Program-made: the position numbers and the translations under genes
Shown here: one piece after another, positions 1 to 64,000 of the stretch
Position numbering within the stretch: the first letter of the stretch is position 1
Layout of the letters: every line of letters starts with the position of its first letter
Notes under the pieces: model-generated
What the model was told of the DNA's origin: nothing
Databases searched by the model: none
Seen by the model: only the letters and a program-made list of their open reading frames with translations
Assembly (NCBI RefSeq): GCF_025148285.1
Contig: NZ_CP102268.1
Location: 1,848,001-1,912,000, forward strand
Reading direction: 5' to 3'
Length of the DNA: 64,000 bases
DNA from: Marvinbryantia formatexigens DSM 14469
GTDB lineage: Bacteria; Bacillota; Clostridia; Lachnospirales; Lachnospiraceae

Positions 1-802
1 GACATACCGCCGTACCGATCAAGTTGAAATACAGATGGATCGCCGCCGCGCGTTTTGCGTTTTTGTTCGCGCCGATTGACGACATGATTGCCGTGATACA
101 GGTACCGATGTTCTGTCCCATGATAATCGGAATCGCCAGCCCGTAGGTAACGCTTCCCGTCATGCAGAGCGCCTGCAGAATTCCGACCGACGCGGAGGAA
201 CTCTGAATGATTGCCGTAATCAACGTACCGGCAAGAACGCCCATCAGCGGGTTGGAAAATGCCGTCAGCACATTTCCAAATTCCGGCACGTCCGCCAGCG
301 GCTTTACCGCCGAACTCATGCCATCCATGCCGTACATCAGAATCGCAAAGCCCATCATAATGGTTCCGATATTCTTTTTCTTTTCTTTTTTGGAAAAAAG
401 GATGAATGCCGCTCCGATAAGCGCCAGTACCGGCGAAAAAGAGGTCGGCTTTAAAAGCGACAGCAGAAGATTGTCGCCCTCGATTCCCGTAAGACTCAGT
501 ATCCACGACGTCGCCGTGGTACCGATATTTGCACCCATAATCAGTCCGACCGCCTGGTTAAGCTTCATAATGCCGGAATTTACAAATCCGACCACCATAA
601 CGGTCGTTGCAGAGGAGGACTGGATAACTGCCGTCACTCCCGCGCCAAGAAGCACTGCTTTCCATCGGCTGTTGGTAAGCTGCTCCAGAATCCGCTCCAT
701 CTTACCGCCGGAGGCTCTGGAAAGTCCGTCTCCCATAAGTGACATTCCGTAAAGGAAAAATGCGAGACCGCCTAAAAATGCCAACACATTAAAAATATCC
801 AT
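1..802 (-). CDS. Na/Pi cotransporter family protein (C-terminus cut by window edge)
   Basis: Membrane protein of the Na+/phosphate cotransporter (NptA/YjbB-like, Na_Pi_cotrans) family. It would import phosphate with sodium, though some homologues have other roles. Translating 802 to 1 gives 267 codons with no stop. The protein opens MDIFNVLAFLGGLAFFLYGM and has two inverted repeat units, each with the family signature QSSSA: QSSSATT near residue 70 and QSSSASV near residue 210. A run of lysines (KKEKKK) separates the two halves. The start ATG (802-800) follows AAAGGAG at a normal distance. The C-terminal part, where a PhoU-like domain sits in many homologues, lies outside the window. The family call is firm; the substrate is inferred from the family. 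Confidence 0.9.
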   Translation of the reverse strand, partial: MDIFNVLAFLGGLAFFLYGMSLMGDGLSRASGGKMERILEQLTNSRWKAVLLGAGVTAVIQSSSATTVMVVGFVNSGIMKLNQAVGLIMGANIGTTATSWILSLTGIEGDNLLLSLLKPTSFSPVLALIGAAFILFSKKEKKKNIGTIMMGFAILMYGMDGMSSAVKPLADVPEFGNVLTAFSNPLMGVLAGTLITAIIQSSSASVGILQALCMTGSVTYGLAIPIIMGQNIGTCITAIMSSIGANKNAKRAAAIHLYFNLIGTAVC

Positions 803-908
803 AAAAATACTCCTTTATCCTACAAGTATGTTCTCCTTAAGCTAACATACCTATGTAAAATCCAGGAGTATTTAATGTAAAATCTGTGTAAATTTAGTCT
901 TCGTTCAT

Positions 909-933
909 AGCAGTTCAGCCAGGCTGCCCTGTT
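909..933. repeat. Dispersed palindromic repeat, copy 1
   Basis: A 25-bp imperfect palindrome with arms CAG..CAGCC and GGCTG..CTG. It lies between the trxA stop and the start of the Na/Pi transporter gene. The core is repeated exactly at 29298-29322 in the sugar-transport operon. Here it could help end trxA transcription or stabilise its 3' end. Confidence 0.55.
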
Positions 934-960
934 GCCTGCAGAAATCCATTTAAAACCGCT

Positions 961-1260
961 CTACAGCAGCCCCAGCACTCTTTCTTTAGAGACTGAACCG
1001 ACGGAAGTCTCCTTCAGCTCGCCGTCCTTAAACACCAGCAGTGTCGGAATACTGCTCACGCGGTAGCTCTGCGCCAGCTCAAATTCTTTATCAACATCTA
1101 CCTTTACAAGCTTCACCTCTGGATGCTCCGCCACGACCTCGTCCAGCACCGGCGCAAACATTTTGCACGGTCCGCACCAGTCTGCCCAGAAATCTACCAG
1201 CACCGTTCCCTTTGCGTCCAGCACCTCGCTCTGAAAGGTTTCTTTTGTTGCATTTATCAT
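961..1260 (-). CDS. trxA: Thioredoxin
   Basis: Cytoplasmic disulfide reductase of 99 residues, the normal length for a single-domain thioredoxin. The redox motif WCGPC is at residues 28-32, preceded by the usual VDFWAD strand. The cis-proline is at P72 (SSIPTLLVF), and the GxxS-type C-terminal helix is present. The start codon follows GGAGGTGG. A promoter fits at 1384-1411, so it is probably monocistronic or read weakly from the acyltransferase gene upstream. Thioredoxin reductase is not nearby. The assignment is essentially certain; which of the cell's thioredoxins it is cannot be told. Confidence 0.97.
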   Translation of the reverse strand: MINATKETFQSEVLDAKGTVLVDFWADWCGPCKMFAPVLDEVVAEHPEVKLVKVDVDKEFELAQSYRVSSIPTLLVFKDGELKETSVGSVSKERVLGLL

Positions 1261-1383
1261 ATTGCTTCCACCTCCTGCTTCACGCCATCACATATAGTCT
1301 GCCCGGAAAATCTCTGATATATGTATTTTTATGACGCCGGTTCTGCCATTTATGCCCGCACGCTTTCCACTCTTTTTCTTTAT

Positions 1384-1411
1384 ATTATACACATTTTTAC
1401 AAATATGTCGA
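1384..1411 (-). promoter_or_regulatory. Sigma-A promoter of trxA
   Basis: On the minus strand, TCGACA (1411-1406) and a perfect TATAAT (1389-1384) are 16 bp apart, about 125 bp before the trxA start. Confidence 0.6.
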
Positions 1412-1420
1412 GTGAAAAAT

Positions 1421-2485
1421 TTATGTCTTTTGCTTTTTTAACAGCTTATTTAACAAAAAACGGCTGAGCCGGAGCATCGGCTTCTCCACAAAATAATAAG
1501 AGCATATTGCCGCCGCCAGCGTAGGCAGGGCACTTATTATAAATGTTTTCGTATATCCCAGGCTAATTCCCCACTGCTGCTGCAGCGAAACCGCAAGCTG
1601 CTGGAAGAAAAAGCCGTACAGATAAATTCCATAGGACGGCTCCACCTTCCTTCCCACGTTCTTGAAGACCGGCTCCGGAGCAAATACAAGTGAAAAAATA
1701 AAATACGGAAAAATCACGTACAGCAGGATATACTGCAGGGTTCCGGAAGCGGACTGGAATGCCAGAAGTACACACATTGCCACGCATGCAAGCTGTATGT
1801 TCAGATACTTACGTACCTCTTCATAGGTAAAGAGGATTCCAATCACATAGCAGACAATTACCTGGTATGCCTGGAACAGGTTCACACCATAAACCACCAC
1901 CCGGTTCTGCACGCCGATAGTAATAAGAGCCACATTTATTCCGCACACCAGCACAGTAAATCCCGCCATGATGCGAAAGGATATTTTTGAACCATGCTTT
2001 ACACGCAGCACCGTCAGCAGAACCGGCGTTATCACATAAAGCGCCGCTTCCACCGGCATTGTCCAGAGCGAGCCATTGATGGTGTTTGGGATCGGCACAT
2101 CCGTAAAAACGCCCGGAAGGGCAAATACCGGAAAGAACCGCAGGTTCCGAAGATAAACCGTATACCAGCTTTCAAAATATCCCTTCACGCCCAGATCAGA
2201 CAGCAGCGGTCCCGCCACAAACACGACCAGCAGCACCATTACGGCAAGCGGCGGCCACAGGCGGAAAAAACGGCGGATGGCAAAACGCAGCGGGTGCGGA
2301 TCCGACAGCCAGCTCATCGTAATGAGATAGCCGCTTATCAGAAACAACGTAAAGACCCCAAGCTCGTGCAGGCTGAATCCCCCGAAGCGCGGCGCCGTAC
2401 CACCAAGGATCAGACCCAGATGACCGGCAAACACAAACCAGGCGGCAATCAGACGGACAATCCCAAAGTTGTTTTCTCTCTTCAT
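1421..2485 (-). CDS. Acyltransferase-3 family membrane protein, cassette copy 1
   Basis: Polytopic O-acyltransferase (Acyl_transf_3/OafA type, about 10 hydrophobic segments, 354 residues). The family transfers acyl groups such as acetyl to cell-surface sugars. The conserved family His is in WFVFAGHLG near residue 22, followed by LFLISGYLI and the basic loop RRFFRLWPP. Two close paralogues lie at 5900-6970 and 11019-12089; the three proteins are nearly identical in their first 160 residues. It follows the wall-binding protein gene at 2653-5175 after a terminator hairpin, so it is probably expressed by read-through. Unlike copies 2 and 3, no XRE gene follows. The substrate is unknown; action on a wall or capsule glycan is inferred from family and neighbours. 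Confidence 0.88.
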   Translation of the reverse strand: MKRENNFGIVRLIAAWFVFAGHLGLILGGTAPRFGGFSLHELGVFTLFLISGYLITMSWLSDPHPLRFAIRRFFRLWPPLAVMVLLVVFVAGPLLSDLGVKGYFESWYTVYLRNLRFFPVFALPGVFTDVPIPNTINGSLWTMPVEAALYVITPVLLTVLRVKHGSKISFRIMAGFTVLVCGINVALITIGVQNRVVVYGVNLFQAYQVIVCYVIGILFTYEEVRKYLNIQLACVAMCVLLAFQSASGTLQYILLYVIFPYFIFSLVFAPEPVFKNVGRKVEPSYGIYLYGFFFQQLAVSLQQQWGISLGYTKTFIISALPTLAAAICSYYFVEKPMLRLSRFLLNKLLKKQKT

Positions 2486-2544
2486 GTATTACTTTATCCT
2501 TTCTTTACCTGCAAATAAGGTGTTCCAGTTCTTTCATTTCCCGG

Positions 2545-2590
2545 CAAAAAACAAGTACGGCTGCCAGTTTCCTGGCAGCCGCACCTGTCT
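2545..2590 (-). terminator. Rho-independent terminator after wall-binding protein 1
   Basis: A long stem (2551-2588, arms rich in GGCTGCCAG/CTGGCAGCC, 4-nt loop) is followed on the minus strand by TTTTTTG. It separates the surface-protein gene from its acyltransferase. Confidence 0.85.
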
Positions 2591-2652
2591 TTAAAGCATT
2601 GTAGCTTATCAATCAATCAGCTAATCGCATACGGTACGATTAAGCAATCTTA

Positions 2653-5175
2653 TTAAGCCTGTCCATAAACCTGACCTTTTACTACGTTGAACTTAGCGCC
2701 ATCATAGTTCACTGTTCCAGTGAAATCAGATGCCAGTCTGCCATCGATTACGTAGAACCATGCGCCATCATACAGTACAAGGGTTGTCTTGTCAGTAACC
2801 TGACCGCGTACAAGATAATACCATTTCTCGCTTGCCGGATCCTGCCACAGTCCGCTGTATTCGTCAATAATACGTCCGGATGCTACTGCAAATTTTCTTC
2901 CGTCAAACTCAACCAGTCCGCCTACGTTGGTATCAATAATACCATTCTGTACGTAGAACGCTTTGCCCTGGTAGGTTGTAAGACCAACATACTGGGTCTG
3001 AACCATACCATATGCAAGGAAGTACCACTTGTTGTTGATGAGCTTCGCTCCGTTTACGCCGGTTGCAACAGTGCCGTTCTCTACATAGAACAGGCTTCCG
3101 TTGTAATCTACCAGACCCTTGAAGGTAGTATCAATTACGCCATCTTTGTAGTAATTGAACTTGCCATCTTCCAGATGCAGACCGTTCAGCTTCAGTGTAT
3201 CTTTTCTGTCAAGGTAAGATACAGCGTTGGTGAAGTAATCTGCTGTAAACTGCTTGGAAATAACTTTCTTCTGACCTTTTGCATCAACACCTTCTACCTG
3301 TACATCCAGTGTAATGCTGCCTGCCTTCAGCTCTGTTTCTTTCTTAATGCTGGTAATCTTCATTGTCAGAGCCTGTGCTGCTGTGATATCCTGCTTGTTG
3401 TTACCGCATGTAGAGCAGTTGTTGTATACCTTAACAGCCAGTGTACCGGAAGCAATCTTCACAAGCTGGTTCGGTGTAATAAACTGACCGTTCAGCTTCA
3501 GAGTTTCGCCATTTGTATCTACCAGAACATCTCCAACAAGCTCAACTGTTGTTGTTCCATCAAGAACAGTCTTTGTACCCTGGGAGGTACCGTTGTCGTT
3601 GATACCAATCTCATTTGTATGAGCAAGTCTCTTAACTTCTTTCTTTACTCTGTTGCTCAGTTCTTTTCCGCAAAGATCGCACTTGTCAGCGCTGATGATA
3701 TAACCCTTTTCTTCGCAGGTCGATTCTTTCATCTCTACAACTGCATTCTTTGTGATGGAATAATGGTTGAACATATCTGTCTTTGCAGTATAAACAGTAT
3801 CTGTCGGCTCTTTGCAGGTTGTGCAGAGCAGAGTTACTGTAGTTGTACCATTCTCTGTGCAGGTAGCTGTCGTTTCAACAGAAACATACTGGCTCTTGTT
3901 GTTTGCCTTAAGCCATGTCATCATTCCCTCATAGCTGTCCAGAATACCATCTGTAATATGAGTATCCATGTATCTCTTTACACTCTGGTCAACCTTGTGC
4001 GGACCCTGCGGTTTTGCAATCATTTCCTCAGAGTTTCTGTCCATGTTGCAGTTGCGGCATGTTGTATTGATATAATACCGGATATCCTCGTTGCAGGTAT
4101 TATTAACAACTGTTGTACCGGTTACCGTGCATTTTGCTCTGTCTGCAGAATTTACAAATACAACCTTCTTTACCTCTGAATGATGCGGTGCATCAATCGT
4201 AACCGTTTCAATTCTCGGATTATTGATGTTCGTCTGGTAGTAGTAATATACCTGGTAGGAACCTGCTTTCAGACAATCCTTGAAAACGATAAGGTTCGGA
4301 GAAGCTTTCAGCATGTCAGCAGTAACATCAGCAAAAGAGTTTTTGCCAAACGCAGCCGCTGTTTTTGCTTCGTCAATGTTTACCGTATTCTTTACTTCGG
4401 TTCTGCTAATCTGTTCAGCTTCGATACGTACTCTTTCAAGCTTTGTGTCGTTCTTTCCGCACTTCGTGCACACACCTTCAGAAACTTTGATGTAAAAGCC
4501 TTCTTTTGTCGTGTCAATCAACGCCGGCTGGCCGTTTACAAGCTTGGTATTTACCGCATCAACCTCTTCACCATCATACTTGTCGCCTGCAACAAGATAC
4601 TTGATGAAGCTCCAGGAAGAAACAGAATGTCCTTCCGGCTCGACATCCCATTTGCCTGCCTGCTCAGTCTTACCGCACACTGCACACTTACGCATTTCTA
4701 CAGTAACGCCCCAAGTTTCACATCCTGCAGCGATAATTACTTCTTTATAAGTCTCGCCCCACTGATGGTCTTTCAGAATGGTTCCCTGAATATCAGCCGA
4801 TATAACATCCGTCTTACCCTCTGCATATTCTACCGTATAGGTTCTGTTTTCCAGAGAATTGCAAGTTGCCGGCTTTGTTACTACACTGATATTAAGCGGA
4901 TCTGTCTCTTTTCCATCGCTCCACATAACTTTAACTACGTTGTTCCGAGCATCTTCAACTCTCAGCCCCACATACGTTTTCGTCGCTGCAGGCGGATTTG
5001 CAGCTACAGTTTCTTCTGCTACTTCTTCTGCCTGCGCGTCTACTGTTGCTTCCGTAACAGTTTCTGTCGCTGCTTCTGTAACATTTTCTTCTGCAAATGT
5101 TACTGCTGACATTGAACTCATAGCCATCATGACAGACATTGCCATAGCTGTGAGTTTCACTTTGTTAAGCTTCAT
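2653..5175 (-). CDS. Secreted protein with wall-binding repeats, cassette copy 1
   Basis: Exported surface protein of 840 residues. The start MKLNKVKL (5175) is chosen because GGAG sits 8 nt before it. An in-frame upstream extension is leader RNA, also conserved in the paralogues. A signal peptide covers residues 1-27, probably cut after TFA. Next come an acidic Ala/Thr/Glu linker and a long middle region with six CxxC pairs (for example CAVCG, CTKCG, CRNC, CTTC, CDLCG, CSTCG), several in the 'ATCxxxG…CxxC…H' repeat common in clostridial surface proteins. The last 180 residues are eight aromatic, Gly-rich repeats of 21-24 residues (GLVDYNGSLFYVENG type), resembling choline/cell-wall-binding repeats. 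It is about as long as, and very similar to, copy 2, and the repeat region is almost identical. The ligand is unknown. Confidence 0.85.
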   Translation of the reverse strand: MKLNKVKLTAMAMSVMMAMSSMSAVTFAEENVTEAATETVTEATVDAQAEEVAEETVAANPPAATKTYVGLRVEDARNNVVKVMWSDGKETDPLNISVVTKPATCNSLENRTYTVEYAEGKTDVISADIQGTILKDHQWGETYKEVIIAAGCETWGVTVEMRKCAVCGKTEQAGKWDVEPEGHSVSSWSFIKYLVAGDKYDGEEVDAVNTKLVNGQPALIDTTKEGFYIKVSEGVCTKCGKNDTKLERVRIEAEQISRTEVKNTVNIDEAKTAAAFGKNSFADVTADMLKASPNLIVFKDCLKAGSYQVYYYYQTNINNPRIETVTIDAPHHSEVKKVVFVNSADRAKCTVTGTTVVNNTCNEDIRYYINTTCRNCNMDRNSEEMIAKPQGPHKVDQSVKRYMDTHITDGILDSYEGMMTWLKANNKSQYVSVETTATCTENGTTTVTLLCTTCKEPTDTVYTAKTDMFNHYSITKNAVVEMKESTCEEKGYIISADKCDLCGKELSNRVKKEVKRLAHTNEIGINDNGTSQGTKTVLDGTTTVELVGDVLVDTNGETLKLNGQFITPNQLVKIASGTLAVKVYNNCSTCGNNKQDITAAQALTMKITSIKKETELKAGSITLDVQVEGVDAKGQKKVISKQFTADYFTNAVSYLDRKDTLKLNGLHLEDGKFNYYKDGVIDTTFKGLVDYNGSLFYVENGTVATGVNGAKLINNKWYFLAYGMVQTQYVGLTTYQGKAFYVQNGIIDTNVGGLVEFDGRKFAVASGRIIDEYSGLWQDPASEKWYYLVRGQVTDKTTLVLYDGAWFYVIDGRLASDFTGTVNYDGAKFNVVKGQVYGQA

Positions 5176-5404
5176 AACCATTTCTCCTTTTCTTTCTTTT
5201 TGTTGCAAGCCCCTTATTATTTTGTTGTTCAGGTCCTGCCATGTTGAACCCGTATTCACCTCATTCCACATCCCGAACCAGATTCCCGGCATGCAGAAGA
5301 AGCACAGAGAGCAAAACCCTATTCCCTGGAAAATAAGCCTTTGCTTCCATTCAACACTTCTCGTCTACAATTTGAAGTATAATTGAAATTTCTCTATTTG
5401 TCAA
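5176..5404 (-). promoter_or_regulatory. Promoter and long conserved leader of wall-binding protein 1
   Basis: On the minus strand, TTGACA (5404-5399), a 17-bp spacer and TATACT (5381-5376) form a near-consensus sigma-A promoter. The start codon is about 195 nt downstream. The end of the leader (ATGGCAGGACC…AATAAGGGG…AAAGGAGA) is conserved in all three cassette copies. No riboswitch class was recognised. Confidence 0.8.
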
Positions 5405-5489
5405 TACGATATTTTAGAAAAATCTCTAATTCTTTTTCGTCATAACATCTAAAAAATAAGGTTTTTCTTTAAATGAATCTTTTTAAAGA

Positions 5490-5522
5490 GAGAAATGGAG
5501 CTGACCGGCTCCCGCCGGTCAG
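5490..5522 (-). terminator. Terminator of XRE regulator 1
   Basis: A perfect stem CTGACCGGC/GCCGGTCAG with a 4-nt loop (5501-5522) overlaps the stop codon of the XRE gene. It is followed on the minus strand by a CU-rich tract (TTTCTCTCTTT). Confidence 0.8.
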
Positions 5523-5884
5523 TAATTTAAGAATAAATCGCCGTATTTTTTAATATTTTCATCAAGCGAATTCATACAGAGCTGAATAATGCGGAATCTG
5601 TCATACACGGAAGCATTATTGTAGGCTTTAAGCAGAAGTTTCTCTTCTTCTGTTAGAGATATTTCTATTTTATCTTCCTTTCTTTCGTCCGTAAGACACA
5701 GCAGATAATCGGTGGATACATCAAAATATAATGCTACTTTTATAATACTCTCCAGACTGGGTTTGCCTTTTCCTTTCTTCCACTGCAGGAGGCTTGCATT
5801 TGCAAGTCCTGCCCCTACTTCCACATCCTTGCTGGTAAGATGGCGTTCTTCTTTCAACTGGAAAATACGGTCAACTACGTTCAT
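5519..5884 (-). CDS. XRE-family transcriptional regulator, cassette copy 2
   Basis: Cytoplasmic DNA-binding protein of 121 residues. An N-terminal Cro/C1-type helix-turn-helix (residues about 5-60; VVDRIFQLKEERHLTSKDV…LANASLLQWKKGKGKPSLESIIKVALYFDVSTDYLL) is joined to a short C-terminal helical tail. GGGAGGG precedes the ATG. The gene starts 15 bp after the acyltransferase at 5900-6970 and ends in its own terminator, so the two are cotranscribed. A paralogue is at 10635-11003. It probably controls its own cassette, perhaps at the shared TTGACA-N17-TATACT promoters, but no operator is identified. Confidence 0.9.
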   Translation of the reverse strand: MNVVDRIFQLKEERHLTSKDVEVGAGLANASLLQWKKGKGKPSLESIIKVALYFDVSTDYLLCLTDERKEDKIEISLTEEEKLLLKAYNNASVYDRFRIIQLCMNSLDENIKKYGDLFLNY

Positions 5885-5899
5885 GTAAATCCCTCCCTG

Positions 5900-6970
5900 C
5901 TATCGTGACTCCATATTTTCCCTTTTCACCTTTTTAATAAGAAAGCGACTGACCTGCAGCATCGGTTTCTCCACCATATAATATGATACCACAGCTGCCG
6001 CCAATGTAAACAGGGCACTTATCAGAAACGTCCGGGTATATCCCAGGCTTATCCCATATTGCTGCTGCAGATAAATCACAAGCTGCTGAAAGAAAAAGCC
6101 GTAGAGATAAATGCCGTAAGACGGCTCCACTTTCTTTCCCACGTTCTTGAAGACCGGCTCCGGAGTAAATACAAACGAAAAAATAAAATACGGAAAAATC
6201 ACATACAACAGAATGTACTGTACGGTTCCGGAGGCTGACTGAAACGCCAGCAGTACACACATTGCCACACAGGCAAGCTGTATATTCAGATACTTACGCA
6301 CTTCTTCGTAAGTGAAAAATATCCCGATCACATAAAAAACAACCACCTGGTATGCCTGGAACAGGTTCACACCATAAACCACCACCCGGTTCTGCACACC
6401 AACGGTAATGAGCGCCACATTGATCCCACATACCAGTACAGTAAACGCCGTCATAATGCGGAAGGATATTTTTGAACCGTGCTTTACGCGCAGCACCGTC
6501 AGTAGAACCGGTGTAATCACATAAAGCGCCGCTTCCACCGGCATCGTCCAGAGCGAGCCGTTGACAGTATTCGGAATTGGCACATCCATAAAGACGCCAG
6601 GAAGGGCAAATACTGGAAAGAACCGCAGATTCCGCAGATAAACCGTATACCAGCTTTCAAAATATCCTTTCACACCCAGATCAGACAGCAGTGGTCCCGC
6701 CACAAACACGACCAGCAGCACCATCACGGCGAGCGGCGGCCACAGGCGGAAAAAACGGCGGATGGCAAATCGCAGCGGGTGCGGGTCCGACAGCCAGCTC
6801 ATTGTGATGAGATAGCCGCTTATCAGAAACAAAGTAAAGACTCCCAGCTCGTGCAGGCTGAAGCCCCCGAAGCGCGGCGCCGTACCGCCAAGGATCAGAC
6901 CCAGATGACCGGCAAACACAAACCATGCGGCAATCAGACGGACAATCCCAAAGTTGTTTTCTCTCTTCAT
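5900..6970 (-). CDS. Acyltransferase-3 family membrane protein, cassette copy 2
   Basis: Polytopic membrane O-acyltransferase of 356 residues, a close paralogue of the genes at 1421 and 11019. It has the same family motifs (FAGHLG, LFLISGYL, RRFFRLWPP). Identity to copy 1 is very high over the N-terminal half; most substitutions fall in the last third (for example QLVIYLQQQYGISLG). It is followed 15 bp later by an XRE gene and preceded by the wall-binding protein at 7144-9681 with a hairpin between. The ribosome site is modest (AAAGGA, well spaced). It probably decorates a surface glycan; donor and acceptor cannot be read from sequence. Confidence 0.88.
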   Translation of the reverse strand: MKRENNFGIVRLIAAWFVFAGHLGLILGGTAPRFGGFSLHELGVFTLFLISGYLITMSWLSDPHPLRFAIRRFFRLWPPLAVMVLLVVFVAGPLLSDLGVKGYFESWYTVYLRNLRFFPVFALPGVFMDVPIPNTVNGSLWTMPVEAALYVITPVLLTVLRVKHGSKISFRIMTAFTVLVCGINVALITVGVQNRVVVYGVNLFQAYQVVVFYVIGIFFTYEEVRKYLNIQLACVAMCVLLAFQSASGTVQYILLYVIFPYFIFSFVFTPEPVFKNVGKKVEPSYGIYLYGFFFQQLVIYLQQQYGISLGYTRTFLISALFTLAAAVVSYYMVEKPMLQVSRFLIKKVKRENMESR

Positions 6971-7040
6971 ATAATTACTATATCCTTTCTGTCCGGCATA
7001 TGAGGTGCTTCAATTCGTCTGCAAAGAGTCAGAGAAGAAG

Positions 7041-7078
7041 ACAGGTGCGGCTGCCAGTTTCCCGGCAGCCGCACCTGT
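7041..7078. terminator. Hairpin after wall-binding protein 2
   Basis: A long perfect stem (arms ACAGGTGCGGCTGCC and its complement) is equivalent to the terminator at 2551-2588. The T-run is better on the plus strand (TCTTTTT) than on the minus strand (CTTCTTCTCT), so termination of the minus-strand transcript may be partial, allowing read-through into the acyltransferase. Confidence 0.7.
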
Positions 7079-7143
7079 CTTTTTAGCATTGTAGCTTATC
7101 AATCAATCAGCCAAATCGCATACGGTACGATTAAGCAGTCTCA

Positions 7144-9681
7144 TTAAGCCTGTCCATAAACCTGACCCTTTACTACGTTGAACTTAGCGCCGTCATAGTT
7201 CACTGTTCCAGTGAAATCAGATGCCAGTCTGCCGTCGATTACGTAGAACCATGCGCCATCATACAGTACAAGGGTTGTCTTGTCAGTAACCTGACCGCGT
7301 ACAAGATAGTACCATTTCTCGCTTGCCGGATCCTGCCACAGTCCGCTGTATTCGTCAATAATACGTCCGGATGCTACCGCAAATTTTCTTCCGTCAAACT
7401 CAACCAGTCCGCCTACATTAACATCGATGATACCATTCTGTACATAGAATGCTTTGCCCTGGTAGGTTGTAAGACCAACATACTCGGTCTGAACCATACC
7501 ATATGCAAGGAAGTACCACTTATTGTTGATGAGCTTCGCGCCATTTACATCTGTTGCAACAGTGCCGTTCTCTACATAGAACAGGCTTCCGTTGTAATCT
7601 ACCAGACCCTTGAAGGTAGTATCAATTACGCCATCCTTGTAGTAATTGAACTTGCCGTCTTCCAGATGCAGACCGTTCAGCTTCAGTGTATCTTTTCTGT
7701 CAAGGTAAGATACAGCGTTGGTAAAGTAGTCTGCTGTAAACTGCTTGGAAATTATCTTCCTCTGGTTCTTTGCATCAATACCTTCAACTGTTACATCCAG
7801 TGTAATGCTGCCTGCCTTCAGTTCGGTTTCTTTCTTGATGCTTGCAACCTTAATCTGTACAATCTGGTCGCCTGTGATATCCTGTTTGTTATTGCCGCAT
7901 GTAGAGCAGTTGTTGTATACCTTAACAACCAGAGTACCGGAAGCCATCTTTACCAGGTCCTGCGGTTTGATATACTGCCCGTTCAAGTTCAATGTTTCTC
8001 CATTAACATCTACCAGAACCTCTCCAATAAGTTCTACGGTAGTTGTCTCATCAAGAACATCTTTTGTTCCTTTAGAGGTACCATTATCGTTAATGCCAAC
8101 TTCATTGGTATGTGCAAGTCTCTTAACTTCTTTCTTTACTCTGTTGCTCAGTTCTTTTCCGCAAAGATTGCACTTGTCAGCGCTGATAATATAACCCTTT
8201 TCTTCACAGGTTGATTCTTTCTGTTCTACAACAGCATTCCTTGTGATGGAATAATGGTTGAACATATCTGTCTTTGCAGTGTAAACAGTATCAGTCGGCT
8301 TCTTACAGGTTGTGCAGAGCAGAGTTACTGTAGTTGTACCATTCTCTGTGCAGGTAGCTGTTGTTTCAACAGATACATACTGGCTCTTATTATTTGCGCT
8401 AAGCCATGTCATCATATCCTCATAGCTGTCCAGAATACCGTCTGTGATATGAGTATCCATATACTTCTTAACGCTCTGGTCAATTTTATGCGGACCCTGC
8501 GGCTCTGCAATCATCACATCTGAATTCCTGTCCATATCGCAATTACGGCATGTCGTATTGATATAATACCGGATGTCCTCGTTGCAGGTATTGTTGATAA
8601 CAGTCGTTCCTTTTACCGTGCATTTGTCTTCATCTGCATCATTTACAAATACAACATTCTTTACTTCCGAATGATGCGGCGCACCAATCGTAACTGTTTC
8701 GATTCTCGGATTATTGATGTTCGTCTGATAGTAGTAATATACCTGGTAAGAACCAGCTTTCAGACAATCCTCAAAAACAATGAGATTCGGATCTGCTTTC
8801 AACATATCAGCCGTAACCTTATCAAAAGACAACACCTTGAAAGCTCTCGCAGTTGCAGCTTCATCAATGTTTACCGTGTTCATTACTTCTGTTCTGCTGA
8901 CCTGCTCAGCTTCCATCCGTACTCTTTCTGTCTTTGTCACATTCTTTTCGCACTTCGTGCATTTGCCTTCATACAATTCAATGTAGAAACCTTCCTGCGT
9001 CGGGTCGATTAATGCCGGTTTACCATTTACAAGCTTGGTATTTACAGCATCTACCGCTTGATTGCCAATCTTGTCGCCTGTAACGCAGTATTTAATAAAC
9101 GTCCACGAAGAAACCTTATGTCCCGCCGGTTCAACTTCGATTTCATCGCTTACATATTCTACCGTCTGGCAAGCTGCACATTTGCGAGCTTCTCTGTAAA
9201 TTCCGTTCTCATCACATGACGGTTCTCTGAGAAAATCCTTATAAGTCTCGCCCCACTGATGGTCTTTCAGAATAGTTCCCGGAACCTCAACTGTTGTAGC
9301 AGCAGATAATCCTTCTGCATATTCTACCGTATAGGTTCTCTTTTCCAAAGAAGCACAAGTTGCAGGAGTTACTTTCACTGACTGCTTAAGTGGTGACGTC
9401 GTAATTTCTTTTCCATTTTGATTCCATACAACCACAACGGTATCCTTATTAACGTCTGTAACTCTAAGTCCTACATACACCTTTTCCTCCACAGGCGGAT
9501 TTGCAGCTACAGTTCCTTCTGTTCCCGCATCTTCTGCCTGCGCTTCTGCTGTTGCTTCCGTAACAGTTTCTGTCGCTGCTTCTGTAACATTTTCTTCTGC
9601 AAATGTTACTGCTGACATTGAACTCATAGCCATCATGACAGACATTGCCATAGCTGTGAGCTTCACTTTGTTAAGCTTCAT
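7144..9681 (-). CDS. Secreted protein with wall-binding repeats, cassette copy 2
   Basis: Exported surface protein of 845 residues, paralogue of 2653-5175. The start MKLNKVKL at 9681 is set by GGAG 8 nt upstream. The signal peptide (residues 1-27) and acidic linker match copy 1. The middle region has the same series of CxxC pairs (CDEN…CAAC, CTKC, CRNC, CTTC, CNLCG, CSTCG) but more substitutions, while the last 180 residues (eight aromatic repeats) differ from copy 1 at only a few positions. This gradient points to gene conversion or selection on the wall-binding end. Its promoter and leader are at 9682-9908. The acyltransferase and XRE genes of the same unit follow. Confidence 0.85.
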   Translation of the reverse strand: MKLNKVKLTAMAMSVMMAMSSMSAVTFAEENVTEAATETVTEATAEAQAEDAGTEGTVAANPPVEEKVYVGLRVTDVNKDTVVVVWNQNGKEITTSPLKQSVKVTPATCASLEKRTYTVEYAEGLSAATTVEVPGTILKDHQWGETYKDFLREPSCDENGIYREARKCAACQTVEYVSDEIEVEPAGHKVSSWTFIKYCVTGDKIGNQAVDAVNTKLVNGKPALIDPTQEGFYIELYEGKCTKCEKNVTKTERVRMEAEQVSRTEVMNTVNIDEAATARAFKVLSFDKVTADMLKADPNLIVFEDCLKAGSYQVYYYYQTNINNPRIETVTIGAPHHSEVKNVVFVNDADEDKCTVKGTTVINNTCNEDIRYYINTTCRNCDMDRNSDVMIAEPQGPHKIDQSVKKYMDTHITDGILDSYEDMMTWLSANNKSQYVSVETTATCTENGTTTVTLLCTTCKKPTDTVYTAKTDMFNHYSITRNAVVEQKESTCEEKGYIISADKCNLCGKELSNRVKKEVKRLAHTNEVGINDNGTSKGTKDVLDETTTVELIGEVLVDVNGETLNLNGQYIKPQDLVKMASGTLVVKVYNNCSTCGNNKQDITGDQIVQIKVASIKKETELKAGSITLDVTVEGIDAKNQRKIISKQFTADYFTNAVSYLDRKDTLKLNGLHLEDGKFNYYKDGVIDTTFKGLVDYNGSLFYVENGTVATDVNGAKLINNKWYFLAYGMVQTEYVGLTTYQGKAFYVQNGIIDVNVGGLVEFDGRKFAVASGRIIDEYSGLWQDPASEKWYYLVRGQVTDKTTLVLYDGAWFYVIDGRLASDFTGTVNYDGAKFNVVKGQVYGQA

Positions 9682-9908
9682 AACCATTTCTCCTTTTCTT
9701 TCTTTTTGCAGCAGACCCCTTATTATGTTGTTGTTCAGGTCCTGCCATGTTGAATCCGTACTCACTTCATTCTGCATCCCAAACCAGCTTTCCAGGATTC
9801 AGAAGAAGCACAGAAAGCAAAATCCTATTCTGGAAAATAAGCCTTTGCTTCCATTCAACACTTCTTGTCTACAATTTGAAGTATAGTTGAAATTACTCTA
9901 TTTGTCAA
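9682..9908 (-). promoter_or_regulatory. Promoter and long conserved leader of wall-binding protein 2
   Basis: TTGACA (9908-9903) and TATACT (9885-9880) on the minus strand are 17 bp apart, followed by a 195-nt leader closely matching that of copy 1. Confidence 0.8.
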
Positions 9909-9994
9909 TAACATATTTTTGAAATTTCTCTTTTTCTTTTTGAGAATATTATTAAAGAATTAAGAATTGCATTTATGCGCTATATTAAAGAAAA

Positions 9995-10070
9995 AAGAAA
10001 CTGGCTGGCACCTCTGCCAGTCAATAATTTAAGAACTTTTTCCGATAGAGATTTATCATTTTCTCTCTGC
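9995..10070 (-). pseudogene. Decayed 3' end of an XRE regulator gene
   Basis: The stretch matches the terminator and 3' end of the XRE gene at 10607-10800 (palindrome ACTGGCTGGCA…TGCCAGTC, then AATTTAAGAAC), with an internal deletion of roughly 115 bp. It then resumes at a segment matching CGATAGAGATTTATCA…TTTCTC. No ORF remains. It marks the place where the unit-2 side once had, or received, another XRE copy. Confidence 0.65.
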
Positions 10071-10231
10071 CGTATGAGGTTAAGAAGAAGCTAAGAAACG
10101 ATAGAGAAGAAAATATATTGACACGGATAAGCCAACTGGATTGTGACCCGGATTTCCATAGCCTCGTTTATGAATTTTCCAGGAACTTTATCCTGGTCGC
10201 TTGCAATACATAAAATACGATAGTAGAATAA

Positions 10232-10573
10232 AATCAGAAAGTTTATAATGAACAGATAAAACTCCACGGAAGAACGCGGCAGGCTGTATTGGAGACAATC
10301 CGCATTTGTAAAGACAGGAATGTATTGGTAGAATATCTTCGTGGCCGAGAAAAGGAGGTTATAAATATTATGATGACATTATTTGAACAGGAATATGCCG
10401 TTGAACGGTATGGAGATGAGAGGGAAGCAACCGGCGAGATGAAAAAGGCCAGGGAGACTGCCTTTGAGCTTGCTGACATGGGTCTTCCAGTAGAAAAAAT
10501 TGCAAAGGCGGTGAAAGTCAATCTGGAAACGGTGAAGGGCTGGCTTTCTGGAACGCCGTCTGCCGCGAGATAA
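10232..10573 (+). pseudogene. C-terminal remnant of an Rpn-type PD-(D/E)XK nuclease/transposase gene
   Basis: An open frame from 10232 encodes NEQIKLHGRTRQAVLETIRI…EYLRGREKEVINIMMTLFEQE…PVEKIAKAVKVNLETVKGWL. This is the typical tail of the recombination-promoting nuclease/putative transposase family (Rpn, COG5464-like): 'REVINIMMTLFxQE' followed by a Lys/Glu-rich helix and a small HTH-like end. An in-frame stop precedes it and no catalytic N-terminus is found, so it is a fragment. A TTG at 10289 could start a 94-residue peptide, but no ribosome site supports it. It is bracketed by direct copies of the XRE 3' end (9995 and 10607). Confidence 0.7.
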
Positions 10574-10606
10574 AAATAAACAGCAGAAATTTTGCTCCCT
10601 TTCCTT

Positions 10607-10637
10607 AAAAGAAACTGGCTGGCACCTCTGCCAGTCA
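10607..10637 (-). terminator. Terminator of XRE regulator 2
   Basis: Minus-strand stem ACTGGCA…TGCCAGcCAGT (10614-10635), then TTTCTTTT. It overlaps the XRE stop codon as in copy 1. Confidence 0.75.
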
Positions 10638-11003
10638 GTAATTTAAGAACAAATCTCCATATTTCCTTATGTTTTCATCAAGTGAATTCATACAGATCTG
10701 GATAATGCGGAACTTGTCGTGAACGGTTGCATTATTGTAAGCTCTGAGCAAAAGCTTCTCTTCTTCTGATAGAGATTTATCAGTTTCTCCTCTGCCATTT
10801 TTTTCATCAGAAAGACACAGCAGATAATCGGTGGATACGTTAAAATAAGATGCCACCTTTATGATATTTTCCAGGCTTGGTTTCCCTTTCCCTTTTTTCC
10901 ACTGGGAAAGACTCGAATTTGCAAGTCCCGCGCCAACCTCCACATCCTTGCTGGTAAGATTGCGTTCTTCCTTTAATTGAAAAATACGGTCAACTACGTT
11001 CAC
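10635..11003 (-). CDS. XRE-family transcriptional regulator, cassette copy 3
   Basis: Paralogue of the gene at 5519-5884 (122 residues; same HTH, VVDRIFQLKEERNLTSKDVE…SLSQWKKGKGKPSLENIIKV). The aligned start codon is GTG (11003), at the position of the ATG in the other copy and 8 nt after GGGAGGG. An ATG two codons upstream abuts the ribosome site and is unlikely to be used. The gene follows the acyltransferase at 11019 by 15 bp and ends in a terminator. Weaker initiation at GTG could lower its level relative to the other copy. Its targets are unknown but likely the cassette promoters. Confidence 0.88.
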   Translation of the reverse strand: MNVVDRIFQLKEERNLTSKDVEVGAGLANSSLSQWKKGKGKPSLENIIKVASYFNVSTDYLLCLSDEKNGRGETDKSLSEEEKLLLRAYNNATVHDKFRIIQICMNSLDENIRKYGDLFLNY

Positions 11004-11018
11004 AAACATCCCTCCCTA

Positions 11019-12089
11019 CTATTTCGGCTCCGTATTTTCCCTTTTCACCTTTTTAATAAGGAAGTGGCTGACTCGCTGCATCGGTTTCTCCACCAGATAA
11101 CAGGATACCACAGCCGCTGCCAGTGTGAACAGGGCACTGAGCAAAAACGTTTTCGTATAGCCAAGGCTTATTCCATGCCGCAGCTGCAGAGAAACTACGA
11201 GCTGCTGGAAGAAAAAGCCATACAAATAGATTCCATAGGATGGTTCCACTTTCTTCCCTACGTTTTTAAATACCGGTTTCGGAGCAAAAACAAAGGAAAA
11301 AATAAAATACGGAAAAATCAGATACAACAGTATATATTGCAGGGTTCCAGAAGCGGACTGGAATGCCAGAAGCACACACATTGCCACGCAGGCAAGCTGT
11401 ATATTCAGGTACTTTCGTACCTCTTCATAGGTAAAGAGGATTCCAATCACATAACAAACAGTTACCTGGTATGCCTGGAACAGGTTCACGCCGTAAACCA
11501 CCACTTGATTCTGCACGCCCACAGTCATAAAAACCACATTTATCCCGCACACCAGTATGGTAAATACCGCCATGATACGGAAAGAAATTTTCGACCCATG
11601 CTTTACGCGCAGTATCGTCAGCAAAATCGGCGTTATCACATAAAGAGCCGCTTCTACCGGCATCGTCCAGAGCGAGCCGTTGACAGTATTCGGAATCGGC
11701 ACATCCGTAAAAACACCAGGGAGGGCAAACACTGGAAAGAACCGCAGGTTCCGCAGATAAACCGTATACCAGCTTTCAAAATATCCTTTCACACCCAGAT
11801 CAGACAGCAGCGGTCCCGCCACAAACACGACCAGCAGCACCATCACGGCGAGCGGCGGCCACAGGCGGAAAAAACGGCGGATGGCAAATCGCAGCGGATG
11901 CGGATCCGACAGCCAGCTCATTGTGATGAGATAGCCGCTTATCAGAAACAAAGTAAAGACTCCCAGCTCGTGCAGGCTGAATCCCCCAAAGCGCGGCGCC
12001 GTACCGCCAAGAATCAGTCCCAAGTGTCCGGCAAACACAAACCAGGCGGCAATAATGCGGATAATTCCAAAGTTGTTTTCTCTATTCAT
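11019..12089 (-). CDS. Acyltransferase-3 family membrane protein, cassette copy 3
   Basis: Polytopic membrane O-acyltransferase of 356 residues, paralogue of the genes at 1421 and 5900. It starts MNRENNFGIIRIIAAWFVFAGHLG, keeping the family His and the LFLISGYLI and RRFFRLWPP segments. Divergence is again concentrated in the C-terminal third (SLQLRHGISLG, LVEKPMQRVSHF). It is preceded by the wall-binding gene at 12206-14647 with a terminator between, and followed by the XRE gene. The role in surface-glycan acylation is inferred from the family only. Confidence 0.88.
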   Translation of the reverse strand: MNRENNFGIIRIIAAWFVFAGHLGLILGGTAPRFGGFSLHELGVFTLFLISGYLITMSWLSDPHPLRFAIRRFFRLWPPLAVMVLLVVFVAGPLLSDLGVKGYFESWYTVYLRNLRFFPVFALPGVFTDVPIPNTVNGSLWTMPVEAALYVITPILLTILRVKHGSKISFRIMAVFTILVCGINVVFMTVGVQNQVVVYGVNLFQAYQVTVCYVIGILFTYEEVRKYLNIQLACVAMCVLLAFQSASGTLQYILLYLIFPYFIFSFVFAPKPVFKNVGKKVEPSYGIYLYGFFFQQLVVSLQLRHGISLGYTKTFLLSALFTLAAAVVSCYLVEKPMQRVSHFLIKKVKRENTEPK

Positions 12090-12120
12090 GTATACAGTAT
12101 CCTCTCTATCCGCTTCTTAT

Positions 12121-12160
12121 AAAACAGGGGCCGCTGTCAGAGAATCTGATAGCAGCCCCC
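12121..12160 (-). terminator. Terminator after wall-binding protein 3
   Basis: Minus-strand stem GGGGCTGCTATCAGA…TCTGACAGCGGCCCC, then TGTTTTAT. It corresponds in position, not in sequence, to the hairpins after copies 1 and 2. Confidence 0.75.
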
Positions 12161-12205
12161 ATCCTTACTCAGTTATCTTTTCCAAAATCAAGTGAATTTA
12201 ATCAC

Positions 12206-14647
12206 TTATGCTACCGGACCATAGAGCTGACCATTTACTACGTTGAATGTAGCGCCGTCATACTGAACAGTTCCCTTGTAGTCTTTTGCAAGCTTACCAT
12301 CTCTTACATAGAAAGCTTCGCCATCATAGATTGCAACACCGGTATGCTGATTCTGAACCTGTCCAAGTGCCAGGAAGTACCATGTGCCGTCGCTGTTCTG
12401 CCACAGACCGTTTACATCATTGCGAAGACGACCATTTGTGAACAGGAATGTTCCTCCGTTGTACGGAACCAGACCGCTTACATTTGTATCCAGAACACCA
12501 TTTGTCAGATAGAACCAAGCGCCATCATACAGAGCCAGTCCGTTGAATCCACGCTGAACCTGACCATTAGCCAGATAGTACCATGTACCATTGTACTCAT
12601 TCAGACCGTTAGCTTTGCTGCAAACAACACCATTTGCTACAAAGAACTCACCGCCGTTGTACTCAGCGATTCCTGCGTAATCTGCCTGGAACTCGCTATC
12701 CTTGTAGTAACGAACTACGCCATCAGCATCAAGCTGCAGACCATTAATCGGTTTCTCTTCCGGATTTCTGTCAAAGTAAGCACCCAGATCGCTGTAGTAC
12801 GGAACAGTAACTGTGTCTGTTACAACTTTATTACCATTTGCAGTTTTATAAGAAGCATTTAAAGTAATCGAACCTGCTGTCTCTTTCGTTTCTTTCTGAA
12901 GAGCTGCGATAGTTATTTCCGGAGTTCCTACAACCGTAGCCTCACCGCATCTCTCGCACGCCGTAACTGCATCCACCTGTACACCATAGCTTGTAAGAAC
13001 GTTCATTGCACCGCCACCTACAAAACCATTAGCACCGACTTTGCTTCCAACTCTCCAGGTTGTACCATCACCAACTACTACGCTGCCTTCAAATCTAATC
13101 TGAGCATTCTTATCGCCATCTTTTTCTGTTGTATGGCCAAGTTTAGCAAGCGTTACCTTTCTGGTTGCCATTACCGCATCACAATATTTGCAATGAGTAA
13201 CAGAATCATAAGAACCATTTGTTGTGCATGTAGCTTCAACTCTGTTCTCCTGTCTTGCTTTTGCTTCAGCGCTGTGATCAAATTTGCCAATGTTTACAGT
13301 AACTGTTCCATCTGCAATTTCTTCACCGCATTCTTCACAGATATATGTAATTGTAACAGTTCCACCTTCGTTGCATACAACAGAAGCATTGTACTTCATG
13401 CCGCTTCCCGTTGCATTCGCTGCTTCCAGGAAAGCATCGTATGCTTTCTGAGTCGCATAACCAGCATTTCTCTTTGCATTATCCTGAAGAGCTTTTACTG
13501 CCGCTTCTGCGGATGCTTTAATCTTATGTGTACCAGCCGGCTCAGCCGTCCGTTCTTCTTCCAGAATTATATTATTTTTGTATGAGCAGGTATCGCTTAA
13601 GCACTTAACAGTCCACACATATGTTGCTGACTTATAGCAGGATTTGCTGACAACATCTGTTATATTTCCCTTTGTATCATATATAACCTGAATAAGTTCT
13701 TTATCTGCAGCTGTTTTCCCCACTACTGTCGGTGTTCCTTCTGAATGACGCGCCGTAATAGTATAAGTTGCTGTACCAAGGCTATTCCCTTTTGCATCAA
13801 AATCTTCTACTGTATATGTAGCATCTTTAGAGCAATTAGTAAGTATAATCTTATCTTCATCTACATAGCGTCCGTCTGTTCCAACTTCGATTTCCTCACC
13901 TGCCGCCAGACCAGATTTAATATTTGTTACTTTAACGACCTTGGTTGTAGCACGTTCACCTGTGCTAGCGTAAAGCTTCTCTGTCTTTCTATCGGTCTCA
14001 AACCAACCGTCGCACATCGTGCACTGCTTCTCTGTCACCACATAGTATGTACCATTTTTAGCAGTATTTTTGAGGACAGCTTCTCCATTGACTATCTCAA
14101 CATTGTTACCTGCCACCAGATTTGTCCGGGTAGCTTTCGTCAAATTATGACTTGCCGGTACAGATTCATAGCTGTTTTCATCCACCTCTTTTTCTCCACA
14201 CCTGGAGCATCTTCTTACCAGCGCTGACTGTCCAGCCTTTCCCAGTGAGCAATCACCATGATCAATGGTCTCTCTTGCCCACTCGCTCCATGCATGCCCA
14301 AGCGGTGCGCTTGTCTCATAATTCTGATGATAGGTTGTGCCGTCTATCGCAATAGACCACCGTGTAGCCGCTCCAGTAGTACATGTTGCGGCAACCTGTT
14401 CACTTGTAGCCTTCTGCGGCCATGTTTCTGTTGTCTGATCACTATAAGTTACCGTAACCGTTCCATCTTCGCTGATGTCAGCACCAGTAACATATACAGC
14501 AGCTGCCAAAGTTTCCGCCGTTTCCTGCGCTTCTTCTGTCACAACGTCAGTCGCTGCTTCCTCAGCGAAAGCTGAGAGGGACATCGTACTCGCAGCCATT
14601 ACAACAGACATTGCCAAGGCCGCGAGTTTTTTCTTGTTAGTTCTCAT
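12206..14647 (-). CDS. Secreted protein with wall-binding repeats, cassette copy 3
   Basis: Exported surface protein of 813 residues and the most diverged of the three. The start MRTNKKKLAALAMSV (14647) follows AAAGGAGA. The signal peptide ends near LSAFA. The middle region carries CxxC pairs within 'ATCTxxG' modules (CSRCG, CTMC, CEECG, CKYC, CERCG), and the end has eight 21-24-residue aromatic repeats (GLNEYNGTWYYLANG, GLALYDGAWFYLTNG). Little of the middle region aligns directly with copies 1 and 2, yet promoter, leader, signal region and gene order are the same. It may be the older copy from which the 1/2 pair derived, or a functionally different adhesin. Confidence 0.85.
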   Translation of the reverse strand: MRTNKKKLAALAMSVVMAASTMSLSAFAEEAATDVVTEEAQETAETLAAAVYVTGADISEDGTVTVTYSDQTTETWPQKATSEQVAATCTTGAATRWSIAIDGTTYHQNYETSAPLGHAWSEWARETIDHGDCSLGKAGQSALVRRCSRCGEKEVDENSYESVPASHNLTKATRTNLVAGNNVEIVNGEAVLKNTAKNGTYYVVTEKQCTMCDGWFETDRKTEKLYASTGERATTKVVKVTNIKSGLAAGEEIEVGTDGRYVDEDKIILTNCSKDATYTVEDFDAKGNSLGTATYTITARHSEGTPTVVGKTAADKELIQVIYDTKGNITDVVSKSCYKSATYVWTVKCLSDTCSYKNNIILEEERTAEPAGTHKIKASAEAAVKALQDNAKRNAGYATQKAYDAFLEAANATGSGMKYNASVVCNEGGTVTITYICEECGEEIADGTVTVNIGKFDHSAEAKARQENRVEATCTTNGSYDSVTHCKYCDAVMATRKVTLAKLGHTTEKDGDKNAQIRFEGSVVVGDGTTWRVGSKVGANGFVGGGAMNVLTSYGVQVDAVTACERCGEATVVGTPEITIAALQKETKETAGSITLNASYKTANGNKVVTDTVTVPYYSDLGAYFDRNPEEKPINGLQLDADGVVRYYKDSEFQADYAGIAEYNGGEFFVANGVVCSKANGLNEYNGTWYYLANGQVQRGFNGLALYDGAWFYLTNGVLDTNVSGLVPYNGGTFLFTNGRLRNDVNGLWQNSDGTWYFLALGQVQNQHTGVAIYDGEAFYVRDGKLAKDYKGTVQYDGATFNVVNGQLYGPVA

Positions 14648-14878
14648 AACCAAGTCTCCTTTTCTTTCTTTTTTGTTGCAGACCCTTATTAATTTGTTTT
14701 TAAAGTTCTGCCATGCCGGGCTTACTTTTGCCTTGTCCCATGCAGGAAGTTGTCCCATCCCCTCAAAGACGCAAATAGCGCAGAGTATTAACTTTACTTT
14801 TAGAAAAAAGCCTCTCTGCCTCTGCCCAACAGTTTTGATTTACACTAACAGTATAATTTGCAAAGTATTTTTTGTCAA
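14648..14878 (-). promoter_or_regulatory. Promoter and leader of wall-binding protein 3
   Basis: TTGACA (14878-14873), a 17-bp spacer and TATACT (14855-14850) on the minus strand. The last 60 nt of the leader (GGCATGGCAG…AATAAGGG…AAAGGAGA) align with copies 1 and 2 although the rest has diverged. Confidence 0.8.
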
Positions 14879-15333
14879 TACTTATTTTTCTGGAAATTTT
14901 GGTTATTTTTGGATGCAATCCGCTTTTTTGCATGGCATCTTTTATTCAAACTTCATATTCATATTCCATCTTTTATATATCACTTTCACATCGTATTTTC
15001 TTTCTTATGCGTTCACATATTGTAAATACTACAAATGTAAAAAATAATTTTGACCGACGGTAAGCAATTTTTACAAATTTCTCTTGATACGAAAAAAGGG
15101 AAGCTGCCGCCATTTCTGACTGCAACTCCCTTACTTCTCTTTAATATTAAGCAGAATTTGTTCAGAATTTTTCAGTTGTCCCTTCGGATAGACAAGAAAC
15201 GAATACTGCTTAATGATTTTCCCCTATTATTCGAAGTTTAACGTCGACTACATCAAGAAACGTTTTTCTGATTCCTAATCTCATACTTCTTTCTTCACCC
15301 ACTCAGACGAAAAACTAAATTTTGTATCATACA
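14879..15333. other. AT-rich intergenic region without a recognised gene
   Basis: About 455 bp of AT-rich sequence upstream of cassette copy 3. It contains only a hairpin-forming 34-bp sequence at 15099-15132 that recurs at 17860-17893. No ORF here has a ribosome site. Confidence 0.5.
15099..15132. repeat. 34-bp hairpin repeat, copy 1
   Basis: Near-identical to 17860-17893 (GGAAGCTGCCGCC…GCAACTCCCTT). It can fold as a terminator-like stem (AAGGGAGTTGC…GCAGCTTCCCTT), with a T-run on the minus strand. The two copies bracket the unknown gene and the DUF4143 ATPase gene. Confidence 0.6.
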
Positions 15334-15397
15334 AAAAGCTCTGTCACCCAACTGCTGCAACGTCTTTTACAACCGATCACATATGACAGAGCCTTTT
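15334..15397 (-). terminator. Terminator of the 190-residue protein gene
   Basis: Minus-strand arms GGCTCTGTCA and TGACAGAGC around a long loop, followed by TTTTTG. Confidence 0.6.
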
Positions 15398-15448
15398 ATT
15401 TGGTTACTTATCTATTCACGCATTCTTGTTCTACAATCACAGCACCGC

Positions 15449-16021
15449 CTATCCCAAATAGTTTAAGATTGTTTTATTAATACCCATCGGCAAATCATGG
15501 CGTAAATAACCTGCTACCAGTTTTTTCACTCCAGATACTGGTGTACTAAATAATGCTTTTATTGAATCTAATTTTTCATTTGATGGAGAATAATAATAAA
15601 CTTCGACCTTGTCGCCCACTTGAACAATTTCCACTCTAATATCCAGTTTTAGACCCACAATACTTCGTACCGCTTTCGCCTCACATGTAATTATACGTTT
15701 AGCATCACCGCCGCCCCTCTCTACATTAACCAACGACAACCCAGAAAAATAATTGCAAACCGCTTCTTGCATTCCTTTCGTATATTCAAAATACGGGTTG
15801 ACCACATACTCCCTGTATAAAACCGTATTGCTGCCATTACCTACTTGCGACCATCCATCCTCAGCTGCATCATTAAAATAGTTCTCTCCTTCTTTTGCCA
15901 AAGTTTTTATTGATTCTTCTGAAGATTTCATAAGAGCACCTGGATGTACTCCAACATCTCTCGCCAGTTCGGCGGCCTTTTCAGCTGCCTGAATAATAAC
16001 TCCAATCAATAAAGGCGACAT
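15449..16021 (-). CDS. Hypothetical protein
   Basis: I do not recognise this 190-residue protein. The start MSPLLIGVIIQAAEKAAELA at 16021 is preferred because GGAGGTGG precedes it at normal distance; an ATG 11 codons upstream lacks a site. It has an N-terminal hydrophobic/amphipathic helix, a central mixed region (GGGDAKRIITCEAKAV…VGLKLDIRVEIVQVGDKVEVYYYSP) that looks like a beta-rich domain, and no signal peptide with a clear cleavage site. It stands alone with its own terminator, next to a decayed coding fragment. It could be a small accessory gene brought in with the neighbouring ATPases. Confidence 0.65.
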   Translation of the reverse strand: MSPLLIGVIIQAAEKAAELARDVGVHPGALMKSSEESIKTLAKEGENYFNDAAEDGWSQVGNGSNTVLYREYVVNPYFEYTKGMQEAVCNYFSGLSLVNVERGGGDAKRIITCEAKAVRSIVGLKLDIRVEIVQVGDKVEVYYYSPSNEKLDSIKALFSTPVSGVKKLVAGYLRHDLPMGINKTILNYLG

Positions 16022-16157
16022 AATATTCCACCTCCGCAAGCCAATGAATTTCAAATATTATATAACATTTTTAAATTATTCATAATTATAATGCTTATTT
16101 AGTTAAAAGTCAATTATTTTTTAAATTTATCATTAATTTTCAAAAAATTATTAATAA

Positions 16158-16310
16158 ATCGCCTATCAAGAACGTGTCCTGTCCCAGCTGCGTAAATATT
16201 ATCCGGATGCCGCTTCTTCCCTTCTTTCTTCCACAATGGAAGAACTCGTATATAAAGAGGGGCAGTTATTCTTATCTGATTCAGAAAGAACCGCATTAAT
16301 AATGATTTAA
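16158..16310 (+). pseudogene. Possible C-terminal coding remnant
   Basis: The plus frame from 16158 to the stop at 16310 reads IAYQERVLSQLRKYYPDAAS…MEELVYKEGQLFLSDSERT. It has protein-like composition and no start or ribosome site. The family is not recognised. It is probably the tail of a gene lost when neighbouring sequence was rearranged. Confidence 0.35.
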
Positions 16311-16412
16311 TCTGTAAATATCGTGGTTATGATGGAATCTGCCATATTCAAGAATCCAACATTGAAACCAGCATCATTGTAACGTCTGCATATCAAAACC
16401 ATTAAAATATTT

Positions 16413-17666
16413 TTACAGTTCTAAACTATTTTCTTTTAATAAAAAGTCATAAATACTCATGGTTGTAATTCCGTCTTCATCTCTTGTAACATTCACAACA
16501 TCCTTAACAATGATAATCTTCTTAAAAGAATCGTTTACATTGACAAGAGAAGCCTTTTCCTGAATACGTTTTTCTTCTGTCGGCATACTGAACGCTGATT
16601 GAATATAATAGCGTTTACTACCGAGGTTTGCTACAAAATCAATTTCCAACTGATTCTTATACTCTTTCCCATATTCATCTGTTCCACGCTTTTCTACAAC
16701 ACCAACATCTACAGAATAACCTCTGCCTCGCAATTCGTTATAAATGATATTTTCCATTAGATGTGTTTCTTCCACCTGTCTGAATCCTAATCTTGCGTTC
16801 CTTAATCCCACATCTTCAAAATAATATTTCAACGGCGTACCGATGTATTTTCTGCCCTTTACATTATAACGATTTGCCTTATTAATAATAAAAGCATCTT
16901 CCAAATACTCAATATACTGTCTGATGGTATTCAAACTGATTGTTGACTGAATCACACTTTTAAATGTGGCTTCAATTCTCGGTGGATTTGTCAACGAACC
17001 AATAGCAGAAGCCAGAATGTTAACCAAATCTTCTAACTCCTGTTTTTTTTCAATATGGTGTCTCTCAATAATATCCTTCAGATAAGTCTCTTTGAAGAGA
17101 TTTGTCAAATAGTTAATTTTCTGTTCTTCGGTTTTCATTGTTACGGTAAGCGGAAGACCGCCGTATACAACATATTCTGCCCATCCGCGGTACATATCAC
17201 CATCATAGGCTTGCATAAATTCCCTAAACGATAATGGATAAATATGAATTTCATCGCCTCTTCCCCTAAATTCAGTAATTACATCTTTGGATAGAAATTT
17301 AGAATTACTTCCCGTTACATATATATCTGCATTTCTGATATGGAGCAATGAATTTAAAACCTCCTCAAACTCTCGTAACATCTGCACTTCATCAAGCAAG
17401 ATATAATATTGCTCATCATCTTCTATCAGGGATTCAATATAATCTAATATTATATCCGGATCGCGATACTTTTTATTTTTACGTTGATCCAGTTCAATCT
17501 CAATTATATGGGACGCCGCCACTCCCTGCCCCAACAAATAGTTCTTGAAAATATTAAATATAAGATACGATTTCCCGCATCTTCTGATGCCAGTTACAAC
17601 CTTTATCATTCCATTATGCATACGGTTAACCAAATCATTCAGATATTTATCCCTCTTGATATCCAT
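16413..17666 (-). CDS. AAA ATPase with DUF4143 (AAA_14) domain
   Basis: Stand-alone cytoplasmic P-loop ATPase of 417 residues. Walker A is GIRRCGKS (26-33), Walker B is YYILLDEVQ (near 93-101), and a sensor-like TGSNSKFLS follows. The second half is the DUF4143 region (LREYLEDAF-type segment IRQYIEYLEDAFIINKANRYNVKGRKYIG), ending in a restriction-endonuclease-like fold with EIDFVANLGSKRYYIQSAF. This architecture is widespread in anaerobes, often in several copies per genome, with unknown role and occasional links to mobile or toxin-like functions. GGAGG precedes the ATG. A palindrome that could terminate transcription lies at 17828-17858, just upstream. Confidence 0.88.
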   Translation of the reverse strand: MDIKRDKYLNDLVNRMHNGMIKVVTGIRRCGKSYLIFNIFKNYLLGQGVAASHIIEIELDQRKNKKYRDPDIILDYIESLIEDDEQYYILLDEVQMLREFEEVLNSLLHIRNADIYVTGSNSKFLSKDVITEFRGRGDEIHIYPLSFREFMQAYDGDMYRGWAEYVVYGGLPLTVTMKTEEQKINYLTNLFKETYLKDIIERHHIEKKQELEDLVNILASAIGSLTNPPRIEATFKSVIQSTISLNTIRQYIEYLEDAFIINKANRYNVKGRKYIGTPLKYYFEDVGLRNARLGFRQVEETHLMENIIYNELRGRGYSVDVGVVEKRGTDEYGKEYKNQLEIDFVANLGSKRYYIQSAFSMPTEEKRIQEKASLVNVNDSFKKIIIVKDVVNVTRDEDGITTMSIYDFLLKENSLEL

Positions 17667-17827
17667 AAGCCCCTCCTTTATTAAACATTTTTTACAGTTC
17701 CGTCTATTTTATTCAATATAATCATACATCTCTCACGCTCGGAATGCAAATGAATATTTTATACATCTGATATGTTTTTTGGGGGACATAAACACTTTTT
17801 ATATTTTTTTCGGTAACCGATGAATCC

Positions 17828-17858
17828 TTTTTAGTGCGCCCGCCGGGCGCACTAAAAA
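17828..17858. terminator. Perfect palindromic bidirectional terminator
   Basis: 15-bp perfect arms (TTTTTAGTGCGCCCG and its complement) with a 1-nt loop. The A/T ends give a T-run in both directions. It lies downstream of the AAA/PD-(D/E)XK gene. Confidence 0.8.
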
Positions 17859-17859
17859 A

Positions 17860-17893
17860 GGAAGCTGCCGCCATTTCTGACTGCAACTCCCTT
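17860..17893. repeat. 34-bp hairpin repeat, copy 2
   Basis: Second copy of the repeat at 15099-15132, directly next to the palindrome at 17828-17858. Confidence 0.6.
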
Positions 17894-17919
17894 GCATATT
17901 GACACTTCACGAGAATTTC

Positions 17920-19605
17920 TTAACCAATCAATACCTTTTTTCCCTCAAACGCAAAGCCATAATGCCGTATCTGCCCTTTCGGAATCCCTGCGGCAACCAA
18001 CTCTGCATCATAATCTTTTTCCACAATCTGCGTAAGTGCCATCTGGAGGGTATCCTCCAGGGTTTTCTCTCTCCGCGGATTCCTTACTTTAAATTCCAGC
18101 ACAAACGCCGGTGCCTTCCGCTCCAGAGGTTCCATCACCACATCATACCGTCCAAAACCACTTTCCCGGTTCGAAGTAATGCGGTATTTTCCTGCCAGTT
18201 CTACAATCAGCCCAAGCACAAACCCATGATAGAAGCGTTCCGGGTTTGCGTTTGATGACGGATGCTTCCCCGTGTCAAAAGAACTAAAGGTAAACTCTGC
18301 AATCTGTTTCATATACTCGTTCATATATTCTATATCTCCCACGAGCAGCGCTTTCAAGAAAGCGTTGTAAGGAACGGAGTCCTCTGAAAACCAGTCTCTG
18401 ATCAAATCCTCCATCATAAGGCGGACTTCGCGGTTTGTAAGCACCAGATGGTAGGTAAAACGTCCTGTTTCATCACTGAAGATTTTCTCATCCACTTTCA
18501 GATAACCACTGGCAAGAAGCATACTCCAGAGTGCGCCCCGTTTTCTGCCAAGCTGGTCAAAAATAATTTCCTCATCAATTTCTGTTTCCAGAGCTTTTCC
18601 CGCCAGCAAATCTTCCATAATTTCCTTCGTTTCCGAAGTGCCCTGCTGAATCAACGTACTCACAAGCTTGTTTGCGCTACTGTTCGCCCAGTACGGTTTC
18701 AAAACATTTTCCTTAAGAAAACACGTAATAGACCACGGATTATAGATATCTTTGCGGCTTCCGAAGGTAAAGCCGTTATACCACTCTTTTATATCCTTTT
18801 TCCGGTTTCCCATTCCGAACAGCTCCAGCGAGCGGAATACTTCTTCTTCTGTAAAACCAAACTGCGTGCAATACTGCTCAGAGGTTGTAGTTACAGCAAC
18901 CAGATTATTTAAATCCGAAAAGATAGATTCTTTGCTTACTCTTGTAATCCCTGTGATTAATCCCCGTTCCATATAAGGATTTGTTTTAAAAGTAGAATTA
19001 AACAAACTCCGCATAAAAGCAACCAACTCGTTCCAATATCCATTGACATAGGCCTCTTGCAGCGGTGTATCATATTCGTCAAGCAGAATCAGTACTTTTT
19101 TCCCGTAATATCTGCTCAAATAGTCCGAAAGATACATAAGTGACAGAACTGACACATCTTCAGGCATATCCATACCTACAGAGTCAAAATATGCCAAATC
19201 TTTTTCATTTAAGAATTTCTCTGTCCGGACATATGCATGAGTACTGTAAAGCTTTACTAGTGCCTGAATAATTCCTTTTCTCGTTGCTTCATAGGTATTT
19301 CCCTTTATATTCGCAAAGCTTAAGAAAATTACCGGATAGGTTCCCTGCAATTCCCGATATTTCTCTTTCTCCCATATGGTCAACCCTTCAAACAAGTCGC
19401 TTCTACCAGCATAAACATTTGAAAAAAAGCAGTTCACCATATTCAAGTTCATGGTCTTCCCAAACCGGCGAGGACGGGTAATCAAAGTCACAACATCGCC
19501 GCTTTCCCACCACTGACGGATAAAGGATGTTTTGTCCACAAAAAAGTAACCATACTTCCGTATATATTCAAAATCCTGAGCTCCAATCGCAATTTCCGGT
19601 TTCAT
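17920..19605 (-). CDS. AAA-ATPase_like protein with C-terminal PD-(D/E)XK nuclease domain
   Basis: 561-residue protein of the AAA-ATPase_like (PF09820) plus DUF1703/PDDEXK_9 architecture. The start MKPEIAIGAQDFEYI at 19605 follows AGGTAGGTG. The N-terminus has the family's 'FVDKTSFIRQW' segment and the P-loop TRPRRFGKT (44-51). Walker B is KVLILLDEYDTPL. The C-terminus contains the nuclease-like core GRYDVVMEP…PAFVLEFKV. Such proteins occur in many copies in Clostridia and Bacteroidetes. The function is not established; defence or mobile-element roles are suspected. It is transcribed alone between a 140-bp gap upstream and the terminator at 17828-17858. Confidence 0.88.
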   Translation of the reverse strand: MKPEIAIGAQDFEYIRKYGYFFVDKTSFIRQWWESGDVVTLITRPRRFGKTMNLNMVNCFFSNVYAGRSDLFEGLTIWEKEKYRELQGTYPVIFLSFANIKGNTYEATRKGIIQALVKLYSTHAYVRTEKFLNEKDLAYFDSVGMDMPEDVSVLSLMYLSDYLSRYYGKKVLILLDEYDTPLQEAYVNGYWNELVAFMRSLFNSTFKTNPYMERGLITGITRVSKESIFSDLNNLVAVTTTSEQYCTQFGFTEEEVFRSLELFGMGNRKKDIKEWYNGFTFGSRKDIYNPWSITCFLKENVLKPYWANSSANKLVSTLIQQGTSETKEIMEDLLAGKALETEIDEEIIFDQLGRKRGALWSMLLASGYLKVDEKIFSDETGRFTYHLVLTNREVRLMMEDLIRDWFSEDSVPYNAFLKALLVGDIEYMNEYMKQIAEFTFSSFDTGKHPSSNANPERFYHGFVLGLIVELAGKYRITSNRESGFGRYDVVMEPLERKAPAFVLEFKVRNPRREKTLEDTLQMALTQIVEKDYDAELVAAGIPKGQIRHYGFAFEGKKVLIG

Positions 19606-19745
19606 GCTACACCTACCTTTCTTCATGAATGCCGGATGACATCTTTCTATGATTCAATCTTGCCATAAATGCTCCGGTTATTCAGCCCAAGTTATCCGAC
19701 ACCAACCCCTGTTTTCTACATCTAAAACAAATAATAGCTGATGCA

Positions 19746-20939
19746 TCACACAAACTCCTCCAGCGAGGGCACATCCTCCGTAAAGACTTCCTTTCCAAGC
19801 TCATTGATGGTTGTTTTCCCAGCTTTTTCGTACTGGTAGAGCTGGTCCAGAAATTCGATTGCCGCCCGGATCTTGGTGCGCAGCAGATAACCGCCAGACT
19901 GCGTTGCCTCCGCCAGGGAAGAGACAGAGAGATTTGGATTCCATCCGTAGGCTCTGCCGTGAAAGTCCTGTATTTTACATAATATCTCATTTATTTCGTC
20001 TTTTGTGAGCGGCAAAAGCTGCGGCGCACTGACCAGCAGATTTAACACGGTTTTCGCAGGCTCCTGCGCCTCCGGATAAATGGCTTCCAGATTTTCATAT
20101 TCGTGCTTGCCCTCTATCACATCCTCTACATAGGAGGCGCTGAGCGCAAAGATGCTGAAGGTGCGCTCTGTGCAGCGCTCTGAAAGAAGAAAATCGGCCA
20201 TGTTACGATAAGCGTTCAGGCGCGCTTTTTTGCCAAGACGCCCCATCAGCTCTGTCTCATCAATCAGGATTGCCCATCCATTGTAGCCCATCTGCGTGAA
20301 CAGATGGCTCATAAAGGAAAAATAATCATGACAGTGCTTCGTCTTTGTGAAATTGACATTATATTTTGCAGGCTGGCTGAAGATGCGGCGATAAATCTTT
20401 TTCAGCGGAGCGTTTGCTATAAAATCTCCCTCCAGATCTGCCTGCAGGAGAAATTTCTCCTCCGGGTCTTCCGTGTTCAGATAAGAGCGGAAAAGATAAT
20501 ACAGCTTATCTGTTTCCAGCTGCTTTGCCGCATAAAAAAGCATTTCGTTGGCAACCGGGCTGTTTGCGGAAATTTTCTCCAGCTCGTGCATAAATCCCGG
20601 CTGTCTGCGTTTTGGCAGATAGGTATTCTGTATGATTTTCTGATAAACCAGATAAAGCTTATCCATCGGCGTTTCTTTGCTCAGAGAAAGATAAGAAACC
20701 ACCATGTTGTTGGAGTGAGCAAGGTTGAACACCGTGTTAAGGAGGTGTGTTTTCCCCTCCCCGTATTTTCCGCTGATAATCATTCCGCCAGATTTCCCGC
20801 CGTCGCACACCATATCCAGGCGTCCGCCGATTTCTTTCATGATTTTCGGGCGCGCCTCGGAAAAATACTGTCCTACCGCGCGCGAGGGAATCCCGGAGCG
20901 CAGCGCCTCGATAATGTGTCTTGCCTCAAAATCATACAT
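19746..20939 (-). CDS. BrxD-like (BREX ATP-binding domain) ATPase
   Basis: P-loop ATPase of 397 residues resembling BREX BrxC/BrxD proteins (PF10923/DUF2791). The N-terminus ARHIIEALRSGIPSR is the family hallmark. Walker A is GKYGEGKT (57-64), and Walker B is GWAILIDETEL (221-231). The start overlaps the end of the upstream ATPase gene by 8 bp, so both are translated from one mRNA. It is the last gene of a three-gene operon whose divergent neighbour is a BrxHI-like helicase, the same partner BrxD has in BREX. No PglX, PglZ, BrxB or BrxL gene is present, so this is not a standard BREX locus. A role in anti-phage defence is inference. Confidence 0.82.
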   Translation of the reverse strand: MYDFEARHIIEALRSGIPSRAVGQYFSEARPKIMKEIGGRLDMVCDGGKSGGMIISGKYGEGKTHLLNTVFNLAHSNNMVVSYLSLSKETPMDKLYLVYQKIIQNTYLPKRRQPGFMHELEKISANSPVANEMLFYAAKQLETDKLYYLFRSYLNTEDPEEKFLLQADLEGDFIANAPLKKIYRRIFSQPAKYNVNFTKTKHCHDYFSFMSHLFTQMGYNGWAILIDETELMGRLGKKARLNAYRNMADFLLSERCTERTFSIFALSASYVEDVIEGKHEYENLEAIYPEAQEPAKTVLNLLVSAPQLLPLTKDEINEILCKIQDFHGRAYGWNPNLSVSSLAEATQSGGYLLRTKIRAAIEFLDQLYQYEKAGKTTINELGKEVFTEDVPSLEEFV

Positions 20940-22173
20940 TCTCTTTTTCCTCCTGCATGGCGCTCTGAATGAGCTGTGGAATACCTGTTGCGCCGGTACG
21001 CGCCTGCTGCACGATCGCTTCTGCCGTCTCCAGGCTCAGCGGCGCCGCCGGAGCGCTTTTCTGCGCCCGCGCAATGCTCTCTGAAATAGCTACAATCACA
21101 TCCGGCGTGTATTCCTGCGCCGCCAGACGGTCCAGATCTATCATATCGGCAAAACGGTTGAAGCGCTCTCCCACAATTTCATTCTGGATGCGCATCCACA
21201 GCGCCTGGTACGATTTCAGACCGGTGTTTTCCTCGTCCATCAGCTTCCGGTCAAAAGCATAGACAAACATGATATTTTTCATGCTGTCAATATCGTCAAT
21301 GAGCTGACGGATGCTCTCATAAGTATCCTCGCGCTTCATTTTGGTGTAATGCACCGGTTCCAGACTGGAACGGCTGATAAGAATCTCCAGATCATCGATG
21401 GCAATAAACAGTCCGGAATAACCGCCCATCCGAATAATTTCCGCCAGAGAGCGAAGCATATGTCTGGCATTGTAGCGGGTGATGCGGCTCGGATAAAAAT
21501 CCATCGCTCTGAGCTGTGAGAGCTTAATCGTCCTGTCGCCCTCCAGCCACGCAAGCAGCAGCTCGCGGTTCTGCTCCTCCAGAACCGGATATCCGAGAAT
21601 ACTTCCGGTGAGCATACTGCACGCCAGCGCAAAATTGTTGTCCAGCATGGGATTATCAAGAAAAAGGCTTTTGAGCTGTGCACGGATTTCACGCTTTGTA
21701 AGCGCATCCCCCATTCCGTTCTGTGAAAGATAGTCGATAAATTTCATGCCTTCGGGAATCTCGTGTTCATCAAACCCCATTTCCCGAATCAGATGATGAC
21801 TGGCTGCCTCCAGGCAATCCATAATATCGCACTGATGAAAAATTTCTATGTATATTTCCCGGAAATCATGCATCCAGACATCGCGCGCGGAAAAGCGCAC
21901 GGTCTTGTAATTCTCCCTGCGCGCAAGCTTTGTCATTAATTGCAGGAAATATGTTTTTCCGCTTCCCTGGCGGCCAGTTACGAATTTAATTTTGCTGCCG
22001 CCGTCCCGGATATATTCCTGCAGATATTTTTCTCTCCAGAAATCTGTAAGAAAATTAATCCCACAGGAATTTTCCTCCTGCTCCGAAACGTCCGTTTCCG
22101 CCGCCGCATTCTCTCCGGATGTCACATCCTGCTCCGCCATCATCGTCGGATTTTCTCTGTATTCTACGTTCAT
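20932..22173 (-). CDS. Second BrxC/D-like P-loop ATPase
   Basis: 413-residue ATPase. A 45-residue acidic N-terminal tail is followed by Walker A GRQGSGKT (67-74) and Walker B GLFIAIDDLEIL (254-265). Between them is the segment LLLAWLEGDRTIKLSQLRAM…ITRYNARHMLRSLAEIIRMGGYSG, which is BREX-ATPase-like (compare 'L-x-WLxG…LRSLaxLxRxaGYxGL'). AAGGAG precedes the ATG. It overlaps the upstream gene by 4 bp (ATGA) and the downstream BrxD-like gene by 8 bp, giving tight translational coupling. The two ATPases share only motif-level similarity and may form a hetero-oligomer. Confidence 0.78.
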   Translation of the reverse strand: MNVEYRENPTMMAEQDVTSGENAAAETDVSEQEENSCGINFLTDFWREKYLQEYIRDGGSKIKFVTGRQGSGKTYFLQLMTKLARRENYKTVRFSARDVWMHDFREIYIEIFHQCDIMDCLEAASHHLIREMGFDEHEIPEGMKFIDYLSQNGMGDALTKREIRAQLKSLFLDNPMLDNNFALACSMLTGSILGYPVLEEQNRELLLAWLEGDRTIKLSQLRAMDFYPSRITRYNARHMLRSLAEIIRMGGYSGLFIAIDDLEILISRSSLEPVHYTKMKREDTYESIRQLIDDIDSMKNIMFVYAFDRKLMDEENTGLKSYQALWMRIQNEIVGERFNRFADMIDLDRLAAQEYTPDVIVAISESIARAQKSAPAAPLSLETAEAIVQQARTGATGIPQLIQSAMQEEKENV

Positions 22174-22958
22174 TCTTCTGCTCCTTCTTTATAGAAGCGG
22201 ATAGTCGCAAGATACTGCTCCTTCCCGTCCCCGTCCAGAATACGTATCGCTTTGCTCGACTTGCGGCTTGGTCCAAACTGGATTTTTCTGCCGTTTTTCG
22301 TCTCCCCGATATCATCTCTGACCGCATACAGCCTCGCCAGGTCGAAGGCATAGCTCTGCTGGTCGTAATCCTTGCGGAAGCGGCTCATCGGCGCCAGGAA
22401 TTTGTAAAGACTCGTCAGATAAATATCGGATTCCGGGCGCTTATTCAGCTTCAAAACTGCCATGTCATAGGCGTCGGAAAGCTCGCTGGCAAATGTAAGC
22501 GCATTAAAAGATGCCTTATTCAGCTTCTCCTGCCCTGCCTTTACGGTATCAACAAAGCTCTGCGGACGCATACACTGCACTTTTTTGCGGTCCAGATAGA
22601 TATCCTGGTTTTCGGCATCCAGCTTCACGCGGTACGGAAACATCTCATAAACCGGGAATTCCCCACGCACATCCACGCCCTTTTCTTCACAGATTGCCAG
22701 CATCTGCTCCGCAAATTCTCCGTTCTCAAAGTATTCTCTGGTGTCAAAGCCGGAAACCGTATCATTTATCTCCTTCAGCGCCGCCGAGAGCAGCTCCGCC
22801 GTCTCCGCCATCGCGCCCAGATCGCGCGCAAGACTTTTCACATCCCCGCTTTCCGTCTCTTTTCCCACTGCCTTAAAAAGCTTCTGAAGCTGCGTCAGAC
22901 GGTCCTTTACCGACTTTTCCTGCGGCTGCAGCGCTGTGTATAATTCCTCGTAGTTCAT
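22170..22958 (-). CDS. Unknown protein, first gene of the BrxD-like operon
   Basis: I do not recognise this 262-residue protein. The first 70 residues are predicted helical/coiled coil (LQPQEKSVKDRLTQLQKLFKAV…LARDLGAMAETAELLSAALKEI). The rest is mixed, with a basic C-terminal stretch (GETKNGRKIQFGPSRKSSKAIRIL) that could bind nucleic acid. There is no signal peptide or membrane segment. It overlaps the next ATPase gene by 4 bp and faces the divergent helicase gene across about 190 bp, which together imply a common function. It could be the substrate-recognition or sensor subunit, in the place held by TerB-like or BrxB-like proteins in other ATPase-helicase systems; this is inference. Confidence 0.72.
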   Translation of the reverse strand: MNYEELYTALQPQEKSVKDRLTQLQKLFKAVGKETESGDVKSLARDLGAMAETAELLSAALKEINDTVSGFDTREYFENGEFAEQMLAICEEKGVDVRGEFPVYEMFPYRVKLDAENQDIYLDRKKVQCMRPQSFVDTVKAGQEKLNKASFNALTFASELSDAYDMAVLKLNKRPESDIYLTSLYKFLAPMSRFRKDYDQQSYAFDLARLYAVRDDIGETKNGRKIQFGPSRKSSKAIRILDGDGKEQYLATIRFYKEGAEE

Positions 22959-23148
22959 CTTTGTTCATCCTTTGCAATTTTTATACTTATTTCTTTACGG
23001 AAAGTATATCTGAAAAGCCTGTGGTTTTCAATAGATTATTTCAAAAACGGCTATTATATGGTAGAATAAATTTACCGATATGCGGGCGCTGAGTCCCGAT
23101 GGAACTCGTTTAGCGCCGACCGAAACGGACAAAAGGAGCACGTTACGT
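22959..23148. promoter_or_regulatory. Divergent promoter region of the BrxD-like cluster
   Basis: 190 bp between the leftward operon and the rightward helicase gene. On the plus strand, TAGAAT (23062-23067) has a weak TTTCAA element 17 bp upstream. The leader between 23080 and 23120 can form a hairpin with arms GGCGCT/AGCGCC. Confidence 0.4.
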
Positions 23149-24780
23149 ATGAAAAAGCAGCTTTATCCCTGGCAGGAGGATTGCCTGAAAAAATGGTTTG
23201 CGAACCGCGGGCGGGGCATGGTGCAGGCAGTTACCGGCTCCGGCAAGACGCTGCTCGCCCTGACGGCTGCAGAGCGTCTGCAGGAGAAGGTTCCTCAGGA
23301 GCTGCGCGTGAAAATCGTGGTTCCCACCAGCGCGCTGATGCGCCAGTGGGAACGGGCGCTGAAGGAGTTTCTTGCGGATTCATGCGGTACAATGGCACAG
23401 GCTCCCGCATCCTCTTCCAGTACGACGGCGCAGACAGACTTTTCCGGATTATCCCGCAGTACGACGGCTCCACCTGACTTCCGCCAGGAAATCGGGCTTC
23501 GCGGGGCAGGCTTCAAATCTCCTGCGGATTGCAAATATATGATTTACGTCATTAATTCTGCGCGCTATGAGCTGGCAAGGCAGATTCTCGCGGAGCTCAA
23601 AAACGGCTATGCCGTTCTGCTGATTGCAGACGAGTGTCATCGCTACGAAAGCGGGCAGAACCGCCTTATTTTTGAATTTCTTCCATACATAAAGCCTTAT
23701 GAGGATTGTTTTTTCTCACTGGGACTTTCGGCTACCCTGCCCGGCGGTCAGGCGCTGCAATATCTCTCGTCTGTTCTCGGCCGCCGGATATATAATTACG
23801 GCATGAAACAGGCTGCAGCCATGCACACCATATGCAAATACGATATTTATCACATTGCCCTGCCTTTTCTTCCGGAAGAAAAGGACGTATATACAGACAT
23901 TACCGACCAGATGAACTATCTGTTCTCCGGTCTTCTGCGGACGCATCCCTTCTTAAAGGATATGCCCTTAAAAGAACGGTATGAGTTGCTGCGCACACTT
24001 GCCGGCGGAAAAAACCGAAAAACAGCGCAGATGGCATCCACATACATAAATCTCTCTTATAAGCGGAAAAATCTGGTCTGTCTGGCGTCCGCCCGGATTT
24101 CCTGCGCCTGCGAGCTGATAAAGTGTTTGCCGCAGGCAGAAAAAATCATTGTTTTCGGCGAACGCATCCGCCAGGCGGAGGAGCTGTATACGCTTCTGCA
24201 GAAGCATTTTCCCGGAAAGGTGGGAAGATATCATTCCAGGATGGGACAGCAGGCAAACAGAAATACCCTAAACCGCTTCCGCGACGGCAGCATCCGGATT
24301 CTGATTGCCTGCAAAGCAATCGACGAGGGTCTGGATGTGCCGGACGCGGCAACCGGAATCATTCTCTCCGGCACCTCCATGCAGCGACAGCGCATCCAGC
24401 GTCTTGGACGAATCCTGCGCAGAGCGGACGGAAAGGAATATGCCTCCCTGTACTATCTGCACCTGGAGGACACCGTTGAGGATACCTGCTTTTTGCCGGA
24501 TGCAAAGGAAACCCGGTTATTTGAGCTGGAATATCTTCCGGATACGCGGGAATTTTTAAATCAGCCCTACGATAAAGCAGCAGAGAAGCTGCTTTCCGCT
24601 ATGCAATCCGCTGAAGCCGGTGAAAAAGCGCTCGCCGAGGTACAACGCTGCCTGCGCCTGGGAAGCGTCCGCTCAGACTGGCTGCCCGGCCGCTGCGATG
24701 CGGACGTCAGAATAAAGGAAGCAAAATATGTCAGTGACAAAAATTACTGGATATGCATGAAAAAACTCCGGGAGCTGTAA
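23149..24780 (+). CDS. BrxHI-like superfamily 2 DEAD/DEAH helicase
   Basis: 543-residue SF2 helicase of XPB/BrxHI type. The start is at 23149, where AAAGGAG precedes MKKQLYPWQEDCLKKWF; the Q-motif-like LYPWQ opens the protein. Motifs: I, AVTGSGKT (27-34); Ia, VVPTSALMRQW; II, DECH (161-164); III, SATLPGG; IV, IIVFGERIRQAEEL; V, IACKAIDEGLDVPDA; VI, QRIQRLGRILRR. Residues 79-114 are a Ser/Thr/Ala/Pro-rich insertion containing a 13-residue tandem repeat, just before IGLRGAGF…YVINSARYEL, a segment typical of BrxHI. It is divergent from the ATPase operon and ends in its own terminator. Processing of foreign or damaged DNA is likely; defence is inferred from context. Confidence 0.85.
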   Translation: MKKQLYPWQEDCLKKWFANRGRGMVQAVTGSGKTLLALTAAERLQEKVPQELRVKIVVPTSALMRQWERALKEFLADSCGTMAQAPASSSSTTAQTDFSGLSRSTTAPPDFRQEIGLRGAGFKSPADCKYMIYVINSARYELARQILAELKNGYAVLLIADECHRYESGQNRLIFEFLPYIKPYEDCFFSLGLSATLPGGQALQYLSSVLGRRIYNYGMKQAAAMHTICKYDIYHIALPFLPEEKDVYTDITDQMNYLFSGLLRTHPFLKDMPLKERYELLRTLAGGKNRKTAQMASTYINLSYKRKNLVCLASARISCACELIKCLPQAEKIIVFGERIRQAEELYTLLQKHFPGKVGRYHSRMGQQANRNTLNRFRDGSIRILIACKAIDEGLDVPDAATGIILSGTSMQRQRIQRLGRILRRADGKEYASLYYLHLEDTVEDTCFLPDAKETRLFELEYLPDTREFLNQPYDKAAEKLLSAMQSAEAGEKALAEVQRCLRLGSVRSDWLPGRCDADVRIKEAKYVSDKNYWICMKKLREL

Positions 24781-24798
24781 AGACTGTCCCGGAGTTTT
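24762..24798 (+). terminator. Terminator of the helicase gene
   Basis: Stem AAAACTCCGGGA…TCCCGGAGTTTT, overlapping the last codons of the helicase gene and followed by CT-rich sequence. Confidence 0.8.
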
Positions 24799-24838
24799 CT
24801 GTCAGATCTTATTCTTTTTCATTTTTCTCTATGCAGAC

Positions 24839-24869
24839 ATCCCCGGCTGTCTTCCTTACAGCCGGGGAT
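24839..24869. terminator. Terminator between the helicase and LacI genes
   Basis: Perfect 12-bp arms (ATCCCCGGCTGT/ACAGCCGGGGAT) with a 7-nt loop in the convergent gap between the helicase and lacI-type genes. It probably serves the leftward sugar operon. Confidence 0.65.
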
Positions 24870-24903
24870 TAAATCCTTTCATATAATAATCTTCCCCGCA
24901 ATA

Positions 24904-25899
24904 TCACACCGTCTCTCCCGGAACAATCTCATGCGGAAGAATGTGACAGGTCACACGCTGTTCATCCTCCTCCTGCTCAATCATCGCCATCAGAAGTTCC
25001 ACCGCTGTTTCCGCCACCATATCCACCGAATTAGACACGGTAGAGAGCCGCGGCTTTACATAATCCAGAGTGTCAATATTATCAAAACCCGTAATGCCGT
25101 AGTCCACCGGTGGTTTCTTTCCTATGCTCTCAAGACGCTTCATAATGTCCAGGGCAAAACCGTCCGAGGTACACACAAAAGCGACCCGTGCGCCGGATTT
25201 CGCCAGTTGTTCCGCTTTTTCAAGATAACTCCAGTCCAGAAGATACTCTGCTTCCGCTTCCGGGAACTCATGGAGTGCCTCCTGGAAGCCTTTCAGGCGT
25301 TCTTCATGCACATAGACATTTTCCTTTGCCCTTGCATCCATCGGCGGACACACAAAAACCAGCTTCCTGTATCCCTTCTCCAGAACAAGAGCCGTCACTT
25401 CCTGCATGGCTTTTTTCTGGTCGATACTCACAAACGGCAGCCCATCCGCAATTTTATTATCTACCGACACGATCGGCATTCCGAGTGTGCTTAAAAATTT
25501 CCGGTATTCTTCTCCTTCATTGACAGACGACAGAATAATGCCATCCATATGGTATGCCGCCAGTTTCATAAGCTGGTTCTGCTCCATCTGCCTGTCATTA
25601 TTGTGAAGAACAATATTGATGCTGTATCCCTGTTTATTTGCTGCCGTGCCAATCGTACTGAGCATCTGTGCAAAATACCGGTTTTTCACATCCAGTACAA
25701 CAACCCCGATATAATAGGTGCGTCCTTTTACCAGACCCCTGGCAAGTAAATCCGGGCGATAATCATGTTCTCTGGCAACACGCAGAATCCTCTCTTTCGT
25801 GTCCGGGCTGATTCGTCCCGTGCCGCTCAGCGCCCGGTTCACAGTTGTCCGCGATACCCCGCACATTTGCGCCAGATCCTTCGTTGTAATTCCTCCCAC
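24904..25899 (-). CDS. LacI-family repressor of the arabinoside operon
   Basis: 331-residue transcription regulator. The start is GTG at 25899, with GGAGG 8 nt upstream, giving VGGITTKDLAQMCGVSRTTVNRALSG; the LacI helix-turn-helix and hinge follow directly. A periplasmic-binding-protein-like sensor domain covers residues about 60-325 (YYIGVVVLDVKNRYFAQML, DYGITGFDNIDTLDYVKPRLSTV). It is the last gene of the operon with transporter and GH51 arabinofuranosidase, and most likely binds the two palindromes GTACACGTGTAC at 30638 and 30698. The effector is probably arabinose or an arabino-oligosaccharide, inferred from the enzyme next to it. Confidence 0.92.
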   Translation of the reverse strand: MGGITTKDLAQMCGVSRTTVNRALSGTGRISPDTKERILRVAREHDYRPDLLARGLVKGRTYYIGVVVLDVKNRYFAQMLSTIGTAANKQGYSINIVLHNNDRQMEQNQLMKLAAYHMDGIILSSVNEGEEYRKFLSTLGMPIVSVDNKIADGLPFVSIDQKKAMQEVTALVLEKGYRKLVFVCPPMDARAKENVYVHEERLKGFQEALHEFPEAEAEYLLDWSYLEKAEQLAKSGARVAFVCTSDGFALDIMKRLESIGKKPPVDYGITGFDNIDTLDYVKPRLSTVSNSVDMVAETAVELLMAMIEQEEDEQRVTCHILPHEIVPGETV

Positions 25900-25994
25900 A
25901 ATACCTTCCTCCAAACGCTTTGTAAGAAGTATTGTAACACAACTTTCAGAAAAAATCACTCAAAATACGCACTGTTGTAACACCGGACCTTCCG

Positions 25995-27524
25995 TCACCT
26001 GCAAAAGTCCGGCCGGACAGCTATAGAAAGCGCCAGCATCTGGAATGACAATGGCTCCAGTTCCCCCAGTAACCGGTTTTCCCGGACTGAAAAGTTTGAT
26101 ATCTTCTCCGGCTTCACGCATTCATGATTTTCCAGATTCGTCGCATTTTTATCGCTGTGGCAGAGAATAACGGATTCTGTAATTTCTCCTGTTTCAAACC
26201 CTTCTACATCAATTTCTACCGGCATTTTTTCCTCTGCACGGTTTACAAAGAACATTGCCAGCACACCTTTTTCAAAATTATAGACAATCAGATGGTCCAC
26301 GTATGGCACTTCCTGAAAGCCGCCCGCTTCATAGGACGGTCCGTCCAGCCTCGCATCCATCACCACCCCCCGTCCCCATGCAGACAGATATGCAAATGGA
26401 TAAAAATTCGGCTGTACCCACACGTCTCCGCCACGTTCTGTCATAATGCAGGCGCTGATATTTGTCAGCAGGGACTGGCAGGCTATTTTTACCCGTCCGC
26501 TGCTGCGCACCAGACTAAACAGCATACTGGCAAACAGCAGCGCATCCTCCATCGTATAAATCTGCTCGCTGATTGCAGGCGCAATCTGCCAGGGCTGCTG
26601 CTCTACACTCTTCTGCACCACCTTATCCGGAACGGACCATACGCCCCACTCGTCAAAGCAGATATTTATTTGCTTTGACAAATGCTTTTGTACAGTAACC
26701 ATATCACAGATACCGGAAACCGTCTGGATATAACGCTCCATATCCAGAGACTGCGCCAGAAACGCAGCCGTTCCCTTCTCCTGCCCGCCATAATACTGGT
26801 GCAGGGAAATGTAATCAGCGCATTCACAGGTATGGGACAGCACCACCCGCTCCCATTCTCCAAAGGTTGCGTTTGTTGACATTGAACTGCCGCACACTAC
26901 CAGCTCAATAGATGGGTCCAGAAGCTTCATGGCCTTTCCTGTCTCGTATGCAAGCCTGCCGTATTCTTCCGCTGTTTTATGACCAATCTGCCAGTTTCCG
27001 TCCATTTCATTGCCCAGACACCATGTCCGGATGCCATAAGGCTCCTTCCTTCCATACCGGCAGCGCATATCACTGTAGTATGTTCCGGCAGGCAGATTGC
27101 AATATTCCAGCAGGGAAAGCGCCTCTTCTATTCCCTTTGTTCCCAGATTCACCGCAAAAACCGGTTCCACATGAGCCTTCGCAGCCCAGCGCATAAATTC
27201 ATCCGTCCCCACTTCATTTGTCTCAATACTTTTCCACGCCAGATCCCGTTTTCTCGGTCTGTCTTTTACCGGTCCGATTCCGTCCATCCAATTATAATTC
27301 GAAACAAAATTTCCGCCCGGATAGCGGACAGCCGTCACACCCATTTCCTCCGTTTTCCGGATAACATCCATGCGGAATCCGTCTTTGTCGGCCGTCGCAT
27401 GTCCGGGTTCGTAAATGCCGGAGTATACCACTCTCCCCATATGCTCCACAAAGGAACCGTAGATCCTGGGGTCCACCTCCGCCCTACGGAACATTTTGTG
27501 CACCAGTATTTTTGTCGTCTTCAT
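25995..27524 (-). CDS. Alpha-L-arabinofuranosidase, GH51
   Basis: Intracellular glycoside hydrolase of 509 residues, with no signal peptide. It removes alpha-L-arabinofuranosyl units from arabino-oligosaccharides. The N-terminus IYGSFVEHMGRVVYSGIYEP and GVTAVRYPGGNFVSNYNWMDGIGP are GH51 signatures. The acid/base is E173 in TWCLGNEMDG and the nucleophile is E292 in INICFDEWGVW. The C-terminal beta domain ends EPLSFQMLALSI. It is cotranscribed with the ABC transporter upstream, consistent with import of short arabinosides followed by cytoplasmic hydrolysis. Confidence 0.93.
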   Translation of the reverse strand: MKTTKILVHKMFRRAEVDPRIYGSFVEHMGRVVYSGIYEPGHATADKDGFRMDVIRKTEEMGVTAVRYPGGNFVSNYNWMDGIGPVKDRPRKRDLAWKSIETNEVGTDEFMRWAAKAHVEPVFAVNLGTKGIEEALSLLEYCNLPAGTYYSDMRCRYGRKEPYGIRTWCLGNEMDGNWQIGHKTAEEYGRLAYETGKAMKLLDPSIELVVCGSSMSTNATFGEWERVVLSHTCECADYISLHQYYGGQEKGTAAFLAQSLDMERYIQTVSGICDMVTVQKHLSKQINICFDEWGVWSVPDKVVQKSVEQQPWQIAPAISEQIYTMEDALLFASMLFSLVRSSGRVKIACQSLLTNISACIMTERGGDVWVQPNFYPFAYLSAWGRGVVMDARLDGPSYEAGGFQEVPYVDHLIVYNFEKGVLAMFFVNRAEEKMPVEIDVEGFETGEITESVILCHSDKNATNLENHECVKPEKISNFSVRENRLLGELEPLSFQMLALSIAVRPDFCR

Positions 27525-27545
27525 GCCAATCCTCTCAATCTGTTT

Positions 27546-28382
27546 TTATTCTTTCATGCCCTGTGTGGCAATTCCTTCCATGAAAAATCTCTGTCCGGAC
27601 AGGAAAAGCACCAGAAGCGGGGCGATAGAAATTACGGTTGCCGCCAGCGTAGGTCCAAACTTAATAGAATTGCTTCCCACCAGAACCGCCAGACCTGCCG
27701 ACAGCGTCCGCATGTCCACCGAGCTCGTCAGCATCATCGGATAAAGCAAATCATTCCAGTTATTCATGAAATGATAAATTCCCAGTGTGACCAGAGCCGG
27801 CTTTGCAAGCGGCATAATAATGCGCGCATAAATCTGCCGTTCCTTCATACCGTCAATTCTTGCCGCCTCATCCAGTTCCTTCGGTATTCCCGCAAAAAAC
27901 GAAGTCAGCATATAAATTCCATAAGCGCTTGCCGCCCTCGGCAGAATCAATCCCGCATAGGTATTTAAAATTCCCATCTTAAACTCTTCCAGATAAAGCG
28001 GAATCATTACAACCTGGAACGGAATCATCATCGTCAGCAGCATGATTGAAAACAGCAGCTTTCTTCCGCGGAAGTGCATCCTTCCAAAGGCATATGCCGA
28101 CAGCGAATCAAAAAACAGGCTGATGACGGTAACGCTTCCGGCAAAAATCACTGTATTTCCCAGCATCCGCAGCACCGGAATCGTCTTTAGGACATACTCA
28201 TACTGGTCTGTCACCCATTTCTCCGGGAAGAAATGCGGCGGCCACTGAATCACTTCCGCATCCGATTTAAAGGAAGATACCAGCATCCAGAGCAGCGGCA
28301 GAATGACGATTGCCATAATAAGAATCATGATGATGTAGCCTGCCACATCAAAGAATGCAGGTCTTCTACGACCCTTTTTCAC
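27546..28382 (-). CDS. Sugar ABC transporter permease, MalG/LacG type
   Basis: Inner-membrane permease of 278 residues with six predicted membrane segments. The EAA loop is ELDEAARIDGMKERQIYARIIMPLAKPAL. It starts within the end of the upstream permease gene (4-bp overlap) and precedes the arabinofuranosidase gene by 21 bp. It would form the channel with the second permease. No ATPase gene is in the operon, so a shared MsmK-type ATPase encoded elsewhere is expected. Confidence 0.93.
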   Translation of the reverse strand: MKKGRRRPAFFDVAGYIIMILIMAIVILPLLWMLVSSFKSDAEVIQWPPHFFPEKWVTDQYEYVLKTIPVLRMLGNTVIFAGSVTVISLFFDSLSAYAFGRMHFRGRKLLFSIMLLTMMIPFQVVMIPLYLEEFKMGILNTYAGLILPRAASAYGIYMLTSFFAGIPKELDEAARIDGMKERQIYARIIMPLAKPALVTLGIYHFMNNWNDLLYPMMLTSSVDMRTLSAGLAVLVGSNSIKFGPTLAATVISIAPLLVLFLSGQRFFMEGIATQGMKE

Positions 28383-29269
28383 CGCTCGTCACCTCCCTGT
28401 CCGAATGCGTATTTCCTCATAATAAATGTAATGACCGCTATAATCAGAAACAGGTATATTGCCACCGCCGACGCGTATCCCAGATCATAGGGCGCTGTCT
28501 GGAAGCCCCTGTTATAAATATAGCCCACCAGCGTTTCTGTTTTATTTTGTGGTCCGCCCTGCGTCATAACGTAAATCTGGTCAAACACCTGCAGGGACAT
28601 AATAAGCGTTGTCACCACACAAAAACCGATTGTTTCCCGGATTCCCGGTATTGTCACATAAAAGAATTTCTGCAGTCCGTTCGCACCGTCCAGCTCTGCG
28701 GCCTCATAAAGAGACCCGGACACGCCGAGCGCCGCCGCAGAGAGTACCGTCAGAGTGTACCCGAAATTTTTCCAGACCGTTACCAGAATAACCGTTGGCA
28801 TCGCCCACTCAGCGCTGGTCAGGAGATTCGGCATACTTATCCCGATTTTACTTAAGAGATAAGAAAGCATTCCATAATTTTTATTCAGAATCATAGACCA
28901 CATAATACTTACTGCCGTCATTGAGCACACATATGGAATATAAAATGTAGTGCGCAGAAGCTTATGGAACCGGTTGTTTTTCGTCATAAACATCAGCAGA
29001 AGCAGAGCCAGCAGAATCTGCAGCGGCACTTCAATCAACGCAAAGCAAACTGTGTTCCAGGTAGCGTTCCACACTCTGTCGTCACCCAGCATCCTGATAT
29101 AGTTTCCCAGTCCTGCAAAGCTGATATCATTCATGTAAATATCAATGTTCATCAGACTGATTCCTGCGGCACCCGCCAGAGGGATAAACACAAAAATCGT
29201 CAGGATGATAAATGATGGCAGCAAAAACAAATATGCTGTATTCTGGCTTTTCGATTTTGTCTTTTTCAT
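28379..29269 (-). CDS. Sugar ABC transporter permease, MalF/LacF type
   Basis: 296-residue inner-membrane permease. The start at 29269 follows GAGGAGCG; an in-frame ATG six codons upstream lies before that site. A cytoplasmic basic N-terminus (KKTKSKSQNTAYLFLLPSFI) is typical of this permease class. The EAA loop is YEAAELDGANGLQKFFYVTIPGI. Partner of the 27546-28382 permease in an arabino-oligosaccharide importer. A palindromic hairpin (29298-29322) separates it from the binding-protein gene, a common arrangement that lets the binding protein be made in excess. Confidence 0.93.
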   Translation of the reverse strand: MKKTKSKSQNTAYLFLLPSFIILTIFVFIPLAGAAGISLMNIDIYMNDISFAGLGNYIRMLGDDRVWNATWNTVCFALIEVPLQILLALLLLMFMTKNNRFHKLLRTTFYIPYVCSMTAVSIMWSMILNKNYGMLSYLLSKIGISMPNLLTSAEWAMPTVILVTVWKNFGYTLTVLSAAALGVSGSLYEAAELDGANGLQKFFYVTIPGIRETIGFCVVTTLIMSLQVFDQIYVMTQGGPQNKTETLVGYIYNRGFQTAPYDLGYASAVAIYLFLIIAVITFIMRKYAFGQGGDER

Positions 29270-29297
29270 CGAATACGCTCCTCGCAAAATTTCCTGT

Positions 29298-29322
29298 AAC
29301 AGTTCAGCCAGGCTGCCCTGTT
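29298..29322. repeat. Dispersed palindromic repeat, copy 2
   Basis: Same 25-bp core as at 909-933. Here the arms extend (AAATTT…TAACAG / CTGTTA…AAATTT), giving a stronger hairpin between the binding-protein and permease genes. It may stabilise or attenuate the operon mRNA. Confidence 0.6.
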
Positions 29323-29330
29323 AAATTTTC

Positions 29331-30584
29331 CTACTGGTTTACAATAATTCCATCCAATGTATCGGATGCCGTCTGCAGACTCGCCGTCACATCTTCTCCT
29401 GCCTGGATGGATTCCATCAGAGGCTGCATAACGTCCTTGTCAATCTGACTGCCGATGGAAAGCCCAAGATGCCAGTCACGTCCGATTTCTGACGCTGCAG
29501 ATACGCTGCTGAGAATTTCATTGTTTTTGATTTCCTCATCCTCCAGTACCGAATAGGACCATACCGGGAAGCCGTTTCTGTTCGACCATTCCTTCAGCGT
29601 ATCATCTGACAGCCAGTAAGCCATAAATTCATAGACTGCATTCTTTACCGTATCATCCGCGCCTTTTGTCAGCATCCAGGAGCATCCTCCTTCGGGAGAA
29701 TAAGCGCCGTCAGTACCTGCCGGAATTGCAGTTACACCAAAGTTGACGCCCAGCTCTGTCAGCCCGTTGATATTCCACGGTCCGCTGGTGTACATAGCAA
29801 GCTGTCCGGACTGCAGCATCGTATCCGCATCTGCAGCAGTCAGTCCCTCCGGCGAAACACCATCCGTAAGTATCAGCTCCTGCAGCCAGGTCAGTGTATC
29901 AATGTTCTCCTGCGAATTAATCAGGTTCTCTGTTCCGTCCGTGCTGATTACATCGCCTCCGTTTGCCCAGAGCCAGCATACATATGAGGTATAATCATAC
30001 GGAATCCCCAGACCATACTGGTTCTTTGAAGTATCCGTGCAGGCAATCGCCGCTTCTTTCAGTTCTTCCAGCGTAGCAGGCGGATTTTCCGGGTCGAGAC
30101 CTGCCGCTTCAAAAATGTCCTTATTATAATACAGGTATTGAAGATTATACTGCATGGGTACTCCATATAACGTATCTCCAACATAAGATTTTTCTACTAC
30201 ATTTTCATAGAAACCGCTCTCGTCTATTCCGGTTGTCTCCCAGAAGTCACTGATGTCCTCAATCATACCATTTGACGCGTACTGCTCCAGATATTCAATT
30301 CCCATCAGAACAAAAGATGGTCCGGTACCGGTGGATATCGCTGTCGGCAGCTTGGACTGCAGGGTATCACTGTCCATAATATCAATTTCCACCGTAATTC
30401 CGTCTGTATTGGTTTCGTTAAAATCGGCAACCAGTTCACGTAAAACGTCTCCGTCAGAGCCCGTAAAATTACACCAGAATGATATCGTAACCGGTTCTGA
30501 TTCTTCTGCAAAAACGGTTATCCCGCTTCCCATAGATGCTGTCAGGGTCATTGCCATCAATATAGCTGCTACTCGTTTCTTCAT
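29331..30584 (-). CDS. Extracellular sugar-binding protein of the arabinoside ABC transporter
   Basis: 417-residue family-1 solute-binding protein. A signal peptide is present at residues 1-27 (MKKRVAAILMAMTLTASMGS…FA), with a signal-peptidase-I type end and no lipobox Cys, unusual for a Gram-positive binding protein. The mature start ESEPVTISFWCNF and segments TGTGPSFVLMG, YNLQYLYYNKDIFEAAGLDPENPP and YTSGPWNINGL are typical of the UgpB/MalE-like group. GGAGGTAG precedes the ATG. It is the first gene of the operon, under a consensus promoter with two LacI-type operators. Arabino-oligosaccharide binding is inferred from the GH51 gene downstream. Confidence 0.92.
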   Translation of the reverse strand: MKKRVAAILMAMTLTASMGSGITVFAEESEPVTISFWCNFTGSDGDVLRELVADFNETNTDGITVEIDIMDSDTLQSKLPTAISTGTGPSFVLMGIEYLEQYASNGMIEDISDFWETTGIDESGFYENVVEKSYVGDTLYGVPMQYNLQYLYYNKDIFEAAGLDPENPPATLEELKEAAIACTDTSKNQYGLGIPYDYTSYVCWLWANGGDVISTDGTENLINSQENIDTLTWLQELILTDGVSPEGLTAADADTMLQSGQLAMYTSGPWNINGLTELGVNFGVTAIPAGTDGAYSPEGGCSWMLTKGADDTVKNAVYEFMAYWLSDDTLKEWSNRNGFPVWSYSVLEDEEIKNNEILSSVSAASEIGRDWHLGLSIGSQIDKDVMQPLMESIQAGEDVTASLQTASDTLDGIIVNQ

Positions 30585-30637
30585 ACTTCTACCTCCATTT
30601 TAATGTACGTTTGTTTTTACTTGTTTTCCTGTTTTGC

Positions 30638-30649
30638 GTACACGTGTAC
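30638..30649. promoter_or_regulatory. LacI-type operator, downstream site
   Basis: Perfect 12-bp palindrome GTACACGTGTAC in the operon leader, 54 bp before the binding-protein start codon. Identical to 30698-30709; the centres are 60 bp apart. Confidence 0.85.
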
Positions 30650-30697
30650 ATTTTTACGCGCAGAACACCTCCTTTTTATTGTGCAATTTGATATTGC

Positions 30698-30709
30698 GTA
30701 CACGTGTAC
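30698..30709. promoter_or_regulatory. LacI-type operator, start-site proximal
   Basis: Perfect palindrome GTACACGTGTAC with matching flanks (TTGC before), just downstream of the -10 box, covering the transcription start region. Confidence 0.88.
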
Positions 30710-30721
30710 TCTATGTTTTTA

Positions 30722-30750
30722 ATTATATATTTCGCACAATTCGATGTCAA
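30722..30750 (-). promoter_or_regulatory. Consensus sigma-A promoter of the arabinoside operon
   Basis: On the minus strand, TTGACA (30750-30745), 17 bp, TATAAT (30727-30722): a perfect consensus, fitting a strong promoter held down by repressor. Confidence 0.93.
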
Positions 30751-30846
30751 TCTATTTTTCAAAAAACAACTGCCAAAAATGCTTTTGAATTTTTGTTGAA
30801 TCTGCACAAATGCTCCCAGACCGTGCATTTCGCATCTGCTACACGC

Positions 30847-30883
30847 AGAAATCTCCGGAAGCATATACCCTCCCGGAGATTTC
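30847..30883. terminator. Terminator-like hairpin upstream of the arabinoside promoter
   Basis: Stem AGAAATCTCCGG…CCGGAGATTTCT between the CRISPR array end and the sugar promoter. The flanks permit termination in either direction, and it would insulate the two units. From there to 31081 no gene is seen. Confidence 0.65.
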
Positions 30884-31081
30884 TCTCAAAAATATTTATA
30901 ATAAGTAATTGATATCTGCTTAACCTGCAAACCTAAAATCGCTGTTGTTCGTCGTAAATACCGAAATGGCAAAAAGCGGTGCGCCACACGTCACGGTCAC
31001 GCCGCCCTCATATGTTTTCCCAATTCAAACCGCACGTAGGAAACAACCGTCCTCAAGACGACCCATCATGTCAACTTAATT

Positions 31082-32557
31082 ATTTCAATCCACGCTCCCG
31101 CGAGGGGAGCGACGCGTAGTTTCCGGAGACTGGTCCGGGACGTGGGAATTTCAATCCGCGCTCCCGCGAGGGGAGCGACGCGACAGGAAGCAAAGAGCGC
31201 AAGCGACACAGCAATTTCAATCCGCGCTCCCGCGAGGGGAGCGACACCTGTTTGACGACGCGACCGCGGAAGTAAAAACTATTTCAATCCACGCTCCCGC
31301 GAGGGGAGCGACATGGGCGTTACCGTTGTAAATCAGTGGACAGAGCATTTCAATCCACGCTCCCGCGAGGGGAGCGACGGCTCAGTACCCTAACCCATTG
31401 TGGTGGAGCGCACAATTTCAATCCACGCTCCCGCGAGGGGAGCGACAGATTAATGGACGGTATCTTGATGTACGCATGATTTCAATCCACGCTCCCGCGA
31501 GGGGAGCGACAACCGAGCAAGGCTCATATTACTGTGCAAATACATTTCAATCCACGCTCCCGCGAGGGGAGCGACGATGTATCTGTTGGCGTGCGTGTTG
31601 CCGCCGCGATTTCAATCCACGCTCCCGCGAGGGGAGCGACACCGCCCGGAAAATCCATATGCCGCCGGTCATGGATTTCAATCCACGCTCCCGCGAGGGG
31701 AGCGACCGTCTTGCAACTCTGGCAAACGCCACAGCTGATATTTCAATCCACGCTCCCGCGAGGGGAGCGACCGGGCAATCGCCGGAGCATGTGGTTGTTT
31801 TTATATTTCAATCCACGCTCCCGCGAGGGGAGCGACGAAAGTGCTTATTACTTATGGGCAGTGTTGGCAATTTCAATCCACGCTCCCGCGAGGGGAGCGA
31901 CTTGTCTGCGCCTTATAAATATCAGCGTCTTGTCATTTCAATCCACGCTCCCGCGAGGGGAGCGACAACAAATTCATCAAAGAGCATCCATGTAGCGTCT
32001 ATTTCAATCCACGCTCCCGCGAGGGGAGCGACATTAATAAGTTGCGCCCCGGTTAAAATTTAAGGGATTTCAATCCACGCTCCCGCGAGGGGAGCGACGA
32101 TTTACACGTGTGTTAATTACTGCACCTACAACAATTTCAATCCACGCTCCCGCGAGGGGAGCGACCCCACTGTTGTTTCCTCCTTTGCAGTGTTATTAAT
32201 TTCAATCCACGCTCCCGCGAGGGGAGCGACACAGATGCAGAGGGTGAAGCATCTGGAAGTAATATTTCAATCCACGCTCCCGCGAGGGGAGCGACTGAAA
32301 CTCTCAAATTATCACCCTCTTAAATACTATTTCAATCCACGCTCCCGCGAGGGGAGCGACAATCACCACTCATTTTCTGTACCTTATATTTTTATTTCAA
32401 TCCACGCTCCCGCGAGGGGAGCGACTATAGTCACATCATCACGACTTCTAACTATTGTAATTTCAATCCACGCTCCCGCGAGGGGAGCGACCAATGCACC
32501 TGTATATGTTCTATCATCTGATGCAATTTCAATCCACGCTCCCGCGAGGGGAGCGAC
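31082..32557 (-). CRISPR. Type I-C CRISPR array, 23 repeats and 22 spacers
   Basis: Twenty-three 32-bp repeats were counted, starting at 31082, 31148, 31214, 31281 and so on to 32526. Spacers are 33-36 bp. Read on the minus strand the repeat begins GTCGCTCCCC and ends GTGGATTGAAAT, the type I-C repeat, with a CGCTCCC/GGGAGCG hairpin. Transcription is inferred to run right to left, in the same direction as the cas genes: the leader side is next to cas2, and the far end carries variant repeats (numbers 2 and 3 from the left have a substitution giving CGGATTGAAAT). No spacer was recognised as matching this window. Confidence 0.98.
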
Positions 32558-32734
32558 AGCAAATTCGTACATTTTTTTATCATATCTTCACATGATTTCA
32601 GCGAATTTGTCCATTTTTCTAAAAATAAATCTTATTCATGGTATATCCAGGCGCCAATCCGCATCTTTTTAGGCTATTTTCCAAGTGCGAATCTCCCTGC
32701 ATTCTTGTGTGTGCTTCGCATTCGCACAAGCAGG
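32558..32734 (-). promoter_or_regulatory. Leader of the CRISPR array
   Basis: 177 bp of AT-rich sequence between cas2 and the first repeat, with a hairpin formed by GTGCGAAT…ATTCGCAC (near 32683-32727) that could also end the cas transcript. The array promoter should lie here. Confidence 0.65.
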
Positions 32735-33025
32735 TCATAGAATCAATGTTTCATCCACTTTTATTCCCCGCTCAACACCAATGCTCTCTATTTTTGTCTT
32801 ATACTGATTTCCAAGATAGTAAAATCTGAGACTATCCACTTCTTTGTCAATAATATCCTCAAGAGTTGCTTTCAGCATCAAGCATTGCGCATTGTCAAGA
32901 ATGCATTCAAATACTGAATTTTGCACACGCCTTCCATAATTCACACATTGTTTTGCTACTTTTCTCAGTCGTGCTTTTCCATCTGACGTTTCTGTATTTA
33001 CGTCATATGTGATTAATACCAGCAC
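32735..33025 (-). CDS. cas2: CRISPR-associated endoribonuclease/integration protein Cas2
   Basis: 96-residue Cas2 with the ferredoxin-like start VLVLITYDVNTETSDGKARLRKVAK; the catalytic-type Asp is in YDV. The start is GTG at 33025, with GAGGTGG just upstream; longer in-frame starts run into cas1 and are not supported. With Cas1 it forms the spacer-integration complex. It is the last cas gene, 11 bp after cas1 and adjacent to the array leader. Confidence 0.95.
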   Translation of the reverse strand: MLVLITYDVNTETSDGKARLRKVAKQCVNYGRRVQNSVFECILDNAQCLMLKATLEDIIDKEVDSLRFYYLGNQYKTKIESIGVERGIKVDETLIL

Positions 33026-33036
33026 AAATCCCCACC

Positions 33037-34068
33037 TCACTTCCAGAGAAACGGTGGATATCCATCCAGGTCGCCTCTCAGATATCTGGCAAGCAGCATC
33101 GCCTGGACATATGGAACTATTCCCCATTCCACTTTTTCATTCAAAAAGGGATGCATAAGAGTTTCCTTTTTCTTATTTTGCCATTCAGTCAGCAATATTT
33201 TTCTTGTTTCGTCGTCCATTAAAACTGCGCCGTTTTCTTTAGCCTTAAAACCTTTTTCAGTGACCATCCTTTTATTTATCAATGATACAACAAATCGGTC
33301 TGCCAGGACAGGTCTCAACTCTTCCACCAGATCCAATGCCAGTGACGCTCTGCCTGGACGTTCTGTGTGAAAGCATCCCACATAAGGGTCTAATCCAACT
33401 GTTTCCAATGCAGAAGTAACCATATTTGTCAGCAGCGTATATACGAATGACAGCAATGCATTCACATTATCCATAGGCGGGCGCCTGCTCCGGCCATGAA
33501 ATGAGAAATCCTTTTTCTGCTGAAGAATCAATTCATCAAACACACCGAAATAAACTTTTGCCGCTTCTCCTTCAAATCCCCGTAATTGCTCAGTCGACTG
33601 ACAGTCACGCACCAGACTTAACGAATTTTTTAAATTCTCCGATGCTGCTTTCAATTTTTCAACATCCACCTGCATACTGTGATCTCTGGTTGCCCGCTCC
33701 AGCACCCATCTGGCATTATAAATCTTTCCTGTAATACAGTTTTTCGCAACCTCCAGGCTTTTCTTTTCATCCAGAAAGCTTCTGTACTGCTGTTCTCTCA
33801 GAATCACATTGCCCTTTATTTTTCCGCTTACTCTCGCCAGAAACTTCCCCTGCGGCGTCAGATAACACAGCGAAATATTTCGCTCTGCACAGGCTCCCAT
33901 CAGCGCAGGGCTTGTCCCTCGATATCCGAACGAGACAATTCCTTCCAGATTATGCAATGGAAGCCTGCCTATCTCACGTTCCTTATCCAATACAACAACA
34001 TTCTCTCCATCCAAAGACAGATAACTATCTTCTGATGTTACATATAAGGTATTCATCAATTTTTTCAT
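33037..34068 (-). CDS. cas1: CRISPR-associated integrase Cas1, type I-C
   Basis: 343-residue Cas1: MKKLMNTLYVTSEDSYLSLDGENVVV is the usual type I-C start. An N-terminal beta domain is followed by the helical catalytic domain with FEGEAAKVYFGVFDEL (metal Glu), CFHTERPGRASLALDLVEELRP (His/Asp/Glu) and NKRMV. It overlaps cas4 by 4 bp. Integrates prespacers together with Cas2; Cas4 selects and trims PAM-containing ends. Confidence 0.97.
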   Translation of the reverse strand: MKKLMNTLYVTSEDSYLSLDGENVVVLDKEREIGRLPLHNLEGIVSFGYRGTSPALMGACAERNISLCYLTPQGKFLARVSGKIKGNVILREQQYRSFLDEKKSLEVAKNCITGKIYNARWVLERATRDHSMQVDVEKLKAASENLKNSLSLVRDCQSTEQLRGFEGEAAKVYFGVFDELILQQKKDFSFHGRSRRPPMDNVNALLSFVYTLLTNMVTSALETVGLDPYVGCFHTERPGRASLALDLVEELRPVLADRFVVSLINKRMVTEKGFKAKENGAVLMDDETRKILLTEWQNKKKETLMHPFLNEKVEWGIVPYVQAMLLARYLRGDLDGYPPFLWK

Positions 34069-34727
34069 TCCATGTCTCCCAATGCCTGCATAAGATATTT
34101 CTCAACAGAAACCGCCTTTCCCATTCCAGGCATACATATATCTTTTAAAGAACATGCGCTGCAGCGTTTATTATATTTCACCTGCGGAGTATATTTTCTG
34201 TCATAATATTGATGCATCTCTGTCGTTATAACTGCCACCTGTTTCCTTAGTTCTGCCGTTATCTTAACCGGTTCACGCCTCCTCGTTTCTCCGTAAAAAA
34301 GCGCACCTTCTGGAATATCAGCAGAAAACATTTCCTCCAGGCACATAGCCTGTGCTGTCAGTTGCAAAACATCTTCTTCCGACTGCTTTGGTTTTCCTTT
34401 TTTATATTCTATCGGATAAATCTCATAAAAGCCTCTGTGTCCATGTAGCTTCACGCCATCACTGCTTTTATGGAATTCTACCACATCACATTCCCCGCTG
34501 ATTCCAAGCGTCCGCGAAGCAACCGGAAGCGCCCTAGTAATCAATATATCCCTTCTCTTTTCTGCCAGATACGGGTCATGCACCTTCTTATGCATCAGTT
34601 CTCCTGCAACAGTATGTACATTTTCCGCCCATTGCTGTTCAATATGAATCAATGCCCACTGACGTCTGCAAAACTGAAAATGCTGGATTCCGGAAAGCAT
34701 CAGATATTCGTCTTCCTTATATTCCAT
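34065..34727 (-). CDS. cas4: CRISPR-associated exonuclease Cas4
   Basis: 220-residue RecB-like Fe-S nuclease. The N-terminal cysteine is in FQFCRRQWALIHIEQQW; the nuclease core is ISGECDVVEF and YPIEYKKGKPKQSEED; the C-terminal cluster cysteines are in RCSACSLKDIC. It trims prespacers and defines the PAM during adaptation. It overlaps cas1 by 4 bp and cas7 by 1 base (TAATG). Confidence 0.96.
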   Translation of the reverse strand: MEYKEDEYLMLSGIQHFQFCRRQWALIHIEQQWAENVHTVAGELMHKKVHDPYLAEKRRDILITRALPVASRTLGISGECDVVEFHKSSDGVKLHGHRGFYEIYPIEYKKGKPKQSEEDVLQLTAQAMCLEEMFSADIPEGALFYGETRRREPVKITAELRKQVAVITTEMHQYYDRKYTPQVKYNKRCSACSLKDICMPGMGKAVSVEKYLMQALGDME

Positions 34728-35617
34728 TATATTTTCCTTTGCATTTCAACGGTATCCGGTATCATTTCTTCATGGATATCCACCACATAATCCTGGTATT
34801 TTCTCGGATATACCACCTCATCTTTTCTTCTTACTTCAATCGCATCAAACAACCGGTATGCAGGGCAATCCCCTAATTCTTTGCTGTGCTTAAATACAAT
34901 CAGCTCCCGGACAGCCATCTTTCCTCTTGCTGCCGAATGATCATGTTCAAACATATTAATAATCGCTTCCCACAACAGCTCCAGGTCATCTTCCGAAAAA
35001 CCAGTGACTTTTCTCGCCAGATTTGCCGAAATATAGCCTTCCGCCCGGTACAGTGCATACGGAACAATATTTTTCCGCCCCATCTCCGTGCTCTTATTTT
35101 CCGCATCTTTTTCCGTGGTAATCGCAACTCTGGTGATTGTCACCTCCTGGCTGATAATCGGGTCAATACTTCTGGCAAAGCCCAATTGCACCGGTCCTCT
35201 CACCTGCCCGCAGTTTAAGGAAGCTTTCACAAAAGTAGTCATAACCGCTCCAAAGGTCCGGATATCATAAAAATTCCGGCACATAAAATCTCTGATTTTT
35301 ATATCTGCTTCCGGGTCCTTCTTTTTCAGCTCCTTCACCGTCTTGTCGTCGACGCCAAGATATTCATATGCCTTATTATCACTCCTGTTAAGCGGAACAT
35401 CTTCTCTGATATAAATGCCATATCCCGCCTCATCTTCTTTTACCGTTTCCACATAATTTCTGATTTTACGCTTCAGACATACGTCTGTAACCAGTCCAAA
35501 ACCAGTCTCCGGATCAATTCTTGGCATGTTACCCGCGTCTGGATCTCCATTCGGATTTCCATTTTCCACATCAAATAAAACTACAAACTCATATCTATTT
35601 TTAATTACTTCACTCAT
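34727..35617 (-). CDS. cas7: Type I-C Cascade backbone protein Cas7 (Csd2)
   Basis: 296-residue crRNA-binding backbone subunit. It starts MSEVIKNRYEFVVLFDVENGNPNGDPDAG, the Cas7/Csd2 signature. RNA-recognition fold with the thumb region around ADIKIRDFMCRNFYDIRTFGAVM. GGAGGAAG precedes the start, immediately after the cas8c stop. Several copies coat the crRNA spacer. Confidence 0.97.
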   Translation of the reverse strand: MSEVIKNRYEFVVLFDVENGNPNGDPDAGNMPRIDPETGFGLVTDVCLKRKIRNYVETVKEDEAGYGIYIREDVPLNRSDNKAYEYLGVDDKTVKELKKKDPEADIKIRDFMCRNFYDIRTFGAVMTTFVKASLNCGQVRGPVQLGFARSIDPIISQEVTITRVAITTEKDAENKSTEMGRKNIVPYALYRAEGYISANLARKVTGFSEDDLELLWEAIINMFEHDHSAARGKMAVRELIVFKHSKELGDCPAYRLFDAIEVRRKDEVVYPRKYQDYVVDIHEEMIPDTVEMQRKI

Positions 35618-38010
<2,393 letters not shown>

Positions 38011-38026
38011 TCACCTTCTCCCTGTT

Positions 38027-38152
38027 TTATAATACAACGCCCTCTTTATAACATGCCGCTATATAATCCCGTGGCTGAAAATCCTGCTTAATCCCCTTCT
38101 TTCGTATTTCCGGATATTCTACGATCTGTCTGCTTCCATGATATAATATCAT
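38027..38152 (-). CDS. 41-residue DUF3990-like small protein at the head of the cas operon
   Basis: A short ORF starting MILYHGSRQIVEYPEIRKKG and ending in TAA at 38027-38029. AAGGAG precedes the ATG at ideal spacing, and the promoter at 38198-38225 places it 38 nt from the transcript start, ahead of cas5. The first 25 residues closely resemble the beginning of DUF3990 proteins (MILYHGSnxiVexPeIrxxkxxkDF), a family related to ADP-ribosyltransferase folds and usually 150-170 residues long. The rest does not match. It is either a truncated relic, kept because it tunes translation of cas5, or a deliberate micro-toxin. The coding call is supported by ribosome site and position. Confidence 0.6.
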   Translation of the reverse strand: MILYHGSRQIVEYPEIRKKGIKQDFQPRDYIAACYKEGVVL

Positions 38153-38173
38153 AATTTCTCCTTCAATTTATTT

Positions 38174-38191
38174 TTCATTTATGGTTATTAT
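38174..38191 (+). promoter_or_regulatory. Putative Cascade target (TTC PAM plus 15-nt protospacer seed) at the cas start site
   Basis: TTC (38174-38176) followed by ATTTATGGTTATTAT (38177-38191). This matches the pseudo-spacer at 38316-38330 (ATTTACGGTTATTAT) at 14 of 15 positions, the mismatch being position 6. It overlaps the expected start of the cas5 operon transcript (about 38191). Confidence 0.75.
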
Positions 38192-38197
38192 AGATAC

Positions 38198-38225
38198 ATC
38201 ATAGCATCTATCATAAAAATGTCAA
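38198..38225 (-). promoter_or_regulatory. Promoter of the cas5-8c-7-4-1-2 operon
   Basis: On the minus strand, TTGACA (38225-38220) and TATGAT (38203-38198) are 16 bp apart, with a transcript start expected near 38191. A bound Cascade would cover the -10 box and start site. Confidence 0.75.
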
Positions 38226-38233
38226 TTAGAACT

Positions 38234-38262
38234 TTTACTTTTTTCAAACTTTATGGTATAGT
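38234..38262 (+). promoter_or_regulatory. Promoter of the crRNA-like RNA
   Basis: TTTACT (38234-38239), 17 bp, TATAGT (38257-38262) on the plus strand, divergent from the cas5 promoter and immediately next to it. Confidence 0.55.
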
Positions 38263-38268
38263 GAAAAC

Positions 38269-38375
38269 GTCTTTTGGCTATTTTTTTCACAAAATAGTCA
38301 CTTGCGGATTGAAATATTTACGGTTATTATGTTATGTCAATGCGAGAGGGGATGCACAACCATGCATCCCCTCTC
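38269..38375 (+). ncRNA. Putative crRNA-like guide RNA for Cascade (CreR/CreA type)
   Basis: Predicted 107-nt plus-strand RNA. A 9-bp hairpin GGCTATTTT/AAAATAGTC (38276-38299) stands in for the repeat stem. Then ACTTGCGGATTGAAAT ends at 38315; its last 10 nt equal the end of the type I-C repeat, and the eleventh (C for T) is the same variant found in array repeats 2 and 3. A pseudo-spacer follows from 38316 (ATTTACGGTTATTATG…). The RNA would end in a strong hairpin GAGAGGGGATGC…GCATCCCCTCTC (38344-38375), which may protect its 3' end. The seed matches the neighbouring cas promoter with a TTC PAM. Partial pairing fits binding without cleavage. Such guides are known for other type I and type V systems; the example here is inferred from sequence alone. 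Confidence 0.72.
38344..38375. terminator. Hairpin after cas3 and at the end of the guide RNA
   Basis: Perfect 12-bp stem with an 8-nt loop, between the cas3 stop (38381) and the guide-RNA pseudo-spacer. No strong T-run follows in either direction, so it may act as an RNA end-stabiliser as much as a terminator. Confidence 0.6.
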
Positions 38376-38380
38376 CTGCT

Positions 38381-40528
38381 TTACCATATTACAGCCTGTC
38401 CATATTCCACACCCAGAGTCAGCCCCATATCCTCCGTATAGGCTTCATTATCTCTCAGTACAAAATAGTCCTGCTTCATATCTTCTGATATTTCTTCCAG
38501 CATCCCTGCCGCATACATTTTCTGAAAATCATTTTCATGCAGGTTCACGCAATATTGCCCCATCTTTCTCACCAAGCCTTTCGTAAACCCTTTCTGTCTT
38601 AATTCTTCGTAAATCTCCGCAGCTTCTCCTTCTCTGGTTATCAGAATCGTTTTTGTATTTTCTTCAATAATGGTAAATTCTTTACTCACTGTAGCAAATT
38701 GAAAATTACTCTTTTTGAATTTATCCATAATTCTCTTTTTGTCGAGATTGTCTCCTTTAAAATGATACAGCATTTTAAAGTATCGGTTAATTGTATCCAG
38801 ACTGTCCGGATTCCTTTTATCATAAAGAAGACTTTCTGTTATTTCCGTCTGCTGTCTCTGTCCCGGTACATCCTCACGCCCTTCCAGACTGAAAATATAT
38901 GTGAAGCATGTATCCGCATTCCGTTTTCCTTCCCGGTTGCATCTTCCTGCTGCCTGGATAATGGAATCCACTCCCGTCATCTGCCGGTAAACAGTCTGAA
39001 AATCCAGGTCCACTCCGGCTTCAACAAGACTAGTAGATACCACAATGCATCTTTCCTGTTTCTTTAAACGCTCCCTTATTTTATCAAGTATAGCTTTTCT
39101 GTGGACAGGATACATCGTTGTGGAAAGGTGATACACGCCTTTCCCTTTTACCTGCTGGTAAATCTTCTGCGCACGCTTTCTGGTATTTAAAATACACAGT
39201 GCCTGGTGCTCCGTCTCAAGCCTATGCACCAGCTCATCTTCCGAAATCCGCTCCAGATTATGGATGGATACGCGTTTGAAAAAACGGAACTGTTCTTCCA
39301 TCCGCGGGCATAATTCTATCGATGCGATATCGATATCCTCTGATAATATATTTTTCAGTGCCGGCTGCGTTGCCGTACACAACACAATACTGCTGCGATA
39401 ATAACGCAGTAATTGCTCCATCGCCGCTATACAGGGTTTCAGATAATCGTTCGGAAGCATTTGTGCCTCATCAAAAATAATCACACTGTTCGCCATATTA
39501 TGCAGCTTTCTGCATCTGGATGACTTATTTGAAAAGAGTGATTCAAAAAACTGCACATTGGTTGTAACAATAACCGGTTTATCCCAATTCTCAGCCGCAA
39601 GCTGCATAGGTCTTAATTCTTCATCCAATTCATAATCTATATTGCAATGATTTTCCAGTACATTTTCCCTTCCCAGGATTTCAGCAAATACCTTTGCATT
39701 CTGCTCGATAATACTTGTATATGGAATCACATAAATGACCCGTTCCATATGATGTTTTTCTGCGTGCTTCAGAGCAAATGCAAGTGACGCAATCGTTTTT
39801 CCTCCCCCGGTAGGAACCGTTAATCTGAAAAGCCCCTTATCTGCTTCCCCCATTTCCATACAATGCTTCAGAATTTCTGTTCTTCTTCCATTGACAGTGC
39901 TTAAATCTTCCTGTTTAAGCCAGTCTGAAATATGCTTCTCAAGCCTGTCACACAATACTGCAATCGTCTCTCCCTGCTCTCTGACATGCTCTTTACGATT
40001 CATAAAGGATTCGGTATCAAGATAATCTGCATCGACAAGACACGAATACAGCATCCGGATAAACATACTGAAGAAAAAATCTATATTCTCTGATTTAACC
40101 GGCTGAAACGGAGGATTTCCCAGCATTGGTATCTTAATTTCTTCTGCATACGCTTCAAAATCTTCCAGCTTTTTCCTCATTCTGCCTGTCATTGTCCCGT
40201 CCGTACTGATATCCCCGGAACCTCCGGTATCCGGCAGACCGGCATGATGTCCGGCTATGCAGTAGCTTAAAAACTGGTACATTCCCTTCTTCTCCCAGCA
40301 GACTTTTGCTCCCGCTGTTGCATGGTCTACTCTTTGTTCACTTCCACGGATTCTTTGCTGAAACTTCCGCGAATACTTCCCAATATCATGCAGAAGCCCG
40401 CAGCAGTATCCGGCGTCATAAGCGCCAAAGCTTTCCGCAAATTTCCCGCAAAGGACTGCCGTATTTTCCAGATGTTCTTTTACCGTCTGCTCATCGCCAT
40501 ATTTATTAATGTGAGCCAGATATCTCAT
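38381..40528 (-). CDS. cas3: CRISPR-associated helicase-nuclease Cas3
   Basis: 715-residue Cas3. The N-terminal HD nuclease has LLHDIGK (H47, D48) and HHAG (93-96). The SF2 helicase has Walker A PTGGGKT (239-245), DEAQ (353-356), CTATQPAL, and motif VI QAAGRCNREG. It is recruited by target-bound Cascade and degrades DNA. It is translated together with the upstream 344-residue protein (4-bp overlap), and separated from cas5 by 373 bp holding the guide RNA and the cas5 promoter, so nuclease and Cascade are independently expressed. Confidence 0.96.
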   Translation of the reverse strand: MRYLAHINKYGDEQTVKEHLENTAVLCGKFAESFGAYDAGYCCGLLHDIGKYSRKFQQRIRGSEQRVDHATAGAKVCWEKKGMYQFLSYCIAGHHAGLPDTGGSGDISTDGTMTGRMRKKLEDFEAYAEEIKIPMLGNPPFQPVKSENIDFFFSMFIRMLYSCLVDADYLDTESFMNRKEHVREQGETIAVLCDRLEKHISDWLKQEDLSTVNGRRTEILKHCMEMGEADKGLFRLTVPTGGGKTIASLAFALKHAEKHHMERVIYVIPYTSIIEQNAKVFAEILGRENVLENHCNIDYELDEELRPMQLAAENWDKPVIVTTNVQFFESLFSNKSSRCRKLHNMANSVIIFDEAQMLPNDYLKPCIAAMEQLLRYYRSSIVLCTATQPALKNILSEDIDIASIELCPRMEEQFRFFKRVSIHNLERISEDELVHRLETEHQALCILNTRKRAQKIYQQVKGKGVYHLSTTMYPVHRKAILDKIRERLKKQERCIVVSTSLVEAGVDLDFQTVYRQMTGVDSIIQAAGRCNREGKRNADTCFTYIFSLEGREDVPGQRQQTEITESLLYDKRNPDSLDTINRYFKMLYHFKGDNLDKKRIMDKFKKSNFQFATVSKEFTIIEENTKTILITREGEAAEIYEELRQKGFTKGLVRKMGQYCVNLHENDFQKMYAAGMLEEISEDMKQDYFVLRDNEAYTEDMGLTLGVEYGQAVIW

Positions 40529-41559
40529 ATGTTTTCACCCGGACCTTTCTCATCTGCCGCAGCATTTTCCTCTGTTTTCACGGTCATTTTGTTTTTCCTT
40601 TTCTCATAGGATCTTATCAGACCCTCCCGCGGTCTGATTTTTTTACTGATTCCATATTCATATACCTTTATCCACAGCTCTTCTTCCTCCATCCAGTCCA
40701 TTAGCTGCAGCGCACAGTACATTGTAATCTCCCTGCTTGAATTCTGCGCATGCTTAAAGTAAAATTTTATTCCTTCCTCCGGCTCTGCCAGCTCAACAGA
40801 AACCATCAGAATTACTGCGCAAAGCTCGTTTATTTCCTCCTCCAGCTCATACCACCGGTTATTATTTTTACTCGTGTCCTTCCATTTTTTCTCCCGGTCG
40901 TCTGTCAGCTTTTTTGCTTCTTCTATCGCTATCTGCTTTACATCGCTCGTCTTTAATTCTGAAAGCAGAACCATTTCCTGCATCGTATGCAGAGCTTCCC
41001 GGCTGAGACCTCCCGAAACGGCAAGTGAAATCAGACTGGAAATGTTTTCTCTGGTATATCCCGCCGCAAACGTCTTTTTTACCAGAAGTGCAAATAAATC
41101 CGGCTGGCTCCATCCAATAGAGCGGAAGGCATCATCCGTCGAAAACAGGTAATAATTGCATGCTTCGCAAATCAGCTTGTACAGCTCCGTGAGAAGCTTC
41201 ACCGCTCTGTCGTAATTTTCACTTTCCACCAGAATCTTTTCCAGCTCTTTTATAAAATTTTTTACCATAAAGCGCCATTTCGGGCGCTGGCTTTTCGGAA
41301 TCACGCGGTTCGGCGCAAAATAATTCTGTGCGTAGGCATTCTCAATGAAATCTTCAATCTCTTGTTCCAGTTTTTCAAAACTGACTGCACTTCCTTTTTT
41401 CTTTTTTTCCGCTTCTCTTCCTTCCAGGATGTCAATAATAACTGGATCTATTTCTTCCTTCTGGCTTTTCGTCAGCTGTTTGTAGCTTTCAGCAAATGCC
41501 TTTTCTACATAGCTTCTGTCTGCTTTTCCCAACAGGCTGCGCAATTCCTGTATTTTCAT
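40525..41559 (-). CDS. Unknown protein cotranscribed with cas3
   Basis: I do not recognise this 344-residue, mostly helical, charged protein. The start MKIQELRSLLGKADRSYVEKAF at 41559 follows GAGGAG. There is no signal peptide, membrane segment or P-loop. The N-terminus (LRSLLGKADRSYVEKAFAESYKQLTKSQKEEIDPVI) looks like a small helical domain; the middle has long helices (VSFEKLEQEIEDFIENAYAQNYFAPNRVIPKSQRPKWRFMVKNFIKEL), and the tail is acidic and low in complexity. It overlaps cas3 by 4 bp and must be coexpressed with it. It is not one of the standard type I-C genes; a Cas3 partner or regulator is a reasonable guess. Confidence 0.75.
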   Translation of the reverse strand: MKIQELRSLLGKADRSYVEKAFAESYKQLTKSQKEEIDPVIIDILEGREAEKKKKGSAVSFEKLEQEIEDFIENAYAQNYFAPNRVIPKSQRPKWRFMVKNFIKELEKILVESENYDRAVKLLTELYKLICEACNYYLFSTDDAFRSIGWSQPDLFALLVKKTFAAGYTRENISSLISLAVSGGLSREALHTMQEMVLLSELKTSDVKQIAIEEAKKLTDDREKKWKDTSKNNNRWYELEEEINELCAVILMVSVELAEPEEGIKFYFKHAQNSSREITMYCALQLMDWMEEEELWIKVYEYGISKKIRPREGLIRSYEKRKNKMTVKTEENAAADEKGPGENI

Positions 41560-41659
41560 TATCTGACTCCTCTCTCCTCCAACGCATCTTATTGTTCCTG
41601 TTCCCGGCATCTATCCCCGCAATTTTTCGCTATCTATACAGTCCTTATTGTAATAACAT

Positions 41660-41725
41660 GATACAAATAATTAAACAACTAATTCTTCAACTTGAGCAAT
41701 CCATATTTCAACTCGAAAAATTGAT
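41660..41725. repeat. TTGAA iterons upstream of the cas3 operon
   Basis: On the minus strand AGTTGAAATATGGA (41713-41700) and CTCAAGTTGAAG recur at roughly 20-bp steps before the start of the 344-residue gene. The 14-bp word AGTTGAAATATGGA also occurs upstream of the AlbA_2 gene (44209-44196). Probable regulator binding sites. Confidence 0.55.
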
Positions 41726-41728
41726 TTA

Positions 41729-41767
41729 CTAAATATGCCGTCCTTTTCTTTGCTTCGTAAGCACATC
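41729..41767 (-). pseudogene. 3' remnant of a second AlbA_2-type gene
   Basis: The minus strand encodes DVLTKQRKGRHI then a stop, matching the end (GLLTKQRKGRHIYYILTA) of the protein encoded at 42402-44141. It is the downstream edge of a decayed tandem duplication. Confidence 0.65.
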
Positions 41768-41865
41768 TTTCAACTGCTATTTTTATTATATTCTTTCAAA
41801 ATCTATTTGTACACGATAATATTGTAATTTATTTCGTTTGCAATAATACTAAAAAACGGAGAATT

Positions 41866-42321
41866 TCACACTCTCCGCTTCTTATCCATCATCTTACAAA
41901 ACACCACCGCCACCGCTGTGCTCACCGCCGTAGCCAGAATTCCCGGTCCGACGATTGCCGTGGGGTTCACACTGCCATACTGTGCCCGATAGGCTATAAT
42001 ATTCACTGGAATAAGCTGCAGCGACGAGATATTCAGTATCAGAAACGTACACATCTCATTGCTGGCAACTCCTGGCGGCATCCCGCCTCTTTCCCACCTG
42101 CAGCGACCATTCTTTTTATGTGCTGCACTGCCTTGTGCCACTCCGCTTTGTACCACACTGCTTTGTGCCATATCAGCCGACTTTTTCTCCCATCCGTTAT
42201 GTATTATATCTGCCTCTGTCTTTCCGGCAGCGTCCCTCCTTCTCTCCTCCTCCAGTTTCTCCAGCTCCTCCATCGCTTTCAGTCCCGCCGGTGTCGCTGC
42301 CCAGCCAAGCCCCAGCACATT
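41866..42321 (-). pseudogene. Duplicated 3' part of spmA
   Basis: Almost identical to 44300-44757: the segment ANVLGLGWAATPAGLKAMEELEKLEEERRRDAAGK… to the stop, and about 90 bp beyond it. The 5' part (residues 1-97 of SpmA) is missing; similarity breaks at 42321 after GCACATT. A short ORF extends it upstream (MFFSPNLTP…) but that start is accidental. Confidence 0.85.
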
Positions 42322-42364
42322 AGCTGGTGTCAAGTTAGGACTAAAAAACAATTAAACAATCAAC

Positions 42365-42402
42365 ACTTCAACTTGAACAATAAATACTTCAACTTGAACA
42401 AT
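42365..42402. repeat. Two 17-bp iterons, 21-bp period
   Basis: ACTTCAACTTGAACAAT at 42365-42381 and again at 42386-42402, spaced by two helical turns, overlapping the AlbA_2 stop codon. They resemble the TTGAA iterons at 41660-41725 and 44165-44209. Confidence 0.65.
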
Positions 42403-44141
42403 CATGCTGTCAGTATATAATAAATATGCCGTCCTTTTCTTTGCTTTGTAAGCAAGCCTCTTTTTATCATTCTGTTTAATGCAACAGATGCCCCCTGTAA
42501 TGACGAAATTGCAGTTATATCAACCACCTGTTGTGAAGTAATCATACCATTTGCTTTAACATAATTATAAATTTTCTGATCTGTTTCATTCAAAATCATC
42601 TCTGGTACAGTCATATCTCGTATTGTCATTTGCTCCGGCTGTATTACATATTCATTGTTAATACGATAGGTTGTCCACCGCCCCTTCCTCTCTGGAATCA
42701 ACATTCCATACTCAACTAAATGATATAAGTGTTTTCCTACTTCAGTCGAATGTTCTCCAAGCACTGTCTGCAAACGGCTATTTGATACTTTTCCCTCAAG
42801 ATATGCCGTTGCCAGAATAATTTGTTCCTTTGATATCAAATGCTGATAATTAATCCCAAATTTTTCAACTAAATATTCTGTACATTCTTTCGGCATTAAC
42901 GATACCGTCCACAGTTTTAATTCCACACAATGCAATTCCTGATCATCGTATAGGTCTGGCTGTCTCCATTTCTCTTCACCCCATGCTTTCAGAATTGCTG
43001 GAAAACCTGAACCAATATTATCACCCAATCCGATCATCCGAAACATATTTTGAATTTTAGGATTTCTTGCAACAGAATGTCCTCCCTCATATATTGCCTG
43101 CACCGGTAATTTCAGATTTCCAGGATTTGAAAAGAAAAATCCATTTTCCTGCTTTACTACCTTTAAAATTCCGGTACTAAAATAGTCCGAATGAATAACC
43201 ATATTAATCATAGCTTCCCGTATCGCTTTATGGATTGCCGTATCATCCTGACGTACCATCCCTTCCAGACGAAAAGGTCTTTTCACATCACTGACAAGTT
43301 TTGGCAATACTCTTTTCACAAAATTATAAAGATTATTTTCCCAGCTTCCATCATAAGTCAAACGATCACTCCAACGGCTTTCTCCTATCAAATTTGTCTG
43401 GTCAATATAATCCATACGAATATTATCGAAACGCTCTCTGACAGACAACCCTTTTCCAAACATTAATAAACCGGCTACTGTAAGTCCTTCCTGTTTTGTT
43501 ATCCGATTAACCGCATACCCACCTAAATTTCTCAAAAATTCTTTATCATCTATTCCATTCCATACATGTTCTGGATTATGCAATTCGTACTCGATTCTGT
43601 ATGCTTTAAGAGTATTTGGATCAATATCGTCCATTGTAAAGCCTTCCAAAAGAGAACCATCAATTCCAAAATCAGAAGCATCCCTAAGCATTGCTTTTAC
43701 TTCTTCTTCCGTACAGTGATAATCTCCTTCATGATTTCTCTTATAGCTTCCTTTCAGAGGATTTTCATTTATATATACAGGACGATATCGATAATCTGCT
43801 TGCGGAACATCTATCCATATAATATTACATCCATTTATTTGGCAGATTCCAACATTATCGTCTAATAAAAGATTTGTACTAACCTTTTTACTGTTTATTG
43901 TATCCCAAAAACTCTTTATCATCTTTCCCGGATTACGCAAATTACAAAAAGTAAATCTTTTTTCTAATTCTGTTTCTTTTAAATGTTCTTCTATCCCAAG
44001 CAAAATCACCCCGCCACTGGAATTTGCAAATGACGAATACGTTTCCCAAATTGCGTTTGGAATACCACCTTCTGCTTTTTTACACTCAAGAGTAAGCCGC
44101 TCCCCATATTTTAATAAATCTAATATTTCGTTGCTCGTCAT
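42402..44141 (-). CDS. AlbA_2 (Schlafen-like) domain ATP-binding/regulatory protein
   Basis: 579-residue protein of the COG2865 type. The start MTSNEILDLLKYGERLTLECKKAEGG at 44141 follows AAGGAG. The N-terminal AlbA_2 domain (residues 1-150; ECKKAEGGIPNAIWETYSSFANSSGGVILLGIEE) is shared with Schlafen-like putative DNA-binding regulators. The central HATPase_c_4-type part is HKAIREAMINMVIHSDYFSTGILKV and IQNMFRMIGLGDNIGSGFPAI. C-terminal winged helices follow (VSNSRLQTVLGEHSTEVGKHLYHLV; GMITSQQVVDITAISSLQGASVALNRMIKRGLL). It lies inside a duplicated spmA region and is flanked by TTGAA iterons that it may bind. Confidence 0.88.
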   Translation of the reverse strand: MTSNEILDLLKYGERLTLECKKAEGGIPNAIWETYSSFANSSGGVILLGIEEHLKETELEKRFTFCNLRNPGKMIKSFWDTINSKKVSTNLLLDDNVGICQINGCNIIWIDVPQADYRYRPVYINENPLKGSYKRNHEGDYHCTEEEVKAMLRDASDFGIDGSLLEGFTMDDIDPNTLKAYRIEYELHNPEHVWNGIDDKEFLRNLGGYAVNRITKQEGLTVAGLLMFGKGLSVRERFDNIRMDYIDQTNLIGESRWSDRLTYDGSWENNLYNFVKRVLPKLVSDVKRPFRLEGMVRQDDTAIHKAIREAMINMVIHSDYFSTGILKVVKQENGFFFSNPGNLKLPVQAIYEGGHSVARNPKIQNMFRMIGLGDNIGSGFPAILKAWGEEKWRQPDLYDDQELHCVELKLWTVSLMPKECTEYLVEKFGINYQHLISKEQIILATAYLEGKVSNSRLQTVLGEHSTEVGKHLYHLVEYGMLIPERKGRWTTYRINNEYVIQPEQMTIRDMTVPEMILNETDQKIYNYVKANGMITSQQVVDITAISSLQGASVALNRMIKRGLLTKQRKGRHIYYILTA

Positions 44142-44164
44142 CCTATACTCCTTCATTTATACAA

Positions 44165-44209
44165 CTTATATTTCAACAATACTTCAATTTATCTTTCCAT
44201 ATTTCAACT
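44165..44209. repeat. TTGAA iterons upstream of the AlbA_2 gene
   Basis: On the minus strand AGTTGAAATATGGA (44209-44196), then ATTGAAGTATTGTTGAAATATAAG, about 25-60 bp before the start codon. Likely self-regulation sites. Confidence 0.55.
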
Positions 44210-44299
44210 ATTATTTCTATTATAATCTTTCAGAATTTATTTGTACACGATAATATTGTAATTTATTTCGTTTGCAGTAATACTAAAAAACGGAGAATT

Positions 44300-45046
44300 T
44301 CACACTCTCCGCTTCTTATCCATCATCTTACAAAACACCACCGCCACCGCTGTGCTCACCGCCGTAGCCAGAATTCCCGGTCCGACGATTGCCGTGGGGT
44401 TCACACTGCCATACTGCGCCCGATAGGCTATAATATTCACTGGAATAAGCTGCAGCGACGAGATATTCAGTATCAGAAACGTACACATCTCATTGCTGGC
44501 AACTCCTGGCGGCATCCCGCCTCTTTCCCACCTGCAGCGGCCATTCTTTTTATGTGCTGTACTGCCTTGTACCACTCCGCTTTGTACCACACTGCTTTGT
44601 GCCATATCAGCCGATTTTTTCTCCCATCCGTTATGTATTATATCTGCCTCTGTCTTTCCGGCAGCGTCCCTTCTTCTCTCCTCCTCCAGTTTCTCCAGCT
44701 CCTCCATCGCTTTCAGTCCCGCCGGTGTCGCTGCCCAGCCAAGCCCCAGCACATTCGCAATAATATTCATACTGATTTGCTGATTTGCCGGATGGTCTGA
44801 CGGAATGCGTGGAAACATGAAACGGATGAAGGGAGCAATCGCTCTGGTCATGCCCGCGACGATGCCGCTCTCCTCCGCTATTTTCATAAGTCCTGTCCAA
44901 AGCGACATCACGCCCGCCATTGTAATGCAAAGCGTCACAGCCTCTTTTGCCGAAGACAACGCCGCATCCGCCACCTCCTGCATGGTTCCGTTCATTGCTC
45001 CGTATAAAATTCCGACAACAATCATCCCGCCCCACAAAAAATTCAT
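44300..45046 (-). CDS. spmA: Spore maturation protein A with an internal insertion
   Basis: 248-residue membrane protein of the nucleoside-recognition (Gate) family, needed in Bacillus for spore core dehydration. It starts MNFLWGGMIVVGILYGAMNGTMQEVADAALSSA, and contains LWTGLMKIAEESGIV, FPRIPSDHPANQQISMNIIANVLGLGWAATPAGLKAME and ASNEMCTFLILNISSLQLIP, all SpmA-like. Residues 121-183 are a hydrophilic, repeat-containing insertion (SSVVQSGVVQGS) absent from standard SpmA, which is about 190-200 residues. spmB, normally next, is not in this window; the AlbA_2 gene and a partial spmA copy follow instead. The 3' part is duplicated at 41866-42321. Confidence 0.88.
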   Translation of the reverse strand: MNFLWGGMIVVGILYGAMNGTMQEVADAALSSAKEAVTLCITMAGVMSLWTGLMKIAEESGIVAGMTRAIAPFIRFMFPRIPSDHPANQQISMNIIANVLGLGWAATPAGLKAMEELEKLEEERRRDAAGKTEADIIHNGWEKKSADMAQSSVVQSGVVQGSTAHKKNGRCRWERGGMPPGVASNEMCTFLILNISSLQLIPVNIIAYRAQYGSVNPTAIVGPGILATAVSTAVAVVFCKMMDKKRRV

Positions 45047-45114
45047 AGCATTCCCCGCGCGCCATACTCTTTATATTCTATGCGTTATCGCCTGCTCCGA
45101 TGCATCACCTGCCG

Positions 45115-46335
45115 TCAGTTTTCCCTCTCCAGATAATAACTCACAATTTCCTGTTCCAGCTTTACATTTTCCTTAAGCATATACTCCACAGTATCTTTAT
45201 AAGCCTCTTTTTCCTGCAATGTTTTCAGCCGCCTCCTGTCGGACGGCTTCAGCTTCTGCAGGCAGGCGGCAAACCGTTCGTCCTGAAGTTGTCCGACAGA
45301 CATATATTTCATTTTAAACGGTATTTCTGTTATGCGGCAGAGATGTTCGTGAATAAAGAAGCCTCCCGCATCGATATCCCCAAAGTGACTCCAGGAAAGC
45401 CCCGGATTATCCCGCCAGACCTTTTTGATAAAGTCCCTCTGATAGCGTGTGGCATAGCCGCCGAGATAAAACACCACCATATTTCCTGCCGGACAGCGCA
45501 GATAAGACGTCTTATTTTCCACCGTCAAAAATTCCTGCGCCCCGGTTTCCACCCGCTCTATTTCCGGCACCTCATCTGCAGCAAATTCAATTCCATTCTC
45601 CAGCGCGCCAACCTCCAGCACCTGCCCCTTCCGGTAAATGGTACAGTTTCCTTTCATGCACAGGCGCTGCGCCTCCTTCCGGATATGATACTGCTCCAGA
45701 ATTTCATCCGGCAGTTCTCCTTCGCCGCACGGCTTTTTCAGATAATTGCGCAGCAGACGGCATACTGTATCCATCGTATTTTCTTCAAAATATTTCGAAG
45801 AACCATAAATCAGCATGGAAGCTTCCCGGACATATAGCTCCTGCTTATTGTTTTCTACAAATATCAGTGCCTTCAGAACGTCTTCCTTCTGCGCATAATT
45901 TTTCGGCAGGCGCCGCTGCTTCAGGTCCTCCTGCATCCTCGCACATTCCATTGCCGCTGCCGGGGAGCATTGCCCATATTTCTCAATAAGGTTCCTTACA
46001 TATGCTAGCTTTGCTTCCTTTGTCTCATATCCGCAAGTATCATTCAGGTACTGTTCAACCTCTGTTATACGGTCATCGTTTAAATAAACCGCCGCTATCT
46101 CATACCCAAACCCCTTCATCTCATACGTGACAAAGCCACGGCGCTCACACGCCCGGACCGCCTCGCCAATCGCTTCTATTATCGCAAAGTCACCATCATT
46201 ATCACAGTATTTTGTATACAACTGTGACGGTTTTATCTGTGTGCGTCGCTTTATCCGGTTTGTCCCGGCATCCTTTTTACTCTTTCGATATTTCTCCGTC
46301 AGCAGCTTCAGAAGCTGCCCCTCATAATCCATCAT
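45115..46335 (-). CDS. jetD: Wadjet nuclease subunit JetD
   Basis: Toprim-domain nuclease (DUF2220-like) of 406 residues that cuts plasmid DNA extruded by JetABC. Toprim residues are visible in LTVENKTSYLRC (catalytic Glu) and HFGDIDAGGFFI (Asp-x-Asp). The N-terminal DNA-binding arm contains KYRKSKKDAGTNRIKRRTQIKPSQL. The start MMDYEGQLLKLL at 46335 is preferred (AGGTG before it); an ATG at 46377 would overlap jetC by 26 bp but has no site. Last gene of jetABCD. Confidence 0.9.
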   Translation of the reverse strand: MMDYEGQLLKLLTEKYRKSKKDAGTNRIKRRTQIKPSQLYTKYCDNDGDFAIIEAIGEAVRACERRGFVTYEMKGFGYEIAAVYLNDDRITEVEQYLNDTCGYETKEAKLAYVRNLIEKYGQCSPAAAMECARMQEDLKQRRLPKNYAQKEDVLKALIFVENNKQELYVREASMLIYGSSKYFEENTMDTVCRLLRNYLKKPCGEGELPDEILEQYHIRKEAQRLCMKGNCTIYRKGQVLEVGALENGIEFAADEVPEIERVETGAQEFLTVENKTSYLRCPAGNMVVFYLGGYATRYQRDFIKKVWRDNPGLSWSHFGDIDAGGFFIHEHLCRITEIPFKMKYMSVGQLQDERFAACLQKLKPSDRRRLKTLQEKEAYKDTVEYMLKENVKLEQEIVSYYLEREN

Positions 46336-46351
46336 TTCCCCGCACCTGTCC

Positions 46352-49300
46352 TCAAATGCTTTCTCCGCCGCTGCCATGCCGCTTCAGACCAGCATACTTC
46401 TTATCATCGTGAAACTGTATGATTCCAAGCTGCATATTGTCCGCGCTGACACGAAGCACCGGCAATATTACCTCCGATTCGTTTCCAATCGTCTCGGTCT
46501 TATCCGGCGCACAGAAAATCACCTGCAGATTCTGGCTTCTCATAAATTCCAGCATCACTTTTACATTTCCCGGATCCATCTTGGCAAATGGCTCGTCAAT
46601 AAAAATCAACCGTGTCGAATTCACTTTTTCATTATATATCATAAGCAGTGCGGAAAGCAGAATCAGCAGATACGGTATCTGCACCTCCGCTCCCGAATTA
46701 TACCCGGTCTGCCTGGACAATTTCGCATGATTAAGAATCTGATTGGTAATCAGTATCTCATACGTCATATAGTTCCGGTAATCAGCAAACCGTTCGATTG
46801 CTTCCACATTATTTTTTGCGATAATGCGGTTAATGATATTTTTCATGTCGTTCTCCAGCTCCTGCTCCTCCTCACTGGAATACGAGCTGAACATGCCCAG
46901 AACCATCTGCCCGCCGTCCCCGCCGAACTGCTCTCTCTCGTTTAGATACTTGGCATATTCAATAATTCTGGCGTAATCCGACATGTCCTTTACAAAATGC
47001 ACATCAAACTGATATTTTGCAGAAAACTGCAGACGTGCAAGCTCCTGGTTAATCGCTTTCAAGTCCTCCATTGCCTTGTTACAGGAACGCAGAATCGTTA
47101 AAACAAACTCGTTTTTAAAGATACTCTCGTACCGCCTTGTCTGTTCTTCCAGCTTCTGTCGGATTTCCTGCAGGTCATCCATCCAGATTTTCGCTTTGCG
47201 CGCTTCATAAACACTGCGGTATTCCAGCCCCATCGGCAACCAGCTCTCCTCCGTTCTTTTTCCATTGTACAGTCCCTGCTGCACCGCAATATCCTTCTCG
47301 TATTCCGCAATTTTTTCCCGGACACGTCTCCTGGTAAGCGGCGCGCTCAGACCGCCCGCTCCCTTTTCCCCGTTTGCCAGGTACCGGTCATACGCCTGCG
47401 TCGCCTTCTGCACCGCGCTGTACTGCGTAATCTGGTATTCTTCAAACTGTTTCTCATCCTCGGCAAGCTTTTCTTCCCTGCTTCCCAGGCTGCTCTCCAG
47501 AATCTGAAGCTGCGATGTCATCTGACTTTTTATATCAAGCTGCCTGGTTCTTTCACGCCGGATTGCCCCCAGCTCATCCTGCAGCTTTCCCCGCAGCTGG
47601 TTCATTTCTACAAATTCCCGGTTGTTTTTCTGGGCGTCTTTCAGCTTCTTCAGATTCTCCTCAGACCCTCGCGCCTTATCCGCCGCCGTCTGATACGCCT
47701 GGTAAGCATCGTACTGATACCCCGAAAAAAGCTCCAGATTCATTTTCAGGCGCTCCTTCACAGCCCGCTGCGCTTCCTGCCTCTCAAGCAATTCCTTTTT
47801 CTGAGCCTTTAGCTGCTCTGTTTCTTTTTCTGCCCGCTGCTGATTCAGCTTAAACGTTTCCTGTCCGAGATAATAATACTGTATACGGTCGAAACGCAGA
47901 AAATAACCATCCATAGCAACCGCCACACGTCCTTCCGCGGAAATGGCGTTTTCATAATTTTTTACTTCATCTATCGCGACTGCCCGCATATGCCCAAGCT
48001 GATAGTCAAAATACTTACGCGCTACCGGATTCTTTATCGTCAAAAACCGCGCAGCAGAATTATCCAGCGGCGTTACCTGTTTTTTCATTAAAAGCTTTGT
48101 GTTAAACAAGTGCGCGTATCTGTTCTTCGAACGGTTCAGCACCTCATCGGCAATATCATAATACTCCGGTTCCACCAGTATGGTATAACGGCGTCTGCCA
48201 AGAAACGCTTCCACCGCGTTACGCCAGCGCTCATCCGTCAGACCGATTACGTACTCACAGGCAAACTTCGCCTCCGAAGCTATTTTCCGGCTCGCAAACT
48301 CTTTGTTAATTTCTTCTTTCAGCTTTACATAATCCGGAATCTGACTGTAGGCATTTCTGTTTTTCCGGCAGGCTTCCAGAATCTCTATCTGCACTTGAAT
48401 CTTTTTCTCAATTTCCGCCTTCAGAACTCCAAGCCCGGATAATTCTCCGACCGCCTGCTCATATGCCTCCGTAATCTGCTCCTTCAGCCGCAGGACCGCC
48501 TCTTCTTTTTCCGCCGCAGTATACTCTCCCGACGTAAGAGAAGCCAGAATGTGCTTTTTCTTCACCTCCGTACGTTTCTCCATCAGAATGTGCATCATCC
48601 CGTTCACCTGCGTCTGAAAGCTGTCCAACCGTTTTTTCTCCGCCATCAGCAGCTTCTTCTCTTTTTCCAGTGCACGAAAAACCTCTTCCTCCTGCCGTAT
48701 CAGTTTCATACAGTCAAGCTGGTCAAGACTGCTCTCCACTTCACGGAGTCTCTTTTGCTGCTCTTCTTCCCGCCCGGAAAGCGTCTCCAGAAGCTTTTCC
48801 GCTTCCTCCTTACGGCTCTGGGAAAGACGTACATCCTGCCGCAGACGTTCCATCTCCTCCCGCAGCTCTCTGATACTCTTGTATACAATTTTTATGTCAT
48901 CTATCAGCAGCAGATTCTTCTGCGCATCATAACCGTCAAGCAGCTTCAGTATCTCCTCCAGCTCCGCAATTTCCATCTGGATAGCCGTAAATGTGCCATT
49001 CAGCCGCTCGATATTTTCCTTCGCTTCAATTAACTTCGTAAAATCCACCGGTCTGTTTTCCAGAACGCTTTCACGTATAAACTGGTCAATTTTTGCGTCC
49101 GGGTCGTAAGACATAATTCCCCGCAGCTTGCGCAGATATGTCGCTGTCTGTGAGCCGGTCAGCTTCAGACCGGTCATCTGTGTAAATTTTCCGATACCGG
49201 CTTCCTTATTCAGCAATGTAACCCCATATTTCTTCTGGAACCGCCTGGCATCGTACGGTTTCTTTTTCTTGTTCTCCTCATACAGATGCTCTGTTTCCTC

Positions 49301-49699
49301 CAGTGTGCACCGGTCCATCACATAACGGTAGGACTGGATATTATTGGACACGCCCGTCTCCAGAATCGTTCCGAGCAGAAAACTTTTCTCCAATACATCA
49401 TCGTAATATTCCAGTACAATATGACTGTATACATTCGGCACTTTATCCGCCGGGCGCATATAGGTCTTTGCCGTCGCGTCCAGAAGCCCGCGCGTATAGG
49501 ATGACAATGTTCTGCTGCCCCGGTTTTCCGATGATTTATTAAAAACAGTGTCCCCATACGCCGCATACTTTATTGCATCCAGCATAACCGATTTGCCGTT
49601 CCCGTTCTTTCCGGCAATCAGCGTAAAAATGCCAACCGGCGCTGTCACATTTGAAAATGCATACCAGTTAATCAGCCGTACCTTTTTTAAAAGTATCAT
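46352..49699 (-). CDS. jetC: Wadjet SMC-like ATPase JetC
   Basis: 1115-residue MukB/SMC-like motor. Walker A is AGKNGNGKS (29-37), following LINWYAFSNVTAPVGIFTL. Long coiled coils flank a hinge-like middle (SKRIA…VEPEYYDIADEVLNRSKNRYAHLF). The C-terminal head has the signature region GYNSGAEVQIPYLLILLSALLM and Walker B RLIFIDEPFAKMD. It extrudes DNA loops and detects small circular plasmids in complex with JetA and JetB. It overlaps jetB by 4 bp. Confidence 0.95.
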   Translation of the reverse strand: MILLKKVRLINWYAFSNVTAPVGIFTLIAGKNGNGKSVMLDAIKYAAYGDTVFNKSSENRGSRTLSSYTRGLLDATAKTYMRPADKVPNVYSHIVLEYYDDVLEKSFLLGTILETGVSNNIQSYRYVMDRCTLEETEHLYEENKKKKPYDARRFQKKYGVTLLNKEAGIGKFTQMTGLKLTGSQTATYLRKLRGIMSYDPDAKIDQFIRESVLENRPVDFTKLIEAKENIERLNGTFTAIQMEIAELEEILKLLDGYDAQKNLLLIDDIKIVYKSIRELREEMERLRQDVRLSQSRKEEAEKLLETLSGREEEQQKRLREVESSLDQLDCMKLIRQEEEVFRALEKEKKLLMAEKKRLDSFQTQVNGMMHILMEKRTEVKKKHILASLTSGEYTAAEKEEAVLRLKEQITEAYEQAVGELSGLGVLKAEIEKKIQVQIEILEACRKNRNAYSQIPDYVKLKEEINKEFASRKIASEAKFACEYVIGLTDERWRNAVEAFLGRRRYTILVEPEYYDIADEVLNRSKNRYAHLFNTKLLMKKQVTPLDNSAARFLTIKNPVARKYFDYQLGHMRAVAIDEVKNYENAISAEGRVAVAMDGYFLRFDRIQYYYLGQETFKLNQQRAEKETEQLKAQKKELLERQEAQRAVKERLKMNLELFSGYQYDAYQAYQTAADKARGSEENLKKLKDAQKNNREFVEMNQLRGKLQDELGAIRRERTRQLDIKSQMTSQLQILESSLGSREEKLAEDEKQFEEYQITQYSAVQKATQAYDRYLANGEKGAGGLSAPLTRRRVREKIAEYEKDIAVQQGLYNGKRTEESWLPMGLEYRSVYEARKAKIWMDDLQEIRQKLEEQTRRYESIFKNEFVLTILRSCNKAMEDLKAINQELARLQFSAKYQFDVHFVKDMSDYARIIEYAKYLNEREQFGGDGGQMVLGMFSSYSSEEEQELENDMKNIINRIIAKNNVEAIERFADYRNYMTYEILITNQILNHAKLSRQTGYNSGAEVQIPYLLILLSALLMIYNEKVNSTRLIFIDEPFAKMDPGNVKVMLEFMRSQNLQVIFCAPDKTETIGNESEVILPVLRVSADNMQLGIIQFHDDKKYAGLKRHGSGGESI

Positions 49700-50346
49700 T
49701 CGTCGTCCTCCCCAAAATTTTCCGTCTCCGCTTCCGGAGGATTTTCGTTTTCTTCCTCCTCATCCTCTGTATGCAGGTATTCATCCGCCACTGCTTTAAA
49801 TTGCGGAATATCCCAGCCAAACTGCAGGGATGGATACAGACGGATTTTTGCATCCTCTCCGTTCTCTTCTTCGTCATAATCTATCAGATTATATTTCTTA
49901 AACAGCTTAAACGCCGCTTTCAGCTCTGCGCTTACCAACTGCAGCCCAAATGACTTCAGCTTATCGATCAAATCCCCTCTGGTAATAAAAACGCTTTCAT
50001 CATAACCCAGGTTTTCCAGATAAGTCTCCCATAAAGCCAGCAGAAGGTGGTACTGTATACCCGAAAACGTAACAATGTTTGCGCGTTTCAGCCCTACCGT
50101 TTCCGCATCCGCCTCATTTACCGTCAGCATGGCAAGCTCACACTTTTCATCAACCAGAACATCATAACCTATCATCCGCAGATAATCCGAGACATCCTGC
50201 CGGTTGGATTCCTTTGCCAGAAACGCATACAGTCTTTCTTCTTTCTCTTTGAGAAGGAATGTAGATTCCAGCAGTCTGCGGATACACCGCTTAAACAGGA
50301 TAAAATTATCCTCTTTCACTGTGATCTGTAAATTGATATCACTCAT
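49696..50346 (-). CDS. jetB: Wadjet MukE-like subunit JetB
   Basis: 216-residue kite-type winged-helix subunit: LRMIGYDVLVDEKCELAMLTVNEADAETVGLKRANIVTFSGIQYHLLLALWETYLENLG is the common 'second-line' core of JetB/MukE-like proteins. The C-terminus is very acidic (EDEEEENENPPEAETENFGEDDE). It links JetA to the JetC heads. 4-bp overlaps with both neighbours indicate coupled translation. Confidence 0.88.
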   Translation of the reverse strand: MSDINLQITVKEDNFILFKRCIRRLLESTFLLKEKEERLYAFLAKESNRQDVSDYLRMIGYDVLVDEKCELAMLTVNEADAETVGLKRANIVTFSGIQYHLLLALWETYLENLGYDESVFITRGDLIDKLKSFGLQLVSAELKAAFKLFKKYNLIDYDEEENGEDAKIRLYPSLQFGWDIPQFKAVADEYLHTEDEEEENENPPEAETENFGEDDE

Positions 50347-51770
50347 ACTGTCTGTCCCCTCCGCTCCTTTTTCTTAATCCGTATATTGCTGATGCGCGCA
50401 ACCTCCGTCTCTGTCATTCCCTCTCCAAATTCCACTTCGTAGGGAAATCCCACGCTACCGGAATAAATGATACTGGCGGCCGCCATCATCGCGTCATCTC
50501 TGGTATGAATTGCCATCTCGCTGACCGCCAGCCCGTTTTCCGGAAACGACAGCCCATCCAGATAACCTCTGACCGTTTCCATACTATATCTGTCCGGCGT
50601 TTCTTTCAGAAGCTCATCCGTCAGCCGCTGTTTTTCTTCCTGCGAAAGCTCTTCCCGCTCAATCGCCGCATTTTCTGTATTTGGTTTCGCCTTTCTCCTC
50701 CGCTCAAAGGATTTCCGGCTCACATAGCCCATACTTCTCAGTTTAAAACATTCCGACAGCCCGTTTAAGAGCTTCTCCCGCTCTTCTTCCTTCATGCTGC
50801 GCATCTGCAGAAGCAACCGGTTGAGATACTGCTGGAGATTTGTATGATTACTCAGCACCATCATCATTCTTGTTGAATATAGATTGTAATAGGTATTAAT
50901 CCTCTTATCAATATAGGACATTTCCTTCTCATATTCCATATTGATAAAGCTGTCCAGCTCCCCAAACTGGCGGTCCACGACTTCGCGCGCCGTAACCGGG
51001 TCGACGTTCTTCAGCTCCATATATTCTTCCGCCATGCGGTCATACAGCTCCGACTTTTTTATGCGCATAAGCATCCGGTCGATTCCCGCAATGTATCCCG
51101 GAATCAGCCCGCTTCTTTTGATAAAAAAGTAATCGTTAAAAAACCTGTCCAGCATTTCATCCTTCATCAGAAATTGTCCAAACCCGTTCGCGTCCTCAAT
51201 TTCCATAACAGCATGCATAATCGTCCGGATACTGTCCTTCAGCACCAGCAGCTCATTTTTCAAATCGCATTCATTTTCAACCAGCGGGACACAGATATTA
51301 GAATAAGGGCGTATCGCCCTGGCACTGTCTTTTTCAAGAGAGGACTTTAAGATTTCGTACATAGAAAAGATGTGATTCGTAATTGCGCCGCTCGCATCAC
51401 GGTCAAAAATTTTGTGCAGCGCATCCACCAGCTTTCTGCAATAAGATGATACCGAAGCAATATTATCTCCTGTTCTGCCAATTTCTTTTGGCGTAATCCA
51501 CCCGCAGCTCCGGAAATAGCGCAGAATAACAGACGCATTCTCCGGTGACGACCGCTGACTGCTGATTTCTTCTCCAATATTCTCCGTTTCGATTGCATAC
51601 ATGCTGTTTTGCAGATATATAATCAGGCAGTTTCTTGCATCCGTCTCATACAGCACCGGAATCTCCTTTGATTTATCAATGAGCTGTTGTATACACGCAA
51701 AATAAAGCTCACGATTTCGGCAGCAGAACGGATTAAAAAATTTGTCGCTGATATTTTCAAAAACCGGCAT
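50343..51770 (-). CDS. jetA: Wadjet kleisin-like subunit JetA
   Basis: 475-residue MukF/kleisin-like protein, closest to the JetA family with DUF5716 found in Clostridia. It starts MPVFENISDKFFNPFCCRNRELYFACIQQLIDKSKE after AAGGAG. An N-terminal winged helix (VILRYFRSCGWITPKEIGRTGDNIASVSSYCRKLVDALHKIF) is followed by a helical middle and C-terminal domain. It is the first gene of jetABCD. The variant Wadjet type (II or III) is not decided from sequence alone. Confidence 0.88.
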   Translation of the reverse strand: MPVFENISDKFFNPFCCRNRELYFACIQQLIDKSKEIPVLYETDARNCLIIYLQNSMYAIETENIGEEISSQRSSPENASVILRYFRSCGWITPKEIGRTGDNIASVSSYCRKLVDALHKIFDRDASGAITNHIFSMYEILKSSLEKDSARAIRPYSNICVPLVENECDLKNELLVLKDSIRTIMHAVMEIEDANGFGQFLMKDEMLDRFFNDYFFIKRSGLIPGYIAGIDRMLMRIKKSELYDRMAEEYMELKNVDPVTAREVVDRQFGELDSFINMEYEKEMSYIDKRINTYYNLYSTRMMMVLSNHTNLQQYLNRLLLQMRSMKEEEREKLLNGLSECFKLRSMGYVSRKSFERRRKAKPNTENAAIEREELSQEEKQRLTDELLKETPDRYSMETVRGYLDGLSFPENGLAVSEMAIHTRDDAMMAAASIIYSGSVGFPYEVEFGEGMTETEVARISNIRIKKKERRGQTV

Positions 51771-51884
51771 TTGTATCTCCTTTATATTTTTAATAGATTT
51801 CCTTCGCTTTCCAATTTATACTCAGTCTGCCATCTCTCCTGCCAGACAGCAATACATTGCTTTTGCTCATTTTGTCTGCGGTTC

Positions 51885-53033
51885 TCATTTCCATATCCTG
51901 TGAAACCGCTCAAATAGCACTGTGATAAATCGCGCTGACAGCAAAACAGCCAGCAACGCGCTCACCACAAGTATAAACAGCAGGCACACCGCCGTAGGCA
52001 GTACGGTCTGCATTTTTTCTACGACCGGAACGATTTTCAGCGGGTAGAGAAAAATATAATGCAGAAAATAAACCTGCAGAGTGCGCTCTCCGCACACAGA
52101 TACCGCCAGCTTTTTCTTTGGGATAACCGCAAGCAGGCAATATATCAGAAACGCAGCCGCCGCATAATGCGCCAGCCGCCAGAATACACCATACGCCGGC
52201 TTTGCCAGCAGACCGGTTATGCCCGCGCCGGAAACCGTCCCCGTCATCAGACCGGCTGTCCCGGCTATCCCAGCTGCCGCATCCACCTGCGGATACATAT
52301 TTGCGAAGTTCTCCGCAACCTGCGCATATGCGTCCCCGCGACCATTCAGAAGCGGACGCAGAGCATATAAAAACTCCGGCTGTATGACTGCCGCCAGCAC
52401 AAACAGCAGAATCCCGACCGCGCCCACCGCCCGACAGACAGGCTTCGACACCTTATCCGTCAGCTTCCCGGCATCCATGTGCAGTCCCATCCAGAAAAAC
52501 GGAAAAAATACTATCGTTTTGGAAAGGCACAGAAAATCTCCGATGACACCTGTGTATCCCAGTATACACGCCAGTGCAATATTTGCCGCAAGTATCACAG
52601 GCACATTCCATTTTTTCAGAATAACGCGGCATTTTTCCAAAACATAAGCCATCGCATACCAGAGAGCCATACTGAGCATAAACCACGGGATACCACTTTC
52701 TGAAAGAAGTTGAAAATCAAACGTGCAACGCAGAAGCATGGACGGCAGCCCCAGAAGCAGCTTACATAAAATATACAGCACCAGAAATTCACCCGTCCTT
52801 TTCATCGCACGGCTTTTATCCGAAAGGGCGCTTTTCGCAAACAGACCGCTCACAAATATAAACGCCGGCATATGAAATATATAAATCAATCCGTATAGTC
52901 CGCGTGCTGCCACCGCAAGAGACCCGGAAGCGTTTCCTCCCGGCTCTGTATAAAAATCCGCAAGATGCCCGGCAATCACCAGAACAATCAGCAGAAATTT
53001 CAGATTATCATATGCATACTCGCGCTGCTTCAC
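51885..53033 (-). CDS. Acyltransferase-3 family membrane protein
   Basis: 382-residue polytopic protein, distinct from the three cassette copies. It opens YAYDNLKFLLIVLVIAGHLADFY (family His), then HMPAFIFVSGLFAKSAL and the long loop, typical of fucose 4-O-acetylase-like surface-polymer acyltransferases. It ends LLSARFITVLFERFHRIW. It stands between the Wadjet operon and rsmI, with about 40 bp to rsmI. The substrate is unknown. Confidence 0.85.
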   Translation of the reverse strand: MKQREYAYDNLKFLLIVLVIAGHLADFYTEPGGNASGSLAVAARGLYGLIYIFHMPAFIFVSGLFAKSALSDKSRAMKRTGEFLVLYILCKLLLGLPSMLLRCTFDFQLLSESGIPWFMLSMALWYAMAYVLEKCRVILKKWNVPVILAANIALACILGYTGVIGDFLCLSKTIVFFPFFWMGLHMDAGKLTDKVSKPVCRAVGAVGILLFVLAAVIQPEFLYALRPLLNGRGDAYAQVAENFANMYPQVDAAAGIAGTAGLMTGTVSGAGITGLLAKPAYGVFWRLAHYAAAAFLIYCLLAVIPKKKLAVSVCGERTLQVYFLHYIFLYPLKIVPVVEKMQTVLPTAVCLLFILVVSALLAVLLSARFITVLFERFHRIWK

Positions 53034-53071
53034 ACAGACACCCCCTGTTGGATTTTCCTATTTTAACGCTC

Positions 53072-53914
53072 TTATTTCTCCAGAAGCTCCTGATAAATGT
53101 CTCTTTTTGAAACGCCCCTGTCCTTTGCGACCAGCTTCATTGCTTCTTTTTTATCGATTCCCTGTGACAGGTAATGTTCCATATGCTCCTTCACAGACAG
53201 TTCTTCCCACTTCTTCTGCTCCTCCGCCCGGATAGCATCGCGGCTTTTCCCTTCGATTACCAGCACACACTCTCCCTTCGGTGCGTGCTCCCGGTAATAT
53301 TCCAGAGCCTCCGCCACCGTCGTCTGAAACACCGTCTCATGCTTCTTTGTCAGCTCACGGCATACGGAAATTCCGCGTTCTCCCAGAAATTCCGCCAGCT
53401 CCTCCAGCGTGCGCACCAGACGGTGCGGCGCTTCGTAGAGAATGATCGTGCGCGTTTCCGTCTCCAGCTCCTTCAGAATTTCCTGACGTTCCTTCTTCTC
53501 CGTCGGCAGAAATGCCTCAAAGCAAAATCTGCGCGTGGGCAGCCCGGAAAGTGTCAGCGCCGTCACGCAGGCGCAGGCGCCCGGAAGGGATGTCACCTCC
53601 ACGCCCGCCTCATAGCACATGCGCACCAGTTCCTCTCCCGGATCGGAAATGCCCGGCGTCCCCGCATCTGTAATCAGTGCAACCGTTTTCCCGCTCTGCA
53701 TCTGACGGATAAGGTCCTTCCCCTTCTCAATTTTATTGTATTCATGATAGCTCGTCATCGGCGTCTTAATATCAAAATGATTCAGAAGCTTAATACTGTT
53801 GCGGGTATCCTCCGCCGCAATCAGATCCGCCTCCTGCAGGGTGCGCAGCACACGCAGCGTCATATCCTCCAGATTCCCGATTGGTGTCGCACATAAATAT
53901 AATTTCCCCGCCAT
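53072..53914 (-). CDS. rsmI: 16S rRNA (cytidine-1402-2'-O)-methyltransferase RsmI
   Basis: 280-residue tetrapyrrole-methylase-fold enzyme that 2'-O-methylates C1402 of 16S rRNA with SAM. The start MAGKLYLCATPIGNLEDMTLRVLR at 53914 follows GGGAGG. Signatures are AEDTRNSIKLLNHFDI, LITDAGTPGISDPGEELV, SGLPTRRFCFEAFLPTEKKER and LYEAPHRLVRTLEEL. The C-terminal tail GVSKRDIYQELLE is typical of Gram-positive RsmI. It is part of a housekeeping run with the methyltransferase gene upstream. Confidence 0.97.
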   Translation of the reverse strand: MAGKLYLCATPIGNLEDMTLRVLRTLQEADLIAAEDTRNSIKLLNHFDIKTPMTSYHEYNKIEKGKDLIRQMQSGKTVALITDAGTPGISDPGEELVRMCYEAGVEVTSLPGACACVTALTLSGLPTRRFCFEAFLPTEKKERQEILKELETETRTIILYEAPHRLVRTLEELAEFLGERGISVCRELTKKHETVFQTTVAEALEYYREHAPKGECVLVIEGKSRDAIRAEEQKKWEELSVKEHMEHYLSQGIDKKEAMKLVAKDRGVSKRDIYQELLEK

Positions 53915-54142
53915 GTCAGCCTCCCTGTCCGCAGCAGTTTTCTGCCGCTCCAAATTCCTGTCTCCCGCCATTTCCGTGATGCCTGCCGGTCGCCCTTTCC
54001 CGCACCATAGCCCCGTGCTTCCCGTCTCCGTTCCGCATTTCGCGCTGCAGCCTTTATTTACGTCTTCCCCGTTTCACTTTTCCGCGCCACAGCCTTTTAA
54101 CGCCTGCAGCAGTTCCGTTGCCCGTAGCAGCCGCATTATTCT

Positions 54143-54880
54143 TCAATATCCGTACACTTCATAAATTTCATCTGTATACACGCCCGGCTCTTTGTATACA
54201 ATCAGCGGCTTTTCCACCGTGATACGGCTTCTGCCGCCCTTCAGACCCTCAATCAGAACCATATTTGGCTCTTTGTCAATGTATGGATACACCAGCTTCA
54301 TCCGCTTCGGCTCCAGATGATACTTCACCATCACCGTCATAATTTCCGTCAGCCGGAACGGGCGGTGTACCATGTAAAACCTTCCGTTTTCGCGCAGAAG
54401 ATGCGCCGCCTGGCTGACGACATCCTCCAGTGTGCAGAGAATCTCGTGACGGGCAATCGCTTTTGGAAGCTCCGGATTCACAAGCCCGTGATTTCCCGTC
54501 ATATAAGGCGGATTTGAAGTAACTACGTCAAAAGAGGCTCTTCCAAATATGGATACAGCCTCTTTTATATCTCCTTCAACTATGGAAATCCTGTCCGATA
54601 ACCCGTTCAGCTCCACGCTCCGCCGCGCCATATCCGCACTTCTCTTCTGAATCTCCAGTCCGGTAAAATGCTCGCCCGGCGTTTTCGCCTCAAGCAAAAT
54701 GGGGATGATTCCTGTACCGGTACCAAGATCCAGAACACGCTCCCGCTCCCTCACCCGGACAAAGCCGGAGAGAAGTACAGCATCCATTCCAAAGCAGAAG
54801 CCGTCTCTGCTCTGGATAATGCGGTAGCCGTTGCGCTGCAGATCATCTATCCTCTCGCCCTCATAAAGCTCAATCTTCAT
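54143..54880 (-). CDS. tRNA1(Val) adenine-37 N6-methyltransferase family protein
   Basis: 245-residue class-I SAM methyltransferase of the TrmN6/YabB type. The SAM loop is VLDLGTGTGIIPILLEAKTPG and the amino-methylation motif is NPPY in VVTSNPPYMTGNHG. The neighbourhood rsmI - this gene - ricT - holB is the same as yabB/yazA-yabC in Bacillus. It overlaps ricT by 11 bp. The exact tRNA target is inferred from family. Confidence 0.9.
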   Translation of the reverse strand: MKIELYEGERIDDLQRNGYRIIQSRDGFCFGMDAVLLSGFVRVRERERVLDLGTGTGIIPILLEAKTPGEHFTGLEIQKRSADMARRSVELNGLSDRISIVEGDIKEAVSIFGRASFDVVTSNPPYMTGNHGLVNPELPKAIARHEILCTLEDVVSQAAHLLRENGRFYMVHRPFRLTEIMTVMVKYHLEPKRMKLVYPYIDKEPNMVLIEGLKGGRSRITVEKPLIVYKEPGVYTDEIYEVYGY

Positions 54881-55805
54881 TTAGCTTGGATTTTCCTTCC
54901 TTTTTCTCCATCTTTTCCATTGCTTCCAGCTCGGCAAGCTCCCGGTCCTTATCCTGCCGGTTATCCTTGTCCTTCCTGCGCTCCTTCTTTTTGCGCGGCT
55001 TAAACTTCAGCTCGCTCACCGGATACTCGCGCAGCTCCTTCTCATCGTCGGATTCCACCAGCACCTTCACCGTCTGGCGCAGCACATTTACACTCTGCAC
55101 CTCACCCTTCAGCCCGTCCGCCGTAACTACAGAATCGCCGTTGTTCGGCAGGCGGCTGTTCAGATATTCATAAGTCTCTTCCTCATTTTTCAGACAGCAC
55201 ATCAGTCTGCCGCAAACGCCCGAAATCTTCGAAGGATTCAGAGAAAGGTTCTGCTCCTTCGCCATCTTAATGGAAACCGGCGCAAACTCCGACAGATACG
55301 AATGACAGCAGAGCGGTCGTCCGCAGGAACCGATTCCTCCCAGAATCTTTGTCTCATCGCGCACACCAATCTGGCGCAGCTCAATTCTTGTCTTGAAAAC
55401 AGACGCCAGATCCTTTACCAGCTCGCGGAAATCAATGCGTCCGTCCGCCGTAAAGTAAAACAGTATCTTATTGTTATCAAATGTGTACTCCACATCTATC
55501 AGCTTCATTTCCAGCTTATGCTTGCGGATTTTTTCCTGGCATATCGCAAACGCATCCTTCTCGCGGATACGATTGCGGCGCACCTTTTCATCGTCCTCCG
55601 CCGTAGCAACCCGCAGCACCGGCTTCAGCGGCTGGACTACCGTATCCTCCGGCACGTCGCGCGTCCCGGTAACGACGCGCCCGTACTCCACGCCGCGCGC
55701 AGTTTCGACAATTACATGCTCGCCGCGCTTTATCATCATATTTTTCGGGTCAAAATAATAGATTTTCCCGGCAGTGCGGAATCTGACCCCAACTATCTTT
55801 GTCAT
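54870..55805 (-). CDS. ricT: RicT/YaaT, PSP1-domain regulator of RNA turnover and sporulation
   Basis: 311-residue PSP1-domain protein; in Bacillus, RicT with RicA and RicF binds Fe-S clusters and steers RNase Y and phosphorelay activity. The start MTKIVGVRFRTAGKIYYFDPKN at 55805 follows GGAGAG and sits 1 bp after the holB stop. The conserved cysteines are in GIGSCGRPLCCHSYL and GVCGRLMCC. The C-terminal tail is unusually long, basic and repetitive (KPRKKKERRKDKDNRQDK). Confidence 0.93.
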   Translation of the reverse strand: MTKIVGVRFRTAGKIYYFDPKNMMIKRGEHVIVETARGVEYGRVVTGTRDVPEDTVVQPLKPVLRVATAEDDEKVRRNRIREKDAFAICQEKIRKHKLEMKLIDVEYTFDNNKILFYFTADGRIDFRELVKDLASVFKTRIELRQIGVRDETKILGGIGSCGRPLCCHSYLSEFAPVSIKMAKEQNLSLNPSKISGVCGRLMCCLKNEEETYEYLNSRLPNNGDSVVTADGLKGEVQSVNVLRQTVKVLVESDDEKELREYPVSELKFKPRKKKERRKDKDNRQDKDRELAELEAMEKMEKKEGKSKLNED

Positions 55806-55806
55806 A

Positions 55807-56802
55807 CTACTCTCCATTCTCTTTTATCAAAAGGAACAACAGTTCCATCGTCAGTTCAAAGTTTACATTTGCCGTCAGACGCGCCTTTGCTTTCTGAAGA
55901 GCCTCCAGAATCCGCTCAATGCCCTCATAGGAGCAGCGTCTCGTCTGTTCCTGGATTGCACGCAGGTTTTCACGGAAAATAATCCCGTTCGCATCGTTTG
56001 TCGCCTTAAAATACAGCACATCACGATACCAGACAGCAAGGATATCCAAATAATCGCGGATGTCCACCTTAAACTCCGTCACCGCTTTCACCGCCGCCGT
56101 AATATCCGCAATGTCCATGTCCTTCAGATGCGTCAGCAGATGAATGGCTGCGCCCTTAATCTCATTGAAATTTTCCGACGTCGCAAGCTGTACCGCTTTT
56201 CCGATATTCCCCTGCGCAAATGCAACACAGATATCCGCCTGATAATCCGGAATTTTCACGTGCTCCATAAGATACGTGCGCACCTGGGAATCCGGCACCG
56301 GCTTCGTGTTCAGCATCACACAGCGCGACAGAATCGTCTGCAGCAGCGAGGATGCATTCGTGGTAAGAAGCAGCACTACCACATAAGAGGGCGGCTCCTC
56401 TATTGTTTTCAGAAGCGCGTTCTGCGCCTGCATCGTCATTTTTTCCGCGTCATCAATAATATATATTTTGTACGGGCTGCTGTACGGACGCACCTGCACA
56501 TCCTCCACGACCTGTCCGCGGATATCGTCAACGCTGATGCTGTTCGGCTTATCATGTGTGATTTCCATGATATCGGGATGATTCCCGCCATCTGCCAGAC
56601 GGCATGAGTGACATTTGCCACAGGGCCTTTCCTCATCGCTCTCACAATTCAGCGCTTTGGCAAACGCACGCGCGATTGTCTTTTTTCCGGAACCCTTTTC
56701 TCCGTTTAAAATATATGCATGAGACACCTTGCCCGACGCGATTGCATTCTGCAGATGCGCTATCACGTCCTTATGTCCGATTATCTGACGAAATCCTTTC
56801 AT
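55807..56802 (-). CDS. holB: DNA polymerase III subunit delta'
   Basis: 331-residue clamp-loader subunit. The start MKGFRQIIGHKDVIAHLQNAI at 56802 follows GGGAGCAGG. Walker A is GEKGSGKK (34-41). Zinc-binding cysteines are C53, C61, C64 and C67 (NCESDEERPCGKCHSC). Further motifs are ISVDDIRGQVVEDV and IIDDAEKMTMQAQNALLKTIEEPPSY. It overlaps the upstream kinase-like gene by 4 bp. Confidence 0.95.
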   Translation of the reverse strand: MKGFRQIIGHKDVIAHLQNAIASGKVSHAYILNGEKGSGKKTIARAFAKALNCESDEERPCGKCHSCRLADGGNHPDIMEITHDKPNSISVDDIRGQVVEDVQVRPYSSPYKIYIIDDAEKMTMQAQNALLKTIEEPPSYVVVLLLTTNASSLLQTILSRCVMLNTKPVPDSQVRTYLMEHVKIPDYQADICVAFAQGNIGKAVQLATSENFNEIKGAAIHLLTHLKDMDIADITAAVKAVTEFKVDIRDYLDILAVWYRDVLYFKATNDANGIIFRENLRAIQEQTRRCSYEGIERILEALQKAKARLTANVNFELTMELLFLLIKENGE

Positions 56803-57407
56803 GCCCTGCTCCCTTCTTTCTGGCACTGGCGGATGAATTCTGCAACCTCCTGCATACATTCCTCCCGGTCATTATCATTGTGAAAACGCCGCGTAATCCC
56901 CGCCTTCTGCAGATTTTCCTCTGAAAAATCCACCGCGTCCGCCAGAAATCTTCTGCACATTTCCTCAAACTTACGGTTCTGCGGCTTGCGCTCCCGCTTG
57001 AGCGCGCGCTCCAGGCGGTTTCCATCATCCACTTCTATATAAATGGGGACCACCCTATCCTTCCCGTAGTATTCCCTCAATTTCACATAAGACTCCAGCG
57101 TCCCGATTGCAATGTAATCGAAATGCTCCAAATCTGTATGCTCATCATCCACCGTGAAATACTTCCAGATACCGTGAACGGTCTGATAAGCGCGCAGCTC
57201 TATAATCTTTCCCTGACGCTGCAGCTCCTCCGCTTCAGCATCCGTGACAAAATGATACTCCACGCCGTCGGTTTCCTTCTCACGAATCGGTCTGGTCGTA
57301 TACATCACCAGATTTCTAAGCCCCAGCTCCGGTCTGCCCGCTATTTCCTTGAATATCGTGTCCTTCCCTGTAGAGCTTTTACCCATAATATAAAATAATT
57401 TTCCCAT
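56799..57407 (-). CDS. Guanylate-kinase-like protein
   Basis: 202-residue P-loop kinase. P-loop GKSSTGKD (9-16; a Thr replaces the usual Gly of GPSGxGK). MYTTRPIREKETDGVEYHFVT is the GMP-binding signature of guanylate kinases; IYIEVDDGNRLERALKRER follows. The start MGKLFYIMGKSSTG at 57407 is 4 nt after GAGGGCT. The location before holB, rather than with rpoZ, is common in Clostridia for a second gmk paralogue. Activity on GMP is likely but unproved. Confidence 0.82.
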   Translation of the reverse strand: MGKLFYIMGKSSTGKDTIFKEIAGRPELGLRNLVMYTTRPIREKETDGVEYHFVTDAEAEELQRQGKIIELRAYQTVHGIWKYFTVDDEHTDLEHFDYIAIGTLESYVKLREYYGKDRVVPIYIEVDDGNRLERALKRERKPQNRKFEEMCRRFLADAVDFSEENLQKAGITRRFHNDNDREECMQEVAEFIRQCQKEGSRA

Positions 57408-57524
57408 TTCAGCCCTCTTTGCGCTGCCGCTTTCCATGCGCGGCAGCCCCTTTGCTGCTATGCTTCCGTACCTTTTATCATACTATAAAAATGGTGCCCG
57501 TGTCAAATAATATCCACACGAACA

Positions 57525-58776
57525 CACGACAAACGCATGAATGATTCCTATCGTCCAATTTCTGTTTTTCTTATTTTTTTAAGATTCCAATACTTCTTCC
57601 AAATGCTTGATTGGACGCAATCCAATTACATATCTCTTTTTTCTCATGGATAATTTATGTCTTGACACCTCTGCTGTCTTCAGTATACTTAAACTCCATT
57701 TCCTGATAATATTCAGGTTCTGTGCCGCCATCTTATCAATCGTTGTGTTTGCATCTTCCCGGAATGTCACATCCAAATGCCAGTGCATACTCTCTATACT
57801 CCAATGACCTCTTACCGCCCGGCTTACTGTTTCTATTTCTTCCTTCAGACTGCTGATAAAATACCGGTATTCTATCAGCCGCTTCCCTTCTTTTTCCAAT
57901 GTCTTCCGTTCCATTATGATACTTTTCAGACCTTTCCAGGCTTTCTTCTGGCTTAGCCATTTTATTTTTTCCGTCTGGTAATACTCCCTTGTTTCAATCT
58001 GTCCATGTGCTTTTTCCTGTGTTTTCTTATAAATTCCCCTTTCCTTTATCTCCTTCCGGAACTCCGGGTCTTCAAAATATTCTCTTACATCCTCATATAA
58101 TGTTCCCTGGTTTGCTTTTAACGAAAGAACATAATCTGCCCTCTTATTCCTTATCTTTTCTGCTATCGCTGTCTGGGTCCCCATTGCATCTATGGTTACA
58201 ATCTGCCCTTTTACCTGTATTTTCTCCAGTAACTCAGGAATGGCTGTTATCTCATTGCTCTTTTCCCCGACAGCCTTCTGCCCAAGGCAGTACCCGTCTT
58301 CCTTACTCCACGCGGAAACAATATGGCCGGGTTTCTCTCCATTCCTCTTATTGGAACGCATGGTTTTACCATCAATACATATGATTTTTTTCAGCAGTTC
58401 CCCTTCGTTCCTGTTTAACCGCTCCTGCCATTTCCCATAAAGCTGCTGCAGGATCTCCGGTGACACCATTCCCATAACCCGCCGCAGGGTATCATGCGAT
58501 GGCGGACCATTTTTCAGTTCAATGTACTTACGCAAATAATCCTGATAATCCTCAGCAAACAGGGCCATTTCTACCCAGTCATCTGCATTTGCAAGAGTCG
58601 CAAACAGCACAATTACCAGGATATCCTTTAACGTATGCCGGACTTTGCTTTGCTGGCGGCTGTCTTCAATATATTCCATCCATTCTAATAATTCCTGCAT
58701 ATCTTCACTCCCCTTTTCTTTTATTTTAACAGAAAAGAGGCGTGTTCACAATTTGTTTACTCATGCGTTTGTCGTG
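57525..58776 (-). mobile_element. ISAs1-family insertion sequence, complete
   Basis: 1252 bp bounded by 16-bp perfect inverted repeats (CACGACAAACGCATGA at the left end, its complement at the right) and 9-bp direct target repeats ACACGAACA (57516-57524 and 58777-58785). It carries one intact transposase gene, so it is probably young. It landed in the gap between the guanylate-kinase-like gene and the saccharopine-dehydrogenase-like gene. Confidence 0.9.
57579..58700 (-). CDS. ISAs1-family transposase
   Basis: 373-residue DDE transposase of the ISAs1 family. The start follows GGGGAG. The N-terminal DUF4338-like region has SKVRHTLKDILVIVLFATLANADDW. Catalytic Asp residues are in ICIDGKTMR (D110) and VTIDAMGTQ (D171), with the late region HWSIESMHWHLDVTFREDAN carrying the family Glu/Asp. 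Full length and uninterrupted. Confidence 0.95.
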   Translation of the reverse strand: MQELLEWMEYIEDSRQQSKVRHTLKDILVIVLFATLANADDWVEMALFAEDYQDYLRKYIELKNGPPSHDTLRRVMGMVSPEILQQLYGKWQERLNRNEGELLKKIICIDGKTMRSNKRNGEKPGHIVSAWSKEDGYCLGQKAVGEKSNEITAIPELLEKIQVKGQIVTIDAMGTQTAIAEKIRNKRADYVLSLKANQGTLYEDVREYFEDPEFRKEIKERGIYKKTQEKAHGQIETREYYQTEKIKWLSQKKAWKGLKSIIMERKTLEKEGKRLIEYRYFISSLKEEIETVSRAVRGHWSIESMHWHLDVTFREDANTTIDKMAAQNLNIIRKWSLSILKTAEVSRHKLSMRKKRYVIGLRPIKHLEEVLES

Positions 58777-58848
58777 ACACGAACACCTGCTCTTTGCGTG
58801 CACCTTTTTGTTATTATCTGTTCCGTTCGCAATAACACCGCTTTCTCA

Positions 58849-60105
58849 TTACGCCGGCAGCTCTTTTATCTCATAACGAAAACCGCTCTCCTCCATCAGC
58901 TTCAGATACGGCTTCGGTTCGAAGTATTCCGGCGAAAATACCCCGGCGTCCTTCCAGATGCCGCGTCCGATCAGCTCCAGTGCCAGCGCCGCCCCAAAAC
59001 CGGTCTGGGCAGTCACTGCCTGACAGCCCCAGCGCTTCATGGATTCCTGGTTATCGAAGGGCTGATAAAGAAAATACTCTTTTCGCTCTCCGTTTTTCTT
59101 TCCAACACAATGAACTCCCACCAGCATTTTGCCCGTCATCTCACTGCCAATGTCCTTCGGCTGCGGCGCGCACGCCGCCACTACATCGCGGGGCACCACC
59201 TGCACGCCGCCCACCTGCACCGGATGAAGGCTGCGAAGTCCCAGTCTGTCCAGAACTTTAAGCGCCGTAATAAGATTTTCATCCAGGCTGATTTTAAAGG
59301 TCGCTTTCTTCAGACCATACTGCTTCAGATAACGCGGCAGCGTTACAACCTCCTCATGCTCCACTTTCACCAGTGTGTTGCATCCGACACCTTCCGGCAT
59401 CTCGAAGGTTTCCTGCCCCGCAAATGCTTTTTCCACAAAAAATCCGCCTTTATCCTCATCATATTCCACATTGGGATTCATCACCTCATCCAGGACAGTC
59501 CACACATTAAAACCGAACATGATGTCATCCGGGTCCGCGCCCGGAACGGACAGATTCCCTCCGTCCTTCACATGCACCTCACAAATTTCATCCAGCAGCT
59601 CCGTCGCCGCATATTTGGCAAACACATTCACTACACCTGGGTCGATACCGATGCAGATTACCGCCATCTGTCCCTTTCGGCGCCATGCTTCATGACGGTC
59701 GAAGTTGTATTTTGTCATCGGTTCCAGATAGCTGTTCTCGATTCCCAGACCGTAAGCCGGCTTCTCCATCGGGACCGACCATGTTCCCATGCTGGCATAA
59801 TTACAGCCCGTCTCAAATGCCGCATCAAATATTATGTTACTTGCAAAAGGCGGCGCAGCGTCCATCACAAAATCAATATGATGCTCCCGGATAAGCCGCT
59901 GCATTTCCTCCCGGTCTGTGGCATTCACCTTTGATACCGCAAAACGCCTCTCATCGCCAAGCATCGCTGCCACTTCCTGCGCCCGTTTTTCATCATAATC
60001 GCAAATCAGCACATAAGAGAGCCATGCGCTGTCCGGGTCCCTCCACTGCAGAATTTTTAAAATGCTCTCTCCGACAGCACCCGCTCCAACCAGCATCATT
60101 CTCAT
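58849..60105 (-). CDS. Saccharopine dehydrogenase/carboxynorspermidine synthase family protein
   Basis: 418-residue NAD(P)-dependent enzyme. The start MRMMLVGAGAVGES at 60105 is preferred (AGAGGAAG before it). The Rossmann motif is VGAGAVG. The family fits carboxy(nor)spermidine or saccharopine dehydrogenases; GIDPGVVNVFAKYAA and CNYASMGTW are typical of the carboxynorspermidine-synthase branch. It follows potABCD in the same direction, supporting a role in polyamine synthesis. The exact product is inferred. Confidence 0.82.
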   Translation of the reverse strand: MRMMLVGAGAVGESILKILQWRDPDSAWLSYVLICDYDEKRAQEVAAMLGDERRFAVSKVNATDREEMQRLIREHHIDFVMDAAPPFASNIIFDAAFETGCNYASMGTWSVPMEKPAYGLGIENSYLEPMTKYNFDRHEAWRRKGQMAVICIGIDPGVVNVFAKYAATELLDEICEVHVKDGGNLSVPGADPDDIMFGFNVWTVLDEVMNPNVEYDEDKGGFFVEKAFAGQETFEMPEGVGCNTLVKVEHEEVVTLPRYLKQYGLKKATFKISLDENLITALKVLDRLGLRSLHPVQVGGVQVVPRDVVAACAPQPKDIGSEMTGKMLVGVHCVGKKNGERKEYFLYQPFDNQESMKRWGCQAVTAQTGFGAALALELIGRGIWKDAGVFSPEYFEPKPYLKLMEESGFRYEIKELPA

Positions 60106-60212
60106 AGGATAACGCTTCCTCTCTTCCTCATTTTTATGCCGCTTATTTTTCCGGCTGCCCTTTTTCCACTCCGGACAGCCGGTTTTCGGTCTGTTTTTCT
60201 CTATTTCCGACA

Positions 60213-61940
60213 TCAATAACTCTGTCTGCGCCTTTTGGATGCAAGCATCGCAATAATTGCTGCAACCGCCAGTATAATCAGCCCCCAGCCCCACACCGGC
60301 ATATCGTTAATATTAAAGCAGCGCACGCTAATCCACATTTTGTTAATTGCCTCATTTTGTGCATCATCAAAATATACCATTATCGACGACCTTGCGATTG
60401 CCTCCTGCGAAGGATACTGGGCAAAAAGCTGCCGCTTCACCTGGTCTGCCGGGGCCGTGATTACATAATCTTCACTGTTTTCATCTTCTGTAAAGAAATA
60501 TCCGATATTATAATCGGCCACATCCTCCTCATCCTCTTCCGCCCCGTAGCACCAGTCGGCATACTCAAAAATGCGTTCATCCTCTCCGCCGGAAATCACA
60601 GAGGTGTAGCCAATATAATACATATTGCGGATGACGTTGTCCGGTCTGGAATTAAAATTAATGAATGCTTCCGCAGCGTGCTGCTTCGCCGCATCGTCTC
60701 CGATGCCGCTCTTTAACATCACCCAGCCGTCAAAATAAATATTGGTGGATTCCACCGGCACCGCAAATGCAAGTGTAAAATCATCCTCATCCGCCTGGTC
60801 CATCGTATAGACCGCATCGCCGGACCACTGATAGTTCGCCGCAACCTTGCCGGTCACCATATCTGCCTTTCCGGAATCTGTCTCAAAAGAATATGCGTTA
60901 TTTTTTACGCTCTGCAGATAATCCTGCACCAATGCGATTGTTTCCGGAGAAGTATCATTCATTTCCTGCTCCAGACGTTTCTGATAATCCGCCTCCTGCA
61001 AAAATTCCTCTGATGTAAGCAGGTCCGATTTCAGAGCGCCCAGCGCTGCAAAGTAGGAATCCCGCACATTATCCTTAATCGTCACCTGACGATAATAAGC
61101 CGGATTATTCAATATTTTCCAGCTCGACGCATCCTCTTCCGTCACAAGCTCCGGATTGTACACGATACCGGTAATTCCCCACATATAGCCTGCCGCGTAC
61201 TTTGCCCACGCCTCTCCATTAATCTCGTTTGCTTCGAAAATAGAACGGATATAGGGAGATACTCCATTGATATAGTAATTATTTTCATCCGCAGTATCAA
61301 AAAATTCATCTGACAGAGGTACAAGCTGATTCTCTGCCATCAGCTTCATTATCATATACTCGGAAGGGCAGACGAGGTCATACACATCCCCCAGAGTAAG
61401 CATATTGTAAAGATCCTCATTCGTTCCGAAGGTAGAATACTCCACATTTACTTTAATCCCATAGGTTTCCAGATACCACTCTTCAAAGTCCTCCACCATA
61501 GAGTTTACACCTATGATGTCCCCGCTCTCCAGGTCGATTGTTTCCTCCTCATCCCAGTCTCCCAGGTCGATATATTCCTCCCAGTTGCACACCCGCAGCG
61601 TGACCTCCGGCACATTGCCGCTCCCGTCTGCGCTGCCGGTTTCCTGCACATCTCCTGCTGCATGTGTTGCATCCTGCTGCAGTTCTCCTTTTGTCCGGGT
61701 TTCATCTTCATTCGTGTCACCTGTTGTCCGGGTTACATCCTCCTGTGCGTCACTTGCTGCACGTGTTGCATTTTCCCGTGCGTCACTTGCTGCACGTGTT
61801 GCATTTTCCCGTACATCATCTTCCGCATATGCTGCATCCGTCTGCGTATCACTTGCTGCATATGCTGCATTCACCATGCTCCCGCAGAGCAATGTACCGC
61901 AAAGAGCCGCCGCGGCGATTCTGTATAAATCTTTTTTCAT
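60213..61940 (-). CDS. potD: Spermidine/putrescine-binding protein PotD with N-terminal repeats and C-terminal anchor
   Basis: 575-residue PotD-like binding protein, longer than the usual 350-360. The ATG at 61940 overlaps the potC stop. A signal peptide is at residues 1-28 (ending AAYA), without a convincing lipobox. Residues 34-99 are six 11-residue Ala/Thr/Asp-rich repeats (ENATRAASDAR type). The binding domain starts near 110 (VTLRVCNWEEYIDLGDWDEEE…YSTFGTNEDLYNML), has ALGALKSDLLTSEEF and YQWSGDAVYTMDQA, and a predicted membrane anchor WGWGLIILAVAAIIAMLASKRRR ends the protein. Both additions are unusual; the protein is probably membrane-tethered by its C-terminus. Confidence 0.9.
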   Translation of the reverse strand: MKKDLYRIAAAALCGTLLCGSMVNAAYAASDTQTDAAYAEDDVRENATRAASDARENATRAASDAQEDVTRTTGDTNEDETRTKGELQQDATHAAGDVQETGSADGSGNVPEVTLRVCNWEEYIDLGDWDEEETIDLESGDIIGVNSMVEDFEEWYLETYGIKVNVEYSTFGTNEDLYNMLTLGDVYDLVCPSEYMIMKLMAENQLVPLSDEFFDTADENNYYINGVSPYIRSIFEANEINGEAWAKYAAGYMWGITGIVYNPELVTEEDASSWKILNNPAYYRQVTIKDNVRDSYFAALGALKSDLLTSEEFLQEADYQKRLEQEMNDTSPETIALVQDYLQSVKNNAYSFETDSGKADMVTGKVAANYQWSGDAVYTMDQADEDDFTLAFAVPVESTNIYFDGWVMLKSGIGDDAAKQHAAEAFINFNSRPDNVIRNMYYIGYTSVISGGEDERIFEYADWCYGAEEDEEDVADYNIGYFFTEDENSEDYVITAPADQVKRQLFAQYPSQEAIARSSIMVYFDDAQNEAINKMWISVRCFNINDMPVWGWGLIILAVAAIIAMLASKRRRQSY

Positions 61941-62749
61941 CACACACCCGCCCTTTCCGATTCTGCTGTTTCCTTCCGCGCCCGCAGATTCATCACCACA
62001 ACAATCAGGATAACTACCGCAAAGATTACCGTAGACAATGCCCAGAGCGCCGTCTTAATGGTGGTCTGCGACCCTTTTGTTGCGTTCACCACATAGGTGC
62101 TGATTGTATCGAAGGTAGCCGGCTTTGTGTAGGTTGCAACAAAATAATCATCCAGAGAAAGCGTAACTGCCAGCGCAAAACCGGATACGATTCCCGGCAG
62201 AATCTGTGGAATGACTACCTTCCAGAGTGCTTTCGCCGGAGTTGCCCCCAAATCCAGCGCCGCCTCATAAATGCTGGAATCCATCTGCTTCAGCTTCGGG
62301 ACGACCGATAAAAATACGAAGGGCGCACACAATGTCACATGACCTGCAAGCAGCGGAATAAAGGTGTCCTTACTCACACCCAGAACCACAACCAGCAGAA
62401 TGCAGATGGAAAAACCTGTCACCACATCCGCATTGACAACCGGTATCTCATTTACCGTGGAGATTACGGACGATGCCCTTTTCCCGCTGTAAAAAGAACC
62501 GATTGCACCCATCGTTCCCAGAAGCGTTGCGATTGCCGCCGCAGAAAATGCCAGCGCTATCGTCCCCAGAATCATATCCCGCAGCTCCGGTGTCGTAAAT
62601 AATGTCACATAATTTTTCAGAGAAAATCCCCGTATCACACCAATTTGTGTGGCATCCGTAAAGCTGTACACTGCCAGAACAAGAATCGGCAGATACAAAA
62701 ATATCAGAACAAATGCAATTACTGCAGCTTTCCATGCCTTTTTCATCAT
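61940..62749 (-). CDS. potC: Spermidine/putrescine ABC transporter permease PotC
   Basis: 269-residue inner-membrane permease with six predicted spans. The EAA loop is YEAALDLGATPAKALWKVVIPQILPGI, followed by LSLDDYFVATY, typical of PotC. It overlaps potB by 4 bp and shares one base with the potD start. Confidence 0.94.
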   Translation of the reverse strand: MMKKAWKAAVIAFVLIFLYLPILVLAVYSFTDATQIGVIRGFSLKNYVTLFTTPELRDMILGTIALAFSAAAIATLLGTMGAIGSFYSGKRASSVISTVNEIPVVNADVVTGFSICILLVVVLGVSKDTFIPLLAGHVTLCAPFVFLSVVPKLKQMDSSIYEAALDLGATPAKALWKVVIPQILPGIVSGFALAVTLSLDDYFVATYTKPATFDTISTYVVNATKGSQTTIKTALWALSTVIFAVVILIVVVMNLRARKETAESERAGV

Positions 62750-63543
62750 AACAGTGCACCCCCTCTCGGATTCTGCTCTTCCTCCATACCTCTGGTCAGC
62801 AGCGTAAACAGACAGATAATCGCAAGAAGAATCAGGGCAATCATCGACCCGCCATTCCAGTTATATGCCGCAAAGTAGCTTCCAATGAGACTTCCCATAA
62901 TGTATGTGCTGTTATACAACATATCCAGTACCACATAATTTGTCATCGCCGGCAAAAATACCATTGCAATGCCACTTACGATACCCGGCACGGACAGCGG
63001 CAATGTCACTTTTAAAAATGCTTCCCGCTCATTTGCCCCCAAATCGCGCGCCGCCTCCAGAAGCGATTCGTCAAGCTTTACAATCGTGTTGTATATCGGA
63101 AGAATCATAAACGGAAGGAAATCGTAGGTCATACCGATTACCGCGTTAAAGAACGGGTAAAACGCCAGATTATGCTCAATTAACGTCAGAATTTCCTTCA
63201 GCGCCGTAATGCGCAGTGAAAAATTAATCCACATCGGCATAATAAAAATCATTACTATCACCGACTTTGCTTTCAGCTTGCTTTTTGCAAGAATATACGC
63301 CGTCGGGTATGCAAGCAGCAGACAGACCGCCGTCGTCGTGATGGACACAGCAAAGCTGTAGACAAGCGTTCCCAGCGTGTTCGGGTTTGTGAAAAAGCCT
63401 GTCAGATTTGACATGGTAAACTGTCCCTGTCCATTTGTAAACGCATAGTAAATCAGCACCAGCAGCGGTGCGACAACAAAAAGCGCCAGAAAAAGCGCGT
63501 AGGGAATTCCCAGACTTTTTCTGGAAAATGTAATTCTGCCCAT
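62746..63543 (-). CDS. potB: Spermidine/putrescine ABC transporter permease PotB
   Basis: 265-residue permease. The start MGRITFSRKSLGIPYALFLALFV at 63543 follows AGGAGGGAAAG, 11 bp after the potA stop. The EAA loop is LLEAARDLGANEREAFLKVTLPLSVPGI; the protein ends ITLLTRGMEEEQ-like. Partner of PotC. Confidence 0.94.
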   Translation of the reverse strand: MGRITFSRKSLGIPYALFLALFVVAPLLVLIYYAFTNGQGQFTMSNLTGFFTNPNTLGTLVYSFAVSITTTAVCLLLAYPTAYILAKSKLKAKSVIVMIFIMPMWINFSLRITALKEILTLIEHNLAFYPFFNAVIGMTYDFLPFMILPIYNTIVKLDESLLEAARDLGANEREAFLKVTLPLSVPGIVSGIAMVFLPAMTNYVVLDMLYNSTYIMGSLIGSYFAAYNWNGGSMIALILLAIICLFTLLTRGMEEEQNPRGGALL

Positions 63544-63554
63544 CGCTTTCCCTC

Positions 63555-64000
63555 CTATCTCTTCACCGAAAAGGTCATTTTCTCTACCGGCATTATCAAT
63601 CCTACCTGGTCGTCCATATTCCACAGGTATTCATCATTAACCACAAAATCCTGTCCCATGTCCGTATGTATGACATAGCTGTAGTGGTCGCCCTTATAAA
63701 TCAGATTGCTGATATAGCCCTGCACCAGTCCTTCTTCCTGCTGGTCCGTCATCCTGATATCATTCGGTCCGATTGCCGCCATCACGCGGATTTTACGCGG
63801 ATCTATCTCTTCCCCGGAGGCATCCAGCAGCGTTCCGTCTTCTGCGCGCCTGCTTCCTTTAATAATTTTCGTCAGACTGGTATCCAGGATTGTTCCGTTG
63901 TATTCCAACCTGTGGCTCTTATTAATATCCACCACAAAAATATTTGTGTGATCTTCTGCAATCATAATATGAATGTTATCCGGGTCTACCCGCATCCCGA
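63555..64000 (-). CDS. potA: Spermidine/putrescine ABC transporter ATPase PotA (N-terminus beyond window)
   Basis: Only the C-terminal 148 codons are in the window, open at 64000. The segment is the TOBE_2/regulatory region (VRVDPDNIHIMIAEDHTNIFVVDINKSHRLEYNG…KIRVMAAIGPNDIRMTDQQEEG, MGQDFVVNDEYLWNMDDQVGLIMPVEKMTF). Walker motifs lie outside. Followed by potB, potC, potD and the saccharopine-dehydrogenase-like gene. Confidence 0.88.
   Translation of the reverse strand, partial: GMRVDPDNIHIMIAEDHTNIFVVDINKSHRLEYNGTILDTSLTKIIKGSRRAEDGTLLDASGEEIDPRKIRVMAAIGPNDIRMTDQQEEGLVQGYISNLIYKGDHYSYVIHTDMGQDFVVNDEYLWNMDDQVGLIMPVEKMTFSVKR

Follow-up and report, generated by a model that had tools for sequence, protein, structure and literature searches.

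In the window, the whole 64,000-nucleotide stretch of Marvinbryantia formatexigens DSM 14469 analysed here, the best explanation for a repetitive region is, with moderate confidence, an acquired 18.3-kb island bearing a tandem array of surface-coat modules. The array comprises three successive units on the minus strand, built from a gene for a secreted protein with choline-binding-type repeats (S), a hairpin, an acyltransferase-3 gene (AT) and an XRE regulator gene, and they are transcribed in the order U3, U2, U1. This reading draws on the anatomy of the array together with promoter-like sites before the S genes, mosaic divergence among copies, the remnant of a further XRE gene and the absence of the stretch (1420..19743) from the corresponding place in the congener G001; we infer that it was acquired here rather than lost there. 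The S-AT-XRE module seems undescribed, since no title or abstract opening in the literature retrieved on its elements (S with acyltransferase-3 and XRE, S-layer leaders, gene conversion) describes such a module.

Following the direction of transcription, U3 begins with S3 (12206..14647, minus strand, as are the following genes), which has a signal peptide, Cys/His modules and choline-binding-type C-terminal repeats; its longest reading frame starts at 14758 and its likely start is 14647. A hairpin read from the sequence (12127..12160) separates S3 from AT3, the third AT copy of the array (11019..12089), a member of the acyltransferase-3 family with an R-X10-H motif. XRE3 (10635..11009) comes next and is followed on its 3' side by a terminator-like hairpin (10619..10634). 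Between units 3 and 2 lie a 94-aa open reading frame on the plus strand (10289..10573), which has no library match above cut-off and which we take to resemble the tail portion of a transposase of the Rpn/PD-(D/E)XK kind, and the minus-strand remnant of a further XRE gene with an internal deletion and its own terminator (9993..10071). Two collinear segments of the remnant match XRE3, one of 44 nt with 97.7% identity and one of 37 nt with 89%, and the remnant suggests either the loss of a further unit or a duplication of the XRE gene. U2 comprises S2 (7144..9681; longest frame from 9777, likely start 9681), a hairpin (7038..7083), AT2 (5900..6970) and XRE2 (5519..5884) with a terminator-like hairpin on its 3' side (5497..5512). 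U1 is made up of S1 (2653..5175; longest frame from 5292, likely start 5175), a hairpin (2546..2591) and AT1 (1421..2485); the array ends at the AT1 stop codon, where an XRE gene is missing and directly after which lies the thioredoxin promoter region. Three tandem units, a leftmost unit without XRE and a terminator between S and AT, present in all three units, had been claimed in the first-pass annotation and are borne out. Its description of the cassette as threefold amplified holds for AT, with three copies, but not for S3, which is a distant paralogue rather than a recent copy. Pairwise protein identity is 83.0% for S1/S2, 35.3% for S1/S3 and 33.0% for S2/S3, compared with 88.4-90.7% among the ATs and 81.0% between the XRE copies. 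Since the 4.58-Mb genome holds three AT copies, all in the array and none elsewhere at E<=1e-3, their similarity is not a matter of chance.

Silent divergence is patchy. It is slight at either end of S1 and S2 and over the initial third of the ATs and high elsewhere, a pattern that fits exchange between copies; part of it could also reflect uneven codon constraint. Synonymous differences are unevenly distributed in S1/S2 (0 of 2000 permutations), AT1/AT2 (p 0.0055) and AT2/AT3 (0 of 2000), and heterogeneity is not significant for AT1/AT3 (p 0.157), XRE2/XRE3, S1/S3 and S2/S3. Site patterns across the three ATs are mosaic (longest concordant run, 0 of 5000; heterogeneity, p 0.0004). Within this one genome, the uneven synonymous differences and the mosaic AT patterns uphold the earlier view of the locus as recombining. 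The same view held it to be diversifying, but dN/dS is below 1 in every 60-codon block of S1/S2, so positive selection is not demonstrated. The near identity of S1 and S2 over the last 180 residues was correctly noted, the final three blocks of 60 codons together holding four nonsynonymous changes, and the signal-peptide end, beyond what was noted, is nearly identical as well. Near identity of the ATs, previously extended to their first half, applies best to codons 1-120, where blocks of 60 codons hold 0 to 3.5 nonsynonymous changes.

The choline-binding-type repeats of all three S proteins exceed the cut-off of 27 bits for Pfam Choline_bind_4, at 34.7, 37.2 and 57.1 bits. In a structure model of S2, the C-terminal part falls mostly at pLDDT 75-90 and has a Foldseek match to C-LytA, a beta-hairpin solenoid; these repeats are the only reliable part, the rest being modelled poorly (mean pLDDT 52.8), and the S2 sequence has no match in the PDB at E<=0.01. 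The Cys/His modules, which are probably zinc-binding, match no Pfam family above cut-off, and no enzyme domain was found in the S proteins.

All three ATs score above the curated cut-off of 31 bits for the PF01757 profile (53.4, 58.2 and 61.4 bits) and carry an R-X10-H motif near the N-terminus (R11/H22), which a passage of PMC9833829 describes as absolutely conserved in the acyltransferase-3 family. Since dN/dS between the copies is about 0.1, all three look functional. The AT matches a PHROG O-acetyltransferase at E 1.8e-29 and the Oac protein of phage Sf6 at 26-27% identity over 99% of the query. Six of ten neighbourhoods of AT relatives examined resemble polysaccharide clusters, as judged by eye. 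Family identity and motif fit a putative surface-glycan acyltransferase, and a surface-coat module that would pair an anchored protein with glycan O-acylation is favoured because the catalytic motif is preserved in the AT and related proteins are either encoded in polysaccharide clusters or O-antigen acetylases of phages. The earlier proposal went further, with the AT modifying the glycan bound by the repeats. Two other proteins of this genome carry such repeats, however, and have neither a related AT nor a related XRE in the 14-15 kb examined; none of the ten AT neighbourhoods holds an S- or XRE-like gene. The glycan-repeat link between AT and S is unproven.

Upstream of each S gene lies a promoter-like site, TTGACA-17-TATACT, that matches the consensus at 11 of 12 positions (14850..14878 for S3, 9880..9908 for S2 and 5376..5404 for S1, all minus strand); nothing convincing as an XRE operator was seen by eye in the three promoters. 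The leader of about 200 nt probably folds alike in all three units, with compensatory changes in helix P1 (probable structures at 14671..14832 for S3, where the helices are P1-P4, 9706..9861 for S2 and 5200..5357 for S1, minus strand). The fold is moderately supported. In an alignment of three sequences, two of them nearly alike, both partners are changed in nine pairs, compared with 4.6 in shuffles, and the RNAalifold z of -4.85 is equalled in 0 of 300 column shuffles; one of 26 background segments goes beyond it, and that one holds an S-AT hairpin. In a blind test, the fold from U1 and U2 read on U3 kept 38 of 52 pairs (p 0.03). Taken singly, P1 has p 0.086 and P4 p 0.047, P2 and P3 are not significant, and on its own the U3 leader gives a fold no better than that of shuffled sequences (z -0.42). 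Across the window no Rfam family reaches its gathering threshold, and matches to the leaders of S1 and S3 are at chance level only (E up to 5). A leader model recovered its three own copies and one weak match in genome G078 (E 0.01, taken as chance) over 397 family genomes, only its own three over 8 genus genomes and none over 11 selected loci; in the window it also gave two weak matches of 17.6 and 11.4 bits, the former with most of P1 broken. A reading of the leader as a coding N-terminal extension of S was rejected by inspection, even though the upstream frames are open in all three, because most S1/S3 changes in the 12 codons compared by eye alter the amino acid and the inner ATG is preceded by a ribosome-binding site that is strictly conserved.

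The AT is found in none of seven congeners, and relatives occur in 18 of 396 other family genomes, with best identities of 38% for a full-length match and 48% for a partial one. No S-AT-XRE module was found among the genomes and neighbourhoods examined; a search of genome contigs for it returned two loci, whose matches are distant and confined to the repeats. AT matched 21 plasmid records and the S2 middle none. The best AT match, at 42.7%, is in a Subdoligranulum plasmid record with no S or XRE relative among the open reading frames listed within 9 kb of it. Phage records gave one match to S3, in the repeats only.

As a mechanism, each module would form one transcription unit, read from a sigma-70 promoter through a folded leader RNA. 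The product would be a secreted S protein of about 90 kDa whose Cys/His modules are anchored by the choline-binding-type solenoid repeats. The S-AT hairpin may pass only part of transcription through to AT, which may O-acylate an envelope glycan, and the XRE gene would close the unit at a terminator and perhaps control it. Unequal recombination could add and lose copies, as the XRE remnant and the missing XRE of U1 suggest, while gene conversion would keep the secretion and anchoring ends of S and the catalytic N-terminal part of AT alike and the exposed middle of S would drift apart. The whole may serve to change what a phage or the host sees.

Several other readings compete with the acquired array. 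The region may simply be an ordinary paralogue array derived from an old operon duplication, with S, AT and XRE functionally unlinked, no population variation, and patchiness due to uneven constraint and a few chance conversions. The dN/dS values below 1 throughout S1/S2, the gene pairs with no significant heterogeneity and the repeats standing away from any related AT elsewhere in the genome agree with it; the strongly non-random silent divergence in S1/S2, AT2/AT3 and the AT triple, the XRE remnant and the S-AT order kept in all three units argue against it, and we rate it as clearly less probable than the acquired array. A locus that switches antigens in the manner of S-layer cassettes, expressing one copy at a time, would explain the tandem copies and the conserved ends with divergent middles. 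Such loci have a single expression site and promoterless silent copies, whereas each S gene here has its own intact promoter-like site and leader. In addition, the three inverted pairs of at least 40 nt within 1-20000 (two from a 44-nt coding element at 75%, one from the S-AT hairpins) include no clear invertible segment, and we consider switching very unlikely.

It is also conceivable, though improbable, that the array is phage-defence or lysogenic-conversion cargo, in which AT hides a phage receptor in the way that Sf6 Oac acts on O-antigen, XRE is the partner as a phage-type repressor and S forms a shielding coat. The closest annotated viral relatives of AT are O-antigen acetylases, and a passage of PMC9558356 attributes superinfection immunity to Sf6 acetylation. 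The XRE genes score against phage repressor families (XRE2 reaches 46.1 bits for the NCBIfam RstR-type, below the cut-off of 80). A PADLOC candidate, PDC-S01 (16413-17666), also lies in the island, which borders BrxD/SngB-like and PbeA-like genes. Against this stand the AT identity to phage ATs of only 25-27%, the great commonness of XRE-like repressors, with 80 loci of phage-type repressors in an IMG/VR scan, and the lack of any recognised phage structural gene or integrase in the part studied. IMG/VR scans for the AT (narrow peptide patterns) and for the S2 and S3 middles (tblastn) likewise gave no confirmed relative.

A bolder form of the acquired surface-coat array, which we advance as speculative, is a mobile module of a new kind whose folded leader RNA, from a class not yet described, controls how much S and, via read-through, AT is made; recombination among copies would then alter protein coat and glycan jointly, perhaps as an escape from phage. 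If the surface-coat reading is right, protein paralogue arrays and glycan O-acetylation, usually studied apart, would be linked in one recombining unit, the leader RNA would be a defined test object, and envelope variation of commensal Clostridia-type bacteria in the face of phages or hosts would become more accessible to study.

Recombining surface-protein loci such as the C. difficile S-layer cassettes and the C. fetus sap locus resemble this array in having surface proteins, tandem or related, whose ends are alike and whose middles differ; here, each copy has its own promoter, leader and AT, and no clear invertible promoter was seen among inverted repeats of at least 40 nt. Structured leaders of surface-layer genes likewise have an extended 5' leader that separates a strong promoter from the gene of a secreted wall protein, whereas the present leader lacks an Rfam match and was found in this genome only. 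The likeness to choline-binding proteins of the LytA type lies in the confident C-terminal solenoid, which matches C-LytA and clostridial repeat domains, while the S repeats are joined to Cys/His modules, with no enzyme domain found, and are only putative binders of choline on teichoic acid. With Sf6 Oac and OafB (PF01757), the ATs share a full-length family match, the R-X10-H motif and a standalone form that, by length, has no SGNH domain, but they are embedded in a surface-protein operon rather than a polysaccharide cluster and stand in three tandem copies.

Three consecutive units on the minus strand, transcribed in the order U3, U2 and U1, comprise the array in a genome of one contig and 4,577,574 bases (G000, in which the window is C1:1848001-1912000), whose genes suggest a bacterium of Clostridia/Lachnospiraceae type. 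All three units encode a secreted surface protein (S3, 12206-14647; S2, 7144-9681; S1, 2653-5175) and an acyltransferase (AT3, 11019-12089; AT2, 5900-6970; AT1, 1421-2485), while two of the three also hold an XRE gene (XRE3, 10635-11009; XRE2, 5519-5884); the array ends where AT1 ends. The tandem units proposed by the first-pass annotation are real and were well described there in outline, and the locus proves richer than that description. By Pfam, the acyltransferases are Acyl_transf_3 members (53-61 bits against a cut-off of 31), the C-termini of the S proteins are Choline_bind_4 (35-57 bits against 27) and the XRE proteins are HTH_3. Only three close acyltransferase copies occur genome-wide, all inside the array; seven of nine places for the wider family score above the cut-off, three of those seven being the array copies and the rest more distant. 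One distant member lies elsewhere in the window at about 51948-53018 (G000:C1:1899948-1901018), and a broken gene with several in-frame stops is found at G000:C1:281594-282425 (loci L201 and L204). On a Subdoligranulum variabile plasmid record (L206), a relative with 42.7% identity is near a gene encoding a secreted protein of 1302 aa that is rich in repeats, and near glycosyltransferase-like genes.

The longest ORFs of the S genes begin too far upstream, and starts were set from the sequence at 14647, 9681 and 5175 by ribosome-binding site (RBS) and signal peptide. The middle regions contain Cys/His modules that follow the pattern C-x(n)-CxxC-x(n)-H, numbering four in S1, four in S2 and three in S3 by a loose expression, with six, six and five CxxC pairs, respectively; these modules may bind zinc. 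A structure model of S2, for which three sequences were used, can be trusted only in its C-terminal solenoid, whose resemblance to C-LytA and clostridial repeat domains bears on the repeat fold alone; no toxin domain was seen. Related repeats occur in two more proteins of the genome (650 and 1609 residues in the ORF table), with no AT- or XRE-like genes in the 14-15 kb examined around them (phmmer, E<=0.01).

Each S gene is preceded by a promoter-like TTGACA-17-TATACT and then about 200 nt to the start, a leader that probably adopts a common fold consisting of P1, which closes a three-way junction, P2, P3 and a P4 that precedes the RBS. P1 has three compensatory pairs. Over the whole structure, itself derived from the same three sequences, 90.5% of cells are paired and nine pairs have changes on both sides, where shuffles give 4.6 (0/500). 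RNAalifold gave z -4.85 (0/300) for leader alignment A4; among 26 background windows of the locus only the S-AT hairpin was stronger (z -8.56), the next reaching -2.92. Leader pairs gave z -2.8 for U2 and U3 (2/300) and -1.36 for U1 and U3 (31/300), and single leaders gave shuffle z of -2.48, -2.49 and -0.42. When the fold of U1 and U2 was read blind on U3, 38 of 52 pairs were kept (permuted mean 32.3, p 0.03), including 8/9 in P1 (p 0.086) and 8/8 in P4 (p 0.047); basal P2 (6/7, p 0.58), apical P2 (3/7, p 0.87) and P3 (13/21, p 0.20) were not significant, and three helices pooled after the result was seen kept 22/24 (p 0.008). The predicted folds leave the RBS unpaired in U1 and U2 and pair part of it in U3. 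Rfam held no match to the leader, and 397 family genomes held no further copy except one chance-level match. A weak match at window 46600-46703 (17.6 bits, P1 mostly broken) is probably also chance.

Silent divergence between the copies is mosaic. Between S1 and S2, values of 0.19 for the first 60-codon block and 0.10-0.23 for the last three contrast with 1.78 at alignment codons 181-240, a heterogeneity reached in 0/2000 permutations (longest identical run, p 0.001). Heterogeneity is also found for A1/A2 (p 0.0055) and A2/A3 (0/2000), and not for A1/A3 (p 0.157), X2/X3 (p 0.378), S1/S3 (p 0.79) or S2/S3 (p 0.76). Across 217 variable sites in the three acyltransferases, the site pattern shifts along the gene (longest concordant run 14, 0/5000; heterogeneity p 0.0004). 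Such patterns fit patchy sequence exchange among the copies. Of the earlier description of the cassette as recombining and diversifying, exchange is thus retained, but diversification stands without demonstration because dN/dS exceeds 1 in no S1/S2 block and is about 0.1 in the acyltransferases, a sign of strong purifying constraint on the latter.

Between XRE3 and S2 lies an XRE remnant, collinear with XRE3 over 44 nt (97.7%) and 37 nt (89%) around an internal deletion, suggesting that the array formerly had a fourth unit or a duplicated XRE at this point. The same interval holds a plus-strand 94-aa ORF reminiscent of an Rpn/PD-(D/E)XK transposase tail; library searches with it gave nothing above the cut-off. 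On a larger scale, the window matches the DNA of G001, a congener with a 94% identical sodium/phosphate-transporter fragment, as far as 1273 and again from 19744 onward. A 46-bp piece (1374-1419) adjoins the 3' end of an ATPase gene in G001, where a 205-aa secreted-protein gene lies between thioredoxin and ATPase. The intervening 18.3 kb (1420-19743) is missing from the corresponding place in G001, a 78% complete draft that is contiguous on one contig there, and its gain in this genome appears likelier than its loss in G001. Searches of seven congeners found neither the acyltransferase nor the leader nor S, save an S match in congener G004 confined to the signal-peptide range (profile positions 2-60). 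The island also encodes an AAA_14/DUF4143 ATPase (16413-17666), which strongly matches the PADLOC candidate defence family PDC-S01 (E 7.7e-114), and an AAA-ATPase_like/PDDEXK_9 protein (17920-19626); a 40-nt repeat of 98% identity, hairpin-like by eye, flanks 15449-17666 (15093-15132 and 17854-17893). Beside it (19746-24780) are BrxD/SngB-like ATPases (19746-20939 and 20932-22173) and a PbeA-like helicase (23080-24780), a defence-like neighbourhood whose genes have G001 counterparts.

As for the enzymes, their motif, relatives and neighbourhoods, together with the precedent of phage Sf6, make O-acylation of an envelope glycan the likeliest activity and an anti-phage role a reasonable alternative. 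The glycan so modified could be the one to which the S repeats attach, as the first-pass annotation proposed. All three contain R-X10-H, absolutely conserved in the AT3 family according to PMC9833829. Relatives in libraries and databases are O-acetyltransferases (AT1 against PHROG 3333, E 1.8e-29), and eight records of a phage collection match, among them Sf6 Oac with 26-27% identity across 99% of the query. A search of the 396 other family genomes found relatives in 18; ten of the 18 neighbourhoods were read, six resembling glycosyltransferase or polysaccharide clusters by eye and four not or uncertain, and none of the ten had an S- or XRE-like gene alongside. The phage role draws on O-antigen acetylation by Sf6, which confers immunity to superinfection according to PMC9558356.

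The array is so far known from a single genome. It counts as a variant of the recombining surface-protein arrays already described, set apart from them by its built-in acyltransferase-3 enzyme, its XRE gene and its probable leader RNA.

What the first reader, a model, noticed from the sequence alone, without database searches (positions are those of the whole stretch)
38174..38375. crRNA-like guide RNA aimed at the cas operon's own promoter
In the cas3-cas5 gap the plus strand has a promoter (TTTACT-N17-TATAGT), a hairpin, and GGATTGAAAT (38306-38315), equal to 10 of the 11 nt of the type I-C crRNA 5' handle. The next 15 nt (ATTTACGGTTATTAT) match 38177-38191 (ATTTATGGTTATTAT) except at position 6. 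That position is flipped out in type I Cascade and does not pair. The target is preceded by TTC, the type I-C PAM, and covers the start site of the cas5-8c-7-4-1-2 promoter. Beyond nt 15 the match ends. Full seed, correct PAM and short complementarity fit Cascade binding without Cas3 cutting: repression of Cascade by a dedicated guide. Such guides (CreR/CreA) are established for other subtypes; a type I-C one on the opposite strand between cas3 and cas5 may be new.
Basis: partly seen in the sequence, partly recalled or inferred. Interest (0 to 1): 0.93.

Follow-up and report, generated by a model that had tools for sequence, protein, structure and literature searches.

The report
Self-silencing guide of type I-C CRISPR
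A gut bacterium's CRISPR immune system appears to carry a dedicated short guide RNA that aims its own surveillance complex at the promoter of its own cas genes, and dozens of related bacteria have an equivalent guide, often controlling a toxin-like gene pair that this genome has lost except for a scar.

Summary
GGATTGAAAT occurs 24 times in the window: 23 in the CRISPR array and once here, opposite the cas genes. After it, 15 nt match a TTC-flanked site on the predicted cas5 start site, except position 6. 52 have a lone handle with a TTC-flanked target within 600 bp; shuffled handles gave 0 of 584. Without any PAM filter, 40 of 41 strong targets follow TTC. Matching is about 0.9 at positions 7-11 and 0.7 at 13-17, background at 6, 12, 18 and beyond 17. 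Between related loci, 603 of 720 spacer differences at pairing positions are mirrored in the target, against 6 of 252 at positions 6/12: a Cascade pairing signature under selection. New: about a third of close relatives carry, under the same guided promoter, a DUF3990 (ADP-ribosyltransferase-fold) gene plus partner (PADLOC PDC-M10); the window keeps only a 41-aa fusion scar of that pair. Best reading: a one-repeat CreR-like autorepressor of type I-C Cascade, in a lineage where guides also silence a toxin-like module. No transcript or repression was measured.

The parts
38234..38262 (+). Predicted promoter of the guide RNA (TTTACT-N17-TATAGT)
   Evidence: consensus scan; similar promoter placement ahead of the handle in relatives by inspection
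38275..38300 (+). Hairpin of the degenerate pseudo-repeat (10 bp stem, 6-nt loop), predicted Cas5c substrate
   Evidence: fold; compact stems precede the handle in many relatives with different sequences
38305..38315 (+). crRNA 5' handle CGGATTGAAAT (10 of 11 nt of the usual repeat handle; identical to that of two array repeats)
38316..38343 (+). Guide (pseudo-spacer); nt 1-5, 7-11 and 13-15 match the cas promoter target
   Evidence: covariation
38344..38375 (+). 3' hairpin of the guide transcript (13 bp stem), in the place of a second repeat; likely 3' end
   Evidence: not scored as a terminator
38174..38176 (+). TTC PAM of the target
   Evidence: 40 of 41 strong targets across relatives follow TTC without PAM filter
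38177..38191 (+). Protospacer of the guide on the predicted start site of the cas5 operon
38198..38225 (-). Predicted promoter of the scar ORF-cas5-cas8c-cas7-cas4-cas1-cas2 operon (TTGACA-N16-TATGAT); alternative -10 TATAAT at 38187-38192
38027..38152 (-). 41-aa scar ORF: N-terminus of the DUF3990 protein joined in frame to the C-terminus of its partner; remnant of the deleted two-gene cassette
   Evidence: 72% to ORF1 residues 1-25, 94% to ORF2 residues 130-146; PF13151 E 1.4e-5, below the cut-off
37345..38007 (-). cas5c, first gene of the controlled operon; predicted processor of crRNA and guide
   Evidence: TIGR01876 E 2.6e-57
38381..40528 (-). cas3, upstream of the gap
   Evidence: TIGR01587 and TIGR01596
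35618..37363 (-). cas8c/csd1
34727..35617 (-). cas7/csd2
33037..34727 (-). cas4 and cas1c
31082..32580 (-). CRISPR array, 23 repeats GTCGCTCCCCTCGCGGGAGCGTGGATTGAAAT; source of competing crRNAs

Best explanation
The cas3-cas5 gap encodes, opposite the cas genes, a crRNA-like guide with one degenerate type I-C repeat. Cas5c is inferred to recognise the pseudo-repeat hairpin and trim it to the GGATTGAAAT handle, and the RNA then loads into the I-C Cascade like an ordinary crRNA. Its first ~15 nt pair with a TTC-flanked site over the start of the cas5-8c-7-4-1-2 promoter. The short pairing should let Cascade bind without licensing Cas3 cutting, so it blocks transcription of its own genes. That is negative feedback, relieved when array crRNAs or anti-CRISPRs draw Cascade away. 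In many relatives the same promoter first drives a DUF3990 + partner cassette, so there the guide also silences a toxin-like module; in this genome that cassette was deleted to a 41-aa scar and the guide was kept. Shown: anatomy, PAM, periodicity, covariation, position on predicted promoters, cassette and scar. Inferred: transcription, Cas5c processing, Cascade binding, repression, release, toxicity.
For: Base-level match and fold; handle otherwise only in the array; target unique in the genome. 52 of 189 cas5c loci have a lone handle plus target, 0 of 584 for shuffled handles. PAM 40 of 41 TTC unfiltered. Pairing profile with gaps at 6, 12, 18 and an end at 17. Mirrored changes 603/720 versus 6/252. 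Two target placements, both on predicted cas promoters: start-site side or -35 side. The guide moves upstream of cas3 when the cassette directly follows cas3 (L033, L037). Mechanistic precedent: CreA needs exactly nt 1-5 and 7-11 with a TTC PAM, and one-repeat forms ending in a terminator exist (PMC8501985); an engineered single-repeat I-C array represses a promoter from a TTC site (PMC10865793).
Against: No transcript, processing or repression data. The pseudo-repeat stem is AT-rich and offset from the handle by 4 nt, unlike the array repeat, so Cas5c cleavage is not assured. No clear U-tract after the 3' hairpin. The nearest relative, L105, has only 7 paired positions, so the match is not universal. 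Promoters are consensus predictions. Pair counts in the co-change test are not independent.
Confidence: 0.88

Rival explanations
1. The guide is primarily a CreA-like antitoxin of the DUF3990 cassette; in this genome, where the cassette is deleted, it is a relic and cas repression is incidental.
For: 28 of 85 distinct loci keep the DUF3990 gene under the guided promoter. In L070 the guide is gone and the DUF3990 gene is frameshifted near its start. The window holds a scar of the cassette.
Against: At least 15 distinct loci have a well-matched guide and no cassette, in several branches of the tree; the sister lineage L027/L036 has no cassette yet keeps a 13-position match. The match in the window is intact. 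L035 has an intact DUF3990 gene and no detected guide.
Confidence: 0.2
2. Degenerate CRISPR repeat debris or an old array fragment whose spacer matches the gap by chance.
For: A handle next to an AT-rich gap could look like a guide; single solo repeats exist.
Against: 0 of 584 shuffled-handle sites have such a target; 1 in 20,000 shuffles for the window alone; periodic pairing and covariation.
Confidence: 0.02
3. A Racr-type anti-CRISPR RNA or a mobile-element remnant that jams Cascade assembly rather than a guide.
For: A solitary repeat unit is the hallmark of Racrs, and a type I-C Racr is known (PMC10651486).
Against: It lies inside the cas locus at the operon promoter in dozens of species, its spacer covaries with that promoter, and a compact-hairpin form of the element had no match in viral contigs.
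Confidence: 0.03

Closest known systems
CreR, cas-regulating RNA (reported for types I-B, I-E and V-A; PMC13131331, PMC12737573)
   Same: crRNA-like RNA from degenerate repeat sequence, limited complementarity to the cas promoter next to a PAM, inside the cas locus, predicted autorepression
   Different: Type I-C with Cas5c instead of Cas6; one pseudo-repeat with a 3' hairpin instead of a two-repeat mini-CRISPR; repression not measured
CreA of CreTA (PMC8501985, PMC9458426)
   Same: Pairing at nt 1-5 and 7-11 with 6 and 12 free, TTC PAM, one-repeat form known in Haloarcula hispanica
   Different: CreA represses an RNA toxin; here the target is the cas (or DUF3990-cas) promoter and no RNA toxin was identified
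CrePA, guide-repressed protein toxin (review PMC12737573)
   Same: In relatives, a crRNA-like guide matches the promoter of a protein-coding toxin-like gene at the CRISPR locus
   Different: CreP typically has a KilA-N domain; here a DUF3990 ART-fold protein with a partner, apparently co-transcribed with cas genes; absent from the window except for a scar; toxicity untested
PADLOC candidate defence pair PDC-M10A/B (DUF3990 + partner)
   Same: Both cassette proteins match its models strongly
   Different: Elsewhere standalone, e.g. beside an hsdS-like and an integrase-like gene (L132); here embedded at the head of a cas operon under guide control
Cas9 long-form tracrRNA autoregulation (Workman 2021, listed among the references of PMC10651486)
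   Same: CRISPR effector reprogrammed by a natural guide to repress its own promoter
   Different: Type II, single-guide tracrRNA, unrelated RNA anatomy

Membership tests
CreR (cas-regulating RNA) | crRNA-like element derived from CRISPR repeat sequence, outside the array, in the cas locus | tested here: met
   only non-array copy of the handle in the window, in the cas3-cas5 gap
CreR (cas-regulating RNA) | Limited complementarity to the cas promoter with correct PAM | tested here: met
CreR (cas-regulating RNA) | Seed pairing conserved by covariation | tested here: met
CreR (cas-regulating RNA) | Two-repeat mini-CRISPR architecture | tested here: not met
   one pseudo-repeat followed by an unrelated hairpin; one-repeat forms are documented for the related CreA, so I call it CreR-like
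CreR (cas-regulating RNA) | Cascade-dependent repression of cas genes | not testable with these tools
   needs reporter and mutants
CreA / CreTA | Guide represses an adjacent small RNA toxin | tested here: inconclusive
   no RNA toxin recognised between target and cas5, only the 41-aa scar ORF; RNA toxins cannot be excluded by sequence
CrePA | Guide-repressed protein toxin gene present | tested here: not met
   window keeps only a 41-aa scar; architecture met in relatives such as L025, L032, L061
CrePA | KilA-N toxin CreP | tested here: not met
   cassette proteins are DUF3990 (ART fold) and a helical protein with at best a weak DUF3791 match
Type I-C CRISPR-Cas | cas3-cas5c-cas8c-cas7-cas4-cas1-cas2 with repeat ending GTGGATTGAAAT | tested here: met
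   cas3 to cas1 by NCBIfam, repeat; cas2 position by ORF only
Racr | Solitary repeat carried by a mobile element, inhibiting the host CRISPR system | tested here: not met
   chromosomal, inside the cas locus; no viral match for the pattern used

The most novel reading that the evidence does not exclude
Type I-C systems of gut Clostridia use a family of one-repeat, Cas5c-processed guides as built-in governors of Cascade, and in many species the same guide holds down an ADP-ribosyltransferase-type toxin pair transcribed ahead of cas5, so that loss or anti-CRISPR inhibition of Cascade releases both fresh Cascade and a toxin. The window is a lineage that discarded the toxin pair but kept the governor.
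Probability: 0.55. Interest if true: 0.87.

Novelty: new variant of a known kind. Interest (0 to 1): 0.78.

Why it matters
Self-targeting guides that tune Cascade are reported for types I-B, I-E and V-A in the sources available here; type I-C, a very common subtype, was not among them, and its crRNAs are made by Cas5c rather than Cas6. The comparative data give a ready test set of about 43 distinct natural guide-target pairs, which measure the minimal pairing natural selection keeps for binding without cutting (nt 1-5, 7-11, 13-17). The link to a DUF3990 module would explain why a candidate defence pair sits at the head of many cas operons and offers a second kind of protein cargo guarded by CRISPR.

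Tried and rejected
Rfam search of the gap: no match. A compact pseudo-repeat pattern in viral contigs: none. The gap in plasmids: no match. A second genomic site with TTC plus 11 seed nt (1220987) lies in a relaxase-like coding region and stops matching at nt 13; treated as chance. Key papers (Shmakov 2023 NAR, the Cell Host Microbe CreR paper, Garside 2012) are not held, so whether a type I-C case was predicted there could not be checked. Fold search of the partner protein gave no relative. I-C loci on Desulfovibrio, Zymomonas, Leptolinea, Brevibacillus and Parabacteroides plasmids showed no guide; cas3 and cas5 lie only about 12 to 105 bp apart there. A phage record with the cassette (MT836695) is really a fragment of a bacterial I-C locus. 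One call aligned a one-base reference by mistake and is void.

Full report
What was claimed and what is there. The gap between cas3 (38381-40528, -) and cas5c (37345-38007, -) holds on the + strand a promoter-like site, a hairpin, GGATTGAAAT and a 15-nt stretch that repeats at 38177-38191 behind TTC with one mismatch, at position 6. GGATTGAAAT occurs 24 times in the 64-kb window: 23 times as the 3' end of the array repeats on the - strand and once here on the + strand; 0.39 are expected by chance. The handle's first base is C rather than T, but two array repeats carry C too. The target is unique in the 4.58-Mb genome at 13 of 13 pairing positions, and only 1 of 20,000 dinucleotide shuffles of the target side reached this level.

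Is it selected? I collected cas5c loci: 80 named genome contigs and others from whole genomes of the same family, class and phylum. In 189 loci there are 70 handles outside arrays. 52 loci have a target behind TTC within 600 bp with at least 12 of 15 pairing positions, from 43 distinct spacers; the same scan with shuffled handles gave 584 sites and no target. Without asking for a PAM, 41 distinct spacers have a target of at least 13/15, and 40 of these follow TTC. Requiring only TTC and the first five bases, the match frequency is 0.19 at position 6, 0.85-0.94 at 7-11, 0.25 at 12, 0.60-0.83 at 13-17, 0.23 at 18 and near background after that; control pairs stay at 0.26-0.33 throughout. Between similar spacers, 603 of 720 differences at pairing positions are mirrored in the target; at positions 6 and 12 only 6 of 252 are (pairs are not independent). 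A clear example is L025 versus L032, where spacer positions 1, 4 and 11 differ and the target follows at all three. Nothing but guided pairing with every sixth base free explains this pattern.

Where does it bind? There are two placements. In one, including the window, the protospacer lies on the guide's own strand, and the cas -10 box typically begins 22-28 nt from protospacer nt 1 on the cas strand, so the bound site lies over the predicted start. In the other the protospacer is on the cas strand and the -10 typically begins 43-58 nt further on, so the bound site covers the -35 region. Where the cassette follows cas3 directly (L033, L037), the guide sits upstream of cas3 instead. The guide thus tracks the operon promoter.

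What else is under the promoter? 28 of 85 distinct related loci carry two extra genes between cas3 and cas5. The first is DUF3990 (Pfam E 3.7e-50), a family of the ADP-ribosyltransferase clan (PMC7955679); its model (pLDDT 89.5) has the RES toxin of a Xre-RES toxin-antitoxin pair and PARP catalytic domains as its best, modest structural matches (E 0.005-0.1). The second is a helical protein without a clear family. Both match PADLOC's candidate defence pair PDC-M10A/B. Standalone copies exist elsewhere in the same genome, one beside an hsdS-like and an integrase-like gene. The window carries a 41-aa ORF (38027-38152, -) made of the start of the first protein and the end of the second: the scar of an internal deletion. 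Decay has happened more than once: L044 keeps only the partner, L067 has both genes truncated, and in L070 the guide is gone and the DUF3990 gene is frameshifted. At least 15 loci have a guide and no cassette, in several branches of the cas5 tree, so the guide does not depend on the cassette.

How it most likely works. By homology with CreA and CreR, Cascade loaded with this RNA binds the promoter through 10-15 base pairs and blocks transcription without Cas3 cutting. CreA requires exactly positions 1-5 and 7-11 behind TTC, tolerates changes at 6 and 12, and has one-repeat forms ending in a terminator (PMC8501985). CreRs are reported for types I-B, I-E and V-A (PMC13131331) and respond to crRNA levels and anti-CRISPRs (PMC12737573). 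A single-repeat engineered type I-C array does repress a promoter from a TTC site (PMC10865793), so the anatomy is workable. Every step from transcription onward is inferred here.

Distribution and novelty. Guides were found in the window's family and in other families of the class (L142, L145, L157, L160, L167) and phylum (L176, L185), but not in five plasmid-borne I-C loci of other groups. No paper I could open describes a type I-C case; the two most relevant papers are not held. The kind, a self-targeting crRNA-like regulator, is known; the subtype, the one-repeat Cas5c form and the DUF3990 cargo appear new. I therefore rate it a new variant of a known kind.

Noticed in passing
window 41764-44497: A 300-bp stretch (41764-42063 and 44198-44497, 97% identical) flanks a Schlafen AlbA_2 gene (42402-44156); the second copy is the 3' part of a Gate-domain (nucleoside recognition, SpmA-like) gene at 44300-45046, so the insert appears to have duplicated the gene's end.
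   Followed up: partly
window 45115-46377: A JetD-like gene (Wadjet, Pfam E 1e-18) lies close to the CRISPR locus, suggesting a defence island.
   Followed up: no
window 40525-41610: A 361-aa protein just upstream of cas3 with no Pfam, NCBIfam or PADLOC match; its end overlaps the cas3 start.
   Followed up: no
L131 and L132 (own genome): Standalone DUF3990 + partner pairs elsewhere in the genome; L132 lies between an hsdS-like and an integrase-like gene.
   Followed up: partly
L105: Nearest relative by cas5 (88%); its guide and target have diverged to 7 paired positions at a shifted TTC, a possible case of target turnover.
   Followed up: partly
L200 (MT836695.1): A record labelled Bacteriophage sp. 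is a fragment of a bacterial type I-C locus with cas3, the DUF3990 cassette and cas5.
   Followed up: yes
L064: A transposase-like ORF lies antisense in the cas3-cas5 gap, in a locus where no guide was detected.
   Followed up: no
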